Source: Candidatus Bathyarchaeota archaeon
GTDB taxonomy: Archaea > Thermoproteota > Bathyarchaeia > Bathyarchaeales > Bathycorpusculaceae
Assembly (NCBI GenBank): GCA_026014735.1
Contig: JAOZHT010000003.1
Coordinates: 124,001 to 188,000 of the forward strand
Length of the DNA stretch: 64,000 nucleotides
Reading direction: 5' to 3'
In this document: in pieces, positions 1 through 64,000 of the stretch
How the letters are laid out: each line of letters starts with the position of its first letter
Position numbering within the stretch: the stretch's first letter is position 1
Position numbers and translations under genes: made by a program
Notes under the pieces: model-generated
Told to the model about the DNA's origin: nothing
Database searches by the model: none
The model's input: the letters and a program-made list of their open reading frames with translations, nothing else

Positions 1-586
1 CATAGTTCAGTTGCCATGTAAGCAGTCGCTATTTCTGTACTAATTTGGGTAAAAATATGTGGTCTTCTGGGTCCAATGTTGAAAAATTGTTTAATAAACG
101 ATTGGGCATCCTTGGTTTGATGAGGAGGTGCAGCTTAAAAAACGCAATCGCTCGCAGTAAGTCCAAAACGGCTGGTAACAGTTGCCACAGCAATGGGCGC
201 TATGGCAGCAGCAATGATGACACAAGCAGACCCCAAACCCTCCGCCGGCGACAACGCAGCACCGCTGACACCAAGATCCTAAATCGCACAGCACCAGCAA
301 TGCATTGCAAATCGCGCATTAGCAAGTGACCAAACGGTAGTGGCAGGCGACAGCCCGTATCCTCATGCAGCACCGTCCAGTCGCAGCCAAACCGGCAACT
401 CAAAGGATACACATCAAGCAATGCCTACAACACAACCCGCAGGCAACCAAGAACCACAACACAACCAGAACAGCCACGACAACCACCAAATCAAGCTTTA
501 GAACAATGCAACCCTAAGCCCACTTTCCCTCCCCGTTTCTATCCCATATGGACTGGCTGACTCAGCTCTGGAGGTTTCCCTTCTCA
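1..586. other. 586 bases with no recognised gene
   Basis: Short open frames exist on both strands, but none has a recognisable domain, a convincing start with promoter or ribosome binding site, or a hydrophobic pattern that holds together. Around 420-500 the plus strand is rich in CAA, AAC and ACA triplets. This could be decayed coding sequence next to the recombinase relic at 587-757. I see no tRNA, no CRISPR array and no clear structured RNA here. Confidence 0.5.
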
Positions 587-757
587 TTAGGTGTTTCCTC
601 TCCTTAGTCCCTGCCTCCGGGGCTCACTCAGCAGTTCCGCATCTTCTTTTAAGTTCCCTTTTGTAGGCTGAAGCCATCCGTAGAAGTGTCAGATTGCCTG
701 CGTCGCCGCCGACTCATGCCCAAGCTTAGCTGCGATATCAAAGCTTATTCGTAAACT
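587..757 (-). pseudogene. Relic of a tyrosine recombinase C-terminus
   Basis: Read on the minus strand towards the stop at 587-589, one frame gives FDIAAKLGHESAATQAI, then an in-frame TGA, then HFYGWLQPTK and a charged tail. LGHES followed by T..xHFYGW is the end of the catalytic domain of archaeal site-specific tyrosine recombinases, where the Y of FYGW is the nucleophile. Only about 57 codons remain, the frame holds a stop, and no N-terminal part exists because the adjacent gene occupies the upstream bases. The relic frame continues directly from the stop codon of the TspO-like gene. I infer a dead integrase remnant from an old integration event; the assignment rests on motif recognition alone. 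Confidence 0.5.
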
Positions 758-763
758 CTGCTA

Positions 764-1531
764 TCAGCGTCTGCGCAGTCTAGTCACCGCAACCGCCAGC
801 GCCAACGCCACCGCTATCACGACTATAGCGATCTCCGCCGTCAAAGCCACGTTGGGGTAAGAGGTTTGATTCACAGCGATGCCTGCCAGCGCCCAAATAA
901 ACACTAAGCTGAAAGCGATGTCCCGGCGGGTCACGATGACAGCTAAATCAATGATTAACGCCAACGCCAAGACGACGATTGCCCAGGTCTGCATGCTTAA
1001 CCCCAATCCATCCCAACCCGACGCAGTCAAAGTCACCGCGATGTTGGCGATGGTGGCGATTGTTACCCAGCCCAGATAGACGCTAAAGGGCACATGCACA
1101 CAGAGCTTCTCTTTTAAGCTAACGTTGGAGCGTCCGATGTGCAGCCTCAGATAAATTGCAATCAGCGATGCCAGGAAACCAAGGATTACCGCTACTGAGA
1201 TGGATAGCAGCTCGTTTTGCCAGAAAAACAGCCAAACGATGTTAAGTATGCTGGTTAGGATGAAGAGGTAGCTGATTTGTTTTTGGAAGGGCCGATTTTT
1301 TTGGCTTGGCAGCGCCTGATAAACCAGGTAGACCCCGAGCAGCACGTAGATGATGCCCCAGATGGAAAACACGTAGCCCGCGGGGGTGATTAGGGTGGGG
1401 TGTCTGTTGGAGACTTCCGCGGTGGTTTGTCCGCCGATGAGGGTGGTGTTGGATAAGCCGTTAACGATTAGGGTTGCTATGAAAGCGGCTATGTTAGCCC
1501 ACCGTAGCCACCCAGGGGTCTTGTTTTCCAT
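764..1531 (-). CDS. TspO/MBR-like tryptophan-rich sensory family membrane protein
   Basis: A 255-residue protein with about seven hydrophobic segments. The N-terminal part has the pattern NG.......G.TT.EVS..HPTLITPAGYVFSIWGIIY, typical of the long TspO-like proteins annotated as tryptophan-rich sensory protein in archaea and Gram-positive bacteria. TspO proteins bind tetrapyrroles or related ligands in the membrane, but the role of this longer subfamily is not established, so no substrate is proposed. The ATG start at 1529-1531 follows a TATA-like box at about 1559-1571. The gene stands alone; its stop codon abuts the recombinase relic. Gene ends in LRRR, a positive-inside cytoplasmic tail. 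Confidence 0.75.
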   Translation of the reverse strand: MENKTPGWLRWANIAAFIATLIVNGLSNTTLIGGQTTAEVSNRHPTLITPAGYVFSIWGIIYVLLGVYLVYQALPSQKNRPFQKQISYLFILTSILNIVWLFFWQNELLSISVAVILGFLASLIAIYLRLHIGRSNVSLKEKLCVHVPFSVYLGWVTIATIANIAVTLTASGWDGLGLSMQTWAIVVLALALIIDLAVIVTRRDIAFSLVFIWALAGIAVNQTSYPNVALTAEIAIVVIAVALALAVAVTRLRRR

Positions 1532-1558
1532 AAAAATCTCTAAGTAACTTATTTTCGT

Positions 1559-1571
1559 TTTAATATATAAG
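1559..1571 (-). promoter_or_regulatory. TATA-like box for the TspO-like gene
   Basis: On the minus strand the bases read CTTATATATTAAA, about 30-40 bases before the ATG at 1531, as expected for an archaeal promoter with a very short leader. Confidence 0.5.
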
Positions 1572-1667
1572 ATTTTACTGAAAAAACCCTGCTAAAGAAA
1601 AGATTAATCTGACAAGACTGGTTGGTTCTCATTGCAACAAGAAAATAAAGGAAAAAGGGTAGTTTAA

Positions 1668-2015
1668 CTAAACGTATTTTTTGTCGCTGTAGCAGTACCA
1701 TCTCTGGTATTGCGGTATCCAAGTGAGCGGTTTGCCGCAGGTTGGACAAAGATTCTGGCTTTGACTAGTCTGCGCTGGCGCCGCGGCCTGCTGGGTGGCG
1801 AGGGCAGTTCTTAAGAGAATAAAGTCCGCTGCCGCCTGAACCTCATCCCAAGCGATGTTCTGCATTGACCCGTCCTCTTTTTCAACCGCCAAAGTTATGC
1901 TTGCTTTCCCTACAGAAAAAGCAAGGTCCTTGACTTTGCCTACCAGTTTTGCGCTGGCGTCGATAACCTGCATGCCTATCAGGGCGTCTCGCGTTAGGGG
2001 TTTTTCTGTTTGCAT
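1668..2015 (-). CDS. PRC-barrel protein with C-terminal zinc ribbon
   Basis: A protein of about 115 residues starting MQTEKPLTRDALIGMQVID. Residues ~8-85 form a PRC-barrel (GMQVIDASAKLVGKVKDLAF, then a strand ending near DEVQAAADFILL). A Gln/Ala-rich linker leads to CPTCGKPLTW....RWYCY, a CxxC plus later Cys that suggests a small zinc-binding tail. PRC-barrel proteins in archaea act in RNA processing and in cell division (CdpB), so the role stays open. The frame is open further upstream to 2090, but an A/T-rich TATA-like stretch at about 2048-2060 on the minus strand lies 33-45 bases before the ATG at 2015, so the shorter start is preferred. Confidence 0.7.
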   Translation of the reverse strand: MQTEKPLTRDALIGMQVIDASAKLVGKVKDLAFSVGKASITLAVEKEDGSMQNIAWDEVQAAADFILLRTALATQQAAAPAQTSQSQNLCPTCGKPLTWIPQYQRWYCYSDKKYV

Positions 2016-2145
2016 ATAATTCAGCCTTAAATGCTCTTCTGCTATGAAGCTTAAAAATTTTGTCGTCATAAACATATTAATTTCAGGCATCTACAACGCC
2101 CCGGAAAGGGCTGGTGTAGGCAGCAAGGAACTGCCCAGCAGACAG

Positions 2146-2541
2146 CTAATCCAGAGTAGGCAGCGGGGAAAAACCGATGCGTTCACACAATTCCCGCTCC
2201 CTTTCCCTGATTTTCCGCTTCTTTTTGCGTGTTTTCCTCAAACCCGCATAGGCACTTATCACCATGGCAGCCCCATAAACGGTGATGGCGACCAGCAGGA
2301 TGTATAGGGCTGAACTCACTGGGATATCCTTGGGCAGAAAATCAAACGCATACGTAAAGGCGGCGATGGCTGAGGGAGCTATCAGGGCTATGGTGATGCC
2401 TGTTCTAAGCTGCGCAAGCTGCGTACGCTCAACGGAGAGGACGTTGCGTTCGTAGGCGTACAGGGTCCTGAGAACCGCAAGGTTTTCTTGTTCATTCACC
2501 AAAAAACTCCGTACCCCCAGTGCACAGGGCTCATGCATCAA
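2146..2541 (-). CDS. DUF202-like small membrane protein
   Basis: A 131-residue protein with the DUF202-type stretch NVLSVERTQLAQLRTGITIAL, followed by two transmembrane helices (about residues 48-70 and 78-99) and a very basic, charged cytoplasmic tail (RKTRKKKRKIRERERE). Family function is unknown; members include yeast VTC-associated and bacterial YidH proteins. It begins 18 bases after the stop of the arylsulfatase gene and is probably co-transcribed with it. Start could be either of two consecutive Met codons. Confidence 0.6.
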   Translation of the reverse strand: MMHEPCALGVRSFLVNEQENLAVLRTLYAYERNVLSVERTQLAQLRTGITIALIAPSAIAAFTYAFDFLPKDIPVSSALYILLVAITVYGAAMVISAYAGLRKTRKKKRKIRERERELCERIGFSPLPTLD

Positions 2542-2559
2542 CAGCTGGGCAACCGGCGA

Positions 2560-4923
2560 TTACTGGATCGACATTTTAACCCGTATCCACTCATCAGGCT
2601 TTATCAGGCGGCTCGTATCTTCGGAGCCCACTTCAATCCGCACCCAACTGATTTTCCCGTTGAAATTGTTGCCGCTTTCCTTGAAGTCATCTGAGATGGG
2701 CGCCCCAATCTTGTCACCGACCATGCAAGTTGAATCCGCCGAGAAGATAATCGCGGCTGTCCGCTCGATCCTGCCCTCAGCGACCTTCCGATCATCGATG
2801 AAAAGCGATGCGGCTCCGCCTTTTCCAAGGCCCTCCCCATCATATTTGAAGTCCATGCGAACCAGATGCTTGCCCTCCGAAAGAGCCTCCGATGACTCTA
2901 TGGCTGTGACGTCGAGCCCCAAAAAGTTGTAGCAGTACTTGAGTTTCCCGTTGCGTGCATACAGCGCCCAGCCTCCAAAGTTTGCGCCCTGAGCCACAAT
3001 CGCACCTTCCGCTTTTGCAGAGGGCACCTCGATTTCGGCGGCGATGCTGTGTGACTTGTTTTTTATGTTGATGATGCCTGATTCCCCCAATATCATGCCG
3101 GGGTACAGGAACTGTGTGTCACCCGCAACCATCTTGGGTCTGCCCGCTAACTCGGGGATAAAGCGTTCAACTGACCGGTCATCCATCGGCAAAACATTGT
3201 AGCGCGTGGCCTCTATGAGCCATTGCCGCTGAAGCTCATGCAGCTTATCAGGCATCTGCTTGGCGAGGTCTTCAGCCTGCGTCCAATCCTTGCTTGTATC
3301 ATAAAGCTCCCAGTTGTCATCGTCGAAAGCAACGGTTTTGGCTCCCACCAGCTCCCAGGGCGTACGATGCTTGGTGACTGCTGTCCAACCCTTAAAGTAG
3401 ACGCCGCGGTTACCGAACATCTCAAAGTACTGGATGTCATGGCGATCCGGCGCAGAGGCATCCTCAAAGGTGTACTCCATGCTGACTCCCTCCATGGGCT
3501 TCTGCATTATGCCCTCGACGAACTGCGGCTCGGGGATGCCGGCGAGCTCAAGAATCGTCGGCGCTAAATCTATAACATGATGGAATTGGCTGCGGAGTTC
3601 TCCTTTAGATTTTATTCCCTTGGGCCAATGGACAATCAAGCCGTTTCGGGTTCCCCCAAAATGCGAGGCAACCTGCTTGGTCCACTGATACGGACAGCAC
3701 ATGGCATGCGCCCAGCCTACGGCGTAGTGATTGTAGGATTTTGGCCCCCCGAACTCGCTTAGGTGATCCAGCAGGTACTGGGGGGTCTCGAATGCTTCGG
3801 CGCCGTTAAAGTTAAGCATCTCGTTGAAGGTGCCGTTTAAAGTGCCCTCCGCCGAGGCTCCGTTGTCTCCGATAACATAGAAAACCAAGGTGTCATCGAG
3901 TATGCCGAGGTCTTTAAGGGAATCCAAAAGCCTGCCCACATGGTAATCAGTGAATTCCAGATAGCCCGCATAGACCTCCATCTCACGTCTTAGAACAGGC
4001 TTTAGCTCCTGGGGCATTTCCTCCCACGCCGGTATTTCCCTATGGCGCGTTGTCAGCTTGGCGTCTTTGGGGATAACTCCAAGCTCTTTTTGTTTCTCGA
4101 TGGTTCTTTCCCGCAGGTTATCCCAGCCGTCATCGAATTTGCCCTTGTATCTGTCTGCCCATTCCTGAGGGACATGATGCGGCGCATGAGTGGCGCCCGG
4201 CGCAAAGTAGACGAAGAAGGGCTTTTCGGGAGCGATGGCTTTCTGGGTGCGTATCCAATTGATGGCTTGATCAGTCATATCTACCAGGAAATGGTAGTTG
4301 GGATCCTTCGGCAAGGTTACTCTGGCTCTACCATCATAAACTTCAGGGTACCACTGGTTTGTTTCGCCGGCGACAAAACCGTAGAATTTCTCAAAACCCG
4401 AAAAGGTCGGCCAATGATCAAACGGCCCCACTGGACCAGTTTCCCAAACTGGCACTTCATGGCATTTTCCAAAGTGCGCTGTCGAGTAGCCGTTGTATTT
4501 GAGAATCTTGGCGAGGGGCGCGCAGTAATTGGGTCTCATCGAGTTGTTGCCGGGCGCTGAAGTCGCGATTTCAGTTATGCCCCCCATTCCTACGGTGTGA
4601 TGATTTCTCCCAGTTAGCAACGCGGCGCGTGTAGGCGAGCACAGCGCAGTTGTATGGAACCGCGTGTATCGCAGGCCGTCGGTGGCGAGGGCTTCAGCGA
4701 CAGGTGTGTTTATGGGTCCGCCAAAAGCGCTGGATGCTCCAAAACCGACGTCATCAAGTAGGACCAGAACTATGTTGGGTGCCCCTTTGGGGGGACGAAT
4801 CGGCTTGATGGGGGGAAACTTGGCGTCGGCGCTTTTTGCGTCATACACGATTAGTCCCTTGTAGGGGAAGTCGGGAATTGGGAGAACTCCCCGTTGGATA
4901 TAATCGGAGTCGCTACTGGACAT
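2560..4923 (-). CDS. Type I arylsulfatase
   Basis: About 787 residues, the length of the large AtsA-like arylsulfatases. The start of the catalytic domain shows IVLVLLDDVGFG (paired metal-binding Asp), then ALCSPTRAALLTGR, where the Cys of CSPTR is the residue oxidised to formylglycine. Further conserved elements are HFGKCHE, PFFVYFAPGATHAPHH and VFYVIGDNGAS. The last ~190 residues look like a concanavalin-type beta sandwich, as in the long bacterial members. It hydrolyses sulfate esters. No export signal is visible, and no formylglycine-generating enzyme or anSME lies in the window. The frame opens with TTG at 4932, but the ATG at 4923 is preferred. A TrmB-like regulator precedes it on the same strand by 97 bases. 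Strong similarity to bacterial enzymes suggests transfer. Confidence 0.92.
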   Translation of the reverse strand: MSSSDSDYIQRGVLPIPDFPYKGLIVYDAKSADAKFPPIKPIRPPKGAPNIVLVLLDDVGFGASSAFGGPINTPVAEALATDGLRYTRFHTTALCSPTRAALLTGRNHHTVGMGGITEIATSAPGNNSMRPNYCAPLAKILKYNGYSTAHFGKCHEVPVWETGPVGPFDHWPTFSGFEKFYGFVAGETNQWYPEVYDGRARVTLPKDPNYHFLVDMTDQAINWIRTQKAIAPEKPFFVYFAPGATHAPHHVPQEWADRYKGKFDDGWDNLRERTIEKQKELGVIPKDAKLTTRHREIPAWEEMPQELKPVLRREMEVYAGYLEFTDYHVGRLLDSLKDLGILDDTLVFYVIGDNGASAEGTLNGTFNEMLNFNGAEAFETPQYLLDHLSEFGGPKSYNHYAVGWAHAMCCPYQWTKQVASHFGGTRNGLIVHWPKGIKSKGELRSQFHHVIDLAPTILELAGIPEPQFVEGIMQKPMEGVSMEYTFEDASAPDRHDIQYFEMFGNRGVYFKGWTAVTKHRTPWELVGAKTVAFDDDNWELYDTSKDWTQAEDLAKQMPDKLHELQRQWLIEATRYNVLPMDDRSVERFIPELAGRPKMVAGDTQFLYPGMILGESGIINIKNKSHSIAAEIEVPSAKAEGAIVAQGANFGGWALYARNGKLKYCYNFLGLDVTAIESSEALSEGKHLVRMDFKYDGEGLGKGGAASLFIDDRKVAEGRIERTAAIIFSADSTCMVGDKIGAPISDDFKESGNNFNGKISWVRIEVGSEDTSRLIKPDEWIRVKMSIQ

Positions 4924-5020
4924 GTTAGACAAATAAAAACACCTAATTCTTCAGGGGCACTTCAAAAAATAAAGTTATGTGGTAACATTAAGAGTAAACA
5001 TTGCACTAGCGAAGGGTTGG

Positions 5021-5833
5021 TTAACAGCTACTGGCAATTTTGCATGCCTGCTCCCATGCCTTCAAGAAATATTGGTTATAGATAGTTAAGAATTCAGGAT
5101 GATTAGTCCAAAAAACTGGCGAAGCACCCAAGTCTACTTGCGGCTGCAAAGTAACGATTGCTTCCGCGCCATCCACTATTAAAATGCCTGCTAGGTTTTG
5201 ACATGTAAATTTCAGGTGGAAATTCTGGTACTGCTCAACGAGTTCTAATCTTTTTATGTTGCAGAATTTCGATCGGTCGCCGACCACTATCACTTGGACA
5301 TCAACATTTCTTTTCAGCATTGCCTCCCATACCTCAAAGAAATGCGTAATCCCTTGGCTGAACCTCTTATTTGTACTAGTGAGTCGCACGGTCTGCTTAG
5401 CGTTTCCAAACATTCGCTCTCGTGTTTCATGTACTAACTGTTTTTGAGGGATCAACAAAAACTTGTATTCAGTCATAAGGGTTGAAATTGGCGTGCGAAT
5501 TCCTGAGTATTCATCTATCAGGCTTTGAGTTCTCTCTTTCGTTTTTTCTAACTCGCAAGCCTTCATCATCATTAGATGAGTAATGCAGTCCTGGATATCG
5601 ATTGCTTGGAATTCTGTTGGTGTACTGATGAATTTTTCTACAAGCCCGATGTCGTAGAGCTCGTTGAGGAGGCGGTATATTTCTTGACGCACAAGTCCAG
5701 TCTGCTTTGAGAGGATTGCGCCTGATGTCTTTCCTATGTTTAACAAGCTTAAGTAGAGTTTTGCCTGATTAGGCGTTAAACCCAGTTGCACTAGGGTTTG
5801 AAGGTGATATTCGTTTACTGACAATATAAACAA
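5021..5833 (-). CDS. TrmB-family transcriptional regulator
   Basis: About 270 residues. Residues ~15-85 form the TrmB winged helix: LVQLGLTPNQAKLYLSLLNIG, then LSKQTGLVRQEIYRLLNELYDIGLVEK as recognition helix and wing. The C-terminal half resembles the effector or phospholipase D-like part of TrmB relatives (ERMFGNAKQTVRL.....). TrmB proteins usually bind sugars and control nearby operons. The gene is divergent from the exported propeller gene at 5956 and upstream of the sulfatase gene, so either may be its target. No ATG lies near the N-terminus; TTG at 5833 or TTG at 5824 would start it. A TATA-like TTTATAAA at about 5856-5863 sits 25-30 bases ahead, supporting this region as the start. Confidence 0.8.
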   Translation of the reverse strand: MFILSVNEYHLQTLVQLGLTPNQAKLYLSLLNIGKTSGAILSKQTGLVRQEIYRLLNELYDIGLVEKFISTPTEFQAIDIQDCITHLMMMKACELEKTKERTQSLIDEYSGIRTPISTLMTEYKFLLIPQKQLVHETRERMFGNAKQTVRLTSTNKRFSQGITHFFEVWEAMLKRNVDVQVIVVGDRSKFCNIKRLELVEQYQNFHLKFTCQNLAGILIVDGAEAIVTLQPQVDLGASPVFWTNHPEFLTIYNQYFLKAWEQACKIASSC

Positions 5834-5955
5834 CTGGTTTATTGTTGCTGCTATTGCTTTATAAAACTGTCGTAAGTTGTCCCTTTTGACACCGTTTTAT
5901 CTACACTTGCTGACACTAGAGGCTGAAGCACTTGCTTCAAAGAGGAGAAAAAAAC

Positions 5956-8589
5956 ATGCAACACAAAAAATTACTGACAATTTTATTCGTTGGAATCCTA
6001 TCAATCCTACTAGCTTTACCCATGATAAACACGCCGTCTGCTAATGCACAAACAGGCGTATCTAAAAACACCTTCCCACTTATCGGCGCCCTCCCCAATC
6101 CCGTAGGCGTAAACCAAGAAACCCTCATCACCACCGGTTTAACCCATGCAACAGCTTGGCCTCAGGCTGGCTGGTACCGGGTTACCGTAACCGTCTACAA
6201 GCCAGATAACACCACTGAAACACTTGGGCCAGTCACAACCGACACCACCGGCATGACCGGAATATCCTACACCCCCACTATGGTCGGCACCTATTATCTG
6301 CAAACCAATTTCCCCGAGCAGAAAATCGAAGTTACAGCCGCAGGCACCTTAGCCAACACAACCATGAAGGCAAGCACCAGCGAAAAGTACCCACTTATCG
6401 TAACCGAGGAACCACGTGCATACTACCCAGGCGTTCCATTACCCTCAGAGTACTGGTCTCGCCCAATCAACGCGCAGTTCAGAGAATGGCAATCGATTGC
6501 AGGCAACTGGCTAAACGTCCGTGGATACGACAACCGATTACCACCACCTAACGATGATGCACCTGAAACACCACACTTACTCTGGACACGGCAATACGCT
6601 GAAGGCGGTCTGGTTGGAGGCGTAGATTTAGACGCCATCAACATGGATCAAATCAGCTATGAACACGGCGACGCATACGAAGGAAAATGGAGCAACCCCA
6701 TCATAATGAACGGCATACTGTTCTACACCCAGCACGCAGCACAATCAGCAATGAACTATGCTGGCACATCGTGGAATTACACTGGATACGAAGTTGAACA
6801 GAGAACGGTCGCAGTTGACTTACATACAGGAAAAGAGCTTTGGAACAAAGTTCTCGGAAACAACGAAAGACAAGCATTTGGCCAAATAATGTACTGGAAA
6901 ACCATGAACATGTACGGTGCCTTCTCATACCTGTGGACAACCGTTGGAACCACATGGAACGCATACGACCCATTCACTGGACGCTGGGAATACACCATAA
7001 ACAACGTGCCTTCTGGCTCAAGAATAGTCGGTCCAAACGGCGAAATCTTGGTCTACACAATGGATAACATCAATGGCTGGTTGACGATGTGGAACTCAAC
7101 TGAATGCGTCTACAAATCATACCTTGACTTCTATCTCTCCCGTCCAGGCGTAGCAGGTCAACCTGGCGGCGGAACAACAAACGATGCTGCACTAGCCGAA
7201 TACTATGCAGGCAGATGGAGACCCCACGGTATCAAATTCAACGGCACAGAGGGCATACAGTGGAACGTGACTATTCCTAAAGGCTTACCGACAGGCGGAC
7301 CTTCAAGCAACATACAATTCGTCGCTGGCGAGTACGCAATCGTTGGTAGCAACACCAACTGGGCAGGCGGCGCAGCGCAACCTAACCCTGTCTTCTATGC
7401 TATAAGCATTAAACCAGGCGAAGAAGGTAAATTGATGTGGAACAAGACCTGGACATTACCCACCGCAGACGCGCATGCAGACATTCCCGGCTCAGAACCC
7501 TTCAGCGTCGAGGACGACGTCTTCGTAGTTAGCATCAAAGAAACCAGAGTGCACTATGGCTTTAGACTCTCAACTGGCCAACAAATCTGGGGACCAACAT
7601 CACCACCGGACCCATGGCTAAACGTCTTCACTAACCTCTACATGAACCCCTGGGGCGCAGCTGTCATCAAAAACGGCTCACTCTACACTGCAGGTATGGG
7701 CGGAGTAGTCAACGCCTTTAACGTACAAACAGGCGAACACCTTTGGACTTACAACCTCTCAGACAAATACACCGAACAACTCTTCAGCTCAGAATGGCCA
7801 ACACCCATCGATTTCATCGTTGACGGCAAAATCTATCTGTTCACTCAGGAACACTCAGCTAACACGCCGATAGCAAGAGGCGCCCCCGCAGCATGCATAG
7901 ATGCAACAACAGGCGAAGAAATCTGGCGGATTGATGGTTTACGGCTCGGTAGCAGATGGGGCGGACAACCCATCATTGGAGACAGCATAATCGCAGGCTT
8001 CAGCTCATACGATAATCAAATCGTCGCCATGGGCAGAGGGCCAACCGCAACCACCGTTGAAGCCCCGAGCATCAGCGCAACATTCGGAACTCCAGTGACA
8101 ATTAGAGGCACAGTCACAGATATCTCTCCGGGCACTGAACAAGACGCAATTAAGCTACGCTTCCCCCACGGGGTAGCAGCAGTCAGCGACGACAGCCAAA
8201 GCGAATGGATGAAGTATGTCTACATGCAGTTCCCAAGTCCCATGACCTCCACAGGAGTAGATGTAACACTATCAGTCATCGACTCAAACAACAATGTCTA
8301 TGAAATCGGCAAAGCAACCAGCGACACAAGTGGAACCTACAGTCTTGTCTGGACTCCAGAAATCTCCGGCAAATACACAATTATCGCAAGCTTCGAGGGC
8401 ACAAATGCATACTGGCCATCATACGCAGAAACCGCCATGAACGTTCTTGAGGCGCCGTCGGCGACTCAGAGCAGCGCTGGCAATGACTTCGTGATGCCTC
8501 CATTCGAACTGTACCTTGCTATAGCAACCATCGCTATCATTGCTGCAATTGCAGTGGTGGGGCTATTGGTGCTCAAGAAAAAGGCTTAG
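5956..8589 (+). CDS. Exported PQQ-like beta-propeller surface protein
   Basis: 877 residues from the ATG at 5956, preceded by a strong GAGGAG ribosome binding site. A signal peptide (KKLLTILFVGILSILLAL...ANA) is followed by an Ig-like domain (PNPVGVNQETLITT to FPEQ), a propeller with PQQ-like repeats (LHTGKELWN, LSTGQQIWG, VQTGEHLWTY, ATTGEEIWR), a second Ig-like domain near residues 700-830 (ATFGTPVTIRGTVTDISPGT...YSLVWTP), and a C-terminal helix with KKK as anchor. This is the architecture of archaeal cell-surface proteins; the true ligand is unknown and no enzyme activity is claimed. It is a paralogue of the protein at 9707 and divergent from a TrmB-like regulator, which probably controls it. 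Confidence 0.8.
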   Translation: MQHKKLLTILFVGILSILLALPMINTPSANAQTGVSKNTFPLIGALPNPVGVNQETLITTGLTHATAWPQAGWYRVTVTVYKPDNTTETLGPVTTDTTGMTGISYTPTMVGTYYLQTNFPEQKIEVTAAGTLANTTMKASTSEKYPLIVTEEPRAYYPGVPLPSEYWSRPINAQFREWQSIAGNWLNVRGYDNRLPPPNDDAPETPHLLWTRQYAEGGLVGGVDLDAINMDQISYEHGDAYEGKWSNPIIMNGILFYTQHAAQSAMNYAGTSWNYTGYEVEQRTVAVDLHTGKELWNKVLGNNERQAFGQIMYWKTMNMYGAFSYLWTTVGTTWNAYDPFTGRWEYTINNVPSGSRIVGPNGEILVYTMDNINGWLTMWNSTECVYKSYLDFYLSRPGVAGQPGGGTTNDAALAEYYAGRWRPHGIKFNGTEGIQWNVTIPKGLPTGGPSSNIQFVAGEYAIVGSNTNWAGGAAQPNPVFYAISIKPGEEGKLMWNKTWTLPTADAHADIPGSEPFSVEDDVFVVSIKETRVHYGFRLSTGQQIWGPTSPPDPWLNVFTNLYMNPWGAAVIKNGSLYTAGMGGVVNAFNVQTGEHLWTYNLSDKYTEQLFSSEWPTPIDFIVDGKIYLFTQEHSANTPIARGAPAACIDATTGEEIWRIDGLRLGSRWGGQPIIGDSIIAGFSSYDNQIVAMGRGPTATTVEAPSISATFGTPVTIRGTVTDISPGTEQDAIKLRFPHGVAAVSDDSQSEWMKYVYMQFPSPMTSTGVDVTLSVIDSNNNVYEIGKATSDTSGTYSLVWTPEISGKYTIIASFEGTNAYWPSYAETAMNVLEAPSATQSSAGNDFVMPPFELYLAIATIAIIAAIAVVGLLVLKKKA

Positions 8590-8597
8590 AACATCAT

Positions 8598-8643
8598 TTC
8601 CCTTTTCTTTTTTTTAATTAGCTTTGTAATTATTTTTTTTTGC
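8598..8643 (+). terminator. T-rich terminator region
   Basis: Two runs of T on the plus strand directly after the propeller gene (one of about eight or nine near 8608, another near 8632-8640). Archaeal RNA polymerase stops at such tracts. The following gene is convergent. Confidence 0.5.
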
Positions 8644-8686
8644 TTATCAAATTTGTGAAGAAACTAAGAAGCAGCAAGCGCCTTGC

Positions 8687-9511
8687 CTACAGTGAGTTCC
8701 ACAGTTGCTCAAACGCGTTCTCAGCAAACGCAACTAAGCAGGGGTGATTAGTAATTACATATGGTGATTCCGCGATAGGTCTGTCAGGGTAGTAGCTGAA
8801 ACTCATGTTTTCGTGGTCAAAGAGTGCAAAGTTAACCATTTGGTTGCCAAGAACCGTTTTTATGGTTGTATTTTTATCGTGAGTTTTCAGTATCTCGTTG
8901 GGGATGGCTTGGTTTTGGTCAGGCAGCCCAATTATGAGTCTGTATTTTACGCCTCTGGCTACGGCGTTGTCGTGGTTATCTTGGCATTCGTTGGCAACAT
9001 GAAGGAACCTTGGTAGAAACGTCACTACGTCAACTTTCGATTTTGCGTTGTCATGCTGCTGTTTCATTTGGGCAAAAATCCTTTTTCTGCCCTCGATGAT
9101 ACTGATTTTGTAGTCCTTCTCGCTTTCCTGTTCTTTTTTAGCTTTGAATTCGCTTGAAAACTCCTTAAGGGTTCTGCGCATCTCTTTGACTTCGCAGTAT
9201 TTTCGGTCGATAAATGCCTGCAATCCCAGTTGAGGCGGCACCGCTGAGAACTTGATGGGGTTGCCTACTTCTTTATCTACTAAGCCGTTTTCTTGCAGCT
9301 CGTTTAGTGCTCTGTATATTCCGGTTCGGGGTAGGCTTGTTCGGGATGCAAGGAGGCGCGCGTCGGCTTTGCCGTTGATCACGAGGTTAAGGTATAGACT
9401 TGCCTGGATTCTAGTTAGGCCAATTTCGGTTAGGTATCGTACGCCGTCGTTTTTGGACCAATGTAGTGGAGTTACGTTTAGGAGATTTTCCCATTTTTGC
9501 AAAATCAACAC
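8687..9511 (-). CDS. TrmB-family transcriptional regulator, second copy
   Basis: About 274 residues. The N-terminal winged helix reads LTEIGLTRIQASLYLNLVINGKAD, then LASRTSLPRTGIYRALNELQENGLVDKE, matching the same positions in the regulator at 5021-5833. A helical linker (KEMRRTLKEFSSEFKAKKEQ) joins a C-terminal domain that resembles its partner around RIFAQMKQQHDNAKSKVDVV. The start is GTG at 9511; no ATG fits. The gene is divergent from the propeller gene at 9707, repeating the arrangement at 5.8 kb. It most likely regulates that gene. The ligand cannot be told from the sequence. Confidence 0.8.
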   Translation of the reverse strand: MLILQKWENLLNVTPLHWSKNDGVRYLTEIGLTRIQASLYLNLVINGKADARLLASRTSLPRTGIYRALNELQENGLVDKEVGNPIKFSAVPPQLGLQAFIDRKYCEVKEMRRTLKEFSSEFKAKKEQESEKDYKISIIEGRKRIFAQMKQQHDNAKSKVDVVTFLPRFLHVANECQDNHDNAVARGVKYRLIIGLPDQNQAIPNEILKTHDKNTTIKTVLGNQMVNFALFDHENMSFSYYPDRPIAESPYVITNHPCLVAFAENAFEQLWNSL

Positions 9512-9548
9512 TGCTAGTTACTTTGGCGGTTTAGCGATATTAAACACC

Positions 9549-9563
9549 CTCACGATAAGTGAG
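9549..9563. promoter_or_regulatory. Small inverted repeat between TrmB-like gene and propeller gene
   Basis: CTCAC-GATAA-GTGAG, a 5-bp inverted repeat with a 5-base spacer, lies in the 195-base divergent region. It could be an operator for the adjacent regulator. The first TrmB/propeller pair does not have the same sequence, so support is weak. Confidence 0.3.
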
Positions 9564-9706
9564 TTAATTTTAAATACTGACCGGGTGCAGGCGATTTCTT
9601 GCATCTCCAAGGGTCGTCTTAACGCTCGGTTAATACAATACTAAATAAGGCATCCGCGGCAGAACAAACAAGCGGGTACAAACCCGAAAATCTAGGAGAA
9701 AAATTT

Positions 9707-12358
9707 ATGAAAACAGGTAAAATCGCTTCAGTAATGGTTGCAGTCTTTTTAGTTCTATCGATTGGATCATCAATGACTCTTATACCAACCACTAACGCGC
9801 ATACCCCTCCATGGCAGATTCCCACATTCGCCTACGTTATGGCAACACCTAACCCCATCGGCATCGGACAGAGCACCTACATCTACATGTGGATTGACAA
9901 GATTCTTCCATCTGCAGCAATAGCTAACGATTACAGATGGCATAACTACAAGCTTACACTCACAAAACCCGATAACACAACCGAAGTGAGAACCTGGGAT
10001 GTCGTCATGGACACCACCTCATCGCAAGGTTTCAGCTACACACCCGACCAAGTTGGCACTTACCAGATAAAATTCGAGTTCCCAGGACAAGCCGTTAATG
10101 CCTATGGACATGCTAATGACTTATTCGTAAACGACACTTACTTACCCAGCAGCGCCACGGGAACATTCATCGTGCAGGAGGAGCCCATCGGTGACTTCCC
10201 GGCGAGTTATCCGCTTCCAACAGAGTACTGGACACGACCAATATACGGCGAAAACCCCTACTGGTGGACAATTTCGTCAGATTGGCTCGGCACCGGTTCA
10301 CCCATGCAAACCACCTACGGACGCTATGTTCCCAACGGCGTAGGACCCCTGACCAGCCACATCATGTGGACAAAGCCCGTGCAGGCTGGCGGAGTCGTTG
10401 GAGGAAACGAATTCGCTACTGCCGGCGACACATACTTCGAGGGCTCAGCATACATTTCAAGGTACAGAAACCCCATCATCGTATCGGGGCAACTGATCTA
10501 CAAGGAACCTCTGGGCTTTTCAAGTTCTAACGGCGGACCATTGAAGTGCGTTGACTTGCGGACTGGACAAGTGCTTTGGAGCAGAACTGACATACCTGCG
10601 CTCTCGTTTGCCTACATATATGATACGCAGCAGCCCAATCAACATGGCGTCATGCAGCCGGTTTTATGCACAGCTAACTTTGCACAATGCTTCGATGCCT
10701 GGACAGGCAACCCACTGTTTAACGTAACCAATGTTCCCTCAGGTATAGCAGCGCTTGGACCACAGGGCGAAGTGCTAAGATGGGTTGTGACTAACTGCGG
10801 TAACACCACAAACCCCAATTGGTATCTGGCTCAGTGGAACAGTTCAAGACTCTTCACTACGACAGGTCTGTCGCCAAGCCAATCAGGCGTATATGATGCA
10901 AGCCTCGCAAGCCGCTACGACTGGAACGTTTCGATACCCTGGCTTAACGTTATGGGTAGCCAAACCGAAACCACTGTCCAATTCGATAACGGCACATATG
11001 CAAACATCAAGGGCTACAGCGCCTCAGGCACCAACCCCAACGCAGCAAACCCCTCCACTCAAGTATATGCATTCTACGGCGATGTAATCATCTGCAGAAA
11101 CGGCTCTCAACCCGGCGTAGGCAGCTTCGGACGAGCCTACAGCACCACATCCTACACATACTTCGCTGTCAACATCAACCAATCCAAAGGAGCCCTCGGC
11201 TCAATACGATGGTGGAATACACTAGCGCCGCCAGCGAACCTCACCTCTGTTCTCCAAGGCCCCGCTGACCAAGTAAGCGGCGTCTTCACCGAATCCTACA
11301 GGGAAACAAGCCAATGGGTCGGATACAGTTTAGCGACGGGACAGAAACTGTGGGGCCCAACTGCATCTCAGCCGCCACTTGACTACTATGGATACTTCTT
11401 CCCAGGCTTAGCAGAAGGACAAGTTATAGCTCCAAACAAACTCTACAGCGCTGGAATGGCAGGCATAGTTTACTGCTATGACACCACAAACGGCAATCTC
11501 CTTTGGACCTTTGGCAACGGCGGCGCAGGCAACAACACAAACAGTGAATTCCAAGTACCCGGTCCATACCCAACCTTCATTTACGCAGTCTGCAACGACG
11601 TAGTATACACCATGACAACCGAGCACACTGTTGAAACCCCAATTTACAAGAATGCACGAACCCGAGCCCTCAACGCAACCGACGGAACCGTAATCTGGAC
11701 GCTTTCAAACTATAACGGCGGCGGAACCTCAGCTGCTGCCGTGGCCGATGGCTTCGCGACGTTCTACAACGGCTACGATAACCAAGTTTACGTTGTTGGC
11801 AAGGGACCAAGCGCTTTGACAGTGGAGGCACCGCTGGCTGATATAACGTTAGGGCAAGGCTTAGTGATTAGAGGAACAGTAACCGACATCTGTGCTGGCA
11901 CAAAGCAGACTGAGCAGGCAGCGCGGTTCCCCAGTGGCGTCCCAGTGATGTCTGACGAAAGCATGACGGATTGGATGGAGTACATCTACCAGCAGAAGCC
12001 TAAACCAACCAATGCAACAGGCGTTCCAGTCTCCATCGATGTTATTGACCAAAACGGCAACTACCGCAACATCGGAGTAGCAACAACTGACATGAATGGT
12101 GCATACAGCTACCAATGGGTTCCTGACATCGAGGGCAAATACACGTTGATCGCCACTTTCGCCGGATCCAATGCTTACTGGCCTTCAAGCTCGGAAACCT
12201 TCTTCGCAGTCGACCCCTCCTCATCCGCGCCCACGCCTTCACAGACGACGTCAACTTCAGCCGCGGACCTTTACTTGCTGCCGGGAATAATCGCCATAAT
12301 CCTTGTAATCATAATAGTCGGCGTAGTGCTTTTGCTTGCCATCAGACGACGACCATAA
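9707..12358 (+). CDS. Exported PQQ-like beta-propeller surface protein, second copy
   Basis: 883 residues beginning MKTGKIASVMVAVFLVLSIG, a signal peptide, with AGGAG about eight bases before the ATG. The order of domains equals that of the protein at 5956: Ig-like domain (TPNPIGIGQSTYIYM...QVGTYQIKFEFPGQ), PQQ-like propeller (DLRTGQVLWSR, DAWTGNPLF, LATGQKLWGP, DTTNGNLLWTF), a second Ig-like domain (LGQGLVIRGTVTDICAGT), a Ser/Thr/Pro linker, and a C-terminal membrane helix followed by RRRP. It is an anchored cell-surface protein of unknown ligand. Residual identity between the two proteins is strongest in the C-terminal Ig-like domain. A TATA-like box (TACTAAATAAGG) lies near 9637-9650. Confidence 0.8.
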   Translation: MKTGKIASVMVAVFLVLSIGSSMTLIPTTNAHTPPWQIPTFAYVMATPNPIGIGQSTYIYMWIDKILPSAAIANDYRWHNYKLTLTKPDNTTEVRTWDVVMDTTSSQGFSYTPDQVGTYQIKFEFPGQAVNAYGHANDLFVNDTYLPSSATGTFIVQEEPIGDFPASYPLPTEYWTRPIYGENPYWWTISSDWLGTGSPMQTTYGRYVPNGVGPLTSHIMWTKPVQAGGVVGGNEFATAGDTYFEGSAYISRYRNPIIVSGQLIYKEPLGFSSSNGGPLKCVDLRTGQVLWSRTDIPALSFAYIYDTQQPNQHGVMQPVLCTANFAQCFDAWTGNPLFNVTNVPSGIAALGPQGEVLRWVVTNCGNTTNPNWYLAQWNSSRLFTTTGLSPSQSGVYDASLASRYDWNVSIPWLNVMGSQTETTVQFDNGTYANIKGYSASGTNPNAANPSTQVYAFYGDVIICRNGSQPGVGSFGRAYSTTSYTYFAVNINQSKGALGSIRWWNTLAPPANLTSVLQGPADQVSGVFTESYRETSQWVGYSLATGQKLWGPTASQPPLDYYGYFFPGLAEGQVIAPNKLYSAGMAGIVYCYDTTNGNLLWTFGNGGAGNNTNSEFQVPGPYPTFIYAVCNDVVYTMTTEHTVETPIYKNARTRALNATDGTVIWTLSNYNGGGTSAAAVADGFATFYNGYDNQVYVVGKGPSALTVEAPLADITLGQGLVIRGTVTDICAGTKQTEQAARFPSGVPVMSDESMTDWMEYIYQQKPKPTNATGVPVSIDVIDQNGNYRNIGVATTDMNGAYSYQWVPDIEGKYTLIATFAGSNAYWPSSSETFFAVDPSSSAPTPSQTTSTSAADLYLLPGIIAIILVIIIVGVVLLLAIRRRP

Positions 12359-12465
12359 ACCACAAGCAACAACTATCCCCCTCCCTTTTTTGTTACCTAA
12401 ACGAGCCCTCAGCATCCTTGGTTTTGATGGTGCCTTTGTTTACTAGAGCACAGGATACCCTACCG

Positions 12466-13692
12466 TTAGCGGCTGCAGTATTTCTCCACCATCTCCGCGG
12501 CTTTCTTAGCTGAAGCCACCGCTTCGATGACTGTCCGCGGACCCGTAACGATGTCGCCAGCGGCAAAAACCCCCTCCTGCGAGGTCCTGCCGAACTCGTC
12601 TGCTGCTAAAAGCCCTCTCTGAGTAACTTTTGCGCCTCCGACGCTAACAACGTCTGCGCCGGGGCCCTGCCCGATGGCGATGATAACTGAATCAGCCGGT
12701 AACTCAAACGCGGATTGGAAATCCTCTCTTAGACATTCCGAGCCGTCCGCTGCCACGGTTTTTTCGACTTTAACGCATTTAACAGAGTTCTCCATGATTC
12801 GGACTACCTGGCAGTGATGAATCATCTTTACGCCGTCAATCATCGCCATCTCCACCTCGGCTCTATCTGCCTTAACGTCTTCGGGTCCCCGATAGTTTAT
12901 GATGGTGGCTTCGGCGTGTTGTTTTCTTATGGCTGTCCTTGCCGCATCCATGGCGACGTTGCCTGCGCCCAGAATCGCCACGTTTCTGCCCAGTTTGTAA
13001 GCTTCAGGCGACCGCAGGTAATCGATGGCAAAATGCACGTGCCCCAAGGTTTCGCCTAGCAGCCCAAAACGGTTAGGGCGGGTTGTGCCTGTGCAGATAA
13101 AAATGGCGTCGTAGCCGTCTAGGAACATGTCATCGGTGCTAAAGTTGGTGCCTATCCGCGTGTTGGGGCGGAATTTGACGTCCAGAGAATCAAGGATGCT
13201 TCGGTAATATTCGAAGATGCTTCGTGGTAGCCTGAATTCGGGGATGCCATATCGCATGGCGCCGCCTATGCTGTCCATAGCCTCAAAGAGGGTAACGGAG
13301 TAACCCTTCAAGGCCAAAGTAATACTCATGGTCATTCCAGCGGGGCCCGCTCCCACCACAGCTACTTTTTTGCCGTTTTTCTGGACTTTAGGCGGCTGAT
13401 AGGTTTCCAGGTAGAAACGTGAAACATACTGCTCTATCTTGTAGAATTCCACCGGCTGCCCTTTTTTGCCCAGTATACAGTGGCCTTTGCAGTTCCGGTC
13501 ATGAGGGCAAACAATCGAAGTTATAGCTGAGAGGGGGTTATTGTTGAAGAGGATTTCTCCCGCCTGCTGCAATTTACCCTCCAGAAACAAAGCCATCACC
13601 TGCGGGATAGGTGTTGAAACGGGGCAGCCCTTGGCGCACCCGGGCACTTTGCATTTTAGGCATCGGTCAGCTTCAGATTTTATGGTGGACAT
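12466..13692 (-). CDS. GltD/NfnB-like NAD(P)H oxidoreductase subunit
   Basis: About 408 residues from the ATG at 13692. The N-terminal Cys-rich domain (RCLKCKVPGCAKGCPV, then IVCPHDRNCKGHC) binds Fe-S clusters as in the glutamate synthase small subunit. It is followed by an FAD-binding GAGPAGM motif and an NAD(P)-binding GAGNVAMDAAR motif, and ends with GVFAAGDIVTGP. Such proteins feed NADPH electrons into glutamate synthase, or form the NfnB subunit of electron-bifurcating transhydrogenase. No partner subunit lies in the window. It is the last gene of the partner-switching operon, 13 bases behind the STAS gene. That position is unusual: it suggests either a redox output of the switch or chance co-transcription. 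The longer open frame to 13800 overlaps the STAS gene and is rejected. Confidence 0.85.
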   Translation of the reverse strand: MSTIKSEADRCLKCKVPGCAKGCPVSTPIPQVMALFLEGKLQQAGEILFNNNPLSAITSIVCPHDRNCKGHCILGKKGQPVEFYKIEQYVSRFYLETYQPPKVQKNGKKVAVVGAGPAGMTMSITLALKGYSVTLFEAMDSIGGAMRYGIPEFRLPRSIFEYYRSILDSLDVKFRPNTRIGTNFSTDDMFLDGYDAIFICTGTTRPNRFGLLGETLGHVHFAIDYLRSPEAYKLGRNVAILGAGNVAMDAARTAIRKQHAEATIINYRGPEDVKADRAEVEMAMIDGVKMIHHCQVVRIMENSVKCVKVEKTVAADGSECLREDFQSAFELPADSVIIAIGQGPGADVVSVGGAKVTQRGLLAADEFGRTSQEGVFAAGDIVTGPRTVIEAVASAKKAAEMVEKYCSR

Positions 13693-13705
13693 GTCTGTTT
13701 TCTCT

Positions 13706-14041
13706 TTAAGGTTGCTTGAGGACTTGCAGTGCCTCGCTTCGAGAGCCCAAAATCTTGAAGATCTGTGTGAAGCCTGAAATCTCGAAGACCTCGCGGACAT
13801 AGGGTTTAAGCGATACCAAAAGGATTTGGCCGCCTGATCTCTGGAGGCTTTTAGCTGAGGACAAAAGAACCCTTAAGCCTGCGCTTGCAACATAATCGGT
13901 TTGGGAAAAGTCACAGATTACTTTTTTTGTCCCCGCCGCAATTAACTCTTTGAGTGCGGTTTCCACTTCGTTGGCAGTGTAGGCGTCAAATCTGGGCACC
14001 ATGACTGCTGTGGCTACGTCTCCTTCGGTCCTTAATTCCAT
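13706..14041 (-). CDS. STAS-domain anti-sigma factor antagonist-like protein
   Basis: 111 residues, full length for SpoIIAA/RsbV. The core DFSQTDYVASAGLRVLLSSAK carries the Ser of the SAG motif that RsbW-type kinases phosphorylate in bacteria. The unphosphorylated form binds the kinase or another partner. The gene lies 17 bases after the RsbW-like kinase gene. Archaea lack bacterial sigma factors, so the target of the switch must be something else. No known anti-sigma target lies next to it. Confidence 0.88.
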   Translation of the reverse strand: MELRTEGDVATAVMVPRFDAYTANEVETALKELIAAGTKKVICDFSQTDYVASAGLRVLLSSAKSLQRSGGQILLVSLKPYVREVFEISGFTQIFKILGSRSEALQVLKQP

Positions 14042-14058
14042 GTTTCCACTTCATGATT

Positions 14059-14478
14059 CTATTTTTTTATATACTTAGCGATTGTTAATAAATTCTTATC
14101 ATCGCGGCGCAGATAGCTTACTTCATCCATGAATTTTTTCATGAAAAATATGCCTAAGCCCCCTGCTTTTCGTTCGCTCAAACCGCTTTCTACATCGGGC
14201 TCCGGCAACGTAGTTGGGTCAAAGGGTCCACCCCAATCCGATATCTCCACGATGAATTTCGAATCTGTCAGCATACAGCCGACCACGATTTTTCCCTCCA
14301 TGCTTGAGTATGCATGTTCGATGATGTTTGTGCATGCCTCATCAACCGACAATTGCACCGCATGGACATCCCTTGGGTTATCTATGCTGTAGTAATGCAT
14401 CGTTTCCTCGATGAACTCGCCGATTCTAGCGAGGTTTTCCATTTTTCCCTCAACGGTAAGTTCAAACTTCTCTTTCAC
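14059..14478 (-). CDS. RsbW/SpoIIAB-like serine protein kinase (HATPase)
   Basis: 139 residues. The GHKL ATPase fold is visible: N-box QLSVDEACTNIIEHAY (residues ~42-57), G1 box EISDWGGPFDP, and G2 box KAGGLGIFFMKKFMDEV. In bacteria these kinases phosphorylate a STAS antagonist and sequester a sigma factor. Here the STAS gene follows by 17 bases and the matching phosphatase precedes by 35 bases, so the kinase-phosphatase-substrate triad is complete. ATP-binding residues look intact, so I expect an active kinase. Confidence 0.88.
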   Translation of the reverse strand: MKEKFELTVEGKMENLARIGEFIEETMHYYSIDNPRDVHAVQLSVDEACTNIIEHAYSSMEGKIVVGCMLTDSKFIVEISDWGGPFDPTTLPEPDVESGLSERKAGGLGIFFMKKFMDEVSYLRRDDKNLLTIAKYIKK

Positions 14479-14513
14479 CGCATGGTCCCCTTTTCCTTTT
14501 TACTTATGCTGCT

Positions 14514-16112
14514 CTAGGCCCCCTTGATGATTAGCAAGGTGATGTCATCGAACTGCGGCATATCTCCCGCGAAGGCTTTCACAGCAGATAAAATCTCTTC
14601 AAGAATCTTCTGAGAAGAAAGATGGGCGTTTTGGCGGATGATTTCTGTTAACCGCGTTTCACCAAACATTTCCTGCTGCGAATTAATTGATTCGGTGACG
14701 CCGTCGGTGAACATGACCACAACGTCGTCTTCCCCGATTTTTACTCTGCTGGATTTGTATTCCATGTTCTCTGCTGCGCCAAGGACGATTCCGGTCGGCG
14801 GTAGCCTCTCGACTGTTCCAGTCTGGCTTCGAAAAACCATGGGGGGGTTATGTCCGGCGTTGACGTAGGTTAAGGTTCGGTCTGTGTCGTTTAGTAAGCC
14901 GAAGAAGAGGGTTACGAACATTCCGGATTTTGAGTCCTGCGTGATGGTGTTGTTGGAGTTGAAGATGACTCTGGCGGGGTCATGGTGCCAGAGTGCATTA
15001 ACCCTGACGACAACTCTTGATAATGCCATGAAGAGGGCTGCTGGAACTCCCTTTCCCGAAACATCCGCAACAAGCAACCCATGCCTGCCCCCCTCAAGAG
15101 TCATCACCTCATAGGGGATCACATCAAAAAAGTCGCCTCCAACCTCTTTCGCCATGACGGTCCGGGCTGCAATATCGATCCCTGGAATCCGCGGAATCGC
15201 TTCAGGCAGGAAGCTTTTCTGGATTTCCGCGGCAATCTGGAGCTCAGCGTTTGAACGGGCAAGCCTCCCCTCCATTTCTCGGCGTTCAGTGATGTCCCGG
15301 ATGGTTTCTATGGCGCCGATGACTGCTCCGCTGGTCGGGTCATAGAGGGGCGTAGCTTTCGCCCATAGGTATGCGCCGCCTGGCCGAAAATCGGGGATAA
15401 ACACGTCAGCGACCAGTGTGTCTACATTGCGCTCCACGTTACTGTACCTTTTCTGCAACTCGGTTTCAGGCAGAAAAATCAGGTCCACAAGCATGGGGCG
15501 ACGCTCCTTATAGAAGGGCAGGGCGTACTCGTAGTTGGCTTTGCCGAGCATGGCGTCGGCGGGTATGCTGGTGAGCATTTCCATGGCGCTGTTCCACGCG
15601 ATAACCTTGCCCTCCAAGTTAATCACGAAGGTGGCGTCGGGGAGAAAGCTAAGGATGTCGGCGAGGCTGCGGCGTGACTGAACAATCTCTTGTTCCGCGC
15701 GTTTGCGGTCCGTTATGTCGCGGATGGTTTCTATTGAGCCGACGACGTCACCGCTGTTTGGGTCATAGAGGGGCGTAGCTTTAGCCCAGAGGTATGCGCC
15801 GCCTTCCCGGAAATTTGGGAGAAAAATCTCGACGATAAGCGTGTCGCCTAACCGTTCTACCGTGTCGTACTTGTGCTCTACTTCGGCTTGGGGCATAAAA
15901 ATCAGGTTTGCCAGCATGGGCCTGCGTTGCCCATAGAAGGGCATTGCATATTCGTAGTCTGATTTGCCCAGCATTTCGCTTCGGGGTATGCTGGTTAGCA
16001 TTTCCATGGCGCTGTTCCACATGATGACTTTGCCGTTTAAATCGATGACGAAGGTGGCGTCGGGTAAAAACTCGATTATGGCATCCCGGAACTGTTGGCC
16101 GTCTGCGTTCAT
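14514..16112 (-). CDS. PAS-PAS-SpoIIE serine phosphatase
   Basis: 532 residues. Two PAS domains (residues ~8-130 and ~145-270) are near copies of each other: both contain DATFVI.L.GKVI.WNSAMEMLTSIP and end YLWAKATPLYDP.SG.V.G.IETIRDIT. A short helix (LARSNAELQIAAEIQKSFLPE) leads to a PP2C-type SpoIIE domain with VADVSGKGVPAALFMA and MFTDGVTES, holding the metal-binding Asp residues. RsbU/RsbP phosphatases dephosphorylate the STAS antagonist in response to a signal sensed by their N-terminal part. It is the first gene of the operon at 12466-16112. The PAS ligand is unknown. The clear internal duplication suggests a recent PAS copying event. Confidence 0.92.
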   Translation of the reverse strand: MNADGQQFRDAIIEFLPDATFVIDLNGKVIMWNSAMEMLTSIPRSEMLGKSDYEYAMPFYGQRRPMLANLIFMPQAEVEHKYDTVERLGDTLIVEIFLPNFREGGAYLWAKATPLYDPNSGDVVGSIETIRDITDRKRAEQEIVQSRRSLADILSFLPDATFVINLEGKVIAWNSAMEMLTSIPADAMLGKANYEYALPFYKERRPMLVDLIFLPETELQKRYSNVERNVDTLVADVFIPDFRPGGAYLWAKATPLYDPTSGAVIGAIETIRDITERREMEGRLARSNAELQIAAEIQKSFLPEAIPRIPGIDIAARTVMAKEVGGDFFDVIPYEVMTLEGGRHGLLVADVSGKGVPAALFMALSRVVVRVNALWHHDPARVIFNSNNTITQDSKSGMFVTLFFGLLNDTDRTLTYVNAGHNPPMVFRSQTGTVERLPPTGIVLGAAENMEYKSSRVKIGEDDVVVMFTDGVTESINSQQEMFGETRLTEIIRQNAHLSSQKILEEILSAVKAFAGDMPQFDDITLLIIKGA

Positions 16113-16248
16113 GTCTGCCCACTCTGAGCAAGTAGGTTACATGTTGAAGCTAATTAGCTTTTAGAGCAAGGGCGGCATCGGCGTGTCAGGTTTTCCTGAA
16201 TTCTTTGCTGTAGCGGTTTGCTTTTAGCGCTGACTATTTTTTTCTATA

Positions 16249-16287
16249 GTTGTTGTTGTGGGGGACCCCTCTTTACTCAACAACAAC
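16249..16287. repeat. 10-bp inverted repeat forming a long hairpin
   Basis: GTTGTTGTTG (16249-16258) is complementary to CAACAACAAC (16278-16287), with GGGGACCCC inside the loop. It lies in the 273-base gap between the nitroreductase gene and the SpoIIE phosphatase gene, both on the minus strand. It could be a terminator, a regulatory hairpin or a small mobile remnant. Apart from it I see nothing in the gap. Confidence 0.45.
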
Positions 16288-16385
16288 CTGCGGGTTGCCT
16301 AAAACAATGCTTTTCTGCGTCGGGCGCTTTGGCATATTGCAGATTGGTTGTGGAGCCTGCCACAAGCAGAACAACAAATTTTGAG

Positions 16386-17348
16386 CTAATTCAGCTTAAA
16401 AGAGAAAACAGCCCTCTCTGAATCCTCACAGACTTCCACAGCAGGCGCAAGACCCCTTTCCAATAGCCCGAGCCACAGGTGGCATGCGCAGATGCCTACA
16501 TCCACGTTAGGATGCTCCCACTTAAAGTGCCTGTACCCCACGGGCATGGCGACTGTCACCGTTTTATAGCCCTCATCAAAGCCGAAACGCCACATCTGCG
16601 AGTTACCTGCTGAAGGCGCTTTTCTAGCGAGGTCAAGAGCATAACTGAGGTCCTCTGGAAGGTTCGCTGCATCCCTGGGGTTTTCAAGCAGCTCTTTGAT
16701 TTCTTTTCTGTTGAAGCTATACATTTTCTTGGTCATTCTATCCATCAGCCGTAGACCACCCGACTCGTAGTAGCCCAAGGGGGAAATGCAGATGGCGCGA
16801 ATGCCCTCGGTGGTGCCGGTTGAGTAGCCGTAGCCTTTTGGCGCCTCATTTAACTGGCTGGCGTTTTGCAGGTGAGGCATTAGCTTTTCGAGTTCCGCCA
16901 GCTTGTAATGTCCATACCAGCAGGTCGAGACGCCGAGGCTTTGAGCCCTAAGAATCAGCAGTTCACCTATGAACCCGGTTTTCGCTATTGAAACAACATC
17001 TGTTTCAGACAGGAACGCCATGTTATCTGGGGGTGACTTCAACACGGTGTAAAGTTCCTTTGTTGGTTTAGCTTTGAAAAAACGAATCTCAGTTGCGCAA
17101 TCAAACGGCGCCTTAACAGTCTTGGCGTACTCGGAAAGTGTCGCCAACGTTTCAGGTTTTAGGGCTTCTATTTTGTAGCTTCTTGCGGACCTGCGATTGT
17201 TTATGGTTTCGCTAAGATTATAGGGTAAGTTAAATGTAGACACGGTGCTTGCCAACTTCCTTTTATCGTAAATCAAGGTAGCTACAGATAAGGTTTTGTT
17301 GAAATCAGCGTTGAGAGAGGATTTGGAGTTGGGACGGCAATTGAACAT
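16386..17348 (-). CDS. Nitroreductase-fold protein (TM1586-like)
   Basis: 320 residues. After about 45 N-terminal residues the sequence LSETINNRRSARSYKIEALKPE marks the FMN-binding nitroreductase fold. The arrangement, with a double-length fold, matches the 'putative TM nitroreductase' family (TM1586-like): a second half with DLARKAPSAGNSQMWRFGF and VDVGICACHLWLG. Such proteins bind FMN and reduce unknown substrates with NAD(P)H. A further motif LGVSTCWYGHY is typical. The start is an ATG at 17348, though the extra N-terminus could mean the real start lies further inside. It is isolated, preceded by the PIN relic. Confidence 0.72.
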   Translation of the reverse strand: MFNCRPNSKSSLNADFNKTLSVATLIYDKRKLASTVSTFNLPYNLSETINNRRSARSYKIEALKPETLATLSEYAKTVKAPFDCATEIRFFKAKPTKELYTVLKSPPDNMAFLSETDVVSIAKTGFIGELLILRAQSLGVSTCWYGHYKLAELEKLMPHLQNASQLNEAPKGYGYSTGTTEGIRAICISPLGYYESGGLRLMDRMTKKMYSFNRKEIKELLENPRDAANLPEDLSYALDLARKAPSAGNSQMWRFGFDEGYKTVTVAMPVGYRHFKWEHPNVDVGICACHLWLGLLERGLAPAVEVCEDSERAVFSFKLN

Positions 17349-17379
17349 TTAGGGGGCATTGCAGGGGTCGGTTTGGCTG

Positions 17380-17620
17380 TTATTTGTTGACGACGTCGCT
17401 GCTTGAGAGCGTTTTTACACCTAAATCTTCTGCGGTTTTAGCGAGTTTTGCGTCGTCGGAAACTAGGTTTTGCTGTTTTCTTTTGCCTCCCCTAGGTAGG
17501 CTGAGTCATAGACGGTTATTATTACGAAAATCATTAATGCGTGACGTTAAGTTCAGCGGCTGCTAACGCCTGTGGGCTCAAAGGGGCTATGCTTATATCT
17601 TCGTATTGGTTACATAAAAG
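17380..17620 (-). pseudogene. Decayed PIN-domain (VapC-like) gene
   Basis: Minus-strand translation gives pieces of one PIN ribonuclease in three frames: DISIAPLSPQALAAAELNV (about 17545-17600), then after a frame change ITVYDSAYLGEAKENSK, then after another NLVSDDAKLAKTAEDLGVK ending LSSSDVVNK at the stop 17380-17382. LTVYD..YL.LA and LVSDD.KLAK are the conserved C-terminal half of VapC-type toxins. Two frameshifts and the missing N-terminus make it inactive. It overlaps the longest possible start of the PAS gene, which argues for the GTG start of that gene at 17641. No antitoxin remnant was seen. Confidence 0.62.
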
Positions 17621-17640
17621 TGCTGTTTTTGCAGCTGAAA

Positions 17641-19605
17641 GTGAACGATTTGTCTGCCCTTTATTTTAGTAAACAAAATAGCGAGAACAAGTACAAACAA
17701 CTTTTCGAAGAGGCAATAGACGCGATCATAATCATTGGTTCAGAATCAGACGTCATCCTTGAATGCAACCAAGCTGCAGCGGAACTATTTGAAAGAACAA
17801 AAGACGAATTGATTGGGGAACACGAAGCCATATTGTATCCATTCGAAGAAACTGCCAATAGCTTAACAACACTGTTCAGAGAAAAAAAAGCGCACTCACC
17901 AAATTTAAAAAAATATGAAATCCAAACAGAAACCAAAGTCATCACTAAAAATGAACAAATAAAAGATGTGTCCATTCACGCCTATTCAATGGACATCGAA
18001 GGCAAAGAAATAATCTACGCCTCATTTAGAGATGTCACTCAGCAAAAACAGGCAGAAGCAGCGCTTAGATATTCGGCGGAACAGTTCAGCATTTTAGCTG
18101 AAACTTGGCCGAATATGATCGTTATCATCCAGGATGGAAAAGTTGCATATCTAAACCAAGAAACCGTAAGAGTCACTGGCTACTCTAAAGAGGAGTTTTA
18201 TTCACCTGATTTTGATTTGACCAAGCTATTATCCCCTGAATTTTTACCTGAGTTTATGGAGGAATTTGATAAAAGAATCAAAGGGTTAAGTTTGGAGCCT
18301 TTAGAGTTTACATTAATAACAAAAAAGGGGTCAACTATTGATGCAATATGGAGCGCCAGACCCATCACTTTTAATGGAAAACTTGGACTTGTAGGCGTCG
18401 CAACAGACATTACAGAACGTAAAAAAAATGAACAACTAATCATAACACAAAAGAATCAACTAGAAGGGATATTCGCATCCAGTCCAGACGCTATAACTGT
18501 AACCGATTTATCGGGAAATATTTTACACTGCAACCAAGCTGCGGTTTCCCTGATTGGATTAAATTCAAAAGAAGAAGCAATCGGAAAAAATATCCGCCAA
18601 CTGATTTCTCCAAAAGACCAACAAAAAGCCTATATGGATTTAGCAAAAGTTATGGAAACTGGCGTCCCAGTAAAAAATTTAGAACTGGTTTTTTTAACTA
18701 AGGATGGAAAAGAACTGCCAGTCGAGTTATCGGGAGCAGCCATAAAGGATGCTTCAGGAAAACCAGTAAATTTAGTTACAATAACTCACGACATTTCTGA
18801 ACGTAAAGAAATGCAGCAAAAACTCCAGCAGGAAAGAGATATTCTCAATGCCGTTACAAGAAGCATCAACGCAGGATTTGTGATGGTGAGCCGAAACTAC
18901 GAGATTGTCTGGACTAACGAATTTATAAAAGGCCTTTTTGGATCCGCTGAGGGGAAGTTATGTTACCAAGCACTGCATGGTCACAAAAGTAAAAGCATAT
19001 GCTCCGATTATAGCGTAAGAAAAGTTTTTGAAGATAACGCAAATGAGGCATCCCATGAAATTCAAATAACAGGCGCTGAAGGAAAAAAGGTTTGGATGAA
19101 AATAGCCGCTGCACCCATAAAGGATGCAGAGGGCCAAGTGGTTGCTGCAGCAGAGCTTGTTGTGGATATAACTGACATTAGGCAAGCTGAAGAACAGATT
19201 CGGCTGCTAAGCAGTGTTGTAGAACAAGAGGTGGATGGCATAGCGGTTTCAGACAACCAAGGGCGAATCCTCTTTTTAAACAAAAGCTGGATAACAATGC
19301 ATGAACTAGCCGACGGCGCTGAGGATCTAACCGGTGAATCAATCATGCGGTTCTATGACCCAGACCAACTCAAAGCCATCGGCAGTAAAACCGACAACGA
19401 TGGAGTTTTCAGGGGACGACTTAAGCAAATAACCAAAGATGGAACAGGCTTCACTGCCTTAGCCACTCTAAGCCCCCTGCGAGACAAGGAAGGACAAATA
19501 GTCGGAACCATACACACAGCAAAGAAGCTAACCGAGATAGTCCGCGAAATAAGAAATGTAGGATCCCATTCTTATAGAGGGGATTCAGCGGTGGATGGGG
19601 TGTAA
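17641..19605 (+). CDS. Five-PAS-domain sensor protein without output domain
   Basis: About 654 residues from GTG at 17641. Five PAS repeats follow each other (about residues 20-135, 140-260, 265-385, 390-510, 515-635). PAS-type ends are visible as FRDVTQQK, ATDITERKK, THDISERKE and VVDITDIRQ. No histidine kinase, GGDEF, DNA-binding or methyl-accepting domain follows; the protein stops after the fifth PAS. The fourth PAS has CYQALHGHKSKSIC, resembling Cys-rich PAS domains that hold a cofactor, but this is unproven. The next gene begins 1 base after the stop, so the protein most likely signals by contact with the KaiC-like and GTPase partners. An in-frame start at 17572 is possible but lies within the PIN relic. 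Confidence 0.85.
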   Translation: MNDLSALYFSKQNSENKYKQLFEEAIDAIIIIGSESDVILECNQAAAELFERTKDELIGEHEAILYPFEETANSLTTLFREKKAHSPNLKKYEIQTETKVITKNEQIKDVSIHAYSMDIEGKEIIYASFRDVTQQKQAEAALRYSAEQFSILAETWPNMIVIIQDGKVAYLNQETVRVTGYSKEEFYSPDFDLTKLLSPEFLPEFMEEFDKRIKGLSLEPLEFTLITKKGSTIDAIWSARPITFNGKLGLVGVATDITERKKNEQLIITQKNQLEGIFASSPDAITVTDLSGNILHCNQAAVSLIGLNSKEEAIGKNIRQLISPKDQQKAYMDLAKVMETGVPVKNLELVFLTKDGKELPVELSGAAIKDASGKPVNLVTITHDISERKEMQQKLQQERDILNAVTRSINAGFVMVSRNYEIVWTNEFIKGLFGSAEGKLCYQALHGHKSKSICSDYSVRKVFEDNANEASHEIQITGAEGKKVWMKIAAAPIKDAEGQVVAAAELVVDITDIRQAEEQIRLLSSVVEQEVDGIAVSDNQGRILFLNKSWITMHELADGAEDLTGESIMRFYDPDQLKAIGSKTDNDGVFRGRLKQITKDGTGFTALATLSPLRDKEGQIVGTIHTAKKLTEIVREIRNVGSHSYRGDSAVDGV

Positions 19606-19606
19606 A

Positions 19607-20332
19607 ATGTCTGCAGGGCTTTTTCCTTCAGGTATACCTGCATTGGATGTTGCCCTAAAGGGTGGTTTCGCTAGGCCATCAAACCTGCTGGTTATGGGTG
19701 ACCCTTGGTCATCAAAAAGAGAAGTCGGATTGACTATGCTTAGTGCGGGGTTACGTAATAATGAGGCGGCAATATGCATCTCGGCTACAAAAACTGCTGA
19801 AGAAATCAGGGCACGTTGGCTCGAGTGTGGATTAACCCCGACTTTTGAGCAGGAAGGCAGAGTGAAATTCGTCGATTGCTATTCAAAAATGATTGGAGTT
19901 AATGCTTCTGATACACCGTCGATAAAGCGAGTGCCAAGCATAATAGAATACACCAAGCTCACGGTTGCAGTGAATGAATGGTGTTCAGGCTTTTTTTTTA
20001 AAAATACCGTTGTAAGGGTACTGTTTGATTCGCTTTCTACCCTCTTAATCTACAGTAGTCTGCAAACGGTTATGCGTTTTTTGCATATTTTCTTAGGGCA
20101 GCTTAGGAAACAAAACGTCTTGGGTTTTCTAATAGTTGAGGAAGGTGCACATGACTTGTTGACGGTTAACCAACTGGAAAGTTTCTCGAACGGTGCAATA
20201 GTGATGGAAGCAAATTCTCTTCGGTGCGACGGATTCTTCGGGTACCCAAGCATGTCCGTGCCGTTTTCTTTTTCACCCGCCGAATCCGTCACCCAAAACC
20301 TTCGCAGAAATGGCAGGTTGGAGGCGCCTTGA
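19607..20332 (+). CDS. KaiC/RAD55-like RecA-fold protein with degenerate Walker A
   Basis: About 241 residues. The start LFPSGIPALDVALKGGFARPSNLLVMGDPW is the entry of KaiC-type RecA domains (G...LD..L.GG...G...L..G), but the P-loop reads GDPWSSKRE instead of GxxGxGKT. A Walker B-like strand VRVLFDSLSTLL remains, as do ISATKTAEEIRARW and FLIVEEGAHD. It is therefore probably a pseudo-ATPase that serves as a binding platform. It follows the PAS gene by 1 base and precedes the GTPase fusion by 1 base, which indicates translational coupling. ATG at 19607 has GGGGTG ahead; the alternative ATG at 19595 overlaps the PAS gene. Confidence 0.75.
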   Translation: MSAGLFPSGIPALDVALKGGFARPSNLLVMGDPWSSKREVGLTMLSAGLRNNEAAICISATKTAEEIRARWLECGLTPTFEQEGRVKFVDCYSKMIGVNASDTPSIKRVPSIIEYTKLTVAVNEWCSGFFFKNTVVRVLFDSLSTLLIYSSLQTVMRFLHIFLGQLRKQNVLGFLIVEEGAHDLLTVNQLESFSNGAIVMEANSLRCDGFFGYPSMSVPFSFSPAESVTQNLRRNGRLEAP

Positions 20333-20333
20333 A

Positions 20334-21536
20334 ATGGTAGAAGCCTACATGTCTAACGAAAAAACGCAGACGGGCATAAATATTGTCGACCAACTTCTCG
20401 ATGGAGGAATACCCCGCGGTTCATCGGTTCTAATCAGGACAAATCCCCTCTCTGACCCATCCACTATAGCTATACAGCTCCTTAGAAATCGGTTAAGGAG
20501 TGGCGACATAGGCGTTTACTTTGTCAGCAACAAATCCGCCAATGCAGTTATTGATGAGTCAGTATCGTTGGGCATGAGCCTAGCAGAGTATAAACAGCAA
20601 AATCGTCTTTTCTTCATCGACGGGTACTCTGCGCTTTTTGGGCTCAATAGTGAGGAAGCATACGCCGTCGACAACAGTTACGACTGCAATTCAGTGTTTA
20701 GTGTGGTAACAAAAGCGCTCTATGAATGCGGCCGAAAAGGCAAAGTATTCTTCATCTACGACTCATTAAACACTTCAATCGATGAATTCGGAGGCGCAAT
20801 TTTAGGCGAAGTGGATAATTGGAAAAAAATAGCGGTAACCTTCAACGCAATTCTATGCTTCCTTTATACCGAGTGGAACTATGAAAACGCTGTCTCTCAA
20901 ACAGTAAGTAGCCTTTACCCCACCATCATTGACCTTATGGCACTGGAAAGAATAGTGGGCAATCAAGCTATTACCGTGAGCAAAAAAGGGGGGGTCCCCG
21001 TGAAAGAAAAAATAATTCCGATAAAGAGGTCGGTGACCGGGGAAATAAAAGGTTACATACCAAAAATCCTGGTGACAGGACCATTTCATGCTGGGAAAAC
21101 AACCATTGTGCATGCGCTTTCAACTCGCGCTGTCAGTGTGCAGCGGTTCGGGACAACTGTTGCGTTAGATTTCGGGCATGTAGACTATAAAGGGTTCACT
21201 TTAGATTTGTTCGGAACTGTTGGGCAACCAAGATTTGACCCCATACTAAAACTTCTTGGAGGAGAAGCATTGGGCGCTATACTAGTAGTTGATAGCACTA
21301 AACCGGAAGAATTTCCCAGAGCCAAAGAAATGATGTTAAAAGCAAAAGTCAACGGCTTGCCATATGTGGTGGCAGCAAATAAACAGGATTTGCCTAAAGC
21401 CATGTCTGCTTCCGAAATTAAAATTAAAATGAATATTCCCAATGATGTTGAAGTGATCGGTACTGTTGGAAACGACAAAGCAAGCAGTATAGGCGTTTTA
21501 GACAGTCTAATTGAAAAAATTTTATGCGGAGACTAG
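20334..21536 (+). CDS. KaiC-like pseudo-ATPase fused to a COG2229-type small GTPase
   Basis: About 400 residues. Residues ~10-225 repeat the KaiC-like fold of the previous gene (TGINIVDQLLDGGIPRGSSVL), again with a broken P-loop (RTNPLSDPST) and a Walker B-like FFIYDSLNT. After a linker (IIPIKRSVTGEIKGY), residues ~245-400 form a Ras-like GTPase: G1 GPFHAGKTT, G3 DLFGTVGQPRF, G4 NKQDLP, plus GALGAILVVDSTKPEEF. These are features of the COG2229 GTPases found in Streptomyces conservons (CvnD) and related to MglA and Arf. The Roadblock gene follows by 4 bases, the usual partner of such GTPases. Start ATG at 20334 has GGAGG ten bases ahead; ATG at 20349 is an alternative. Confidence 0.85.
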   Translation: MVEAYMSNEKTQTGINIVDQLLDGGIPRGSSVLIRTNPLSDPSTIAIQLLRNRLRSGDIGVYFVSNKSANAVIDESVSLGMSLAEYKQQNRLFFIDGYSALFGLNSEEAYAVDNSYDCNSVFSVVTKALYECGRKGKVFFIYDSLNTSIDEFGGAILGEVDNWKKIAVTFNAILCFLYTEWNYENAVSQTVSSLYPTIIDLMALERIVGNQAITVSKKGGVPVKEKIIPIKRSVTGEIKGYIPKILVTGPFHAGKTTIVHALSTRAVSVQRFGTTVALDFGHVDYKGFTLDLFGTVGQPRFDPILKLLGGEALGAILVVDSTKPEEFPRAKEMMLKAKVNGLPYVVAANKQDLPKAMSASEIKIKMNIPNDVEVIGTVGNDKASSIGVLDSLIEKILCGD

Positions 21537-21540
21537 CACT

Positions 21541-21906
21541 ATGTCGACTAAGGCTTTGATTGATGAAATTTTGAAGGAACTTAAGAGTGTCGGAGGAATT
21601 GAATCCTCAGCCGTCGTTACAAGAGACGGCTTACTCGTTGCTGCAGACACATCAGTTGATGTGGATGCTGAAACATTCGCCGCCATGAGTGCAAGTATGG
21701 CGGGGTCAGCTGAAACGGCGATAACTGAAGTTAACGGGGGAACTGCTGCTCGAATTATTGTTGAGGCTGCAAACTCCAAATTAATCACTCTTGGGGCTGG
21801 CTCAAAAGTCCTGCTTGTGGCGTTGACAAAACAGCAGGTTCCTCTTGGTTTAGTTTTGATAAAGCTTGGCGATGCAGCCAGAAGAATAAGCAGCATTGTA
21901 ACATAG
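21541..21906 (+). CDS. Roadblock/LC7 domain protein
   Basis: 121 residues from the ATG at 21541, behind GGAG. The whole protein is one Roadblock/LC7 (MglB-like) domain: LIDEILKELKSVGGIESSAVVTRDG, AETFAAMSASMAGSAETAI, and a last strand VLLVALTKQQVPLGLVLIKL. In bacteria MglB is the GTPase-activating partner of MglA; in Streptomyces CvnB is its conservon counterpart. The gene sits 4 bases behind the GTPase fusion, so a GTPase/regulator complex is expected. The longer frame beginning at 21511 overlaps the fusion gene and lacks support. Confidence 0.9.
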   Translation: MSTKALIDEILKELKSVGGIESSAVVTRDGLLVAADTSVDVDAETFAAMSASMAGSAETAITEVNGGTAARIIVEAANSKLITLGAGSKVLLVALTKQQVPLGLVLIKLGDAARRISSIVT

Positions 21907-21949
21907 CCTGCGGTCAGTAATTATCCGTGACAGGTTAGGGTAGAGCAAC

Positions 21950-22657
21950 GTGCGGTTTTTCAAAAGAAAAAAAGATACAAGTAAAACCGATCAGGCAGCC
22001 ATAAAAAAGTGGGTAACGGAGTACGAGGATGAGGAAACAAAAAAGGCTGAGAAAGAAAGAGCCTTAAAGGCATTTAATAAAAAGTTTAAGCTATACATCA
22101 TCTTAAGTGTCCTTTACGGCTTAGTTTTTGTAAACTACATCGACAATACTATCACGTCTGGAGGGTTTGCCTACAGCGGCTACCACCTGTGGCTCACCAT
22201 AATATATTTTTTTCCGTTCATAATCTTGACGATTACTTTCCCGAGGAACTGGCAGTTAACCATTGGGCTGGGGCTTCTAGCTTCGCTGATGAACGATGTT
22301 TTCTACGGCATGGTTCGCAGCCTCATGGGGTCCCAAATTGATCTTGTCTGGTATTACAAGCTTTGGCTTATACCCAGCGGCACACTCCTATTCAATCTAA
22401 ACCTTGGCGTAGTAACCATCCCCGTCTACTCATGGCTGATGGCACTTACCATCTACGCCCGAATCGCAATTGTCATCGTACTGCTGTGGCGTTGGAAACA
22501 ACAAGCAAAAGTCAGATACTTAAGTCAACCAATGCATGAAAAGAAAAACCTGATTTCAAACTGGTGGAAAAAACAACTGAAAAATAGAGTTACAAAGCCT
22601 TCAACCCCAAAGATAACGGGTTTGCGTCTGCCAAGGACAGGCAATAGCATTCTATGA
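21950..22657 (+). CDS. Unknown membrane protein at the end of the GTPase operon
   Basis: 235 residues starting with GTG at 21950, 43 bases after the Roadblock gene. A very basic N-terminus (RFFKRKKDTSKTDQAAIKK) and a charged helix (DEETKKAEKERALKAFNKKFK) precede about four transmembrane helices (near residues 46-66, 80-98, 103-125 and 160-190), and a basic cytoplasmic tail follows. I recognise no family. Its place suggests a membrane anchor or effector for the PAS/GTPase/Roadblock complex, but this is inference from position only. Confidence 0.65.
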   Translation: MRFFKRKKDTSKTDQAAIKKWVTEYEDEETKKAEKERALKAFNKKFKLYIILSVLYGLVFVNYIDNTITSGGFAYSGYHLWLTIIYFFPFIILTITFPRNWQLTIGLGLLASLMNDVFYGMVRSLMGSQIDLVWYYKLWLIPSGTLLFNLNLGVVTIPVYSWLMALTIYARIAIVIVLLWRWKQQAKVRYLSQPMHEKKNLISNWWKKQLKNRVTKPSTPKITGLRLPRTGNSIL

Positions 22658-23008
22658 AACGCATGAAAACCTGATGTCACGGAAGTTGTTAATTGGAGCT
22701 GGGGATGGGAATTGACCCCTCTTCATCTTTGGGGTTTCACTCGCAAACTCCTCTTATCTTTGAGCGCATTTGGCAAGGAGCACTACAAACCGATTAACTG
22801 CCCCCTATTGTGGCAAATAAACGGTAACGTGAAAGAACTTTGTAACAGCTTGCTTCACCGTTCCACTAATCTAGATATTTCCAGAGCTATACTGCTGAAT
22901 TATGTTTTTGTTGTGTCATAATGTGCTTGTCGCTAACTTTGGGGTAACATATTTGCCGCTGTTTCAATCATATGAATAGCTAGCAAACATCCAGATGTAT
23001 GTTAAGAA
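22658..23008. other. 351 bases without a gene; carries a tRNA-Cys fragment
   Basis: Apart from the 25-bp tRNA-Cys 3' copy at 22691-22715, no gene is recognised. An open frame at 22712-22921 encodes 69 residues with no family; near 22797-22815 removing one C would give a CPYCG zinc-finger motif, hinting at decayed transposase or recombinase sequence, which is not enough to call a pseudogene. Confidence 0.5.
22691..22715 (-). repeat. tRNA-Cys 3'-end copy (att site, distal end of island)
   Basis: A 25-bp sequence identical and in the same orientation to 28664-28688, which covers the T-loop, the 3' acceptor strand, CCA and three following bases of tRNA-Cys. A direct repeat of a tRNA 3' end is the classic scar of integration by a tyrosine recombinase. 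The island it bounds is 22716-28663. Confidence 0.8.
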
Positions 23009-23887
23009 TTACCAGCCGTATCGTTTTATGCCCTCTAAAAGCACTTCTTTGAGTTTTTGTCCTGTCATGTAGGAGTCCATTATTGAACGCCCTGTCACAA
23101 AGGGATAGTCCACAACAACTGATACTTCCTGGCCGACATTACCGTGGAAGCATCCATCGGGGCCAACGGCGAGTTCTAAAATAAGTTGCAATGGAATGGT
23201 TGCGAATCTTGTTTCGAAGTATTTATTGTGCTCCCGATCCCAAAAGGCAGAGCCTTCTTGGTAATCATAGGCTAGTGGATGACCCGTCACATGTTTCCCC
23301 CAAATAATGGGCTTGTTTTTGTCATCTGAGTAACTAGTGAAGGCCAGGCAGGTTACACCGTAACAGTCGGCGGCGATAGGTTTGTTCAATTCGTAGAAGC
23401 AACGGACTAGGTCTTTTACACGAGGATTGTTTGCCACATCTATTAATGTACCACTGCCTCCAACAAGTAATATACCGTCATATTTATCATCGATTTCATG
23501 TTTTAGCATTGCTAATTTCTTGAAATACTCTTCACGTTCACGTAAGTAGCTTGAAGAGCTAAGATACGGCGATTGTGGGAACCAATTTGTCAGGTTCTTA
23601 GGGTTCTGGAGTAGTGGATTCTCAGGAGACTCCAGAAAAGAAACCTTCTTGGCGACCTCTGCTGAAACAACTGCTCTTCCAAGTGGGGGGTCTATGAAAG
23701 TGGGATCCATACTTGCGGGCAACGCGATTGGTCGTTGTCCTGTCGGCGTAACGAAATCGAAGGTATAGCCAGCACGCTCAAGTTCTTCAAGTGGACCGAG
23801 TAATTCCTCTCCCCAATAACCATATTCAGATAGCACTATCAACATTTTTTTCGTGTCACTCACCTCCAGCGTTGGCATTTTTGACAT
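23009..23887 (-). CDS. DJ-1/PfpI family protein (Hsp31-like), class I amidotransferase fold
   Basis: 292 residues. The fold starts at KKMLIVLSEYGYWGEELLGPLEELERAGYTFDFVTPTG; the nucleophile elbow is AADCYGVTCLAF with a Cys after a buried Asp, preceded by YDGILLVGGSGTL. The long insertion between strands is typical of Hsp31-like members, which act as glyoxalase, deglycase or chaperone. It follows the second DJ-1 gene at 23856-24503, overlapping it by 32 bases if it starts at 23887; an alternative ATG at 23845 would start 10 bases after that gene's stop and lies behind GGAGGTG. Both DJ-1 genes lie behind the AGE-family gene in one operon inside the tRNA-Cys island. Confidence 0.82.
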   Translation of the reverse strand: MSKMPTLEVSDTKKMLIVLSEYGYWGEELLGPLEELERAGYTFDFVTPTGQRPIALPASMDPTFIDPPLGRAVVSAEVAKKVSFLESPENPLLQNPKNLTNWFPQSPYLSSSSYLREREEYFKKLAMLKHEIDDKYDGILLVGGSGTLIDVANNPRVKDLVRCFYELNKPIAADCYGVTCLAFTSYSDDKNKPIIWGKHVTGHPLAYDYQEGSAFWDREHNKYFETRFATIPLQLILELAVGPDGCFHGNVGQEVSVVVDYPFVTGRSIMDSYMTGQKLKEVLLEGIKRYGW

Positions 23888-24503
23888 CCAAATCTTTTAT
23901 TGCCTGTGCAATTGCTTGAATAAACAGATGAACTTCTGCTTTTGAGCGGCCGGTTACAAGGTCGCCGTCAACTACAACGCCCCTTTCGTTGGCAGTATAG
24001 ATTGCGCCTGCATTGCAGATGTCTGAGCGGACAACTTCATGACAGATTATTCGGCGTCCTTTTAGGTATTGGGGGTTGGGTGTTAGAATCCATAAACCAT
24101 GGCAGAGCGCTCCCTTGATTATCTTTGGGTTTTGCATGGCTCGTGCAAAAAATTTGACTGCAGGTGCATCCGAGGGTTCTTCAGGGTATTGGTAGTAACG
24201 TAAGCGGACACTTGTGTAATTTGCAGCCATTATTATGGCGGCATAATCCTCCAATCTGATTTTGTCTAAGTCCAAATTTACTTCTATTGTTTCGGCTTGG
24301 CGGGGATTTCCATATTCATCTAAGCCATCGGGGTCACTCACAAATTTCACTGATGGGTTACCCCAAAGTCTTGAAAGGAGGTGTACCTCTGCGCCTAACG
24401 CTTCGAAGTTTTGTTTGTATGCAGCAATTTCTTCTGGAATATAGAGATTCTCCAATAGGACTCCTATTTTTTTACCTATTAGTATTCTCTCGATTTGTTT
24501 CAT
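23856..24503 (-). CDS. DJ-1/PfpI family protein
   Basis: About 215 residues from the ATG at 24503. The domain begins LIGKKIGVLLENLYIPEEIAAYKQNFEALGAEVHLLS; the active-site turn is IKGALCHGLWILT, and the segment VDGDLVTGRSKAEVHLFIQAI closes the fold as in PfpI. Members are stress proteases, glyoxalases or deglycases. The gene overlaps the end of the AGE-family gene by 32 bases and the start of the next DJ-1 gene, so the three are likely co-transcribed. AAAGGAG sits directly before the ATG with almost no spacing. Two DJ-1 proteins in a row suggest a heteromer or a two-step repair of sugar-derived carbonyl damage; that is inference. Confidence 0.8.
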   Translation of the reverse strand: MKQIERILIGKKIGVLLENLYIPEEIAAYKQNFEALGAEVHLLSRLWGNPSVKFVSDPDGLDEYGNPRQAETIEVNLDLDKIRLEDYAAIIMAANYTSVRLRYYQYPEEPSDAPAVKFFARAMQNPKIIKGALCHGLWILTPNPQYLKGRRIICHEVVRSDICNAGAIYTANERGVVVDGDLVTGRSKAEVHLFIQAIAQAIKDLDVKNANAGGE

Positions 24504-26508
24504 CTCCTTTATGATTGGCTTGAGACCCCGAGGTCGGTGGCTGACATCGCCAAATACTATCAAATTCTGCAACAACGGTGGTTCCTAGTTCATCGGGGCT
24601 TAGATCAACCTGGAAATCTTTCGGTAAGTCTCCGCTTCTCCGCAAGCCCCCAACCGTTACGTCTTTTAATCGCACTACACAAGGCTGGAAAAAATCGGGC
24701 AAAACATTAACTGATTGCTGACCGCAACTCTTGTCAGGTTTAAAATAAAGTACAAAGTCAGCCTCTTCTATCGGTTTAATAAATGACCGAATGTAAATAT
24801 GGGCTAAAAAATTCAATTCGAATGCATGATAACCTGAGATAGCATGCCCTGCTTTAACACCGTAACTTCCTCTAGTAATTGGAATGCCATCCTCATTAAC
24901 TCGAAAGATGATGCCGTTGTAATCATGATCAAGAAAGTAAAGGTTCCAGAAAGCCATCATGTAACGCGCAATTTTTCTATAATTTTCCTTTCGAGTGGAC
25001 CCGTAAAGAATTAGGTATGCCAAGATGCCCTGCTCTTGCTGCCAAAAGTCTTTTGTGCTGCTCCAGGCGAACTCTATCGGCATTCCATTGGATGGATTAC
25101 GTTCAACCGCGTCGAAACAACCCCCACGGATCTGATCAATGCCAAGGACTGACATGTCGTCCGCGATTTTTTTAGCGATTTGCATGTAATTGTCCCCTTT
25201 AGTTCGCCATTTTTCATTACCTTCCTGCTGAGCCAAAAGATACATGTAATTTGCAGCGCGGGTCATGTTCCAAGCGATTTTGAGGTTATGTCCAATTATG
25301 CCGCGGTTTTGTTGCCAACCGTGCTCGTGGTCAGGTATCCAAGTAGCGAGAAACCGTTCATTTACGTATTTAGAGGCCTGGTCGGGGAAATGGGCACAAA
25401 TTAGGTCACTAGTATGCTCAAGCATCCATTTGCATTTTACAAGAAAATTTGAGAGGTCATCTGTATTTCGCCCTCTTGGAAGCGGCTCTAGCGCGAGAAT
25501 TAGATTGATGAGGTAAGCCGGTATATGATCGCCGATTGAGTTCCAGTTTTTTCGGGCACTATTTTGCCCAAGTTTTTTTGAACTGGAGCACATATTTGTG
25601 CAATCGATATGAGAGAAATAACCATCTGCTTTGACATTAGCATTTACATCTTTGTCTAAGGCAGCTATTGTGCCATCGAGGTAAAAGTCGTTGAAAGCCC
25701 TTATCGTTTTGCGAATATCCTCGAGTACCTGCCAATCTAGAGTGATACGATAGTATTGGGTTAGACCTGCTAAGGCATAGATTTGCTCATACAGGGGTAT
25801 TGTGTCGATATCTTCGGGGTTTTGTGAACTCTCATAAAGTTGAGTAATGTAGCGACGATGAACACGACCAAACGCCCAAAAGCAATATCGTCCATCGTGA
25901 CTTAAATGACGAAAAGCTTCTCTCTGGAACTGAACACCTGCCCGCGCGCCAGTTAAGTAACGCTCGCAACCAGTCAGCATATACGCTGAGCATAACCCAT
26001 AGATGAGCCGTGAAAGAGTAGCGGTTTCTTGTGTGTTGTCATCTGTTGGCATCCCGGTGATGTTTAGGTTACTTCTGTAGAGTTTCGCAAAGTCCGCGGA
26101 TGTATAATCTCGATTATCCCCAAAAAGTTGATCAAGCCATTGGTCCGCAAGGCGCGAAATCTGGGTAATCCACCAATGGGTGTCTTCAAAAGCGAAACGT
26201 GAAGACTGGGAATGCATTAAGTAAATATTTCGAGCGTCATATCGGGTTTCGCCTTTATGTTCAGAGTAAACGCCCTCAGCAACTATGAGGGACTGGGGGA
26301 AAATGAACTTGCGTATGTTAAATGAGCGTTCGTCTTCTTTGTCGTTGATTTTTTCGGGGTCTGGCACTCGGTCTGCATCGACGTTATCTAGGTTCTTAAT
26401 AACTTGAAAAGAAGTAGTATTTCCCACATGTACTTTTAGTTCTTGACCGCTTAGAAGGGAAATGACGAAGCTGGAATTCGCGGGGTCAATAGATGATACA
26501 TCCCCCAT
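24472..26508 (-). CDS. AGE-family (N-acylglucosamine/cellobiose 2-epimerase-like) alpha/alpha-barrel protein
   Basis: About 678 residues from the ATG at 26508 (a TTG at 26556 is an alternative). The N-terminal ~100 residues look like a small beta domain (SGQELKVHVGNTTSFQV...RVPDPE). The middle is an (alpha/alpha)6 barrel with HEHGWQQNRGIIGHNLKIAWN, the AGE signature whose His residues catalyse epimerisation in sugar 2-epimerases, and a later FWQQEQGILAYLILYG. The barrel also occurs in related isomerases. The C-terminal ~100 residues look like a separate beta domain. The longer size than the usual ~400 residues makes the exact activity uncertain. The gene is divergent from the GH13 gene, and both lie in the tRNA-Cys island, which points to sugar metabolism. 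Confidence 0.72.
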   Translation of the reverse strand: MGDVSSIDPANSSFVISLLSGQELKVHVGNTTSFQVIKNLDNVDADRVPDPEKINDKEDERSFNIRKFIFPQSLIVAEGVYSEHKGETRYDARNIYLMHSQSSRFAFEDTHWWITQISRLADQWLDQLFGDNRDYTSADFAKLYRSNLNITGMPTDDNTQETATLSRLIYGLCSAYMLTGCERYLTGARAGVQFQREAFRHLSHDGRYCFWAFGRVHRRYITQLYESSQNPEDIDTIPLYEQIYALAGLTQYYRITLDWQVLEDIRKTIRAFNDFYLDGTIAALDKDVNANVKADGYFSHIDCTNMCSSSKKLGQNSARKNWNSIGDHIPAYLINLILALEPLPRGRNTDDLSNFLVKCKWMLEHTSDLICAHFPDQASKYVNERFLATWIPDHEHGWQQNRGIIGHNLKIAWNMTRAANYMYLLAQQEGNEKWRTKGDNYMQIAKKIADDMSVLGIDQIRGGCFDAVERNPSNGMPIEFAWSSTKDFWQQEQGILAYLILYGSTRKENYRKIARYMMAFWNLYFLDHDYNGIIFRVNEDGIPITRGSYGVKAGHAISGYHAFELNFLAHIYIRSFIKPIEEADFVLYFKPDKSCGQQSVNVLPDFFQPCVVRLKDVTVGGLRRSGDLPKDFQVDLSPDELGTTVVAEFDSIWRCQPPTSGSQANHKGDETNRENTNR

Positions 26509-26655
26509 GACAGTGAGATTACGAAAAAAAAAGTCTAAAGACACAAATGACTCCAATTATAAGGTTGGGGCTGGAAAGTTATAAAGACTAGTGAGCACAC
26601 TAAGAAGCAACTAATTTTTATCTATTCCTCTGCCGATATTAATATGGTGTAATTT

Positions 26656-28560
26656 TTGCGAACAATAATTGACGGTGAACCGCCAACTAGCCTCTCTAGT
26701 GTTGATTTGCGACCCCCCGGGAGGGTCTTTTCAAGTCCGCCAGTTTGGCGTGATCAAATTGTCTATTTTCTTCTCCCAGACCGCTTTAATGACACTCAGC
26801 CAAGACCCCCTTTTGACCCATCAAATCCCCAGCAATTCAAAGCAGACAAAAGAAAATGGATGGCAGATGGAAATACGTTTAGAGGGGGGAAACTAAAGGG
26901 AATTACTGACAAACTGGATTACCTTAAAAATTTAGGCGTAACGGCTCTTTGGATTGGTCCGGTGTACAAGCAAAGATGTGACACCGAGACTTATCATGGT
27001 TATGCAATCCAAAACTTTCTGGACGTCGATCCACGCTTTGGAAATCGCCAAGACTTACGAGACTTAGTTGACCAGGCGCATGACCGGGGAATGTATGTAA
27101 TACTGGATATTATCTACAATCATACTGGCAATAATTGGTTCTATGCTTTTCAGCCTCCCGAAGACAAATTTAGGGCTATCCCTTACAGGTTTTCACCGCC
27201 CTATGATTTTGGAAAATGGAGATCCAAAATTACCGAGGAAATTGACAAAATCGATGATAAAGAAGATGGTGTTTGGCCTACTGAATTCCAGAACCCAAAT
27301 TACTATACTAGAGCAGGGCAAATAAGTAACTGGAATCCTCAAGAATGGGAAAATCCTTTTGATGATAACACGGAATTTAGGAGAGGCGACTTCTATGACT
27401 TTAAAGACCTTGATCATGCATATAATGACCATGAAGTTTTAAGTGCACTAATACGGGTATACGAATATTGGATAGGGACCTTTGACGTTGATGGTTTCCG
27501 TATTGACACTGTTAAACATACCACTATCTGTACAACAAGGGCTTTCTGTGGAGCTATTCGAGAATATGCTGAGTCGATAGGCAAAGACAATTTTCTGCTC
27601 TTCGGCGAAGTAACTGGGGGAGCCAAAATGATGCTTAGATATCTTCCTAACACAGTTGATGGATATCTTGATATTTTTAAGAGAAACCTTGATGCAACAC
27701 TGGATCTTGGCGACGCCGAGAGGCGGCTGGCTAATTTAGTTCTAGGGTTGGGGCGTCCAAAAGAAGATTATTTCGACCAATTTGGTGGGGTAGACGAACT
27801 AGGAAGTCACCGTCTAACTGGGCAGTATCACATTTCGCTTCTTGACGAAGCTGATATGGTTGGACGACCAAAATATCGATTCTACGCGTTGACGAACGCA
27901 AGGGACAAAGATAAGTATCTTCAGGTTGCGCATGCTGTTGGAGTACAACTTACGACGTTGGGTATTCCATGTATTTATTATGGAACTGAGCAAGCGTTCA
28001 ATGGTTCGCCCGAATTACACGATCAAACGGTTGAGCCGCTGGTAAACGGGAGTGTTCAGTATCAAGACCGCTATATTCGGGAGTGCATGTTCGGAGGAAC
28101 ATTCGGAGCCTATGAAACGGCAGGTTGTCACTTCTTTAACGAAAATCATCCAACCTACATCAGAATTGCAGCTATATCAAAATTGCGAAATCGAAAGGAT
28201 TCCATTGGTGCATCTCTTAGAAGAGGGCGGCAATACCTGCGAGAAATTGCAGTTAATCCGAATGATAAGTTCCAATATCCTCAACCAGGAGAAATTGTCG
28301 CGTGGTCAAGGATACTTTTTAATAAAGATGTAGTGGTCGTATTAAATAGCAATGGCTTGGAACATCACAGTGCATGGGTCCTTGTTGATTCTCGGCTGCA
28401 TCCCATAAGCGAGAAGATGATTTTTCTGTATAAAGGTGATTGGTCGGATGCTCAACTTAAAGGTCCACCCCCGGAACAAACAGTTAACGTAGAATATTTG
28501 AATGGAATCACAGCATTCAATATCGATTTGCCGCCTGCAGGGATGGCAATCCTGAGCTAA
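26656..28560 (+). CDS. GH13 alpha-amylase family enzyme
   Basis: 634 residues; TTG at 26656 is the best available start. Catalytic region I reads DIIYNHTG, region II GFRIDTVKH (nucleophile Asp), and region III FGEV (acid/base Glu). Region IV, normally xxNHD, reads LLDEAD, so the Asp remains but the conserved His is Ala. ITDKLDYLKNLGVTALWIGPV is the usual beta-2 signature. A C-terminal beta domain follows the barrel. No signal peptide is visible, so the enzyme is cytoplasmic and may act on glycogen or maltodextrins; exact specificity cannot be given. It ends 104 bases before the repeat that marks the island end. Confidence 0.88.
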   Translation: MRTIIDGEPPTSLSSVDLRPPGRVFSSPPVWRDQIVYFLLPDRFNDTQPRPPFDPSNPQQFKADKRKWMADGNTFRGGKLKGITDKLDYLKNLGVTALWIGPVYKQRCDTETYHGYAIQNFLDVDPRFGNRQDLRDLVDQAHDRGMYVILDIIYNHTGNNWFYAFQPPEDKFRAIPYRFSPPYDFGKWRSKITEEIDKIDDKEDGVWPTEFQNPNYYTRAGQISNWNPQEWENPFDDNTEFRRGDFYDFKDLDHAYNDHEVLSALIRVYEYWIGTFDVDGFRIDTVKHTTICTTRAFCGAIREYAESIGKDNFLLFGEVTGGAKMMLRYLPNTVDGYLDIFKRNLDATLDLGDAERRLANLVLGLGRPKEDYFDQFGGVDELGSHRLTGQYHISLLDEADMVGRPKYRFYALTNARDKDKYLQVAHAVGVQLTTLGIPCIYYGTEQAFNGSPELHDQTVEPLVNGSVQYQDRYIRECMFGGTFGAYETAGCHFFNENHPTYIRIAAISKLRNRKDSIGASLRRGRQYLREIAVNPNDKFQYPQPGEIVAWSRILFNKDVVVVLNSNGLEHHSAWVLVDSRLHPISEKMIFLYKGDWSDAQLKGPPPEQTVNVEYLNGITAFNIDLPPAGMAILS

Positions 28561-28582
28561 AAATTTATCATTAAAGGTTTGA

Positions 28583-28598
28583 CCACCTTATCCGGTGG
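28583..28598 (+). terminator. Hairpin after the GH13 gene
   Basis: CCACC-TTATCC-GGTGG forms a short stem-loop 22 bases after the stop codon. It is not followed by a strong T run, so it may be a terminator or merely an mRNA end structure. Confidence 0.35.
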
Positions 28599-28663
28599 GT
28601 AATAATAATCTCCCTAGATCATGGAATACTGCGCAACAATACCATTTCCGAATTTATACGCGG

Positions 28664-28688
28664 AATTGGAGCTGGGGATGGGAATTGA
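28664..28688 (-). repeat. tRNA-proximal att copy of the island
   Basis: 25 bp identical to 22691-22715, spanning from the T-loop of tRNA-Cys through CCA and three bases beyond. It marks the tRNA-proximal end of the island. Confidence 0.8.
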
Positions 28689-28742
28689 ACCCATATATAG
28701 CAGCTCTGCAGGCTACCGCCTGAACCATTCGGCCACCCCAGC
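28667..28742 (-). tRNA. tRNA-Cys (GCA)
   Basis: Minus strand, 5' at 28742. Acceptor GCTGGGG pairs with CCCCAGC; D-arm GCC...GGC; anticodon stem GTAGC/GCTGC with loop CTGCAGA, anticodon GCA; T-arm ATGGG-TTCAATT-CCCAT. The discriminator base is T and CCA is encoded. No intron is seen. The 3' end is repeated at 22691-22715, so this gene is the integration target of the neighbouring island and remains intact. Confidence 0.93.
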
Positions 28743-28831
28743 AACGTACGATTCTAGGGGGAGTCTAACATAAAAATATTGTTGGCACCAAAAAAGGTTT
28801 AGGTGAAGTAAAGCAAGCGTTTATGCGATGG

Positions 28832-29194
28832 CTACTTTTTGAAGGCTAACCCCGAAAAAACCGCCACAAGCTTCTCGTCTTTACGCACCATCACGTTGTA
28901 GAGCCCCGTGGTTTTGCCGTCACTGACCCGCGTTGCCTCCGCCGTAAGCACGTCGCCTTCCACGGTGGGTTTAAGATAGTTTATGCTCACCTGCAACGCA
29001 ACCGCCACGTTGTCGCCGAAGTTGCAGGCATGAGCAAACGCGTAGTCCGCCAACGAAAAAATGGCGCCGCCATGGGTGAAGCCATGGGCGTTTGTATGTT
29101 TTTTTCCAACGGTCATGGCTGTTTTGCAGTAGCCGTCTTTGGATTCGAGGACTTTGATGCCTAATGCTTCAGCGTAGCTGTCGGTTCCCTTCAT
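28832..29194 (-). CDS. PaaI-like hotdog thioesterase
   Basis: 120 residues, full length for the PaaI group. The active-site region is NAHGFTHGGAIFSLADYAFAHACN, and INYLKPTVEGDVLTAEATRVSDGKTTGLYNVMV follows. PaaI hydrolyses phenylacetyl-CoA and similar aryl-CoA esters and guards against CoA trapping. The gene overlaps the end of livM by 26 bases and is the last gene of the liv/paaK/ior operon. The context of PaaK and indolepyruvate oxidoreductase supports an aryl-CoA substrate. Confidence 0.85.
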   Translation of the reverse strand: MKGTDSYAEALGIKVLESKDGYCKTAMTVGKKHTNAHGFTHGGAIFSLADYAFAHACNFGDNVAVALQVSINYLKPTVEGDVLTAEATRVSDGKTTGLYNVMVRKDEKLVAVFSGLAFKK

Positions 29195-30242
29195 CTTTTT
29201 TTTCCTCTTTAGGTTTATCTTTGCCCATTATGAGGGCATACAATTTTGGAATAAGCGAAGTTATGCCTTTAGGCACAAAAATAACCATAACCACAAAGAA
29301 CAACCCGAGCCCCAGCGCAGTCAAGTAGGGTCCCACGTTGCTTACGCTTGGGAAAAGAAAACCAACATTTGTCCGAAGCGTGGAGTCAAGCATGGGCAGG
29401 TAGGATTCCAACGCGACGATTATGACGGCACCGATAATTGGCCCCTCAATAGTCATCAATCCCCCCACAATCGCCATCATCAGCGGCGCCAGCGAATGTT
29501 CCAGGTTAAAAATCGAGATATCCACATAGGAGGTGTACTGCACGTAGAGTCCGCCTGCTAACCCCGCAAAAAACGTGCTTAACACGAAGGCTAACAGCCG
29601 ATATTTAGCCACGTTTATGCCGATCATTCTGGCTTCCTGCTCGTTTTGGTGTATAGCTTGGAAAGCCAGCCCCCACTTGGATTTCATGACCCGATAAATC
29701 ACAAGGATAGAAGCTACAGAGAAAGCAAACGCGACATAGTAAAGCGGAAGACCCGTTGGCACGATGGTTTTGGGGGCAAACCCCAAAATTCCGCCTAACT
29801 CATTATCGAATTGGGTGAAGACGGCGATGGCTATCACGGAGAAGCCGAAGGTGACGATCGCCAAAAACCACGTTTTCAGCCTTACACAAGCCAACCCAAT
29901 CAGTAATCCAATCAACGCAGAGAATGCTGCGCCCACAAACAGCCCTAGTAGCGGCGGCAAACCAAGCTTCACGCCGATCAACGCGGAGACAAAGCCGCCT
30001 ATGCCCAGAAAAGCCGCATGGCCCAATGATGCTTGCCCTGAATACGCCAGCAGGTTCCATGCGGAGGCGTAGATGGCGAATATCACTATGGGCGTGAGCA
30101 CCTCGCTGGTCATGTAGCCTGTTCCGTCAAGCAGGGGCAGCAGGCAGGCAACGGCAAGCGCGACGATGGATAGCTGCAGTTTTCTTGAGTGCTGCAGGTC
30201 TTCTTTGAGTTTTTTGCTTGACAGGGGTATGGGTGATTTCAT
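29169..30242 (-). CDS. livM: Branched-chain amino acid type ABC permease LivM
   Basis: 357 residues with about nine or ten membrane helices. Family marks include SAWNLLAYSGQASLGHAAFLGIGGF, VRLKTWFLAIVTFGFSVI, AIHQNEQEARMIGINVAKYRLLAFVLS and GLMTIEGPIIGAV. It forms the permease pair with LivH, one base away. The tail after the last helix is highly charged (KDKPKEEKKDEGNRQLR). In this operon the transported ligand is probably a hydrophobic or aromatic amino acid, inferred from the ior and paaK genes. Confidence 0.9.
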   Translation of the reverse strand: MKSPIPLSSKKLKEDLQHSRKLQLSIVALAVACLLPLLDGTGYMTSEVLTPIVIFAIYASAWNLLAYSGQASLGHAAFLGIGGFVSALIGVKLGLPPLLGLFVGAAFSALIGLLIGLACVRLKTWFLAIVTFGFSVIAIAVFTQFDNELGGILGFAPKTIVPTGLPLYYVAFAFSVASILVIYRVMKSKWGLAFQAIHQNEQEARMIGINVAKYRLLAFVLSTFFAGLAGGLYVQYTSYVDISIFNLEHSLAPLMMAIVGGLMTIEGPIIGAVIIVALESYLPMLDSTLRTNVGFLFPSVSNVGPYLTALGLGLFFVVMVIFVPKGITSLIPKLYALIMGKDKPKEEKKDEGNRQLR

Positions 30243-30243
30243 G

Positions 30244-31149
30244 TTATTGCTCCTCCTTTTGGCCGAAGATGCCGTTGGGGCGAACGATAAGGACGCCTAT
30301 GAGCATTACGAAGGCGATGGCATCTGCCCAGGTTCCCCCTAAAAAGTAAATCGCCGAGTTCTCCGCGATGCCGTAGAGTAACCCCCCGATTATGGCGCCC
30401 GGTAAGCTGCCGAAGCCTCCGAGGATGATTATTGCGAACGCCTTGATAGTCGGGTAAGCCCCTATGGTGGTGTCGAAGGGCAGTATCATTCCGTAGAGTG
30501 CCCCCGCCGCTCCCGCTAACGCTGCGCCCAGCAGGAAAGTGAATATGTAGACTTGTTTGATGTTTATGCCCATAAGCGTCGCTGCTTCGCCTTTTTGGCT
30601 GGTGGCGCGGATTGCCATGCCTATCCTTGTTTTCTTGAGTAACACAAAGAGCAAAACCAAAGTAACTATGACAAAGCCGACTGCAAAGAGCCAGTCGTAG
30701 CTTATCGAAACCGAGCCGACGGCGACATTCATTCCGGCAAAGGGGCTTGCAATCTGGTGTAAATCAAAGCCCTGCCAGAGAATCACGATGTTTTGAAAGA
30801 TGGATATTAAGCCTAAACTGAGGAAGATTTCGGTTAGTTTTTCTCTGCCGCGGACACGGTTAAACGTTAATCTCTCCACTGCAACCCCGACTAGGGCTAC
30901 GGCGGCGATGGCAACTAGTATGGAGATGTAAACGTTCAGGCCCACGGAGACCAGATAAGCGTTTAACCCTAGCGCGGTTGACACGGCAAACGCTATGTAT
31001 GCGCCCAGCATCAGCAGCTGTCCGTGGGCAAAATTTACCAGTTTCATTACGCCAAAAATTATGTTTAACCCTGCGGCTAGCAGGATGTAGATGCAGCCTG
31101 TGGCTACTCCCCATATCAGCGCGTTAGCAAACCCTGATGGATCAAACAT
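30244..31149 (-). CDS. livH: Branched-chain amino acid type ABC permease LivH
   Basis: 301 residues, eight or so membrane helices. The N-terminus LIWGVATGCIYILLAAGLNIIFGVMKLVNFAHG is the family signature, followed by RAVSQK-like RATSQKGEAATLMGINIKQVY and FAIIILGGFGSLPGAIIGGLLYG. It lies between livK (102 bases upstream) and livM (1 base downstream). A possible internal promoter (TATTTAAAATAT near 31178-31192) lies in the livK-livH gap. Confidence 0.9.
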   Translation of the reverse strand: MFDPSGFANALIWGVATGCIYILLAAGLNIIFGVMKLVNFAHGQLLMLGAYIAFAVSTALGLNAYLVSVGLNVYISILVAIAAVALVGVAVERLTFNRVRGREKLTEIFLSLGLISIFQNIVILWQGFDLHQIASPFAGMNVAVGSVSISYDWLFAVGFVIVTLVLLFVLLKKTRIGMAIRATSQKGEAATLMGINIKQVYIFTFLLGAALAGAAGALYGMILPFDTTIGAYPTIKAFAIIILGGFGSLPGAIIGGLLYGIAENSAIYFLGGTWADAIAFVMLIGVLIVRPNGIFGQKEEQ

Positions 31150-31251
31150 GCGGTTCAGCTTACCTACTGTCTCATGTTTAGGTATTTAAAATATGCGAGA
31201 AACCTACCGCTTTTACGGCAAGAACAATAAAAAGAGAGATGGATGGATGCG

Positions 31252-32649
31252 TTATGGGCTGCCTGGCTGGTAACCTGCAGGCAACTTGAACTCGGCTTGT
31301 TGAAGAGTTCCAGCTGATGCGGATTCTGGGTAAACGATTTTGTTTCTGCATTCGCTAAGGTCTGCTTTGTAGGTCATCTGCTCCATGAACGTGGTGATTT
31401 GCACCTCATGATAATTAGTGCCGGTGGAGAACTCTATTTTCCCCGTCTGTGTCATCATTAAAAGCTGGTTCATGCTGCACCCCTCGATGGCTTCTCGGAC
31501 CGCTGCCTTATCAACGGTTCCTGCACGTTCAATCGCGTCTTTGGCGATGTAGAATGCATCGTAGGTGCTTGCTCCCATGAATCCTGGGGCTTTGCTGTGC
31601 ATCGCCTTGAAGTCATCGTAGTATTTCTGGATGCTTGCAAGGTATAGGGGGTCAGTGTAGGGGCCGAACTGCGACTCGATAAGCATGCCGTCGCCATAGC
31701 TGCCTATGAGCTTGTAGAATGCGGGGTCATCACAGCATTCAACAGCTATCAAGGCTGTGTTCAACTTGACGTCTCTTTGTGCTTCAGTGTAGATTTCAGC
31801 TGTGTTCTTGATGAAGTCAACAACGTAAACTGCATCTGGCTTTTTGGCTTGAACTACTCCAAGGTCAGTTTGGAAGCTAACTGCGGTGGCAGTGTAGGGT
31901 CGCTCTGCCACGATTGTGATTGGCAGATTCTCGCTTTCGATTATGGCTTTGCTGTCAGCTACAACGCCCTGCCCGAAGGGGTCGTTGCGGTATATGATGG
32001 CTAACCTTAGTGGTCTTGACTCATCAAAGCCGTAGGTGGCGTCAAGGGTGGGTTTCATGGTGCTGTTTAGGAAGTTGAGAACTGTTTTGCTGTACTCATA
32101 TGTGGTGACGCAGTAGTGGAATATGTAGCTCATTCCCTCTGCATCTTCGGTTCTCTGCGGGCTATCTGCTGCTAAACCTGCATAGTTTCCCTGCGGGCCT
32201 CTGCGGGTGATAAGCGTGGAGGATGCGCCGGTGACTATGTAGGGAACTCGGTTATCCATGGCTACTACTTCGTTGGCGAGAGTTCCTGCGCTGGCGTATC
32301 CGCCGATTAACATATCTACTTTTTCGTTGAGAACCGCCTGTTTTACGGGTTCCACGGCGTTGGCTACTGAGTCATCCAGTGTATCAGCGGTTACAAGTTC
32401 GATTGGAACTTTCGTGTTCCATTCTTTAACGTAGACTCCGCCTGCATCGTTAATTTCTTTAACCGCCAACTGTGCTGCACGGTTCATGTCGTCTCCTTCA
32501 GCGCGTTGTGAGCATGCAACTAAGCCTATTTTGATGGGCCTAGCCTCAGCTGAGGGCGCCGGGTTAAGTTGTCCAGTGAATGCGAATGCTGCCACTACAA
32601 CAATGATTATAGCGATTAATCCCAGAATAACAATTAGTTTTCTCTGCAT
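31252..32649 (-). CDS. livK: ABC amino acid-binding protein LivK
   Basis: 465 residues. A signal anchor (LIVILGLIAIIIVVVAAFAF) precedes the periplasmic binding fold type I: IKIGLVACSQRAEGDDMNRAAQLAVKEINDAGG, VDMLIGGYASAGTLANEVV, and RLAIIYRNDPFGQGVVADSK. There is no lipobox Cys, so the protein is held by its N-terminal helix. It is longer than bacterial LivK (~370). It captures the substrate for LivHMGF. The gene order, after iorB, puts uptake and oxidation of the same amino acids in one transcript. Confidence 0.9.
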   Translation of the reverse strand: MQRKLIVILGLIAIIIVVVAAFAFTGQLNPAPSAEARPIKIGLVACSQRAEGDDMNRAAQLAVKEINDAGGVYVKEWNTKVPIELVTADTLDDSVANAVEPVKQAVLNEKVDMLIGGYASAGTLANEVVAMDNRVPYIVTGASSTLITRRGPQGNYAGLAADSPQRTEDAEGMSYIFHYCVTTYEYSKTVLNFLNSTMKPTLDATYGFDESRPLRLAIIYRNDPFGQGVVADSKAIIESENLPITIVAERPYTATAVSFQTDLGVVQAKKPDAVYVVDFIKNTAEIYTEAQRDVKLNTALIAVECCDDPAFYKLIGSYGDGMLIESQFGPYTDPLYLASIQKYYDDFKAMHSKAPGFMGASTYDAFYIAKDAIERAGTVDKAAVREAIEGCSMNQLLMMTQTGKIEFSTGTNYHEVQITTFMEQMTYKADLSECRNKIVYPESASAGTLQQAEFKLPAGYQPGSP

Positions 32650-32696
32650 ACTTTTTCCTTCTTTTAATAGTAATTCAAATGATTGTGCTAATAAGA

Positions 32697-33284
32697 TTAA
32701 CTCTTTAGCACGCTTTCTCTACCTGACTCGAAGGCTTTCAGGTTTAAATCGATAAGTTTCGGCTTAAGATGCTCCGCAATTGCCTGCTGGAAAGACTCTG
32801 CCTTCAGGGGAATTTCGGGAAGCGCCGACAGAGCACCCAAAAGTATGGTGTTCACGACCAGCATATTGCCCAGCTTCTCGGCGATGCCTATGCCGTCCAC
32901 TTCATGCACAAGCGCCTTTGAATGCAGAAGCGCCATAAGCTCGGTTTGGCTTTTCAGTTTAACGCCGGCTCCCACGCAGCTAGGCTGGATAAGCTTCATG
33001 TTAACGATGACTGCACCGTTACGTTTGAGCATAGGCAAAGCACGAGCGGTTTCCAGAACCTCAAAACCCACCACTACATCTGCCTTGCCTGTCTCGATGA
33101 GGGGGCACTCAACTTTGTCGCCGACGCGGGCATACGCCACAATGGAGCCGCCACGCTGAGCCATCCCATGAATCTCCGCCTTCGCCACATCAAAACCCTC
33201 CAGCATCGCGGCTTCACAGAAGATGTCACTGAGCAACACAACGCCCTGTCCGCCTACGCCGCTGAAGACCACATCCAGCTTCAT
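32697..33284 (-). CDS. iorB: Indolepyruvate ferredoxin oxidoreductase beta subunit
   Basis: 195 residues from the ATG at 33284, which overlaps the stop of iorA (ATGA). MKLDVVFSGVGGQGVVLLSDIFCEAA is the typical opening; GMAQRGGSIVAYARVGD and GKADVVVGFEVLETARAL follow. This gamma/beta-type subunit pairs with IorA to oxidise aryl pyruvates to aryl-acetyl-CoA with reduction of ferredoxin. The open frame upstream of 33284 runs over iorA and is not used. Confidence 0.93.
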   Translation of the reverse strand: MKLDVVFSGVGGQGVVLLSDIFCEAAMLEGFDVAKAEIHGMAQRGGSIVAYARVGDKVECPLIETGKADVVVGFEVLETARALPMLKRNGAVIVNMKLIQPSCVGAGVKLKSQTELMALLHSKALVHEVDGIGIAEKLGNMLVVNTILLGALSALPEIPLKAESFQQAIAEHLKPKLIDLNLKAFESGRESVLKS

Positions 33285-35473
33285 TGGTCTTTCCTCCCGA
33301 TGGCGCCGAAGGGGCAGACTGTTTCGCAGACGCCGCATCCGTTGCAGAGGACGGTGTCGATTTCTGTTTTGCCCCCGCTTTGGCTGATAGCTGGGCACCC
33401 GAAGGCTTTGGTGCAGACGCCGCAGTTGGTGCATTCTGCTTTTATTTGCCGCGGCTTGCCCTTTTCGATGAGCAGGGGGCAGGGACGTTTGGATATGAGC
33501 ACTGATGGCCCTTGGTAATTGATGATTTCTCTGAGGGCAACGGTTGTGGCTTTCAAGTCATAGGGATCCACCGTCACGATTTTCTCGATGCCTACGGCCT
33601 TTGCGATGTCTGCGATGTTAACGGTTTTTGTATCTTCGCCCATGGCGGTTTTGCCCGAGCCCGGAGTAGGCTGATGCCCCGTCATAGCCACTATGCTGTT
33701 ATCCATAACGATGACGCAGACGTTTGCTCTATTGTACGCAATGTTAAGCAGCCCCGGCATGCCCCCGTGGAAAAACGTGGAGTCCCCGATAACCGCGAAC
33801 ACCTTGTCTTTGACGCCTGCATGAATCATGCCGGCTGCCTGAGAAATCCCCGCGCCCATACAGAGGCAGGTTTGAACTGCCTGCACAGGAGGCAAAACCC
33901 CCAGCGTATAGCAGCCGATGTCGCCCGTCACGATTTTGTCGTCTGATTTCCCTGTTAGACTCAGGGCGCTTTCGGGGCAGGCTGGGATGCATTTGGGGTC
34001 GCCGCCGCAGACATCACAGATTAAGGGTTTATGGGTGGTGGGGTGAAAGGTGAGGGCGCCGTATTGGCAGGCTTCGATGCACCAGCCGCAGCCCTTGCAT
34101 TTGTCCTCGTCCACCGTGACTACTCCGGTTTGCCTGTTCTGGGATAGCGCATCTTCGGGGCAGGCTGCTATGCAGGGCGCGTTGAGGCAGGCATGACAGG
34201 TCACCGCCGTGTTCTGCAGCTGCTTGACGCGGAGGGAGCGGATGCGTGCTTTGAGGGGGCTAAAGACTTTCTCTTTCTCAAAGGAGCAAGCGTACTCGCA
34301 GATGTCGCAGCCTACGCATTTGACGCTGTCGCATTCCACATGCTGGTTAACCATGTTAAGGGCATAGTAGAAGGCCCGGTGAGTGCAGCCTGGGCAGAGC
34401 GCGGGGGGACGCGGCGGCAAATCCAGTTTCAGCGGCGATTCAGGTTTGCAGGTGAATCCCAGCTTGGCGAAGGCGCCGCGGACTTTGTCGGGTGTGAACT
34501 CGCCGATTTCTTCCAGCCCCAACTCGGCTTTGCCGATGACTTCGATTTTTAGGCGCTGCAGATTCTCCTCTATGTAGGGCCGCAGCTCCTCGATAACTAT
34601 GATTTTTTTAACTTTGCCAGCGAATTTTAAGGCAAGATCCGAGGGGAACGGATGCACAAAACCCAGTTTCAGCCAAGAGAACTTTTTGGTATCCAGCACC
34701 GAGCGGGCATAATAGTAGCCTACGCCGCTTCCAACGATGCCGATTTCCGCGCCGTTATCCTCGATGAAGTTGAAGCATGATTTCTCAGCATCCCTCTTTG
34801 CCTCTGCCAACCGGCCCTCGAGAACGCGGTGCTGGCGGATAGCATTTGACGGCACCATAACCCATCTGGAGCCGTTCTTGTCAAATTCGGCTTTGCGCTC
34901 CAGCCTCTTTAAGCCACCCAGCTTTACCCGTGCTTTGCCATGGGCAACCCGCGTGGTTAAGCGCAGAATAATTGGCAGATGCAGATTTTCGCTAAGTTCG
35001 TAGGCTTCCCTGGCCATGTCAAGGGCTTCCTGGGGGTTGCCCGCGTCGAGCAGCGGCAGCTTGGCGTGGACGGCGAAGTAGCGTGTGTCCTGCTCATTTT
35101 GGCTGCTATGCACGGCGGGGTCGTCGGCTACAGCTATAACTAAGCCCCCTTCCACACCCGTATACGCCAACGTCATGACGGCGTCGGCGGCGACATTTAA
35201 GCCCACATGCTTCATGCAGGCAATCCCGCGAAGCCCCGTCATTGAGGCGCCGACCGCGACTTCGACGGCGACGATTTCGTTAATGCTCCACTCTACATAC
35301 ATGCCTGTTTCTTTAGAAGCGCATGCGAGGGTTTCCACGATTTCAGTTGAAGGCGTGCCGGGGTAAGCGGCAGCGACTATGACGGAGGCCTCGATTGCCC
35401 CGCGTGCAACTGCCTCATCGCCGTTAAGCAGAGCAAAAGCGCCCGGCTTATTTGCTGAAATCTTGGAAGTCAT
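33281..35473 (-). CDS. iorA: Indolepyruvate ferredoxin oxidoreductase alpha subunit with inserted four-cluster ferredoxin domain
   Basis: 730 residues, about 100 longer than usual. The pyrimidine domain (GDEAVARGAIEA...AAYPGTPSTEI) and the TPP domain (GDIGCYTLGVLPP, GDSTFFHGGMPGLLN) are typical, as are two C-terminal Cys clusters (CTNCGVCTKAFGC and CNGCGVCETVC). Between ALCPGCTHRAFYYAL (~366-372) and the TPP domain at ~515 lies an insertion holding four further Cys groups: C386-C389-C392-C396, C426-C429-C434-C438, C459-C462-C465-C469 and C486-C489-C495-C499. That spacing is that of DmsB/HycB electron-transfer subunits. Six clusters in total are predicted. The insertion may send electrons to a partner other than free ferredoxin. 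Overlaps iorB by 4 bases. Confidence 0.92.
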   Translation of the reverse strand: MTSKISANKPGAFALLNGDEAVARGAIEASVIVAAAYPGTPSTEIVETLACASKETGMYVEWSINEIVAVEVAVGASMTGLRGIACMKHVGLNVAADAVMTLAYTGVEGGLVIAVADDPAVHSSQNEQDTRYFAVHAKLPLLDAGNPQEALDMAREAYELSENLHLPIILRLTTRVAHGKARVKLGGLKRLERKAEFDKNGSRWVMVPSNAIRQHRVLEGRLAEAKRDAEKSCFNFIEDNGAEIGIVGSGVGYYYARSVLDTKKFSWLKLGFVHPFPSDLALKFAGKVKKIIVIEELRPYIEENLQRLKIEVIGKAELGLEEIGEFTPDKVRGAFAKLGFTCKPESPLKLDLPPRPPALCPGCTHRAFYYALNMVNQHVECDSVKCVGCDICEYACSFEKEKVFSPLKARIRSLRVKQLQNTAVTCHACLNAPCIAACPEDALSQNRQTGVVTVDEDKCKGCGWCIEACQYGALTFHPTTHKPLICDVCGGDPKCIPACPESALSLTGKSDDKIVTGDIGCYTLGVLPPVQAVQTCLCMGAGISQAAGMIHAGVKDKVFAVIGDSTFFHGGMPGLLNIAYNRANVCVIVMDNSIVAMTGHQPTPGSGKTAMGEDTKTVNIADIAKAVGIEKIVTVDPYDLKATTVALREIINYQGPSVLISKRPCPLLIEKGKPRQIKAECTNCGVCTKAFGCPAISQSGGKTEIDTVLCNGCGVCETVCPFGAIGRKDQ

Positions 35474-35482
35474 CGTTCATCC

Positions 35483-36802
35483 TTACATTTTTCCCTTGCG
35501 CAAATCCAGAACTCGCTTTGCTTTGCCTTCGCTTCTTGGAAGTTCACCCACGTTAACGATTTGCACATCGGCGCTTATACCCGTCACTATGTGGATTCTT
35601 TTCTGGATTTCATTCTTAAGGGCGTTTCTGTCTGTTTGAGGGTCCTTTGCGGCTTTCTCTGATAACTCAACTTTAACCACGAATGTATCCAGCGAGGTTG
35701 GCCGGTCGACGACTATGAGGTACTGTGTGGCTAACTCGGAAAAACACATAACTGCATACTCTATTTGTGAGGGAAACACGTTGACGCCTCGGATAATAAG
35801 CATGTCATCGGAGCGCCCAGTAACCCTCATCATTCGGGCATGGGTGCGTCCACATTTGCAGGGGACAGTTACAATCCGCGAGATGTCTCTGGTTCGGTAC
35901 CGAAGCATAGGCATCCCGATTTTTGTCAGGGTCGTGAAAACCAGTTCTCCCTCTTCTCCCGCAGGTAACACTTCGCCGGTGTCGGGGTTAATGGTTTCAA
36001 CGATGAAGTGGTCCTCCCATATGTGCAGGCCCTTATGTTCTTCACATTCCACCGAAACCCCGGGGCCACAGAGTTCAGTTAAACCATAAATATCGTAGGC
36101 TTCAATGCCTGTTTCCTTTTCGATACGTTCCCGGATTTTATCCGACCAGGGCTCCGCGCCGAAGATGCCTCTTTTAAGCTTAAGGTCTTTTCGTGGATCT
36201 ATGCCTTCCTGAGCCATTGTTTCCGCAAGGTAAACCGCGAAGCTGGGGGTGCAAGCAAGTATGGTTGTGCCTAAATCCTTCATGAGTTTTATTTGGCGCT
36301 GAGTCATACCGCCGCTGGCAGGCACGATTTTTGCGCCAAGTTTCTGTGCGCCATAATGGAGGCCTAAGCCGCCTGTGAATAATCCGTAGCCGTAGGCGAT
36401 GTGGATGGTGTCTTGGCTTCTGCCGCCTGCTGTGTAGATGCAGCGTGCCACAAGCTCCTGCCAGGCGTCTAAGTCATTTTTTGTGTAGGCGCCAACTATG
36501 GGGTTGCCTGTGGTTCCGCTTGATGCATGGACCTCCACAATTTCATCCAGCTTGGTTGTAACCATACCAAAGGGGTAGTTGTCTTTGAGGTCGCTTTTCA
36601 CTGTGAATGGAATCTTTTTTAGGTCATCGAGAGTTTGGATATCCTCGGGTTTTAAGCCTGCTTCATCAAATTTTTTGCGGTAGAAACTGCTGTGTTCATA
36701 GCAATGCTTGACTTGCTCCTTGAGTTTTTGTAGTTGAAACTTTTCGATGTCTTCCCGGGGCATTGTTTCGATTTTTTGGTTCCAGTATTTGCCGTCTACC
36801 AA
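35483..36802 (-). CDS. paaK: Phenylacetate-CoA ligase-like (PaaK) aryl-CoA ligase
   Basis: 439 residues, full length. The AMP-binding motif VHASSGTTGNPIVGAYT, GGLGLHYGAQKLGAKIVPAS, YDIYGLTELCGPGVS and TRCVRD-like RYRTRDIS are characteristic. It activates phenylacetate or similar aryl acids with ATP and CoA. With IorAB in the same operon it could recapture aryl acids, while the acyl-CoA synthetase at 38998 works the other way. The start is TTG at 36802 behind GAGAGGGA. It lies 9 bases before iorA and 16 after livF. Confidence 0.9.
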   Translation of the reverse strand: MVDGKYWNQKIETMPREDIEKFQLQKLKEQVKHCYEHSSFYRKKFDEAGLKPEDIQTLDDLKKIPFTVKSDLKDNYPFGMVTTKLDEIVEVHASSGTTGNPIVGAYTKNDLDAWQELVARCIYTAGGRSQDTIHIAYGYGLFTGGLGLHYGAQKLGAKIVPASGGMTQRQIKLMKDLGTTILACTPSFAVYLAETMAQEGIDPRKDLKLKRGIFGAEPWSDKIRERIEKETGIEAYDIYGLTELCGPGVSVECEEHKGLHIWEDHFIVETINPDTGEVLPAGEEGELVFTTLTKIGMPMLRYRTRDISRIVTVPCKCGRTHARMMRVTGRSDDMLIIRGVNVFPSQIEYAVMCFSELATQYLIVVDRPTSLDTFVVKVELSEKAAKDPQTDRNALKNEIQKRIHIVTGISADVQIVNVGELPRSEGKAKRVLDLRKGKM

Positions 36803-36818
36803 ATCGTTCCCTCTCTCG

Positions 36819-37523
36819 TTATAGACCTAGATACACTTCTTTTATGTGACTATTAGATAAAAGTTCCCTACTCTTCCCCTCCAAGACAACCCTGCCCCGC
36901 TCAAGAACGTAGCCGCGGTTTGCCACGTTAAGGCTGTCATGGATGTTCTGCTCCACCAAAAGCACCGTTACTCCCTCATCATTTATGGTGCGCACGGTAT
37001 CAAGCACCTTCTCCACTATGATGGGAGCTAAACCCAGCGAGGGCTCATCTAGAATCAGCAACTCAGGGTTAGACATTAAGCTGCGGCAGATAACCAGCAT
37101 CTGCTGTTCGCCGCCGCTAAGAGTCTGCGCCAGCGCCTTCTCCTTCTTTTTGAGCACCGGGAAAATCTCTGTTACGCGTTCTTTGGTTGCTTTGACTTTT
37201 GCTTTGTCATTTATAGTGTAGGCACCCAACATCAGGTTCTCTTCAACGGTCATGCGGGGAAAAATTTCTCTGCCCTCAGGAATCATTGTGAGTCCCTTCT
37301 TGACTATCTCGAAGGTGGAGAGTTTACTGATGTTTTCGCCCTTGAATTTGATGGCGCCGGTTTGGGGCTTAAGAAAGCCCATGATGGTTTTAACAAGCGT
37401 GGTTTTGCCTGCGCCGTTTGGGCCAATGATGCTTACTATTTCGCCTTTCTCTATTTTGAAGCTGACATCGTAGAGTATCTTGACCAACCCGTAGGATGCT
37501 GAGACGTTTTCGACTTCAAGCAT
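36819..37523 (-). CDS. livF: ABC transporter ATP-binding protein LivF
   Basis: 234 residues. Walker A GPNGAGKTT, Q-loop region with GMTM-like GLTMIPEGREIFPRMTVEENLMLGAY, signature LSGGEQQ and Walker B LLILDEPSLGLAP are all present. Overlaps livG by 8 bases. It forms the ATPase pair of the Liv system with LivG. Confidence 0.93.
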   Translation of the reverse strand: MLEVENVSASYGLVKILYDVSFKIEKGEIVSIIGPNGAGKTTLVKTIMGFLKPQTGAIKFKGENISKLSTFEIVKKGLTMIPEGREIFPRMTVEENLMLGAYTINDKAKVKATKERVTEIFPVLKKKEKALAQTLSGGEQQMLVICRSLMSNPELLILDEPSLGLAPIIVEKVLDTVRTINDEGVTVLLVEQNIHDSLNVANRGYVLERGRVVLEGKSRELLSNSHIKEVYLGL

Positions 37524-38265
37524 TATCCTCTTGCTCCTCTCCGAAATCGAAGCGCTTACCCAAGTAAACCTTCACCACATGCTCGTCGCTGCAGACCTGT
37601 TTGGGGGTGCCCTCACAGATTTTTTCTCCATGCTGAAGAACAATCACGCGGTCGCAGAGACCCATAATTACCCGCATAATATGCTCCACCATCAGCACCG
37701 TGACGCCCTGCTTGTTAATTTGCTTAATTAACGCGATGGCTTCGTCGGATTCTTTAGGTGTTAACCCCGTAAGCAACTCGTCGAGTAAAAGCAGCTTAGG
37801 GCTAGTGGCAAGCGCCTTTGCCAGCTGGATGCGCCTAAGCTCCACCACGTTGAGGCTTTTGGCGGCGACATCGAATTTGTCTTTATCAAGCCCCACAAAC
37901 TCCAAGAGTTCATGTGCCTTTGCCATCGGGTCGGTTTCATCGGTTTTTTTTCTGTTAAACAGCACGGCGGTTAACACGTTTTCTGCCGCGGTCATTTCTG
38001 GAAAAGACTGGACTGTCTGGGCAGTTTTGGTTATGCCTCTTGTGCATATGCTGTAGGATGGCAGCTTTGAGATATCCTCGTCTTGGAAGAGGATTTGTCC
38101 CTGGTCAGTTTTGTAGACGCCGCTGATGAGGTTAAGAAGCGTGGATTTGCCTGAGCCGTTTGGACCCACGAGCCCCGCTATCTCGCCGCTGTTTATGGTG
38201 AAGTCCACGTTTTTTAGGGCTTGCAGTCCCCCGAAGCGTTTGGAGACTCCGATGCATTTTAGCAA
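37516..38265 (-). CDS. livG: ABC transporter ATP-binding protein LivG
   Basis: 249 residues. Walker A GPNGSGKST, Walker B LLLLDELLTGLTP, and the LivG mark ISGVYKTDQGQILFQDEDIS. The signature motif LSGGQ is replaced by VVELRRIQLAKAL, seen in part of the LivG family. It is the first gene of the operon. The start is TTG at 38265 with GGAG nine bases ahead. Confidence 0.9.
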   Translation of the reverse strand: MLKCIGVSKRFGGLQALKNVDFTINSGEIAGLVGPNGSGKSTLLNLISGVYKTDQGQILFQDEDISKLPSYSICTRGITKTAQTVQSFPEMTAAENVLTAVLFNRKKTDETDPMAKAHELLEFVGLDKDKFDVAAKSLNVVELRRIQLAKALATSPKLLLLDELLTGLTPKESDEAIALIKQINKQGVTVLMVEHIMRVIMGLCDRVIVLQHGEKICEGTPKQVCSDEHVVKVYLGKRFDFGEEQEDNA

Positions 38266-38388
38266 GTTTGCAATCTCCGATTAGCAAGCAATTATTCATG
38301 CTGAAAATATAAAGGTTGGTAAAAAATGGGTCTGCCTGCCCGATGCTTAAAAGTTAAATATGCTTTGAGCCTATAGAGGGGGTGTGGG

Positions 38389-38844
38389 GTGTATTGTTTG
38401 CCTATAACGCAAGTCAGTGTCTTCCTTGACAATCATCCAGGTTCCCTCTTCGATGCGATGTCGCAGCTAGATAAAAACCGTATCAAAATCTATGCTTTCT
38501 CCATAGCTGAGGCGGGGGAATTCGGAATCGTCCGCATGATAACTGAGGACCCCCCTAAAGCGAAGTCGCTGCTGGAGAGCGCAGGCTTTAATCTTGCCAA
38601 ATCCAAAAAGAACACGGAGGTCACCGCGATCTTCAGTTCAGCGCATCATGCTCTCTCTGAGATCACAAAGCTCCTGGGGGATGAGGGCATAAACATAGAG
38701 TATGCGTATTCCTCTGCTGTGCATGTTGAGGGTAAGGTGGCTTTGATTCTGCGTCCAAGCAACGCTGAGAAGGCTGAGCAGCTGCTGAAGGCAAAGGGCG
38801 TTGAAGTTCTTTCTCTGGCTGACCTTAAACGCAACTTCAAGTAA
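38389..38844 (+). CDS. Tandem ACT-domain protein
   Basis: 151 residues; GTG at 38389. Two ACT domains: ITQVSVFLDNHPGSLFDAMSQLDKNRIKIYAFSIAEAGEFGIVRMI and TEVTAIFSSAHHALSEITKLLGDEGINIEYAYSSA. ACT domains bind amino acids. Such two-ACT proteins are often encoded beside paaK and ior genes, so this is probably the amino-acid sensor for this cluster. It is divergent from livG, with a 123-base shared promoter region. Confidence 0.85.
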   Translation: MYCLPITQVSVFLDNHPGSLFDAMSQLDKNRIKIYAFSIAEAGEFGIVRMITEDPPKAKSLLESAGFNLAKSKKNTEVTAIFSSAHHALSEITKLLGDEGINIEYAYSSAVHVEGKVALILRPSNAEKAEQLLKAKGVEVLSLADLKRNFK

Positions 38845-38997
38845 CCGCCGCGGCGTTTAAGTCGCCAATCGCTTTGAATGTAAAGTATAAACGGCAGGGT
38901 CCGCTCTTAAAGTTGGGTTTAAACTTCAGAATATCGATTCTGGAACAATAAGCTTTAATTTATGCCGTTGTACGACCCTAAGTCAGAAGGTCATCGA

Positions 38998-41823
38998 ATG
39001 GTCACTACAAATCTGGATAAGATTTTCAATCCTCAGAACGTCGCCATCATCGGAGCAAGTGACGTAGAAGGCTCAGTCGGCTATGCCATCGTGAAGAATT
39101 TCACCAAGATGGGCTACACAGGTAAAGTTTACTTCGTTAACGTCCGCAAAGCGGAGATTTTAGGCGTGAAAACTTACCCGACGGTAGATCAGATTCCTGA
39201 ACCCGTCGATTTAGCGATAGTCGCTACCCCTGCCAAAACCGTTCCTGATGTTATGGTGGAATGCGGTAAAGCACATGTAAAAGGCGTAATAATCGTGTCC
39301 GCGGGCTTCAAAGAAACTGGACCCGCAGGCAAAGCTTTAGAAGATAAAGTTTTTGAAGCCGCCCAACAATTTGGCATCCGAGTCATCGGACCCAACTGCA
39401 TCGGTGTTATCCGCCCCCGAATTAACCTTAACGCAACTTTTCTGGACAAAATGCCTAAACCCGGCAACGTAGCGTTTCTGTCCCAGAGCGGCGCGTTAGG
39501 CTCGGCAATTTTGGACTGGGCAATTCATGAAAACATCGGCTTTAGCAACTTTGTCTCCGTTGGCTCCATGATCGACGTGGACTTCGGCGACTTAATCGAT
39601 TACTTCGGCGCCGACCCCAAAACCAAAAGCATACTTATGTACGTCGAGGGCATCACTCAAGCACGCAAATTCATGAGCGCCGCCAGGCACTTTGCCCGAA
39701 CCAAACCCATCATCGTGGTTAAATCCGGCAAATTCAGTGAAAGCGCAAAAGCCGCTGCTTCCCACACGGGCTCGCTTTCAGGCGAAGACGGCATCTACGA
39801 CGCTGCTTTTAAACGGGCAGGTGTAGTGCGTGTTAACGAAATCGCTGATTTGTTCAATTCCGCTGAGGTTTTAGGCACTCAGCCGCTTCCCAAAGGCCCT
39901 AACCTTGCCATAATTACTAATGCAGGCGGACCCGGCGTGATGGCGACTGATTCGCTTATTGCTCAGGGCGGCAAAATCGCCAAGATCAGCCAGAAAACCA
40001 TCGATTCCCTTAACGCTGTGTTGCCTGCTTTCTGGAGCCACGGTAACCCCATCGACGTGTTAGGTGACGCTAAAGCAGATCGCTATAAAGCCGCGCTTGA
40101 CGCTGCATTAAACGATGACAACGTTGATGGTATATTGATTGTCTTCACTCAGCAGGCAGTTTCGGAGTCTGTTGAAATCGCTAAAGCCATCGTGGAGCTT
40201 GTCCGCAACAAACCCTACCAGAACAAAACCATCCTGACCTCGTTTATGGGCTTTGGCGCCGTGCAGGAAGCCAACAACATCTTAAACGCCAACAACATCC
40301 CCACATATAGCACCCCCGAGCAGGCCCTACGCACCTACATGTACATGTACAATTACCAGCGCAACATAGAATTGCTTTATGAGACCCCCGAGGAACTCCC
40401 CGTTGACGCTGCTCCACCTAAGCGCCCCATCCTGGCAATCATCCGCAACGCAGCCTTTGAAGACCGCGATGTCCTCACCGAAGACGAAGCCAAGAAAATC
40501 CTCAAGTACTACAACTTCCCAGTGGTCAAAACCGCCGTAGCCAACAACGTTGACGAAGCTGTCGCGTACGCGCAGGAAATGGGTTTCCCCGTGGTGCTCA
40601 AGATTCTCTCGCCGCAAATCATCCATAAAAGCGATGCAGGCGGAGTTATCCTTAACGTGAACTCGGCAAAAGAGGTCCGTGAAGCCTTTGAGTTGCTGAT
40701 TCAGCGTGCAACCGCCTACAACCCTAAGGCGCAGATTATCGGTGTCACCGTGCAGCCTATGGTCAGCAAGAAGGGTCATGAACTCATCATCGGAGGCAAA
40801 ACGGACCCGGTTTTTGGCCCCGTTATACTCTTCGGTATGGGCGGCGTCGGTGTGGAACTTTTCAAGGACTACTCTATCGGGCTTCCTCCGCTAAACACCA
40901 CCCTTATCCACCGTATGATGGAGGAAACCAAGGTTTACCGTCTCCTCAAAGGCTACCGTGGCTCCACTCCTGTTGACCTTAAGAAACTCGATGAAACCAT
41001 CCTTATGTTCAGCCAGCTCCTGGTTGACTTCCCCCAGATAAAGGAAATCGACATCAACCCCCTGCTCATCAACGATAAAGAAGCCGTTATCCTCGACGCC
41101 CGCGTAGTCATCGACAAAGAAAACGTCTGCAAAAAGTTTGAGCCTCACGAGCACATGGTCATCAGCCCCTACCCCAAGAAGTACGAGACCCTTTGGCTGC
41201 TTAAGAATGGACAGGAAGTTCTGCTGCGCCCCGTTAAACCCGAAGATGAACCCATGTGGCTGGAATGGTTCCAGAGTCTATCTGAGGAATCCATCCGCTA
41301 CCGCTTCTTCCAAATGCTCAAAGACACCCCGCATGAAGTCCGCGTACGATACTGCAACATCGACTACGACCGTGAAGTCGCCGTGGTGGCAGAAATCGTG
41401 GAGAATGGCAAACGCAAAATCCTAGGGGTCAGCCGCTTATCCATAGAGTCTGATGGTAAACACGGCGAAATGGCCTTTATTGTCAGCGACTACTGGCAGG
41501 GATTGGGCTTAGGCACCAAGATAGTGGATTACACCTTAGACATAGCCAAGGAGAAGGGCGTTGAAAGCGTCTACGCCATCATGCTGCAGGACAACTACCG
41601 CGCGTTGAGCCTCACCAAGAAGATGGGCTTTGCCATCGAGTACCTAAGCGACGGCACCGTTAAAGGCGGCCTCAGCCTCAAAGACGAAGACATTGACATG
41701 CGCTGCGCCAGAAAACTGCCTGAACCGCCCAAGGAAACTAAGGAAGCACCGGAAATCCTCATAGTGGACGAAAAATCTGTGCCGAAAAAGGCGCAGGAAG
41801 CAAAAGAAACAGCTTCCGCCTAA
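38998..41823 (+). CDS. ADP-forming acyl-CoA synthetase fused to a GNAT domain
   Basis: About 941 residues. Domains in order: CoA-binding (NVAIIGASDVEGSVGYAIVKNF), succinyl-CoA ligase-like (FLSQSGALGSAILDWA, SHTGSLSGEDGIYDAAFKRAG carrying the His that is phosphorylated), ATP-grasp (FPVVLKILSPQIIHKSDAGGVILN, GPVILFGMGGVGVE), then a GNAT acetyltransferase (~760-910: EKGVESVYAIMLQDNYRALSLTKKMGF). Two readings are possible: an ADP-forming acetyl/aryl-acetyl-CoA synthetase that makes ATP, or a Pat-type protein lysine acetyltransferase with the same architecture. The ior/liv neighbours favour energy conservation. ATG at 38998 suits a TATA-like box at about 38949; the ATG at 38962 is less likely. Confidence 0.88.
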   Translation: MVTTNLDKIFNPQNVAIIGASDVEGSVGYAIVKNFTKMGYTGKVYFVNVRKAEILGVKTYPTVDQIPEPVDLAIVATPAKTVPDVMVECGKAHVKGVIIVSAGFKETGPAGKALEDKVFEAAQQFGIRVIGPNCIGVIRPRINLNATFLDKMPKPGNVAFLSQSGALGSAILDWAIHENIGFSNFVSVGSMIDVDFGDLIDYFGADPKTKSILMYVEGITQARKFMSAARHFARTKPIIVVKSGKFSESAKAAASHTGSLSGEDGIYDAAFKRAGVVRVNEIADLFNSAEVLGTQPLPKGPNLAIITNAGGPGVMATDSLIAQGGKIAKISQKTIDSLNAVLPAFWSHGNPIDVLGDAKADRYKAALDAALNDDNVDGILIVFTQQAVSESVEIAKAIVELVRNKPYQNKTILTSFMGFGAVQEANNILNANNIPTYSTPEQALRTYMYMYNYQRNIELLYETPEELPVDAAPPKRPILAIIRNAAFEDRDVLTEDEAKKILKYYNFPVVKTAVANNVDEAVAYAQEMGFPVVLKILSPQIIHKSDAGGVILNVNSAKEVREAFELLIQRATAYNPKAQIIGVTVQPMVSKKGHELIIGGKTDPVFGPVILFGMGGVGVELFKDYSIGLPPLNTTLIHRMMEETKVYRLLKGYRGSTPVDLKKLDETILMFSQLLVDFPQIKEIDINPLLINDKEAVILDARVVIDKENVCKKFEPHEHMVISPYPKKYETLWLLKNGQEVLLRPVKPEDEPMWLEWFQSLSEESIRYRFFQMLKDTPHEVRVRYCNIDYDREVAVVAEIVENGKRKILGVSRLSIESDGKHGEMAFIVSDYWQGLGLGTKIVDYTLDIAKEKGVESVYAIMLQDNYRALSLTKKMGFAIEYLSDGTVKGGLSLKDEDIDMRCARKLPEPPKETKEAPEILIVDEKSVPKKAQEAKETASA

Positions 41824-42000
41824 CCCCTTTAGTCTTCCTTTTCTTTGTTTTTCTTTTATCCTTGTTTTTGTTTGGTCAGTAGCTATCCGCTTGTTCAATC
41901 GCTATCTTTAACCGATTAGCTTTTTACATTTGCGTTTTTTGGTTTCCTCTACCCTTTTATATCGGGTAATTCTGTTAGCCTATCCTGTGCCAAACCCAAT

Positions 42001-42519
42001 TTGGCATACGCAGGAGATGCACGCCTTTTGATTAAAGACGACAAGCGACGCCTCATGCTTGAAAAGGTTCTACGGGAAAACAATTACCAAGAGAGCGCTC
42101 TGCTTGAGATTCTTCACCGGGCCCAGGAAATCTACGGCTACCTCGACAAAGACCTCCTCATGGACATATCCGGCTCGCTTAATCTGCCGCCTAGCCTCGT
42201 CTATGGCGTCGCCACCTTCTACAGCTTCTTTAAACTCCGTAAACCCGGCGAGCACATCGTCACGGGCTGCATGGGCACGGCCTGCTACGTTAAAGGCGTA
42301 GACGAAATCATGCGGGCCATCGAAGAAGAGTTCCATCTTAAACGGGGCGGCTCAACCGCGGATGGGCGGCTCTCGCTGCTTCAGACCCGCTGCATAGGTG
42401 CCTGCGCCATGGCGCCCAACGTTGTCGTTGACGACGTAGTCATCGGCAAAGCCACCAAAGAGGCGGTTATAGCAAAAATAAGACAGGTGCTGGAGGAACA
42501 GAAAACTGAAGCTGTCTGA
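42001..42519 (+). CDS. hoxE: NAD-reducing hydrogenase subunit HoxE (NuoE-like)
   Basis: 172 residues. The helical start (LEKVLRENNYQESALLEILHRAQEIYGYL) and thioredoxin-like [2Fe-2S] domain (GCMGTACYVKGVDEI, TRCIGACAMAPNVVV, with four Cys) define the 24-kDa NuoE/HoxE family. It transfers electrons in the diaphorase part of the Hox hydrogenase. The start is TTG at 42001 with a TATA-like TTTTATATC about 40 bases upstream. First gene of hoxEFUYH. Confidence 0.88.
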   Translation: MAYAGDARLLIKDDKRRLMLEKVLRENNYQESALLEILHRAQEIYGYLDKDLLMDISGSLNLPPSLVYGVATFYSFFKLRKPGEHIVTGCMGTACYVKGVDEIMRAIEEEFHLKRGGSTADGRLSLLQTRCIGACAMAPNVVVDDVVIGKATKEAVIAKIRQVLEEQKTEAV

Positions 42520-42580
42520 GTTACACAACATCGTAGACCACGAACTGGAGTTCGAGCGCGCCTACAAGTACCGCATCAAC

Positions 42581-44158
42581 GTGTGCTGCTCAAGCAGCTG
42601 CAGTTTATTCGGTTCACTTAATGTTCTTAAAGCGTTCGAGGCAGCTGTCAAGGAGTTCGATGTAGAGAAAGAGTGTAAGGTGGCGCGTACCGGCTGCATT
42701 GGCTCTTGCTCTGCGGGTCCCTCTGTGCTTGTTGAGCCAGGCGATTACCTCTACCAAAACGTTACCGCCGAAAAAGTCCGGGAAATCGTGCGAGACCACG
42801 TTGTCTTGGGGTTGCCCGTTAAGGAGATGCTCTACGAAAGCGGCTCGTTCTTCAAGAAGCAGCATCGCCTTGTGCTGCGGAACGCAGGAAAAATCGATCC
42901 CTCCCGCATCCAAGACTACATCTCCATGGGCGGATACTCCGCGTTGGCTAAATGCTTAGCCGGCTTGGCGCCGGAGGGCGTCATTAACGAGGTTTCCGCC
43001 AGTGGCTTGCGGGGCAGGGGCGGCGCAGGTTTCCCCACGGGCCAGAAGTGGCGGCTTGTCTCCCGCTCTCACAACACCCCCAAATACATCGTGGCTAACC
43101 TCGACGAAGGCGACCCCGGCGTCTACGCTAACCGCTCGTTGGCGGAGGCTGATCCCCACGCTATAATCGAGGGTATGCTCATCGCTGCCTACGCCATAGG
43201 TGCAGAGAAAGGCTACATCTACATCCGAAGCGAATATCCACTTGCAATCCAGACGCTGCAGAAAGCCATCGCTCAGGCAAAATCTTTAACGCTTTTAGGC
43301 GAGAGCGTGTTTGAGACCTCCTTCAAGTTTGATTTGGAGCTCCGCTATGGCGCCGGCGCGTTTGTCGCTGGCGAAGAAACAGCGATTCTGGCTTCAGTGG
43401 AGGGATGCCGCGCGATGCCCCGTCCAAGGCCGCCATACCCCGCCAATGTTGGCCTCTGGGAGAAACCTACCCTCATCCAGAACGTCGAAACCCTCGCCAA
43501 CATACCGCTTATCATCCAGAACAGCGGTGCATGGTTCGCCCAAACGGGGACTCCAAAATGCACGGGCACTAAATGCTTCTCGCTGACAGGTAAAATCCGC
43601 AACCCCGGCTTAATCGAGGTTCCGATGGGTATGACTTTGCGGGAGATCGTTTTTGACATAGGCGGCGGAGTGCCTGACGGCAAAAAATTCAAGGCGGTTC
43701 TCATCGGCGGACCCTCCGGGGGCTGCGTGCCAGAAACCCTGCTTGAAACCCCCATTGATTACGACTCGCTCACTAGGGTCGGCGCCATCATGGGCAGCGG
43801 CGGAATCGTGGTGCTTGACGAAGACGATTGCATGGTGGATACGGCGCGTTACTTTACCGAGTTCTGTGTGGATGAGTCCTGCGGGAAATGTACGCCGTGC
43901 CGTGCTGGGCTGCCGCGGATGCTTGAGGTCTTCGAGCGAATCGTGCATGGACAGGGCTTGCTCGGCGACATCTCTACGCTTGAGAAGGCAAGCGTGTTTA
44001 TCCGCGACTCGAGCCTCTGCGGTCTGGGGCAAACCGCGCCTAACCCCGTTATCACTACCCTGCGTTACTTCCGAGATGAATACATCAGCCATATTGAGGA
44101 GAAAAAATGCGAGGCGGGCAGATGCTTTAGAACCCGCGAGGAGGCTGAGGTGCAATGA
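42581..44158 (+). CDS. hoxF: Hydrogenase diaphorase subunit HoxF (NuoF-like)
   Basis: 525 residues from the GTG at 42581. N-terminal thioredoxin-like [2Fe-2S] domain (CCSSSCSLFG, TGCIGSCSAGPSVLV), NADH site GLRGRGGAGFPTGQKW, FMN site NLDEGDPGVYANRSL, SLBB region, and CGKCTPCRAGLPRMLE with a later Cys for [4Fe-4S]. It oxidises NAD(P)H or reduces NAD(P)+. The conserved sequence continues in frame upstream of GTG (LSELHNIVDHELEFERAYKYRIN, from CTG codons at 42506 or 42512), so the real start may lie there and overlap hoxE. Overlaps hoxU by 4 bases. Confidence 0.92.
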   Translation: MCCSSSCSLFGSLNVLKAFEAAVKEFDVEKECKVARTGCIGSCSAGPSVLVEPGDYLYQNVTAEKVREIVRDHVVLGLPVKEMLYESGSFFKKQHRLVLRNAGKIDPSRIQDYISMGGYSALAKCLAGLAPEGVINEVSASGLRGRGGAGFPTGQKWRLVSRSHNTPKYIVANLDEGDPGVYANRSLAEADPHAIIEGMLIAAYAIGAEKGYIYIRSEYPLAIQTLQKAIAQAKSLTLLGESVFETSFKFDLELRYGAGAFVAGEETAILASVEGCRAMPRPRPPYPANVGLWEKPTLIQNVETLANIPLIIQNSGAWFAQTGTPKCTGTKCFSLTGKIRNPGLIEVPMGMTLREIVFDIGGGVPDGKKFKAVLIGGPSGGCVPETLLETPIDYDSLTRVGAIMGSGGIVVLDEDDCMVDTARYFTEFCVDESCGKCTPCRAGLPRMLEVFERIVHGQGLLGDISTLEKASVFIRDSSLCGLGQTAPNPVITTLRYFRDEYISHIEEKKCEAGRCFRTREEAEVQ

Positions 44159-44865
44159 GTAGAAAAACCGTTAAATTAAGAATTGATGGCACCGAAGTGG
44201 AAGTAGCTGAAGGCACCACCATTCTTAACGCGGCGGGCGCAGGCGGCATCATTATTCCCACGCTCTGCAACCTGGAGGGTTTAACGCCTTATGGCGGCTG
44301 CAGACTATGTCTAGTTGAAGTCAGCGGCAACCCTAAGCTTTTCCCAGCCTGCACCACCCCCGCAGCCGACGGCATGGAAGTTAGAACGCAGACCACTCGC
44401 CTCCAGGAGCACCGCAAAATGGTAATCGAGACACTGCTGGCGGAGCGCACGCATATCTGCTCGGTGTGTGTGGCGGATGGGCACTGTGAACTGCAGGATA
44501 TGGCAAACAAGCTGGGTGTGGACCATGTGCTCTATGAGCGGCACTGGAGCTGCGAAGAAATCGATTCCACCCATGACTTCTTGGTTATCGACCGCAACCG
44601 CTGCATCCTGTGCACCCGATGCATCCGTGTCTGCAACGAAATCGAGGGCGTTCACACCTTGGACTTGAAACTCCGCGGGCAAACCTCCCAGGTTATCATG
44701 GATTTAGATGAGAAATGGGGCAACAGTTGCAGCTGTACGTCATGCCGTAAATGCGCTAAGGTCTGCCCCGTCGGCGCCATCTACGTGGAGGGCGAGCAAA
44801 TTGAGCATACCAAAAACCGAGGCATCGCCCTGTTCATCATGGATCGGAGGGCTAGACTCAAATGA
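44155..44865 (+). CDS. hoxU: Hydrogenase Fe-S subunit HoxU (NuoG N-terminus-like)
   Basis: 236 residues. [2Fe-2S] Cys in CNLEGLTPYGGCRLC and PACTTP, the His/Cys3 [4Fe-4S] site in HICSVCVADGHCEL, and two ferredoxin-type groups CILCTRCIRVC and CTSCRKCAKVCPVG. It carries electrons between the diaphorase and the hydrogenase pair. Overlaps hoxF and hoxY by 4 bases each. Confidence 0.93.
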   Translation: MSRKTVKLRIDGTEVEVAEGTTILNAAGAGGIIIPTLCNLEGLTPYGGCRLCLVEVSGNPKLFPACTTPAADGMEVRTQTTRLQEHRKMVIETLLAERTHICSVCVADGHCELQDMANKLGVDHVLYERHWSCEEIDSTHDFLVIDRNRCILCTRCIRVCNEIEGVHTLDLKLRGQTSQVIMDLDEKWGNSCSCTSCRKCAKVCPVGAIYVEGEQIEHTKNRGIALFIMDRRARLK

Positions 44866-45404
44866 GCGTGGATAGCAGGGTGCGGGTGGCTACGGTTTGG
44901 CTTAGCGGCTGCTCAGGCTGCCACATGTCTTTTCTGGATCAGGACGAGCGACTTGTTGAGTTGGCAAAGCAGATAACTCTTGTTTACAGCCCGCTGGCAG
45001 ACATCAAGGAGTTCCCCCAAAACGTCGCGGTTACCCTCATCGAAGGCGCCGTAGCCAACGAGGAACAGAAAGCCATGCTGCAGAGGGTCCGGAAGCGCAC
45101 GGCGGTTTTGGTTTCTTTGGGCGACTGCGCCGTCACAGGCAACGTGACTGCCCTGCGTAACGGCTGGGTGCACAGTGACCAAGCAATCCTTACCCGCGCC
45201 TACCTTGACCCCGCCAACCACAACCCCCAAATACCCACGCAGGTGCCAAGGCTTCTCGTCCACGCCCGCCCGCTTCACGAAGTCGTAAAAGTGGACCACT
45301 ACATCCCCGGTTGCCCCCCCAGCGCCGACCTCATCAACTACGTGCTCACTGAGCTTTTAGCGGGCAGAACACCCAACATGGAGGGACGCTCAAAGTATGG
45401 TTGA
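44862..45404 (+). CDS. hoxY: [NiFe] hydrogenase small subunit HoxY
   Basis: 180 residues, the short form typical of group 3d. Cys for the proximal [4Fe-4S] cluster lie in SGCSGCHMSFLD, LGDCAVTG and IPGCPPSAD. No signal peptide or extra clusters, so it is soluble. Overlaps hoxH by 8 bases. Confidence 0.93.
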   Translation: MSVDSRVRVATVWLSGCSGCHMSFLDQDERLVELAKQITLVYSPLADIKEFPQNVAVTLIEGAVANEEQKAMLQRVRKRTAVLVSLGDCAVTGNVTALRNGWVHSDQAILTRAYLDPANHNPQIPTQVPRLLVHARPLHEVVKVDHYIPGCPPSADLINYVLTELLAGRTPNMEGRSKYG

Positions 45405-46827
45405 GAAAAAAATCTTGATATCCCCGGTTACCCGCATTGAGGGACACGCCCAAGTTGAGATACTGCTAAACCAAGATGACACCGTGCAGGAAGCCCGCTT
45501 CAAAGTCGTGGATTTCCGCGGATTCGAGAAGTTCACGGAGGGCCGCCCCTTCTATGAGTTGCCCTCAATTACCAGCCGCGCCTGCGGCATCTGCCCCGTG
45601 AGCCACCTGCTTGCCAGCGCCAAAGCCTGCGACCAAATCGTCGGCGTCACCCCGCCCCGCCCAGCCCTGCTGCTGCGGCGCCTTATCCATATGGGGCAAA
45701 TTATCCAGTCGCATGCACTCAACTTTTTCCATCTGTCCTCCCCTGACCTGCTTTTGGGCTTCGACTCTGACCCCGCCGCCCGCAACATCTTCGGTTTAAT
45801 CGAGCAGAAACCTGAGCTTGCCCTGCGGGGAATCAAGCTGCGGAAATTCGGGCAGGACCTCATCGAGCAGGTAGCGGGCAAAAAAATTCATTCCAGCGAG
45901 TGGATTCAGCCGGGAGGCGCAAAGTGGCCTCTGACTCAGCAACGGGCTGATGTTCTGCGGTCCGAGTTGCCCTGGGCGCTGGAGGCGACTCAGCAGACGC
46001 TTGCGATGTATAAGCAGATGCTGGGGGACCTGCAGGAGGAAGTGGCGAGTTTCGGATGCTTTCCCAGCTACTACATGGGCTTAGTCACCCCCGACGGCGG
46101 CCTAGAACACTACGACGGCGCACTACGCATAGTCGCCCCCGATGGAGCCGTAGCCGCTACATGTGTGGATCCCAAAAAATACGGTGACTTCATCGCCGAA
46201 GCCGTGGAGCCCTGGTCCTACATGAAGTTCCCCTACTTTAAAGCCCTCGGCTACCCCGACGGCAGCTACCGCGTCGGACCCCTCGCGCGCCTCAATGTGG
46301 CCACGCACTGCGGCACGCCGCTGGCGGATGAGGAGCTTAAGGAGTTTAAGCGTCTGGGCAGAAACGGCGTCGTCGAAAGCACCTTCCACTACCACTATGC
46401 ACGGCTCATTGAGGTGCTGTTCTGCATCGAAACCGCGCGGCAGCTGCTCTCTGACCCCGACATCCAATCTGAGCATGTTGCCTCTAAGGCGCTGGTTAAC
46501 AACGCGGAGGGCGTCGGCGTCGCGGAGGCGCCACGGGGCACCCTAATCCATCATTACCGCGTCGACGAGCAGGGCATGGTAACCTACAACAACATGGTTA
46601 TCGCCACCGAACACAACAACCTCGCCTACAACCGAGCCGTCACGCAGGTCGCCAAAAAATACGTCAAGCCCCCGCAACTCGAAGAAGGCATGCTTAACAG
46701 GGTGGAAGCAGTTATCCGCGCCTTTGACCCCTGCCTAAGCTGCGCAACACATGCCGTGGGCTCGATGCCGCTGGAGGTTGTGCTGCTTGACTGCAGAGGA
46801 CGCGTGGTAGATCAGATAGTCAGGTAA
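45397..46827 (+). CDS. hoxH: [NiFe] hydrogenase large subunit HoxH
   Basis: 476 residues. Nickel ligands are in RACGICPVSH (N-terminal CxxC) and DPCLSCATH (C-terminal CxxC). Residues after the His (AVGSMPLEVVL...VDQIVR) are the extension normally removed by a maturation protease. HoxEFUYH is the NAD-linked bidirectional group 3d hydrogenase. No maturation genes (hyp, hoxW) lie in the window. In a fermenting archaeon it could regenerate NAD+ by making H2, or take up H2. Confidence 0.94.
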   Translation: MVEKKILISPVTRIEGHAQVEILLNQDDTVQEARFKVVDFRGFEKFTEGRPFYELPSITSRACGICPVSHLLASAKACDQIVGVTPPRPALLLRRLIHMGQIIQSHALNFFHLSSPDLLLGFDSDPAARNIFGLIEQKPELALRGIKLRKFGQDLIEQVAGKKIHSSEWIQPGGAKWPLTQQRADVLRSELPWALEATQQTLAMYKQMLGDLQEEVASFGCFPSYYMGLVTPDGGLEHYDGALRIVAPDGAVAATCVDPKKYGDFIAEAVEPWSYMKFPYFKALGYPDGSYRVGPLARLNVATHCGTPLADEELKEFKRLGRNGVVESTFHYHYARLIEVLFCIETARQLLSDPDIQSEHVASKALVNNAEGVGVAEAPRGTLIHHYRVDEQGMVTYNNMVIATEHNNLAYNRAVTQVAKKYVKPPQLEEGMLNRVEAVIRAFDPCLSCATHAVGSMPLEVVLLDCRGRVVDQIVR

Positions 46828-46861
46828 CCGCAGCCGTTTGTTCATGTTTCTGGACTGGGGC

Positions 46862-46895
46862 TTGTCAAGGTTTGTTGACAAAAACTCTTAAATGA
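46862..46895 (+). promoter_or_regulatory. Palindromic operator plus TATA-like box
   Basis: TTGTCAA-N6-TTGACAA at 46862-46881, a perfect 7-bp inverted repeat, followed six bases later by TCTTAAATG as TATA-like box, about 30-40 bases before the ATG at 46927. The same palindrome with the same spacing occurs before two other genes in this window. Confidence 0.75.
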
Positions 46896-46926
46896 TCATG
46901 CCGCTGCCTTCTTGACTGGTGAACGT

Positions 46927-48252
46927 ATGAAGAGAATAGTTGCCGCACTGCTTTTTTTGGGGTTGCTTTCCGCATCGATGCTTATGACCGGTAACGCGTA
47001 TGCCTCCATATCAGCTAATGGCTTGATAACTCAGGATACCACTTGGCGCCTCTCTGATAGCCCAGTCAAGTTCACGGGTCATGTGGGCGTCGCCAGCGGC
47101 GTCACATTAACCATCGAACCCGGCGTCACCGTAGACCTCAACGAGTACTACCTGCAGGTTAACGGCACCCTAAAAGCGCAGGGCACCAGCAGCAACCCCA
47201 TCACATTCACAACCAACGGCGTAAGCTGCTCGGCAAGCTGGCAAAAAATCGATTTCACTTACCCCAGCACCGCCTACAACGAGCAAACAGGCGCAGGCTG
47301 CATAATCGACCACGCCGTCTTTGAGCGGCTGGGCGTTTTTGTTCGGGGCGGCTGCCAACCACGCATCAGCAACTGCGTGTTTAACCAGCCCTGGTGGGAT
47401 GCCATCTGGACCAGCGGCGGCTCGCCGACAATCAAAGGCAACACCTTCAACGGCGGCTCAGTTACGGTTCCCGCCATATACGGCGATAACGCCATAATCA
47501 CCGACAACGTCATCAACGGCAACGGCGTGCTCAGCGGCATCGAATTAACCGGGAAAGGCCAGGTTTTAAACAACAAAATCATCAATGGCTACAGTGGCAT
47601 CCTGGCAAGCGGTGACATAACCGTCAAAAACAACGTTGTGGTCGGCTGCAGCGAGTTGGGGTTACGTGTCTCCGGGGCCTCTGCTGAGGGCAACTACATC
47701 AAAGGCTGCGGCATCGGCATAGAAGCTCAGGGCTCCAGCCTAGTCCGCCATAACACCGTAACCGATAACACCGTCGGCATCCAAGCAAACGGCGTCTCCG
47801 CCATAAGTAACAATAACATCTTGGGCAGCACCCAAAACAGCATTGTCCTGTTGGGCAGCGGCAACTTGGATGCGTCCCAGAACTGGTGGGGCACAACCGA
47901 CCAAGCCGCCATCGGCCAATCCATCCGTGACTACAAAAACGACTTCAACCTCGGCACCGTCACGTATCTGCCCTGCCTAAGTGGACCCGACGCGGCGGCG
48001 CCTCAATCCGCAGACATATCCATCCCGGCAACGCCCCTGCCTACGCAATCTCCCACATCAACCATTCCCCCTCTGGACGGTCAACCCATTCAACCCACAC
48101 AGGTTCCCTCACCCATCGAGGGCTCATCCAACGACGCCACGATAACCCTTGACTCGATGGGGCTAGTGGTGATTGGTGTGGTTGCCTTGACTGTAGCGTG
48201 GGTTGTTGTGCTCGTATTGTACACTAACAGAAAAACCAAGAAGGCGATTTAG
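46927..48252 (+). CDS. Surface beta-helix (NosD/CASH-like) protein 1
   Basis: About 441 residues from the ATG at 46927. Signal peptide (RIVAALLFLGLLSASMLMTGNAYA), an N-terminal capping motif (DTTWRLSDSPVKFTGHVGVASGVTLTIEPGVTVDL), then right-handed parallel beta-helix repeats with many 'I..N.....G' turns (GNTFNGG, DNVINGNG, NNVVVGC), a NWWGTTD element, a Pro/Thr linker and a C-terminal membrane helix. Such proteins bind or cleave polysaccharides or act as adhesins; no catalytic residues are recognised. It forms an operon with protein 2, four bases later. Confidence 0.8.
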   Translation: MKRIVAALLFLGLLSASMLMTGNAYASISANGLITQDTTWRLSDSPVKFTGHVGVASGVTLTIEPGVTVDLNEYYLQVNGTLKAQGTSSNPITFTTNGVSCSASWQKIDFTYPSTAYNEQTGAGCIIDHAVFERLGVFVRGGCQPRISNCVFNQPWWDAIWTSGGSPTIKGNTFNGGSVTVPAIYGDNAIITDNVINGNGVLSGIELTGKGQVLNNKIINGYSGILASGDITVKNNVVVGCSELGLRVSGASAEGNYIKGCGIGIEAQGSSLVRHNTVTDNTVGIQANGVSAISNNNILGSTQNSIVLLGSGNLDASQNWWGTTDQAAIGQSIRDYKNDFNLGTVTYLPCLSGPDAAAPQSADISIPATPLPTQSPTSTIPPLDGQPIQPTQVPSPIEGSSNDATITLDSMGLVVIGVVALTVAWVVVLVLYTNRKTKKAI

Positions 48253-48256
48253 AAAA

Positions 48257-49585
48257 ATGAAAACCCACGCTTCACTCCTCCTTATTGGATTGCTTATACT
48301 CAGCGCGGCATCCCTAATGGGCAACGCTTCTGCATCAGAATCCGTCAGCGGCTTAATCGCGCAAGACACCACATGGACCGCCGCCGCCAGCCCCTACCAC
48401 CTCACAGGTCCAGCCTGCATACTGGAAGGAGCCACCCTAACCATAGAACCCGGCGTCAACGTGGACTTCGATGATTATTACCTGCGAGTCAACGGCACCC
48501 TCCGCGCAGTCGGAACCGCCAGCCAGCCCATAACCTTCACCACCGAGAAAGAACAGCAAAACCCCATCCAGCAGATCCAGTTTACCGCATCCGCCATCAG
48601 CTACAGCGAGCAGGTAAACTCTGGCTGCATTCTACAGAACGTCATGTTAAACCATGTCTCCCTCGACATCAAGGGTTCGTCCCCCAAAATCACAAAATGC
48701 GCCTTCATTGATTCGTATTGGGTGGCGATTCTCTCAAGAGGCGGCTCACCGACAATCAGCGACAACACCTTCCAGCAGATTAGCTACCAAGGCCTCTCCG
48801 TTGACCAATCCACCATTGTCACCAACAACTTCTTTAACTTAACAACGGGGTTTGCCACCGCCATCGTTGCCCATGACCACGCCTGCCTTACAAACAACAA
48901 AATCGTAGGATACTACAACGGCGTAAACGTTGAAGCATCCGTAACCGTCACGGGCAACGTCATTGTCGGCTGCAGCAACGCCGGCGCAGTAACCGGCACC
49001 ACCGGTGATTTTACCAGAAACTATCTTGCCCAAAACCACATCGGCATCTCCGTCGCCTACGGGCGTTGCAACATCCAAAACAACGCCGTCGTCGACAATG
49101 ACATTGGACTCCAAATTGTAAGAGTCTCTTCTGGAGAAAGTGGAACCGTTCAGAACAACAACATAGTGGGTAGTTCCCAGTACAGCGTTTCTTTGGAGGC
49201 CAATCAGAACGTGGATTTGCCCAATAACTGGTGGGGCACCTCGGATGCCTACGCCATAAACCAGACCATCCGGGACTTCAAAGTTGACTTCAACTTGGGT
49301 AAAGTAAACTTTGTGCCTTTCCTATCCGCCGTTAACCCTAACGCCCCCACATCAGCCGACGTAGACATAGCTAATGTTCCCACGCCGCCGCCCACCCAAA
49401 CCCCAACCAACCCCACTGCGCAGCCCTCAGCGTTGCCTCCGCAGCAGCAGGATTCCTCCCAATCGTCTGGTCACCAGGAATCACAACCTTTCAGCTTAAA
49501 TGAAACTGTGCTTGCGGTAGCCGTGGTTTTGGCGGTTTTGGCATTGTCTATTGTTGCGGTTGTTTTTCTGGTACGCAAAAAGTAG
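48257..49585 (+). CDS. Surface beta-helix (NosD/CASH-like) protein 2
   Basis: About 442 residues from the ATG at 48257, behind AGAAAA and four bases after the previous stop. The domain order is the same as in proteins 1 and 3: signal peptide (LLLIGLLILSAASLMGNASA), DTTWTAAASPYHLTGPACILEGATLTIEPGV, beta-helix turns (DNTFQQI, NNKIVGYY, GNVIVGCS), NNWWGTSD, a Pro/Thr/Gln linker and a membrane helix followed by RKK. A paralogue by tandem duplication; ligand unknown. The longer frame from 48203 overlaps protein 1 and is rejected. Confidence 0.8.
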   Translation: MKTHASLLLIGLLILSAASLMGNASASESVSGLIAQDTTWTAAASPYHLTGPACILEGATLTIEPGVNVDFDDYYLRVNGTLRAVGTASQPITFTTEKEQQNPIQQIQFTASAISYSEQVNSGCILQNVMLNHVSLDIKGSSPKITKCAFIDSYWVAILSRGGSPTISDNTFQQISYQGLSVDQSTIVTNNFFNLTTGFATAIVAHDHACLTNNKIVGYYNGVNVEASVTVTGNVIVGCSNAGAVTGTTGDFTRNYLAQNHIGISVAYGRCNIQNNAVVDNDIGLQIVRVSSGESGTVQNNNIVGSSQYSVSLEANQNVDLPNNWWGTSDAYAINQTIRDFKVDFNLGKVNFVPFLSAVNPNAPTSADVDIANVPTPPPTQTPTNPTAQPSALPPQQQDSSQSSGHQESQPFSLNETVLAVAVVLAVLALSIVAVVFLVRKK

Positions 49586-49680
49586 CTCTCCCGCCTATTT
49601 GCCGCCTATTAATGGTTCATTGCAGAACAGTACGGGGGATGGCTGGCCTGTATAGGTTTATTGACTACTCCGCCGCTGTT

Positions 49681-49713
49681 TAGTCAAGGTTTGTTGACAA
49701 ATAATCTTAAATG
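49681..49713 (+). promoter_or_regulatory. Palindromic operator plus TATA-like box
   Basis: TAGTCAA-N6-TTGACAA at 49681-49700, differing in one base from the site at 46862; the six spacer bases are identical (GGTTTG). ATCTTAAATG follows as TATA-like box. An additional half site TTGACTA lies at 49661-49667. The start of protein 3 (49736) is about 30 bases after the TATA-like box. Confidence 0.75.
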
Positions 49714-49735
49714 TTGCCAAATACCCAACTCCTAA

Positions 49736-51061
49736 ATGGTGACACATATGCGACGGCTCTGTCCTCTCATGTTTCTCTTCATCCTTGTTGCCAGCAGCTT
49801 ATGCTGCTTAGCCCCCGCCCAATGCGCAACACCAGTGGGAGGCTTAATTTCCTCCAACGTAACTTGGAGCCGAACCGGCAGCCCCTACATCCTAACTGGA
49901 CCCGTCGGAGTCACCGCAGGCGCCAGCTTAACCATCGAAGCAGGCGTCACCGTGGATTTCGCTTCCTACTATATCCAAGTTAACGGCACCCTGAATGCGA
50001 GGGGCAGCGGCAGCGACATAATCACTTTTACATGCAACGGCAAATGGTGGAGCCAAGTCAGCTACATCGAATTTATGCCTACGAGCACCGCATACAGCGA
50101 GCAAACGGGGTTAGGCTGCATTGTAGAAAACGCCCGCTTCAATATAACCACTGTCAGAATAAGGGATTGTTCTCCAAAAATAAGTGGCAACACCTTCGAT
50201 AATGCCGCAGCGGTATCCGTTGAGGCACAAGGCGGCGCTCCCATAATCTCAGATAACACTATCAACTGCCAATTATGCGGAGGAATAACCGCGTCGGGCT
50301 CCGCGAAGGTGACAAACAACTTTGTGAACTCCTCAGGCTACATTTACGGCATTAAAGCCGAAGGAAACGTGGCGCTCACAAATAATCGTGTAGTGCGCTG
50401 CTGGGTCGGCGTAACCGCCTCTGGCACATGCAGTATAAAAGACAACGTAATTTTGGGCTGCTACGATACGGGCTTAACACTCAGCGGCAGTTCTGTTGCA
50501 GTAGAGGGTAACTATATTTCGGGCAACCCTAAAAACGGCGTAGTAGGCGGCGGAAAAATCCGGGACAACACGATAGCCAGCAACGGAGTCGGTATCAAAA
50601 ACCCCACAGCTGCCTCAACCATCAAAAACAACAACATCGTAAACAACAGCCAAAGCAGCATTTACCTTGACACCGCCGACAACATCGACGCCACAAACAA
50701 CTGGTGGGGCACAACCGACCAAGCAGCCGTAGCCGCGTCAATACATGATAACAAAAACGACTACAACGCAGGCATCGTCACCTACCTGCCAATGTTGAAC
50801 TCGCCAAGCTCTACAGCACCCTCGAGTCCCATTGACCAATCAACTCCAACCATCGCGCCCCAGCCGACGGATGCCCCCCTGCCAACGCCGACAGCCGATA
50901 CCCAAAACACCCAGCCTCCAGACAGCACTCCTCCATCGGTCGGTGACCAATCATCAGGCAACACCGAAACCTCCCGGGGGAATTTAGTTTTTGTACTGGT
51001 TGTGGCGGTTCTCGTGTTCTCCATCGTTGCCGTTGTGGTGTTTGTGCGGCAAAAACATTAG
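49736..51061 (+). CDS. Surface beta-helix (NosD/CASH-like) protein 3
   Basis: 441 residues (ATG at 49736; a second ATG at 49748 is possible). Signal peptide (LCPLMFLFILVASSLCCLAPAQCA), capping motif (NVTWSRTGSPYILTGPVGVTAGASLTIEAGVTVDF), beta-helix turns (GNTFDNAA, DNTINCQ, TNNFVNSSG, DNVILGCY), NNWWGTTDQAAVAASIHD, a Pro/Thr-rich linker and a membrane helix ending RQKH. It has its own promoter and operator, unlike protein 2, but the same operator as protein 1, so the three genes are likely co-regulated. Confidence 0.8.
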   Translation: MVTHMRRLCPLMFLFILVASSLCCLAPAQCATPVGGLISSNVTWSRTGSPYILTGPVGVTAGASLTIEAGVTVDFASYYIQVNGTLNARGSGSDIITFTCNGKWWSQVSYIEFMPTSTAYSEQTGLGCIVENARFNITTVRIRDCSPKISGNTFDNAAAVSVEAQGGAPIISDNTINCQLCGGITASGSAKVTNNFVNSSGYIYGIKAEGNVALTNNRVVRCWVGVTASGTCSIKDNVILGCYDTGLTLSGSSVAVEGNYISGNPKNGVVGGGKIRDNTIASNGVGIKNPTAASTIKNNNIVNNSQSSIYLDTADNIDATNNWWGTTDQAAVAASIHDNKNDYNAGIVTYLPMLNSPSSTAPSSPIDQSTPTIAPQPTDAPLPTPTADTQNTQPPDSTPPSVGDQSSGNTETSRGNLVFVLVVAVLVFSIVAVVVFVRQKH

Positions 51062-51083
51062 AGCCTCCTTAGAAATCCGTCTT

Positions 51084-51097
51084 TATATAGAGGGGGG
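51084..51097 (+). repeat. TATA/G-run repeat, copy 1
   Basis: TATATAGAGGGGGG followed by TAG and GGTGGAGCAGCAG, a diverged version of the elements at 51137 and 56301. It lies in the gap after beta-helix protein 3. Confidence 0.5.
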
Positions 51098-51136
51098 TAG
51101 AGGCTGGTGGAGCAGCAGACCCCTATGCAATGACCC

Positions 51137-51179
51137 TATAAATAGAGGGGGGCTAGGCGTGGCAGAGCAACAGCAGTTG
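51137..51179 (+). repeat. TATA/G-run repeat, copy 2, with stem-loop
   Basis: TATAAATAGAGGGGGG, then CTAG and GTGGCAGAGCAACAG. GCTAGGC at 51152 onward can pair with GCCTAGC ending near 51185, giving a stem around the GTGGCAGAGCAACAG loop. Shared with the minus-strand copy at 56282-56318. The box looks like a strong TATA followed by a G run, so a small untranslated RNA is possible. Confidence 0.55.
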
Positions 51180-51243
51180 CCTAGCATGTCTATTTATGGA
51201 TAGTTTTAAATTTACATGCAGCTAAACGTATGGCGGTGGCGCC

Positions 51244-51621
51244 ATGAAAAATTTGGTCAGTGCAATCCTGATTCTCGCTTTGTTAGCTAGTACAGTTCTC
51301 TATGTTACCGCCCTAGCCCCGTTTGTGGCTGCACAATACGACGGCGAAACCTTCACTGATGGAACTGTGCCTACTCAAGCGCCACCTGATCTTGACAACG
51401 CCACAGAAGCGCCAACCGCTACACCCGACCCCACGCCGACTCCTACACCGGTAATTGACCCTGGCTCTCCGCTTTCCGTCGGCGGCAGTTCGCTGGAGGA
51501 AGCCTTGTCTCAGTTTGACATTTTTAGCTTGGCAACCATGGTTCTTGTGGTTCTTGGGGTAGTTTGGGCAATTGTTATTTTGGTGACTATCGTTAAGGGT
51601 CTTGACCGAGAGAAAAAGTAG
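51244..51621 (+). CDS. Small exported membrane-anchored protein
   Basis: 125 residues. A hydrophobic signal (LVSAILILALLASTVLYVTA), an acidic segment with Pro/Thr repeats (TEAPTATPDPTPTPTP), then a membrane helix (LATMVLVVLGVVWAIVILVTI) and a basic end. A TATA-like TTTTAAATTT lies about 32-43 bases ahead of the ATG. No family recognised. It leads an operon with the next two genes (gaps of 12 bases each). Confidence 0.65.
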   Translation: MKNLVSAILILALLASTVLYVTALAPFVAAQYDGETFTDGTVPTQAPPDLDNATEAPTATPDPTPTPTPVIDPGSPLSVGGSSLEEALSQFDIFSLATMVLVVLGVVWAIVILVTIVKGLDREKK

Positions 51622-51633
51622 CTGCGTTGCCAG

Positions 51634-52365
51634 ATGAAAAACAATAACTCCAAAAGCGCCTGTACCCTACTGGTCCTGCTATGTTTAGCAGTTACGCTGA
51701 TCTACAGCAGCTATCCGCCAAGCCAAGCCCAAGCCGTAACCGCGTTTTCCAGCACCGACCAGTTTTCAGCCCCCAGCCAGAACAGCACAATCCGCTTTGC
51801 CTTCAACGGCACCTACGCTTCAGCGAACCTGCAGAATGGCACCTGGACATTTAATGACCTTAAACTAAACACGCCTAACGCGGCATTTCTGGGATTAGAC
51901 ACCCTCAACACCACAAAAACCCTCAAATTCAGCGCAGAAAACTCCAACGTCACCATCCTTGCATTCCAAGCTTTCAACTATTCCTCAGCCGTCACCGTTT
52001 TAAGCTACACAGCAACGGGAGAGGGCACCCAAACTGTTAATCTCGGTTTAAACCTCACCGAACCCACTGACAGCAGCCAATGGAGCATCATCGTCGAGGA
52101 CGACGTGTTTTTGGCTGAGGGACAGGGCTGGCGACTGCTGTCCGACGACTCCATTTTAGTGTCGGCCCCAGTCGGCAACATTACCATCGCGCATTTTGAC
52201 TTCGGCGGCTCAGTGGGCAACGTGGGGTTTCTGCTCGAGCATTACGTGCTCTTGTTTACAGGCGTGGTTTTAGCAGTAACCCTCGCTGCTGCGGTTCTGA
52301 TTAGAACTCGAAGGCAACATCGCAGGGATATTAGAAACTCAAATAAGCCATCAGCGGCATCTTGA
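51634..52365 (+). CDS. Exported membrane-anchored protein of unknown function
   Basis: 243 residues. Signal peptide (ACTLLVLLCLAVTLIYSSY), an extracellular beta-rich domain with many possible N-glycosylation sites (NST, NGT, NTT, NLT, NIT), a C-terminal membrane helix (LLEHYVLLFTGVVLAVTLAAAVLI) and a basic tail. No family recognised. Twelve bases behind the preceding gene. Confidence 0.65.
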   Translation: MKNNNSKSACTLLVLLCLAVTLIYSSYPPSQAQAVTAFSSTDQFSAPSQNSTIRFAFNGTYASANLQNGTWTFNDLKLNTPNAAFLGLDTLNTTKTLKFSAENSNVTILAFQAFNYSSAVTVLSYTATGEGTQTVNLGLNLTEPTDSSQWSIIVEDDVFLAEGQGWRLLSDDSILVSAPVGNITIAHFDFGGSVGNVGFLLEHYVLLFTGVVLAVTLAAAVLIRTRRQHRRDIRNSNKPSAAS

Positions 52366-52377
52366 GCCTGTGATTGG

Positions 52378-52689
52378 TTGATAAAAGAACTAGAGAAAGC
52401 CAAAACTCAGCAGCTGCTCAAAGAAACCCTGGGCTGGAGCAGCATGCAAGTGGCCTCGGATGGTTTTTGGCTGAACAGCTACACTTTCCTTAAGGCTGAC
52501 CGCGTCAAGGTTGTCCAAACTGACCGCCAAACGCTGGATGGAGAAGTCGATAAGGGTCCTTTGCCGATGTTGATATTGGAGGATGTTGTGGAGATGGTGG
52601 TTGATAAAGAGCATAAAATTCTCTCGGTCGAAGTCAGGGACAACTTGGGGTTGTGGCTGGATTCACTGGGCAAGGTAATTAAAGCCTAA
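52378..52689 (+). CDS. Hypothetical cytoplasmic protein
   Basis: 103 residues from TTG at 52378. No signal peptide or membrane helix. The middle alternates strands (YTFLKADRVKVVQTD, LPMLILEDVVEMVVDKEHKILSVEV), suggesting a small beta domain. It is the third gene of the operon starting at 51244. Function unknown. Confidence 0.55.
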   Translation: MIKELEKAKTQQLLKETLGWSSMQVASDGFWLNSYTFLKADRVKVVQTDRQTLDGEVDKGPLPMLILEDVVEMVVDKEHKILSVEVRDNLGLWLDSLGKVIKA

Positions 52690-52706
52690 ATGTGTTTTGC
52701 GCTTGT

Positions 52707-52895
52707 TCAGCGGAGTTTTTTTGAGATTAACATTACTATGGGGTAGAGGAGCAACAAAGCGCCCGTGACGACTTCGAGCCACAGCTGGTTAAATGTAGGA
52801 TTAAACGTGAAAACCACCATGATCGTTAAGAGTATAGAGTACAAAACCAGCGCTGACAGCCGCATTTTATAGGTAGCCCTTATACTCTTGAACAT
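52707..52895 (-). CDS. Small two-helix membrane protein
   Basis: 62 residues from the ATG at 52895 with two membrane helices (LVLYSILLTIMVVF and WLEVVTGALLLLYPIVMLI) and a KKLR end. The palindromic TATA-like GTTATATAAC at about 52917-52926 lies 22-31 bases ahead, which fits a leaderless transcript and favours this start over the open frame reaching 53024. No family recognised. Confidence 0.55.
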   Translation of the reverse strand: MFKSIRATYKMRLSALVLYSILLTIMVVFTFNPTFNQLWLEVVTGALLLLYPIVMLISKKLR

Positions 52896-52916
52896 CAAAT
52901 AAGGGTAAGTCGACTG

Positions 52917-52926
52917 GTTATATAAC
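52917..52926 (-). promoter_or_regulatory. TATA-like box for the small membrane gene
   Basis: GTTATATAAC, a palindrome about 27 bases before the ATG at 52895. Confidence 0.45.
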
Positions 52927-53096
52927 GTCGCCAGTACAAACAATTCCTGTCTTCTGAGAAAATTATATAGAAAACTTGAGGATTTATTCAGGATAAAAAA
53001 TGCTTTCGGGTCTCTAGTTGCCACTTAGCTCTAGGCGTTCTTAGCTCCCAGGGTGATTTAACGATTATTCCTCCAAAAATCAGTTAGAGTTGATAG

Positions 53097-53169
53097 TAGC
53101 CCGTGCCAGATTCGAACTGGCGTCGTCGGGTCCAAAGCCCGATATGCTTGACCACTACACCAACGGGCT
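53097..53169 (-). tRNA. tRNA-Gln (TTG)
   Basis: Minus strand, 5' at 53169. Acceptor AGCCCGT pairs with ACGGGCT; D-arm GTGT...GCAT with one G-U; anticodon stem TCGGG/CCCGA around CTTTGGA, anticodon TTG; T-arm GCCAG-TTCGAAT-CTGGC. The discriminator is A and CCA is not encoded. No intron and no 3'-end copy elsewhere in the window. Confidence 0.93.
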
Positions 53170-53271
53170 GCAAACGTTTCTTTGTCACGGCGTTATTTAT
53201 GGTTAGAGGTTAAAGGGCAGCATTTAGCCTAATAAGCGTTCTTGCATCACCACACGGGTTTACAGCAACAG

Positions 53272-54351
53272 TTAACCGATGAGTTTGCATACAAACGGCA
53301 CCTTCTTGAGGGGCACAATCACCCCAAGGCAAATCAGAAGAGAAATCGCCGCCATCAACGGAACACCCACGATCGAATTCAAAGTGTTCCCGTTAAACGT
53401 TAAGCCCAAGTAGCCCTTCCAAAACGTCTCCATAATCATCATGTGGAATAGATAAATCGCCAAGGTGTTAGCGCTGATCAACGCCAGCAACCGATACCGC
53501 CAGGATGGAGCCCCCGAAACAGCTACAGTTGGCCCCTTGACTGTGTTGAGTAGCAGGAAGAACGCGATGGATGAGAGAATCATGGTGGGGCTGAGGTACT
53601 CTTGGAAGAAGAATGTTTGTCCGCCGCCGACTGTGCGTGCCATCTGGAAAGTGAGAACTGCAGTGGAGGCTATGCCTAAAGCTAACAACGCAACCAGGTA
53701 TCGGCGTTGCACCCGCACATTAACCAGATAGGCGCCCAGCACAAAGTAGCCCACGTAGCCGGGAACTGCGAAGAGGTTGCTGTTGAATTGGTAGTTGCTT
53801 AGCAGCCCAATTAGGGGAACCAAAGCGGAGCCGATGAACCAGATTACCATGAGGTACTTGAAGAGGCTATCGGTCATGCGTGCAACCATCAGGCGAAGCA
53901 GCGGAGTAAGCAAGTAGAGTCCCATGAGCATGTAGAGGTACCAGAACTGGAAATAGGGTCCCGTTAACACGCCCTGCACCAGAAAACTCTGGGTTGCCTG
54001 CTGCTGCTCCACGTATATGTCCCAGAGGAAATACGCCAGTCCCCAGAAAAGAAACGGCAGCCCAATCCGCACGAAACGTTTACGGAAAAAGACCCCTAAT
54101 CCCTCGTCATGCTTGGAGGGTGCAAGCAGCAAGGCGCCGGAAAGCATCACGAACAGGGGCACACCCATGCGTCCCACGCTCTGGTAGATGTCCACGATCC
54201 ACCAGCGCCAGATTTCAAGGTTGCTGAGAACCTGGATGGTTAAGTCGTTGGCTGCGTGTAGAAGCAGCACTCCGGCTATGGCGACTACTCGAATTAGATC
54301 TACCGGTATGGCTTCTTGCTCTGGTTTAGGGGGGATTTGGGTTTGCTGCAT
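53272..54351 (-). CDS. Acyltransferase family 3 (OafA/WecH-like) membrane protein
   Basis: 359 residues with about ten membrane helices. PVDLIRVVAIAGVLLLHA near the N-terminus holds the Arg and His of the family, followed by GRMGVPLFVMLSGALLL and FRKRFVRIGLPFLFW. Members O-acylate sugars, lipids or surface polymers. The gene has no operon partners. ATG at 54351. Confidence 0.88.
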   Translation of the reverse strand: MQQTQIPPKPEQEAIPVDLIRVVAIAGVLLLHAANDLTIQVLSNLEIWRWWIVDIYQSVGRMGVPLFVMLSGALLLAPSKHDEGLGVFFRKRFVRIGLPFLFWGLAYFLWDIYVEQQQATQSFLVQGVLTGPYFQFWYLYMLMGLYLLTPLLRLMVARMTDSLFKYLMVIWFIGSALVPLIGLLSNYQFNSNLFAVPGYVGYFVLGAYLVNVRVQRRYLVALLALGIASTAVLTFQMARTVGGGQTFFFQEYLSPTMILSSIAFFLLLNTVKGPTVAVSGAPSWRYRLLALISANTLAIYLFHMMIMETFWKGYLGLTFNGNTLNSIVGVPLMAAISLLICLGVIVPLKKVPFVCKLIG

Positions 54352-54505
54352 TGCTTCGTCATATGGGGCTTAGGTAAATTTAACTTTGGTGCTTTTTGCT
54401 CTGGTTTGGGCTTTTGGGTGGTTTAGGCAGTTTTACATTTTCTTACATTTTTTCCATGAAGGCTTTTTGGGTATGGTGGATTTTTAGAAGGCATTGTGTG
54501 CAATA

Positions 54506-54533
54506 GGTTTAATAAACCACAAAGCTTAAATAG
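54506..54533 (+). promoter_or_regulatory. Palindrome and TATA-like box before the TFB gene
   Basis: GGTTTAATAAACC (54506-54518) has 6-bp arms around one central base and ends five bases before GCTTAAATAGT, a good TATA-like box. A palindrome touching the BRE/TATA region suggests regulation of TFB expression. The rest of the 245-base gap shows nothing further. Confidence 0.4.
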
Positions 54534-54635
54534 TAAAATCGTTCATCTGCTTAGTTTGCGCGGGCCGAATGTACTATTTTCTAGCCAGATTGGCCTATGG
54601 TGACGGTTCTACGCATATTAAACGAGGTAAGAGAA

Positions 54636-55580
54636 ATGAGCATAAAAAAAGATGCACCCAGAACATCCCAACGTCAGGCTGACAAATGCCCCGAATGCGG
54701 CGGCGAAAACCTAGTTCACGATTATGACACAGGCGAAACCGTATGTGGTGACTGCGGCTTGGTCCTTTATGAGCAGATGATGGATAAAGGGCCTGAGTGG
54801 CGTGCCTTTACTCAGGAGGAGAAAGCCTCCAGGAGCCGTGTGGGTGTTCCCACTTCCTATTCGGTTCATGATAAGGGTTTATCGACTGCTATTAGCCAGG
54901 TTGATCGGGATGCTTTCGGCAGGAAACTTCCGCTTTCGACTCGTCTGCAGATGTGGCGTTTGAGGAAATGGCAGATTCGGAGTCGCGTGCACAGTTCCAT
55001 TGACCGTAACTTGGCTCAGGCTATGGCGGAGCTTGACCGCTTAAGCGATAAAGTTTACATTCCGCCGCCAATCAAGGAGAAAGCCGCTGTCGTGTACCGT
55101 AAAGCCCTCGATAAGGGTTTGGTGCGTGGACGCTCCATCGCGGCTATTGCGGCTGCGGCGCTTTATGCGGCTTGCCGTGGAAGCGGAACTCCCCGAACGC
55201 TGCGTGAGATCGCTGAAGCCAGCTTAGTGGACAAGAAAGATGTTGCCCGATGCTACAGGCTGCTGCTGCGTGAACTCGAAGTGCACATGCCCATCGCTGA
55301 TCCCCTGACGTATGTGTCCAAGATCGCTGAGAAAACCGGCATATCCGGCAAAACCCAGGGTGCAGCCATCAACATCCTGCGTGAGGCAAGACGCAAACGT
55401 GCTGCGGCTGGCAAAGACCCCATGGGCTTAGCGGCTGCTGCCCTCTACATTGCATGTCTGCAGAACAACGAGAAAAAGACTCAGAAAGACATCGCGGAAG
55501 CAGCAGGCGTCACCGAAGTCACAGTGCGAAACCGCTACAAGACCCTTAAAAAGCAGCTTAACTTAGAATTGCCCGATTAG
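54636..55580 (+). CDS. tfb: Transcription initiation factor B (TFB)
   Basis: About 314 residues from the ATG at 54636, behind GAGGTAAGAG. The N-terminal zinc ribbon (CPECGGENLVHDYDTGETVCGDCGLVL), B-reader/linker (DKGPEWRAFTQEEKASRSRVGVPTSYSVHDKGLSTAI) and two cyclin-like repeats (ALYAACRGSGTPRTLREIAE... and ALYIACLQNNEKKTQKDIAEAAGVTEVTVRNRYK) are complete. It recruits RNA polymerase to TBP-bound promoters. It is a clear archaeal marker. The ATG at 54597 would add 13 residues and is less likely. Confidence 0.95.
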   Translation: MSIKKDAPRTSQRQADKCPECGGENLVHDYDTGETVCGDCGLVLYEQMMDKGPEWRAFTQEEKASRSRVGVPTSYSVHDKGLSTAISQVDRDAFGRKLPLSTRLQMWRLRKWQIRSRVHSSIDRNLAQAMAELDRLSDKVYIPPPIKEKAAVVYRKALDKGLVRGRSIAAIAAAALYAACRGSGTPRTLREIAEASLVDKKDVARCYRLLLRELEVHMPIADPLTYVSKIAEKTGISGKTQGAAINILREARRKRAAAGKDPMGLAAAALYIACLQNNEKKTQKDIAEAAGVTEVTVRNRYKTLKKQLNLELPD

Positions 55581-55864
55581 GGCTTTTTCTCTTTTTCTTC
55601 TTTAGATTCCGCTTCGTTTTGTTCTGTTAACTCTATTTGCGTTGCCTGGTTTTCTTCTTCGGTTGGCTCCAGCTCCATAACCAGGATGCCATGGTAGCCG
55701 CATTGGGGGCAGTAGTACTCTTTGGGCGTTAACCAAATTTCTAGGCTGCCGACGGTTTTTGATAATTCGATTTTTGGGCTGGCGCATCTGGGGCAAAAAA
55801 TCTGGGTGGGACGCCTACGTTTTGAATGTTTAAGCACATCACGTAAGCCTCCTATTTTTTTCAT
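55577..55864 (-). CDS. Zinc-ribbon protein convergent with tfb
   Basis: About 95 residues. A basic start (MKKIGGLRDVLKHSKRRR) precedes a zinc ribbon with FCPRCASPKI and YYCPQCGYHGILVMEL, then an acidic Glu/Gln-rich tail. Proteins of this type are common in archaea and resemble small RNA polymerase or ribosome-associated zinc fingers, but no function is known. Its stop overlaps that of tfb by 4 bases. The next gene upstream (aIF1) is 34 bases away, on the same strand. Confidence 0.7.
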   Translation of the reverse strand: MKKIGGLRDVLKHSKRRRPTQIFCPRCASPKIELSKTVGSLEIWLTPKEYYCPQCGYHGILVMELEPTEEENQATQIELTEQNEAESKEEKEKKP

Positions 55865-55898
55865 TCTGGTAAAGTACACCTTGCTTGCTTGTTTGCGG

Positions 55899-56207
55899 TT
55901 ATTGGAGTTCGATGTTTTCTTGTGGATACCCGATTTTTATGAGATATTCCTTGACGCGGTCGCGGTGATCGCCCTGAAGCATGATTTGCCCGTTTTTGTG
56001 TGTTCCTCCGCAGGCACAGTAGGTTTTTAGTTTCTGGGCGACGCTTTGAAGGTTCTGGTTTTTGTCGTCCATGCCGTCGATAATGGTGGTTGCTTTGCCG
56101 AATTTCCGGGTTTCAAGGCGTATGCGAATCCGCTGTTGCTCTTTCTCTATTTCTCCACAAACGCATAGGTCCTTTGGTAATCCGCATGTTGAACAAACTT
56201 CAGCCAT
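55899..56207 (-). CDS. Translation initiation factor aIF1 (SUI1 family)
   Basis: About 102 residues from the ATG at 56207. A small Cys group at the N-terminus (CSTCGLPKDLCVC) precedes the SUI1 fold: RIRIRLETRKFGKATTIIDGMDD, LKTYCACGGTHKNGQIMLQGDHRDRVKEYLIKIGY. It monitors start-codon choice on the small ribosomal subunit. A TATA-like CTTATATACGG sits about 30-38 bases ahead, supporting this start. Confidence 0.9.
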   Translation of the reverse strand: MAEVCSTCGLPKDLCVCGEIEKEQQRIRIRLETRKFGKATTIIDGMDDKNQNLQSVAQKLKTYCACGGTHKNGQIMLQGDHRDRVKEYLIKIGYPQENIELQ

Positions 56208-56231
56208 GACACTCAACAGAGAAATTAGCAA

Positions 56232-56688
56232 CAGCCGTATATAAGAGTTTCAAAAATCAAGAACTGAATTCTAAGCAGGTACTGTTGCTCTGCCACATCT
56301 ACCCCCCCTCTATTTATAGGCTCAGCACCTGTTGGGTTTTACGCTTGCAAGCTAGGCACCTGCTGAATATATGCGGGAGCTGCTGAGCGCTTGTGCGGAT
56401 ATTTGTTTATTGCCTATGCGTCTGTTTTGGTCTTCTGCAGGTTTTCTTTGGTTGGGCGAAGCTTCCGTAGGCGGCGGCATCTCTGCTGCTCACACAGAGG
56501 CTCCCTCCCCTTATTTGAAGGCAAAACCGTTTTCTCTTTATGTTGGGTATGGCGGTTTCTGCGGCAGTTAAGACTGGCTTTAGGAACGGCTGCTTTTTGG
56601 GTCTGCTACATGTTGAGTGCCTGACTGCATGTGGCAGCGGTGGTTTCCAATTAGTTTTTAAGTCCATGTTTGTCTCTAGTTTAAGCAG
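56232..56688. other. 457 bases without a recognised gene
   Basis: Contains the third copy of the TATA/G-run repeat (56282-56318, minus strand). Between 56370 and 56640 overlapping frames exist on both strands, but all are low-complexity Cys/Ser/Arg-rich translations with no family, so none is called. Short repeats such as GCACCTGTTG and GCACCTGCTG lie at 56325-56365. Confidence 0.45.
56282..56318 (-). repeat. TATA/G-run repeat, copy 3
   Basis: On the minus strand: CCTATAAATAGAGGGGGGG, TAGAT, GTGGCAGAGCAACAG. It matches copy 2 at 51137 over nearly the whole length apart from a few bases in the middle, 5 kb away and in the other orientation. Confidence 0.6.
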
Positions 56689-56979
56689 GTGTTTTTAGTG
56701 GCCAAAAATTTTGACGTTGAAGATTATAACATGGTTGACTTGACCGCAAAGACGGTCCTCGTCGCCCTCTCTGCGCTTGAGAAGGGGCTTTTAGCCAAAG
56801 GCGAACTTCTCCACAAGAAAACCGGCTTAACCCCCGACGAGATAAACCAAGCCGTCAGAAGCCTCGCAACCTCCCTACTGGTAAACTTACCCGACGCCCT
56901 CAAAAATTCTCCTCCCTACGAGTTCTATGCGGTGGAGATCACTGATTTTGGGCGGCAGGTACTAGAGCAATTCGGATAA
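56689..56979 (+). CDS. Small winged-helix-like protein
   Basis: 96 residues (GTG at 56689; GTG at 56698 behind GCAGGTG is equally possible). The pattern LTAKTVLVALSALEKGLLAKGELLHKKTGLTPDEINQAVRSLATSLLV resembles a winged helix-turn-helix with the wing near PPYEFYAVEITDFGRQVLEQ. It may be a DNA-binding protein; the family is not identified. A TATA-like TTTTTAAG lies about 30 bases ahead. Confidence 0.6.
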   Translation: MFLVAKNFDVEDYNMVDLTAKTVLVALSALEKGLLAKGELLHKKTGLTPDEINQAVRSLATSLLVNLPDALKNSPPYEFYAVEITDFGRQVLEQFG

Positions 56980-57090
56980 TCGCCGTCATGGACCGCTGCG
57001 GTGTAGGCGTTCTACTCTGTGTTTTTTGGCTGCTGGGGCTGTTTCTTAAAAGAACACTGTGTTTCTGAACCAGAACAGTATTGTCATGTG

Positions 57091-57112
57091 TTAGTCAAGA
57101 AAAATTGACTAA
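57091..57112 (+). promoter_or_regulatory. Palindromic operator, distal of two
   Basis: TTAGTCAA-N6-TTGACTAA, a perfect 8-bp inverted repeat with the same 6-base spacer as the sites at 46862 and 49681. It lies 12 bases before the second site. Confidence 0.7.
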
Positions 57113-57124
57113 ACAGGGGCTTGT

Positions 57125-57158
57125 TTGTCAAGAAACCTTGACAAGAACGCTTTTAACC
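57125..57158 (+). promoter_or_regulatory. Palindromic operator, proximal, plus TATA-like box
   Basis: TTGTCAA-N6-TTGACAA at 57125-57144, arms identical to the site at 46862. CTTTTAACC follows at about 57150 as TATA-like box, 30-40 bases before the ATG at 57189. Confidence 0.75.
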
Positions 57159-57188
57159 GCACATCCATAAATGGAGTTGGCGTCTGAA

Positions 57189-57440
57189 ATGAACAAAACC
57201 ATCCCCATCCTGCTGCTCCTCATGCTGATCGCAACAGCTATCCTGTTACTAGCCATCTCTATGCTAGCCACCGTGCTCTCCTCGCCCTTCCTCATAGCCG
57301 CCACCATCGTTGCCCTAGTTGCGCTGTTCGGCTCGGTTTTCTCGCTTTTCATCGAGAACCGCGCAAAAAACCGCGGTCGCCAAGGAACCTCAATGCAGAT
57401 TCCTCGGCATAGGAAAGCTCAAGCTAGGCGGTTACCATGA
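57189..57440 (+). CDS. Small two-helix membrane protein with operator-controlled promoter
   Basis: About 83 residues from the ATG at 57189 (an in-frame ATG at 57171 lies at the predicted transcript start). Two membrane helices (IPILLLLMLIATAILLLAISMLATVL and FLIAATIVALVALFGSVFSLFI) and a basic tail (NRAKNRGRQ...RHRKAQARRLP). No family recognised. Its double operator links it to the beta-helix surface genes, so it may take part in envelope building or the same stress response. Confidence 0.6.
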   Translation: MNKTIPILLLLMLIATAILLLAISMLATVLSSPFLIAATIVALVALFGSVFSLFIENRAKNRGRQGTSMQIPRHRKAQARRLP

Positions 57441-57457
57441 CTGAAGATAAACGGCGC

Positions 57458-57739
57458 CTATTCCTTGCATTGTTTTACGCTGCTTAGCTCCGCGAGTGTT
57501 TTGTTTAGGATAGCGGTGTCTTTGATGGCTCGAACTTCCTCAACGGGCAGGCACACGGTGACTTTGCCAAGGTAAGGGTGCTTAAAGCCAAATGCCTTGA
57601 TGGCTTCATCACTTAACGCGACAAAGAAATTCTTGACTTGCCATGTCTCCATATCTATGTCTGCGCTTTCCAGTTCCCCCAGCATAATCGCGTCGGAGGT
57701 GAAAACTCGTTTCCAAAACAGCCTAGTAATTTCAACCAT
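57458..57739 (-). CDS. PRC-barrel domain protein
   Basis: 93 residues, one domain: WKRVFTSDAIMLGELESADIDMETWQVKNFFVALS, then KVTVCLPVEEVRAIKDTAILNKTLAEL. The pattern of strand, acidic turn and VxLP..EV...D is that of archaeal PRC-barrel proteins; similar small proteins (CdpB) act in cell division, and others in RNA metabolism. It stands alone. ATG at 57739. Confidence 0.65.
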   Translation of the reverse strand: MVEITRLFWKRVFTSDAIMLGELESADIDMETWQVKNFFVALSDEAIKAFGFKHPYLGKVTVCLPVEEVRAIKDTAILNKTLAELSSVKQCKE

Positions 57740-57828
57740 AAAAATCCCTACTCTAGAAAATCAGGCGCCGTTTATATCTGTTTTTAGAAGGCTTATTACC
57801 CCGCCAAAGTATTCTCTATAGGTGGTGA

Positions 57829-58218
57829 ATGTTTTTGTCTACTTCTCAAAGTCAGCCTAAACTACGAAAGCTTACCCCCGAAGAGGAGCAGGTTATTGTG
57901 CATAAAGGCACCGAGATGCCCTTCACAGGCAAATACTACGAGTTCTGGGACAAGGGCACCTATGTGTGTAAGCGCTGCGGAGCTAAACTGTACCGCTCAG
58001 AAAGCAAATTTGAAGCCGGCTGCGGCTGGCCAAGCTTTGACGACGAAATCCCCGGCGCAGTAAAACGCATCCCCGACGCCGACGGGCAGCGAACCGAGAT
58101 TCAATGCGTTAACTGCGGCGCCCACCTTGGGCATGTCTTTACAGGCGAGCATTTGACGGATAAGGACACGCGGCACTGCGTTAATTCGATGTCGATGGAT
58201 TTTATCCCTGACAAGTAA
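57829..58218 (+). CDS. msrB: Peptide-methionine (R)-S-oxide reductase
   Basis: 129 residues. Two CxxC pairs bind zinc (YVCKRCGAKLY and QCVNCGAHLGH), the substrate site is GCGWPSF, and the catalytic Cys is in RHCVNSMSMDF. The enzyme repairs oxidised methionine. It is cytoplasmic and full length. The cupin gene follows by 42 bases. For an anaerobe this indicates some exposure to oxidants. Confidence 0.93.
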   Translation: MFLSTSQSQPKLRKLTPEEEQVIVHKGTEMPFTGKYYEFWDKGTYVCKRCGAKLYRSESKFEAGCGWPSFDDEIPGAVKRIPDADGQRTEIQCVNCGAHLGHVFTGEHLTDKDTRHCVNSMSMDFIPDK

Positions 58219-58260
58219 ACCATAGAAATGAGACTGCATCATAGTACAATGTGATAAGCC

Positions 58261-58593
58261 ATGTCAAGTAGCAAAGAGGATTTAGCTTCAAAAGCCACCA
58301 ATCTCTCAGGCTTAATTGCCTACCAAGCGGGTTCAGTGGTCAGCCGCACCCTCATCGATAAGGCAGCGGGCACAGTTACGCTGTTTGCCTTCGACGCGGG
58401 GCAAGGCCTAAGCGAGCACACCGCACCCTATGACGCGTTGGTCTATGTTTTGGAGGGCTCAGTTGAAGTGACCATTTCGGGTCAAGTGGTTCTTCTTGGA
58501 GCAGGTGAAGTAACGATTATGCCTGCCAATAAGCCTCATGCGCTGGCGGCGAAGACGCGGTTTAAGATGCTGCTGACCATGATAAAGTCTTAG
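58261..58593 (+). CDS. Single-domain cupin protein
   Basis: 110 residues. LSEHTAPYDALVYVLEGSVEVTISGQVVLLGAGEVTIMPANKPHALAA holds the two cupin motifs, with His residues for a metal ion. Close relatives are annotated only as cupin 2 proteins. The substrate is unknown. ATG at 58261. Confidence 0.8.
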   Translation: MSSSKEDLASKATNLSGLIAYQAGSVVSRTLIDKAAGTVTLFAFDAGQGLSEHTAPYDALVYVLEGSVEVTISGQVVLLGAGEVTIMPANKPHALAAKTRFKMLLTMIKS

Positions 58594-58650
58594 GCAGCAT
58601 TCCAGCAGGCAGTACCTTTCATTATGTAGTATAATTGCAGAAAACATTAA

Positions 58651-58675
58651 AAGTACTACCTGTGTAATAGTACTT
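58651..58675. promoter_or_regulatory. Inverted-repeat operator of the toxin-antitoxin pair
   Basis: AAGTACT-N11-AGTACTT, perfect 7-bp arms, starts just after a TATA-like CATTAAAAG and ends 18 bases before the antitoxin start. The position suits autorepression by the AbrB-type antitoxin. Confidence 0.6.
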
Positions 58676-58693
58676 CAGTGGAAGGGACGTGTA

Positions 58694-58939
58694 ATGCTGG
58701 AAGTAGAGTCTAAAACAGAGGTAAAGGTGACAAGGAAGGGCCAGACAACCATACCAGTTAAGCTCAGACGAAAATACAAAATTGAAGAGGGCACAAAACT
58801 CCAAGTTACCGACACAGGCGATGGAATATTATTAAGACGCAGATTAACCACAGTCGACCTCTTTGGTTCAGGCGCCGGCACTGCTACTGTAGAAGAAGTA
58901 AATAAACTGCTTGATGAACTCAGGGCTCAAGATGAATAG
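58694..58939 (+). CDS. vapB: AbrB/SpoVT-type antitoxin (VapB)
   Basis: 81 residues. The swapped-hairpin DNA-binding domain is clear: VESKTEVKVTRKGQTTIPVKLRRKYKIEEGTKLQVTDTGDGILLRR. The C-terminal ~30 residues should wrap around the toxin. Overlaps the toxin gene by 8 bases. Confidence 0.88.
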   Translation: MLEVESKTEVKVTRKGQTTIPVKLRRKYKIEEGTKLQVTDTGDGILLRRRLTTVDLFGSGAGTATVEEVNKLLDELRAQDE

Positions 58940-59318
58940 GGCTGTTTTTGATACACGGTTTTTTATGGCTGGCTATTATTCGACAAATGAAGTTCAGACA
59001 AAGAAGCTGGGCGAGAAGGTTAGGTCTACAAAAGAAAGGTTTGTCTCTGCGGTAGTTTTACATGAGGTTTACCAGATTTCGCTTCGGAAGAATGGTAGCG
59101 ATACGGCTAAGCTTAGAACGGCTTTGGTTGAAAAGGACTTTGAAGTAATCGCTGTTACTGCTGATATTGCAAAGTCGTCTGCTGAGTTAAGGTCAAAATA
59201 TGACCTGTCGATGGCTGATAGCATAATAGCCGCAACAGCGCTCTCATTAAAAGCGACTTGTCTTTCTGATGACCCTCACTTTAAGGCTGTTAAAGAAATT
59301 AAAACTGACTGGATTTAA
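58932..59318 (+). CDS. vapC: PIN-domain ribonuclease toxin (VapC)
   Basis: About 128 residues from the ATG at 58932. Acidic PIN residues are in AVFDTRFFMAGYY, VLHEVYQISLR, and LSMADSIIAATALSLKATCLSDDPHF. It probably cleaves RNA and is neutralised by the protein encoded just upstream. The N-terminal Asp, the Glu and the later Asp residues are all present, so it should be active, in contrast with the decayed PIN gene at 17.4 kb. Confidence 0.9.
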   Translation: MNRAVFDTRFFMAGYYSTNEVQTKKLGEKVRSTKERFVSAVVLHEVYQISLRKNGSDTAKLRTALVEKDFEVIAVTADIAKSSAELRSKYDLSMADSIIAATALSLKATCLSDDPHFKAVKEIKTDWI

Positions 59319-59332
59319 CAACCGTAAATAAC

Positions 59333-59950
59333 TTAGGCTAAAGGGTTCCCCCAGGCATCCAAAAAGCAGTATTCCGTCAGTTTCTTTCGGGAAGGAGCAG
59401 ATGGGTGCTCAGCGGCGTAGCCCAGCGTAATGAATGCCTGCGGCTCAACAGATTGGGGGATTTGGAGGATTTCCCGCACTTTATCCTTGCAGAAGGCCGG
59501 GGCACAGTACCAGCAGCCGCCCAACCCCGCGGAGTAGGCTGCCAAAAGAAGATTCTGCAACCCCGCACCTAAACTCGCCACCGCCAAATCATGCTCCAAA
59601 CCCTGACGCTCCGCATCGGGGAACCTGCGCAGCCCCTCCATAGTCAGGCAAGCCAAAACCAGCGCTGGCGCCTCGGCAAACCGTTCCACCCGTTCCCTGC
59701 GTATGGCGGCATCTGGCTTTTTGCCGTCCCGCAGCAAATCCGCAGCCCACGCCTCCGCAAGCGCCTCCGCCAACGCCCGCTTAACCTTGGGGTCCTGCAG
59801 AATTATGAAGCGCCAGGGTTGGCTGTTATGCGCCGAGGGCGCCCAGCCTGCAGCCTCCAAAACCCCCAAGACCGCTTCAAGGGGAACTGGTTTAGGCTGG
59901 TATCTGCGGATGCTACGCCGCCCCACGATGGCATCATGCATGTGTGTCAT
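59333..59950 (-). CDS. Nitroreductase family protein
   Basis: 205 residues. HDAIVGRRSIRRYQPKPVPLEAVLGVLEAAGWAPSAHNSQPWRF is the FMN-binding N-terminus and GLGGCWYCAPAF, PQAFITLGYAAEHP close the fold. It uses FMN or F420 with an unknown substrate. It is the last gene of an operon with the aldolase and dehydrogenase genes, 32 bases after the latter. An ATG three codons later is also possible. Confidence 0.88.
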   Translation of the reverse strand: MTHMHDAIVGRRSIRRYQPKPVPLEAVLGVLEAAGWAPSAHNSQPWRFIILQDPKVKRALAEALAEAWAADLLRDGKKPDAAIRRERVERFAEAPALVLACLTMEGLRRFPDAERQGLEHDLAVASLGAGLQNLLLAAYSAGLGGCWYCAPAFCKDKVREILQIPQSVEPQAFITLGYAAEHPSAPSRKKLTEYCFLDAWGNPLA

Positions 59951-59982
59951 AGAAGAAAGTATGGGTGGGTTGGTTTTTATGC

Positions 59983-61011
59983 CTATTTGAGGTTGGGTTC
60001 CAAAATCACTTTCAGCGAGTTGCCTGCCTCAGCCATCAAGCGGAAGCCCTCCTGCGCCTCGTAGAGGGGTAGCCGATGCGTAATCATGTCCTTCACGTCG
60101 AGTTCGCCGGTTGCCAGCACCCGCAGGGAATCTTCGATGTCGTTGGGGGCGGCGCCGTAGCTGGTGCGCATGGTGATTTCGTTGCGCCAGAACTGGTTAA
60201 TGGGCACCGGCAGCTTCACCGTGGGGTCAGGCACCGCGAAGAAGAGGATGGTTCCGCCGTTCTCCACGCAGTCCATCGAAGCCGTCGCCGCGGAGGTGGC
60301 GCCTGTGCAGACGATAACTTGATCAGCTAGATGGCCGTCGTTGACTTCTTTGAGTTTCTCAGCAAGGTTATCTCGCGCGTCAAGTGCGTGGTGGGCCCCG
60401 AATTTTTTGGCCAGCTCCAATCGGTAGGGGTTGATGTCGGCTACGATGATGCGTTCGACTCCCCTGAATTTGGCAAGCTGCACATGCAGTATCCCTGAGA
60501 TGCCGCTGCCGATGATAAGCACGGTGTCGTCGCCTTTAAGCCCCGAGAGCCGCTGTCCCCGCGAAACGCAGGCAAGGGGCTCGATGAAGGTGCCCTCCTC
60601 ATAGCTCATGGCGTCGGGGAGCTTGTAGATGCCGTATTGCACGTTGATTTTAGGCACCAAAACGTACTGGCTGAAGCCCCCGGGGTAATAGTTGGTGGTG
60701 TGCAGGGTATGGCAGGCGGTGTGGTTGCCGCGTTTGCAGTGGCGGCAGCTAAAGCAGGGCACGTGGTGGCTGACAAAGACGCGGTCGCCCTCCCTGTAGC
60801 CCTGCACTTTGCTGCCGACCTCCGTTAGGATGCCTGTGGCTTCATGCCCCAGTACCCGCGGCGCCTTAGGCACACGGTACCATTCGATGACGTCGCTGCC
60901 GCAGATGCCGCTCGCCATCACCTTAAGCACAACTTCCTCCTCGCCAGCGTGGGGCTGGGGGATCTCCTGTACTCTTACGTCGTGGTTGTTGTAGTAGAAA
61001 GCCGCAAGCAT
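59983..61011 (-). CDS. Zinc-dependent medium-chain dehydrogenase
   Basis: About 342 residues from the ATG at 61011. The catalytic zinc site is in SGICGSDVIEWY and GHEATGILTEVG; four Cys for structural zinc lie in CFSCRHCKRGNHTAC; the Rossmann motif is GSGISGILHVQLAKFRG with an Asp for NAD (VADINPYRLE). It belongs to the sorbitol/threonine dehydrogenase-like group. Joined with an LsrF-like aldolase upstream, it may oxidise a sugar alcohol or hydroxy acid whose product is cleaved; this is inference. Confidence 0.88.
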   Translation of the reverse strand: MLAAFYYNNHDVRVQEIPQPHAGEEEVVLKVMASGICGSDVIEWYRVPKAPRVLGHEATGILTEVGSKVQGYREGDRVFVSHHVPCFSCRHCKRGNHTACHTLHTTNYYPGGFSQYVLVPKINVQYGIYKLPDAMSYEEGTFIEPLACVSRGQRLSGLKGDDTVLIIGSGISGILHVQLAKFRGVERIIVADINPYRLELAKKFGAHHALDARDNLAEKLKEVNDGHLADQVIVCTGATSAATASMDCVENGGTILFFAVPDPTVKLPVPINQFWRNEITMRTSYGAAPNDIEDSLRVLATGELDVKDMITHRLPLYEAQEGFRLMAEAGNSLKVILEPNLK

Positions 61012-61031
61012 CAAAATCACCGGGATGCGGG

Positions 61032-61829
61032 TTAGGCTTTGCCCGCGATGATTTGCTGGTAGAGGTCGTCGGCTTCCGCGGCGCTGTAGCCTTCATGGAT
61101 GACGGCGCGGATGGCTCGGATCGAGGCGACTGGATGCTGGGTTTGCCAGATGTTTCTGCCTAAATTCACGCCGACTGCGCCTTTCTGGATGCCGTCGTAG
61201 ACGAAGTCAAAGACCTCCCGCTGCGTCTCGGTGCGTGGACCACCCGCGATGACGATGGGTACGGGGCAGCCCTCCACGACCTTCTCAAAGTTTTCCTTGC
61301 AGTAATAGGTTTTGACTACGCGTGCGCCGATTTCCGCGGCGATGCGGGCAGACAGCGCAAGGTAGCGGGCTTCACGTTTCTCAAGTTCCTTGCCCACCGC
61401 GCACACAGCCATAACGGGTACACCGTACTCTTCGCATTCATCGACGAGTTTAGAGAGGTTGGTTAAGCTCTTGTTTTCGTATTTGGTGCCGACAAACACG
61501 GACATGGAGACGGCGGAGGCGTTAAGCCGCAGGATCTCCTGGATGGATGTGACGAGGGATTCGTTGGCGAGGTCTTCGCCGACTACTGACACGGCGCCGC
61601 TGACCCGCATGATGATGGGTCTTTCGATGGCGGGGTCAATGCAGCTTCGCAGGACTCCGCGGGTGAGCATCAGGGCGTCTGCGTACTGGTGGATGGTTTG
61701 GATTGTTTTGGCGGGCTTCTCGAGGCAGTGGGTTGGGCCTTGGAAGTAGCCGTGGTCTATGGGTAAGAAGAGGGCTTTGCCGTCCCTCTGGATTAGTTTA
61801 CTTAGGCGGTTTTTCATTCCCCATTCCAT
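61032..61829 (-). CDS. DhnA/LsrF-type class I aldolase
   Basis: 265 residues. ALFLPIDHGYFQGPTHCLEKP at the start, RVVKTYYCKENFEKVVEGCPVPIVIAGGPRT holding the Schiff-base Lys, and GAVGVNLGRNIWQT as phosphate-binding end mark the DeoC/LacD-like class I aldolases (archaeal FBP aldolase, LsrF, ADH synthase). Which of these activities it has cannot be told; the dehydrogenase and nitroreductase partners do not match the standard shikimate ADH synthase context. First gene of the operon, ATG at 61829 behind GGAG. Confidence 0.85.
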   Translation of the reverse strand: MEWGMKNRLSKLIQRDGKALFLPIDHGYFQGPTHCLEKPAKTIQTIHQYADALMLTRGVLRSCIDPAIERPIIMRVSGAVSVVGEDLANESLVTSIQEILRLNASAVSMSVFVGTKYENKSLTNLSKLVDECEEYGVPVMAVCAVGKELEKREARYLALSARIAAEIGARVVKTYYCKENFEKVVEGCPVPIVIAGGPRTETQREVFDFVYDGIQKGAVGVNLGRNIWQTQHPVASIRAIRAVIHEGYSAAEADDLYQQIIAGKA

Positions 61830-62026
61830 AATTATTTCTCCGACTGGAAGCTTTGGCTGCTGGGATAATTAACTTTATCCTTTAAGGAGTTTGCCCTGCC
61901 CCCCAAACACCTCGTCTCAAGCCCATAGCGGATGTGCAGTGGTTAAGAATTTTTATGAACAATTCACAACCACCCTTAAATAAAAATGGTCAATTAAAAA
62001 GAATAAATCTAAGGATAAGTGGAAAA

Positions 62027-62185
62027 ATGTACAAATGCAAAGAATGCGACATAATTCTTGAAACCCGAGGAGAAGCCACCGAGGACGGCACCAGCCTCTT
62101 CTACCAGTGCCCCAAATGCAAAAACATCGAACTCCACACCAAACAGTACAGCCACGGTGGCGGCCTCAGGCTAACCTACCCCTAA
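62027..62185 (+). CDS. Short zinc-ribbon protein
   Basis: About 52 residues from the ATG at 62027. MYKCKECDIILETRG and FYQCPKCKNIELH give two CxxC pairs, a typical zinc ribbon. No further domain. The longer open frame from 61934 has no domain ahead of it. Such small archaeal zinc proteins often bind RNA or DNA. Confidence 0.6.
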   Translation: MYKCKECDIILETRGEATEDGTSLFYQCPKCKNIELHTKQYSHGGGLRLTYP

Positions 62186-62190
62186 ACACC

Positions 62191-62427
62191 CTACTTTGAG
62201 GCAGGCTTCACAATCAAGTAGCCCTTCTCGATGAGCCAATGATGGAACTGCCAGGTGGTGTAGAGGCAGTTGCTGCCGCATTGTTTGCGGGTGGCTTCGT
62301 ATTCGGCTGAGCCTTCGGTTTGGCTGTTGAGTTTTAGCTGCACGGGGCATTGGATGTCTTTGCAGAATTCTCTGCGTTTATACTCCACGTAGCCTTGCGG
62401 GATCATATTTATCAGCCGATAATCCAC
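62191..62427 (-). CDS. Conserved-looking Cys-containing hypothetical protein
   Basis: 78 residues from GTG at 62427. Four Cys (REFCKDIQCP and KQCGSNCLYTTW) suggest a metal or Fe-S site. The end is a helix (WQFHHWLIEKGYLIV). A TATA-like GCTTATATGG lies just upstream. No function known. Confidence 0.6.
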   Translation of the reverse strand: MDYRLINMIPQGYVEYKRREFCKDIQCPVQLKLNSQTEGSAEYEATRKQCGSNCLYTTWQFHHWLIEKGYLIVKPASK

Positions 62428-62459
62428 GACTAAACCATATAAGCCTTCAGATTGCGTGT

Positions 62460-62999
62460 TTAGCCAACCAGCAGCTCATTCCAGAGGTGTCTGCGGTTAA
62501 CCAGGCATAAGGTTCCGATGAGCGCAACCGTCACCACTTCCACAATAAGAGACGCCGTCGGTGCCCCCCCGAATAGCGGCGTGATGGGGCTGGGGGTCTG
62601 GTACATGCTTAAGAAAGGCCAGAAGAGGGGGTTAAACGTGTGGTTAGCTACGTCAAAGAGCACATGGGAGAGCACGCCGATAAGGCAGCTGACAGCCAGC
62701 GTCGTCGACAAAGTGCAGTTCTGCTTTAATTTATCCTTATTAACCGGAAAAATAGCGCCTACCAGGGGCCGATAAAGCAGCACCGTTATGGCGACTGCTA
62801 GAAGAGTGCCCAGGGTTAAGCCGCCGATTAGGCTGTGGAGCACCATTCTGTCTTCTTTTCCGGTGAGCAGCCAGATGAAGAGCACTTCAAGGTCCGGCAC
62901 CATCGCGCCCACGATTAAGCCGGGCAGGCTTAGGCGGGCTTTGCCTCCCAGCATGTGGAGGAGTTTAGCTATGGGGTAATGCAGGGGCGTAACTGGCAA
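62460..62999 (-). CDS. Membrane-bound metal-dependent hydrolase-like (YdjM/DUF4184-type) protein
   Basis: 179 residues from TTG at 62999; MPVTPLHYPIAKLLH at the start, VGAMVPDLEVLF and HSLIGG, and SHVLFDVANH further on follow the order P-D-H of this family, with four or five membrane helices. Members are predicted zinc hydrolases or phospholipase C-like proteins; none is well studied. The gene stands alone. Confidence 0.7.
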   Translation of the reverse strand: MPVTPLHYPIAKLLHMLGGKARLSLPGLIVGAMVPDLEVLFIWLLTGKEDRMVLHSLIGGLTLGTLLAVAITVLLYRPLVGAIFPVNKDKLKQNCTLSTTLAVSCLIGVLSHVLFDVANHTFNPLFWPFLSMYQTPSPITPLFGGAPTASLIVEVVTVALIGTLCLVNRRHLWNELLVG

Positions 63000-63207
63000 G
63001 CTGTCACCGCAGAGGTTTCTTCGCTAAACTATAAATTCCTATCCCCACTTGGCGCACGCATAGACTAGTACATTCGTTTACAAATATACCTTTTGTTTGT
63101 ATGGAAAAAGTGATGTTATTCTATCTATTTTTTAGCTTAGGTTTGTTACGTTTAGCAATACAAAGGCTTAAAAACAAATCAAAGCAAAAAGGGGTAGGTG
63201 AAATAAC

Positions 63208-63690
63208 ATGCCATTATTCAACAATGAAATATTCTATTGCCCAAATACAGAATGTCCCAACGATAAAAAACTTAAACAAGAAGAAAAATGCCCCGAGTGT
63301 GGAAGTAACGCGCAAGGCTTTGGTTGGAGAGAAGCAACTAACATAATCACTGCGAAAAAAGAAAAGCAGCAAGCAGAAAAACAGAGGGAGAAAGAAGCAA
63401 AGCAAACTGAAAAAATCACTGAAAAAATAGAGGCAGGCACTATTGATTTGTTAGTTACGGAAAAAATGACGGATGAGGAAATTCAAAAAAAGAATTATTT
63501 GGATATGGTGAACTTGATTAAGCATGAGGCCGGCACTGGATGGATGCGGGCAGGCACAATAATGTCTGGAAATACTACGGATATGATTTTGGGGGCTGGG
63601 CTTAAAGCAATCATCGACCAAAATAAAATTTTGATTAGGCAAAACGAGTTGATTCTTAGGGCGCTAAATAAGGAAACAGGTATTCATTAG
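63208..63690 (+). CDS. Zinc-ribbon and coiled-coil protein of unknown function
   Basis: 160 residues from the ATG at 63208, behind GGTGAA. Residues ~10-35 carry four Cys (YCPNTECPND and KCPECGSNAQG). A long charged helix follows (KKEKQQAEKQREKEAKQTEKITEKIEAG), then a helical domain with GLKAIIDQNKILIRQNELILRAL. It looks like a soluble scaffold or oligomeric protein. No family identified. Confidence 0.65.
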   Translation: MPLFNNEIFYCPNTECPNDKKLKQEEKCPECGSNAQGFGWREATNIITAKKEKQQAEKQREKEAKQTEKITEKIEAGTIDLLVTEKMTDEEIQKKNYLDMVNLIKHEAGTGWMRAGTIMSGNTTDMILGAGLKAIIDQNKILIRQNELILRALNKETGIH

Positions 63691-63752
63691 TTTGATTTTC
63701 CCTATTTTCTTTCTTCTGCTAAATGCGGAAGCAGAGTTGATATAGCAGTAAA

Positions 63753-64000
63753 TCAGGTTTTCTCACCGATCTTAGACAAGAATTGTTTGATTAATTCCTC
63801 GTCGGTTGATATGCCTTTTTGATTGTGTTTTCTTGCGCGTGAAAGTATCAGTTTAAAACCGTCCAATTTTTTTCCAGTGGACAAGTATTCTTTGATGATT
63901 TCCCTTTCATTTGGTGTTAGGATGTAGTCTCTCAAACAGGTTATCCCTTCTAAAGCTTCTTTGTCTTTGTATCTATTTAAGGTTTCTTTTGTTGTTTTGA
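63753..64000 (-). CDS. Partial hypothetical protein, cut by the window edge
   Basis: The frame stays open from the stop at 63753 to the end of the window, at least 82 codons. Visible sequence: TKETLNRYKDKEALEG...LTPNEREIIKEYLSTGKKLDGFKLILSRARK....DEELIKQFLSKIGEKT. Helical and charged, perhaps the C-terminal end of a DNA-binding or small regulatory protein. A TTG at 63935 would start it within the window, but upstream coding character argues for a start beyond 64000. Confidence 0.5.
   Translation of the reverse strand, partial: KTTKETLNRYKDKEALEGITCLRDYILTPNEREIIKEYLSTGKKLDGFKLILSRARKHNQKGISTDEELIKQFLSKIGEKT

Follow-up and report, generated by a model that had tools for sequence, protein, structure and literature searches.

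Sequence, structure-model and neighbourhood analysis of an archaeal fusion between a KaiC-like putative pseudo-ATPase and an MglA-type GTPase found beside a candidate Roadblock GAP

Within the window, a 64,000-nucleotide stretch of a Candidatus Bathyarchaeota genome, a single gene encodes a KaiC-like half with a broken P-loop joined to a small-GTPase half with an intact one, which raises the question of what became of the nucleotide function of the first half and what the joined protein does. The first-pass annotation proposed that the function had passed from the RecA-like half to the GTPase half. We favor a different reading, at a probability of roughly 0.6, in which a pseudo-ATPase scaffold, a fused MglA-type GTPase, a Roadblock GAP and a PAS input would together make up an archaeal switch. 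The domains, the dead motifs of the N half, the intact motifs of the GTPase half and the conserved gene association were established by computation, and the features of the fusion gene are as follows.

20334..21536, + strand: fusion protein of 400 aa, KaiC-like pseudo-ATPase half followed by MglA/Arf-type GTPase half
20334..21029, + strand: N half, residues 1-232, KaiC/RecA fold
20436..20465, + strand: former Walker A, RTNPLSDPST, residues 35-44
20745..20774, + strand: Walker-B-like strand VFFIYDSLNT, residues 138-147, placed by ortholog alignments
21030..21533, + strand: GTPase half, residues 233-400
21078..21104, + strand: G1/P-loop GPFHAGKTT, intact and conserved in alignments
21153..21158, + strand: G2 TT (switch I), from alignments
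21210..21227, + strand: G3 FGTVGQ, lacking the Asp of DxxG, of the MglA group 2-5 type (alignments; PMC4316618)
21378..21389, + strand: G4 NKQD, from alignments

The reading frame is open over the coordinates first assigned to it, and its best start is the ATG at 20334, which has a GGAGG 9 nt upstream and a position shared by the orthologs. Coding on the opposite strand was rejected, as the reverse translation is full of stops. Full-length orthologs were found in 14 of 256 Bathyarchaeia genomes (in one, G041, the gene is split between two contigs), in 2 genomes from a second class of Thermoproteota and, among 199 sampled genomes of the class to which an ANME-2 archaeon belongs, as a single match spanning nearly the whole fusion model in 52 genomes, with 54 matching at 1e-25. 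This conservation refutes the suggestion that the gene is decaying, mis-assembled or otherwise a chance product of sequencing, for which nothing was found except the degenerate motifs themselves and to which we give practically no credence. One ANME-2 genome (G256) has three full-length copies of the fusion, and a KaiC-like gene directly follows two of these copies.

The assignment of the first half to the KaiC/RecA type held up in both profile and fold comparisons. The KaiC family profile matched significantly over residues 12-135 (PF06745, 2.3e-12, over the Pfam cut-off), and the model of the N half, most of which is predicted with good confidence, aligned with 2dr3 over 211 residues (Z 21.4, 2.8 A) and with cyanobacterial KaiC at a Z of about 20. 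The P-loop is broken, as had been noted. The Walker A motif GxxxxGK[ST] is absent from this half and from all orthologs examined, with TNPLSDPST occupying the position of GEAGTGKT in intact relatives. The catalytic Glu is also gone (VSNKS vs TIDE in intact KaiC relatives), and both it and the P-loop are lost in every ortholog examined. Judged from its sequence, the N half is a KaiC homologue by fold and profile and is predicted not to be a canonical KaiC ATPase; loss of Walker A would not in itself prove that nucleotide binding is lost. The N half might therefore still bind a nucleotide or another ligand in a non-canonical way, sense the energy state and gate the GTPase. The Walker-B-like Asp is retained in the Thermoproteota fusions, and the former P-loop has an invariant Pro (Pro38) and a recognizable lineage pattern and is therefore constrained, but the Lys is lost in all aligned rows, as is the catalytic Glu, and the ANME-2 clade shows decay of the Walker B region too, with the Asp missing (IENVA), so that we regard such a site as unlikely.

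The second half was recognized as an Arf-type GTPase over residues 244-369 (PF00025, 8.4e-14, over the Pfam cut-off) and by a profile match to Arf structures (4e-20), and the small GTPase with an intact P-loop described earlier, presumably of the COG2229/MglA kind, was recovered. The motifs GPFHAGKTT, DLFGTVGQ and NKQD are invariant or nearly so across 14 orthologs, and the consensus over the aligned fusions is GPxxAGK[TS], TT, FGTxGQ and NK(Q/H)D. Of the motifs that define Ras-superfamily small GTPases, G1 (GxxxxGK[ST]) is present and conserved as GPFHAGKT and G4 (NKxD) is present as NKQD. The G3 motif departs from DxxGQ in that the Gln is retained and a Gly takes the place of the Asp, a form shared with MglA groups 2-5, and no clear G5 (SA[KL]) could be recognized in the C-terminal part of the fusion. 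TT in G2 together with GTPGQ in G3 is the signature of MglA groups 2-5 (PMC4316618); all aligned fusions have TT in G2 and GT(V/I/P)GQ in G3, with Val or Ile replacing the Pro in the Thermoproteota fusions. The identity of this half rests on these motifs and profiles because its structure models are poor, pLDDT being mostly 25-45 over its first half in two models built from three-row alignments. Constraint is much stronger on the GTPase half, whose mean pairwise identity in the fusion alignment is 0.71 vs 0.39 for the N half.

The genes flanking the fusion on the same strand are listed here.

17572..19605, + strand: multi-PAS protein without a kinase domain, putative sensor (Pfam; start uncertain)
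19595..20332, + strand: second KaiC-like protein, 245 aa, DUF7504/KaiC, with the degenerate P-loop GDPWSSKRE (Pfam, alignment, tree)
21541..21906, + strand: Roadblock/LC7 protein, 121 aa, putative GAP (PF03259, 8.7e-16)
21950..22657, + strand: membrane-protein-like reading frame, membership of the module uncertain

Twenty-seven distinct loci were compared, two of which end at contig edges, leaving 25 on which adjacency to a Roadblock gene could be scored. A same-strand Roadblock/LC7 gene, the MglB-type neighbor by which MglA groups 2-5 are also recognized, lay next to the fusion at all 25, with a gap of at most 42 nt at 24 and an intervening V4R gene at the other (L042). Strong Roadblock matches were found in 14 of 14 fusion genomes vs 3 of 242 other Bathyarchaeia (Fisher p = 1.6e-20, a test on the 256 genomes that ignores kinship between them). 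Gene associations of this kind would not in themselves prove that the proteins touch. The source genome, which is 99.3% complete, yielded one Roadblock and one Arf-type GTPase, namely the fusion-Roadblock pair alone. An Asp-Gly pair has been reported for the MglB partners of MglA groups 2-5 (PMC4316618), and it is present in the Roadblock protein beside this fusion and in most of the others aligned. Roadblock proteins have been shown experimentally to act as GAPs on GTPases of this kind, MfpD on MfpB (PMC9769811) and MglB on MglA. The MglA-type signature and the Roadblock pairing would also suit a regulator of polarity or surface structures, comparable to MglA/MglB, the conservons or type IV pilus control, and type IV pilus loci have been reported to have archaeal Roadblock (arCOG02603) and KaiC families in their vicinity (PMC4858521). 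That role seems doubtful here, as no pilus or archaellum gene was recognized in the annotated neighborhood.

At 24 of the 27 loci, no more than 2.4 kb separates the fusion from a second KaiC-like gene. The P-loop of this gene in the window had been called independently degenerate, and this proved correct: its lesion is distinct from the one in the fusion because orthologs in other families retain GxPMTGK[ST]. In the tree of this protein, the degenerate P-loops are confined to a single 15-member clade (support 89/91) and the protein of L102, the truncated row of L047 and the N-extended row of L117 not being counted as degenerate. Several lineages have a third, intact KaiC near the fusion; a genome-wide search of the source genome found no ortholog of it and one weak partial match only.

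Genes for putative sensors often adjoin the module. The multi-PAS gene overlaps the second KaiC-like gene by 11 nt, and multi-PAS proteins without a kinase also occur at L034-L037, L102 and L103, while L100 has a PAS protein with a STAS-like part near the fusion. Besides the V4R gene of L042, protoglobin genes are found at L042 and L044, where they adjoin the Roadblock gene (L042:6963-7547, L044:8409-8921), which suggests that oxygen or another gas serves as the input in some lineages. The membrane-protein-like reading frame downstream of the Roadblock gene matched no Pfam family over its cut-off, and at these loci it is conserved solely in the closest relative, L034, at 76% identity. At two loci of family f3 (L038:9387-11966 and L047), a GvpD-like P-loop protein and two winged-helix-Roadblock proteins stand beside the fusion, and a transcriptional output is possible there. 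Elsewhere in the window, a bacterial-type partner-switching set of STAS (PF01740), HATPase_c_2 (RsbW-like) and PAS-PAS-SpoIIE phosphatase genes occupies 13706-16112 on the - strand, with about 1.5 kb between this set and the KaiC/GTPase operon.

These data bear on the proposal that the GTPase half took over the ATPase role of the RecA-like half within the same protein. In its favor, no NTPase site of the module other than that of the GTPase is intact in the source genome, where both KaiC-like proteins are degenerate and the intact third KaiC is missing. However, every ortholog examined, across three classes, combines a dead KaiC P-loop bearing the invariant Pro with an intact GTPase P-loop, and none of them pairs a live KaiC half with the full GTPase signature. 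GTPases of the same type are also encoded by stand-alone genes that adjoin a Roadblock gene in several further families of Thermoproteota (L112-L116), and L111 has the gene order V4R-Roadblock-GTPase. The GTPase domain therefore brought its own nucleotide site, and the switch already existed when the pseudo-ATPase was attached to it. In many relatives, moreover, an intact KaiC gene adjoins the fusion, and ATPase activity is therefore kept there in trans. A transfer of function between the halves is thus improbable, and the proposal holds in a limited sense for the source genome, whose module has kept an intact nucleotide site nowhere but in the GTPase.

In the GTPase-domain tree, from which very divergent paralogs of G204 and G205 were left out, the stand-alone relatives group together in a single clade (99/98) with no fusions interspersed, a topology consistent with one fusion event. 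A mirror-image paralog occurs in Bathyarchaeia family f18 (L049:4287-5402 and L050:301-1425), in which the KaiC half keeps an intact Walker A (GDGGTGKS) and the GTPase-like half has a P-loop but no recognizable G3; it adjoins a separate KaiC gene with the dead P-loop NDPENDAST.

In the switch that we favor, the N half would be a scaffold that no longer binds or hydrolyzes ATP in the usual way and that probably forms a hetero-oligomer with the neighboring KaiC-like protein, which in other lineages the intact third KaiC may also join. The upstream multi-PAS protein would deliver the signal, the fused MglA-type GTPase would act as the switch with the adjacent Roadblock protein as its GAP, and the GTP-bound form would act on an effector; no conserved effector was found. 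We infer the oligomerization, the GAP action, the direction of the signal and the effector. A bolder version, to which we would give slightly less than even odds, is a widespread archaeal module with a pseudo-ATPase ring carrying GTPases, by which the KaiC hub network would be hard-wired to a Roadblock-regulated Ras-type switch and the archaeal KaiC system would gain a GTP-based output. KaiC-like proteins have been proposed as hubs of archaeal signaling, and few of their outputs are known. A conserved fusion that regularly stands beside a candidate GAP offers a concrete, biochemically testable output for one KaiC branch, and shows the MglA/MglB logic in use on an archaeal scaffold.

No description of the KaiC-GTPase fusion or its cassette was found in the literature searched, outside of which lay the main hub study (Makarova et al. 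2017, mBio). PMC5847659, citing Makarova et al. 2017, describes inactivated KaiC-like proteins (iKaiC) of archaeal signaling hubs, with REC, HalOD1 and other fusions; like the present protein, these have the KaiC fold, have lost the ATPase motifs and are linked to sensor domains, but unlike the fusions described there the present one carries a Ras-type GTPase and is tied to a Roadblock protein. PH0284 (2dr3), a KaiC-like RecA superfamily ATPase, shares the fold of the N half and lacks the GTPase half, whereas the fusion lacks the Walker A motif. On the GTPase side, MglA/MglB, MfpB/MfpD and the conservon pair CvnD/CvnB share the GTxGQ form of G3, the TT in G2 and the adjoining Roadblock gene (PMC4316618, PMC9769811), but MglA, MfpB and CvnD are described as single-domain proteins, while the GTPase described here follows a KaiC-like half within one protein. 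Group 4 MglA proteins, found mainly in methanogens, are likewise archaeal with a GTPGQ-type G3, but no conserved neighbors were found for them (PMC4316618), whereas the Roadblock and KaiC-like neighbors of the fusion are nearly constant. The iKaiC hubs and the MglA/MglB pairs are thus each known, and their union in one conserved cassette appears to be new; recurring in two distant archaeal groups, the arrangement looks like a conserved signaling switch.

Follow-up and report, generated by a model that had tools for sequence, protein, structure and literature searches.

The 5.95-kb segment at positions 22716-28663 of the window, that is, of the whole 64,000-nt stretch of a Candidatus Bathyarchaeota archaeon contig analysed here, is likely (with a probability of roughly 0.7) the remnant of an integrative element that used a tRNA-Cys gene as its target and later lost its integrase-bearing end (Table 1). 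The segment is probably a degraded tRNA-integrated island of a known kind, with interdomain cargo, lying in an integration hotspot absent from the literature to which we compared it.

Table 1. Features of the tRNA-Cys island and its surroundings (positions in the window)
Feature	Position	Strand	Basis or remark
Far-side block: PAS/phosphatase-type regulator plus three genes	12466-16112	-	locus comparison
Distal attachment-site copy	22691-22715	-	exact 25-bp repeat; outside any tRNA gene
Non-coding right end of the island	22716-23008		no large ORF, no integrase relic
Right-hand att arm (AAAGATAAGAGGAGTTTGCGAGTGAAACCCC...)	22720-22761	-	alignment and null test, pattern search
DJ-1/PfpI family protein 1	23009-23887	-	Pfam PF17124/PF01965; 55% identity to Nostoc pNsp_a protein
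DJ-1/PfpI family protein 2	23856-24503	-	Pfam PF01965; 53-57% identity to Nostoc plasmid proteins
AGE-family (N-acylglucosamine 2-epimerase-like) protein, 694 aa	24472-26556	-	Pfam PF07221
GH13 alpha-amylase-family protein, 634 aa, divergent from AGE	26656-28560	+	Pfam PF00128
tRNA-proximal repeat copy (tRNA-Cys 3' end plus 3 nt)	28664-28688	-	25-bp repeat
Intact tRNA-Cys (GCA) with encoded CCA, the insertion target	28667-28742	-	ARAGORN
PaaI-type thioesterase, conserved 5'-side neighbour of tRNA-Cys in many genus members	28832-29194	-	

The segment is bounded by two copies of a direct repeat that are, as the original prediction had claimed, the same in sequence and orientation; they match exactly over 25 bp and remain alike at 28 of 29 bases when extended. 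The repeat comprises the final 22 nt of tRNA-Cys, including the encoded CCA, plus 3 nt past the gene. Its second copy had been proposed to be the 3' end of an intact tRNA-Cys gene and the first to stand alone, and the ARAGORN call and the position of the distal copy agree with both, so that an intact tRNA marks one end of the segment and a direct repeat of its 3' end the other. A search of the window with up to three mismatches allowed returned 2 matches, with 0.00 expected from 100 dinucleotide shuffles. Moreover, tRNA-Cys and its flanks found two places alone in the whole 2.9-Mb genome, both of them repeat copies, which argues against a dispersed tRNA fragment and disposes, for this genome, of the widespread fragment family that had been named beforehand as a possible objection. 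The encoded CCA end itself differs among tRNA-Cys loci of the genus: the discriminator is followed by CTT or CTA in genes with a directly adjoining integrase and by CCA in several integrase-less loci, and one relative (G009) combines a tRNA-Cys with CTT and a distal copy with CCA.

The host is a Bathyarchaeia archaeon close to Bathycorpusculum. Comparison with other genomes, including Bathyarchaeia MAGs of which many are called Candidatus Bathycorpusculum, revealed that this tRNA-Cys is an integration hotspot in Bathyarchaeia, where two integrase families, att arms of several types and stacks of decayed copies occur. In the tRNA-Cys loci compared, which came from the genus and from G032 and G035, 3'-end fragments of the gene (at least 19 of 24 nt matching) lay downstream on the same strand in 11 cases and upstream or on the other strand in none, as counted over 263 kb of downstream and 69 kb of upstream DNA and with an opposite-strand control spanning all of it. 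Tyrosine recombinases are encoded directly at the tRNA-Cys 3' end in many relatives and fall into two sequence clusters, namely c3 (~382-417 aa when whole, convergent with tRNA-Cys; G013, G022, G032, G011, G019, G026, G028 and, on a fragment, G023) and c5 (~404 aa, in the same direction as tRNA-Cys; G010, G020, G023, G027 and G015). The att-bounded elements bearing c3 measure ~21.8 kb in G013 and ~35.7 kb in G032, and truncated integrase ends occur at the att site in G005, G002, G012 and one G007 copy. Three decayed tRNA-Cys copies in a row in G007 and two in G015 point to layered insertions; at two such loci (L080 of G007 and L044 of G015) the decayed 3' fragments are ~1.5-2.3 kb apart, with one to few genes between them.

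Segments without a recognised integrase, as judged from their larger ORFs and from the initial 1.3 kb past each att site, are bounded by att sites in G021 (1.7 kb), G009 (2.7 kb), G005 (4.1 and 0.8 kb), G003 (6.4 kb), G007 (2.0, 2.3 and 1.7 kb), G015 (1.5 and 1.8 kb) and G035 (0.8 kb). Their cargo is varied and includes NosD-like, DNA methylase, transglutaminase and ketopantoate reductase genes. Besides, a PIN-domain gene following a small gene, a toxin-antitoxin-like pair, adjoins a 45-49 nt tRNA-Cys fragment in two relatives (L065:7929-8351, and L069 on G022:C123) and is perhaps the conserved end of another element type.

The sequence just inside the distal copy links the island to the c3-bearing elements. 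Arm groups inside distal copies were sorted by eye. The island arm, AAAGATAAGAGGAGTT-TGCGAGTGAAA, aligned with that of the G013 element at 25 of 27 bases with one gap, a score reached by none of 3000 random window stretches, and 2 of 3000 did as well against the G005 arm. The arms of G022 and G023 have a shorter motif in common, GTGAAATC, located at a similar distance; with 13 and 34 of 3000 random stretches as good, respectively, each of these two matches is by itself only suggestive, and the arm of another group, that of G009, scores comparably (36 of 3000). A combined arm and core pattern, written after the arms had been seen, occurred at 7 places in 121 genomes, every one of this genus, while its reversed control yielded 0. 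Among the relatives with this right arm, G013 keeps an intact c3 integrase, G023 has a c3 gene after its copy, and the G005 island retains a 22-codon C-terminal c3 stub at tRNA-Cys, which evidences integrase loss in a relative. The simplest reading of these three cases is that the island arrived as a c3-type element and that loss of the integrase end followed. It has the right-hand arm inside the distal core and lacks a c3 gene at the tRNA-proximal end, and since neither a c3-type arm nor an integrase relic was found at that end, the loss is one that we infer.

Indeed, neither ORFs nor Pfam revealed an integrase or a relic of one between the repeats, and tblastn with c3 and c5 integrases matched the tRNA itself or noise, in line with the claim that the island has no integrase; we therefore file it as a remnant and not as an autonomous element. 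The whole genome yielded three matches to integrase families, of which two just exceed the family cut-off and the third falls short of it; all three are on contigs other than that of the window. This indicates, as had been anticipated, that the island is fixed or depends on help in trans from an incoming element. An SSV-type element with a split integrase gene was considered and discarded, as there are no integrase pieces at either end and c3 is whole beside the tRNA in relatives.

Composition and gene distribution both set the island apart. Its tetranucleotide distance lies at the 98th percentile of 51 same-size pieces of its own genome, and its GC content, for which a check had been proposed, is 43.3% as compared with a genome-piece mean of 50.2% and ordinary values in the right flank (51.7%) and the far-left core (51.2%). 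The AGE-family gene was found in no other genome among 32 of the genus, 398 of a Thermoproteota phylum sample and 257 of the class, and no relative carried the same four genes next to tRNA-Cys without the repeat, an arrangement that would have spoken against the original prediction. GH13 gave weak local matches in the genus and, at E 1e-30, just one broken fragment in the 398-genome sample (G364), a ~135-residue relic near a contig end where tRNA-Cys was not found. The block formed by AGE and the two DJ-1 genes has the same gene order and strand, with 52-55% identity, as a cluster on plasmid pNsp_a of Nostoc sp. ATCC 53789, which is conjugative according to MOB-suite. The AGE protein is 52% identical over 95% of its length to the Nostoc plasmid protein, the next best plasmid match reaching 38%, and the GH13 protein matches a Nostoc HK-01 plasmid protein in two pieces at 49-56% identity. 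On pNsp_a the next genes of the cluster encode a thiamine-pyrophosphate protein and an EthD protein, and GH13 sits on other plasmids in Nostoc. An AGE gene unique among the Thermoproteota sampled, together with the shared gene order, suggests that the cargo is probably of bacterial origin, with a presumed bacterial donor. Because its bacterial relatives were sought among plasmid records, this comparison supports the label bacterial, with Nostoc simply the nearest source seen.

The original prediction placed two DJ-1 genes, an AGE-family gene and a GH13 gene between the repeats, and Pfam and the open frames confirm all four. DJ-1/PfpI protein 1 keeps the nucleophile-elbow Cys in a CYG motif; the ORF of protein 2 opens at 24575, with a likely start at 24503, and retains a CHG motif. 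The enzyme activities are predicted ones. Related clusters on Streptomyces and cyanobacterial plasmids adjoin GlgX, maltokinase or malQ genes, an association that suggests alpha-glucan metabolism, and the cargo is presumably a divergent unit that handles alpha-glucans or sugars, possibly with a role in carbonyl detoxification. A literature search on the AGE/DJ-1/GlgX cluster returned nothing useful.

The surroundings of the gene are asymmetric, as its 5' side, with the PaaI thioesterase, is constant in many genomes, unlike the 3' side. The far-side block is likewise found downstream of tRNA-Cys in G025, in G007 and, in part, in G016, at 2.2 kb from the tRNA in G025 and ~12.8 kb in G007, as compared with ~12.6 kb here. 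Between this block and the distal copy, an operon at 17572-22657 encodes a PAS-domain protein, a KaiC-like protein, a KaiC-like/Arf-type GTPase fusion (408 aa), a Roadblock/LC7 protein and a membrane protein. Among relatives it occurs in G011 alone, on another contig (C15), and is 73-85% identical there (83% for the GTPase). This DNA has a low GC content (42.7%), yet its tetranucleotide usage is ordinary (75th percentile), as might be expected of older or native sequence. This composition, together with the GTPase gene in one relative only, makes it harder to place the left boundary of foreign DNA than the right one.

An empty site, in which tRNA-Cys would directly adjoin the sequence preceding 22691, was not found cleanly in any relative. 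In G025, 11 nt of weak similarity follow tRNA-Cys, and 30 of 3000 random stretches are as good. The approach through the left-flank operon was rejected, its only copy among the relatives being that on contig C15 of G011. At two contig ends of G011 the genes follow the arrangement of one G032 element; if the contigs do join there, the operon would lie beyond a tRNA-Cys element in G011 too, but no att fragment was found.

Same-orientation fragments downstream of the gene, integrases at the tRNA, the shared arm and the abrupt change in composition together support the proposed insertion by a tyrosine recombinase into the tRNA-Cys 3' end. Recombination of the tRNA 3' end (attB) with a matching sequence of the element (attP) would have restored a complete tRNA gene at one junction, with the 25-bp copy remaining at the opposite end of the insertion. 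The element would have belonged to the c3-integrase family, or used its att arm, with c3 tRNA-proximal as in G013, and loss of the integrase-bearing end would leave the island fixed unless another element supplied an integrase in trans. The short repeat, just 25 bp, and the missing integrase might instead be taken to mean that tRNA-Cys was partly duplicated or rearranged to give the distal copy, with no site-specific recombination involved, but the 11/0/0 orientation bias over many genomes, the integrases at the site and the shared arm make this hardly credible. Scarcely better are the odds of an assembly chimera, with bacterial-looking cargo wrongly attached to an archaeal contig through a short repeat: although the draft genome consists of 10 contigs and the cargo comes with a sharp composition change, the segment is internal to a 427-kb contig (C3), the repeat is only 25 bp long, the end of the segment coincides precisely with a site of biological meaning, and its right arm is of the type found in archaeal elements.

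A different history, rather unlikely in our view, is that the island never had an integrase and was a cargo cassette with an att site, inserted in trans by a co-resident tRNA-Cys element. The small att-bounded segments recurring at tRNA-Cys with varied cargo agree with it, and such integrase-less islands in several relatives keep mobilisation in trans conceivable; however, the truncated integrase ends in G005, G002, G012 and a G007 copy are to be expected if genes were lost after integration, decay is seen in the copies of G007 and G015, and the host now has neither integrase family nearby. The truncated integrases at several tRNA-Cys sites thus favour remnants over cassettes moved in trans. 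A broader and quite doubtful extension would regard the tRNA-Cys of the genus as a dock at which resident integrases serially capture, in trans, small integrase-less modules made of one or a few cargo genes and a tRNA-derived att site; if true, such a system would be integron-like but based on a tRNA gene, and able to import bacterial genes. Under the preferred reading, a remnant of an integrated element, the island illustrates one route by which bacterial-type metabolic genes may have reached an archaeal chromosome, and the arms and integrases described here would allow the recombination to be tested directly in vitro.

Tycheposons are tRNA-associated cargo elements of marine bacteria; they resemble the present locus in their tRNA docking site and layered cargo islands, and differ in belonging to another domain of life. 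Within archaea, tRNA-integrated elements inserted by tyrosine recombinases have been reviewed, and such elements can integrate in tandem at a single locus (PMC8371274). The island shares with them an intact tRNA, a same-orientation partial copy at the far end and foreign cargo in between. Unlike PYG1 of Pyrococcus yayanosii, a 21.4-kb element integrated in tRNA-Gln with a 44-bp repeat (PMC9897764), it is 6 kb long, has a 25-bp repeat and no integrase, and occupies tRNA-Cys in Bathyarchaeia. The 47-kb provirus described in a Bathy-6 genome (PMC11697101) and the Bathyarchaeia viruses (PMC10848311) concern the same archaeal class and integrase-bearing integrated elements, whereas the island has no virus genes. 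A tRNA-Cys hotspot is not described in the integrase, tRNA-gene and island statements of the former source or in the available portion of the latter.

Elsewhere in the window, a nitroreductase-family protein (PF14512) is encoded at 16386-17348, unmatched in the tRNA-Cys loci of relatives examined. Two related large repeat proteins (5932-8589 and 9707-12358), secreted-looking as judged by eye, each adjoin a small related regulator-like gene (5021-5833 and 8687-9511), and relatives of these repeat proteins are encoded downstream of tRNA-Cys in G009, G018 and G022. Beyond the genomes compared, c3 integrase relatives with 40-56% identity are present on 8 IMG/VR contigs (L145-L152). These were rejected as tRNA-Cys elements, no tRNA-Cys att site being found in the contig DNA examined, and some of them adjoin other tRNA-like sequences; in L147 the neighbour is a tRNA-Ser gene, which suggests that the c3 family targets several tRNAs.
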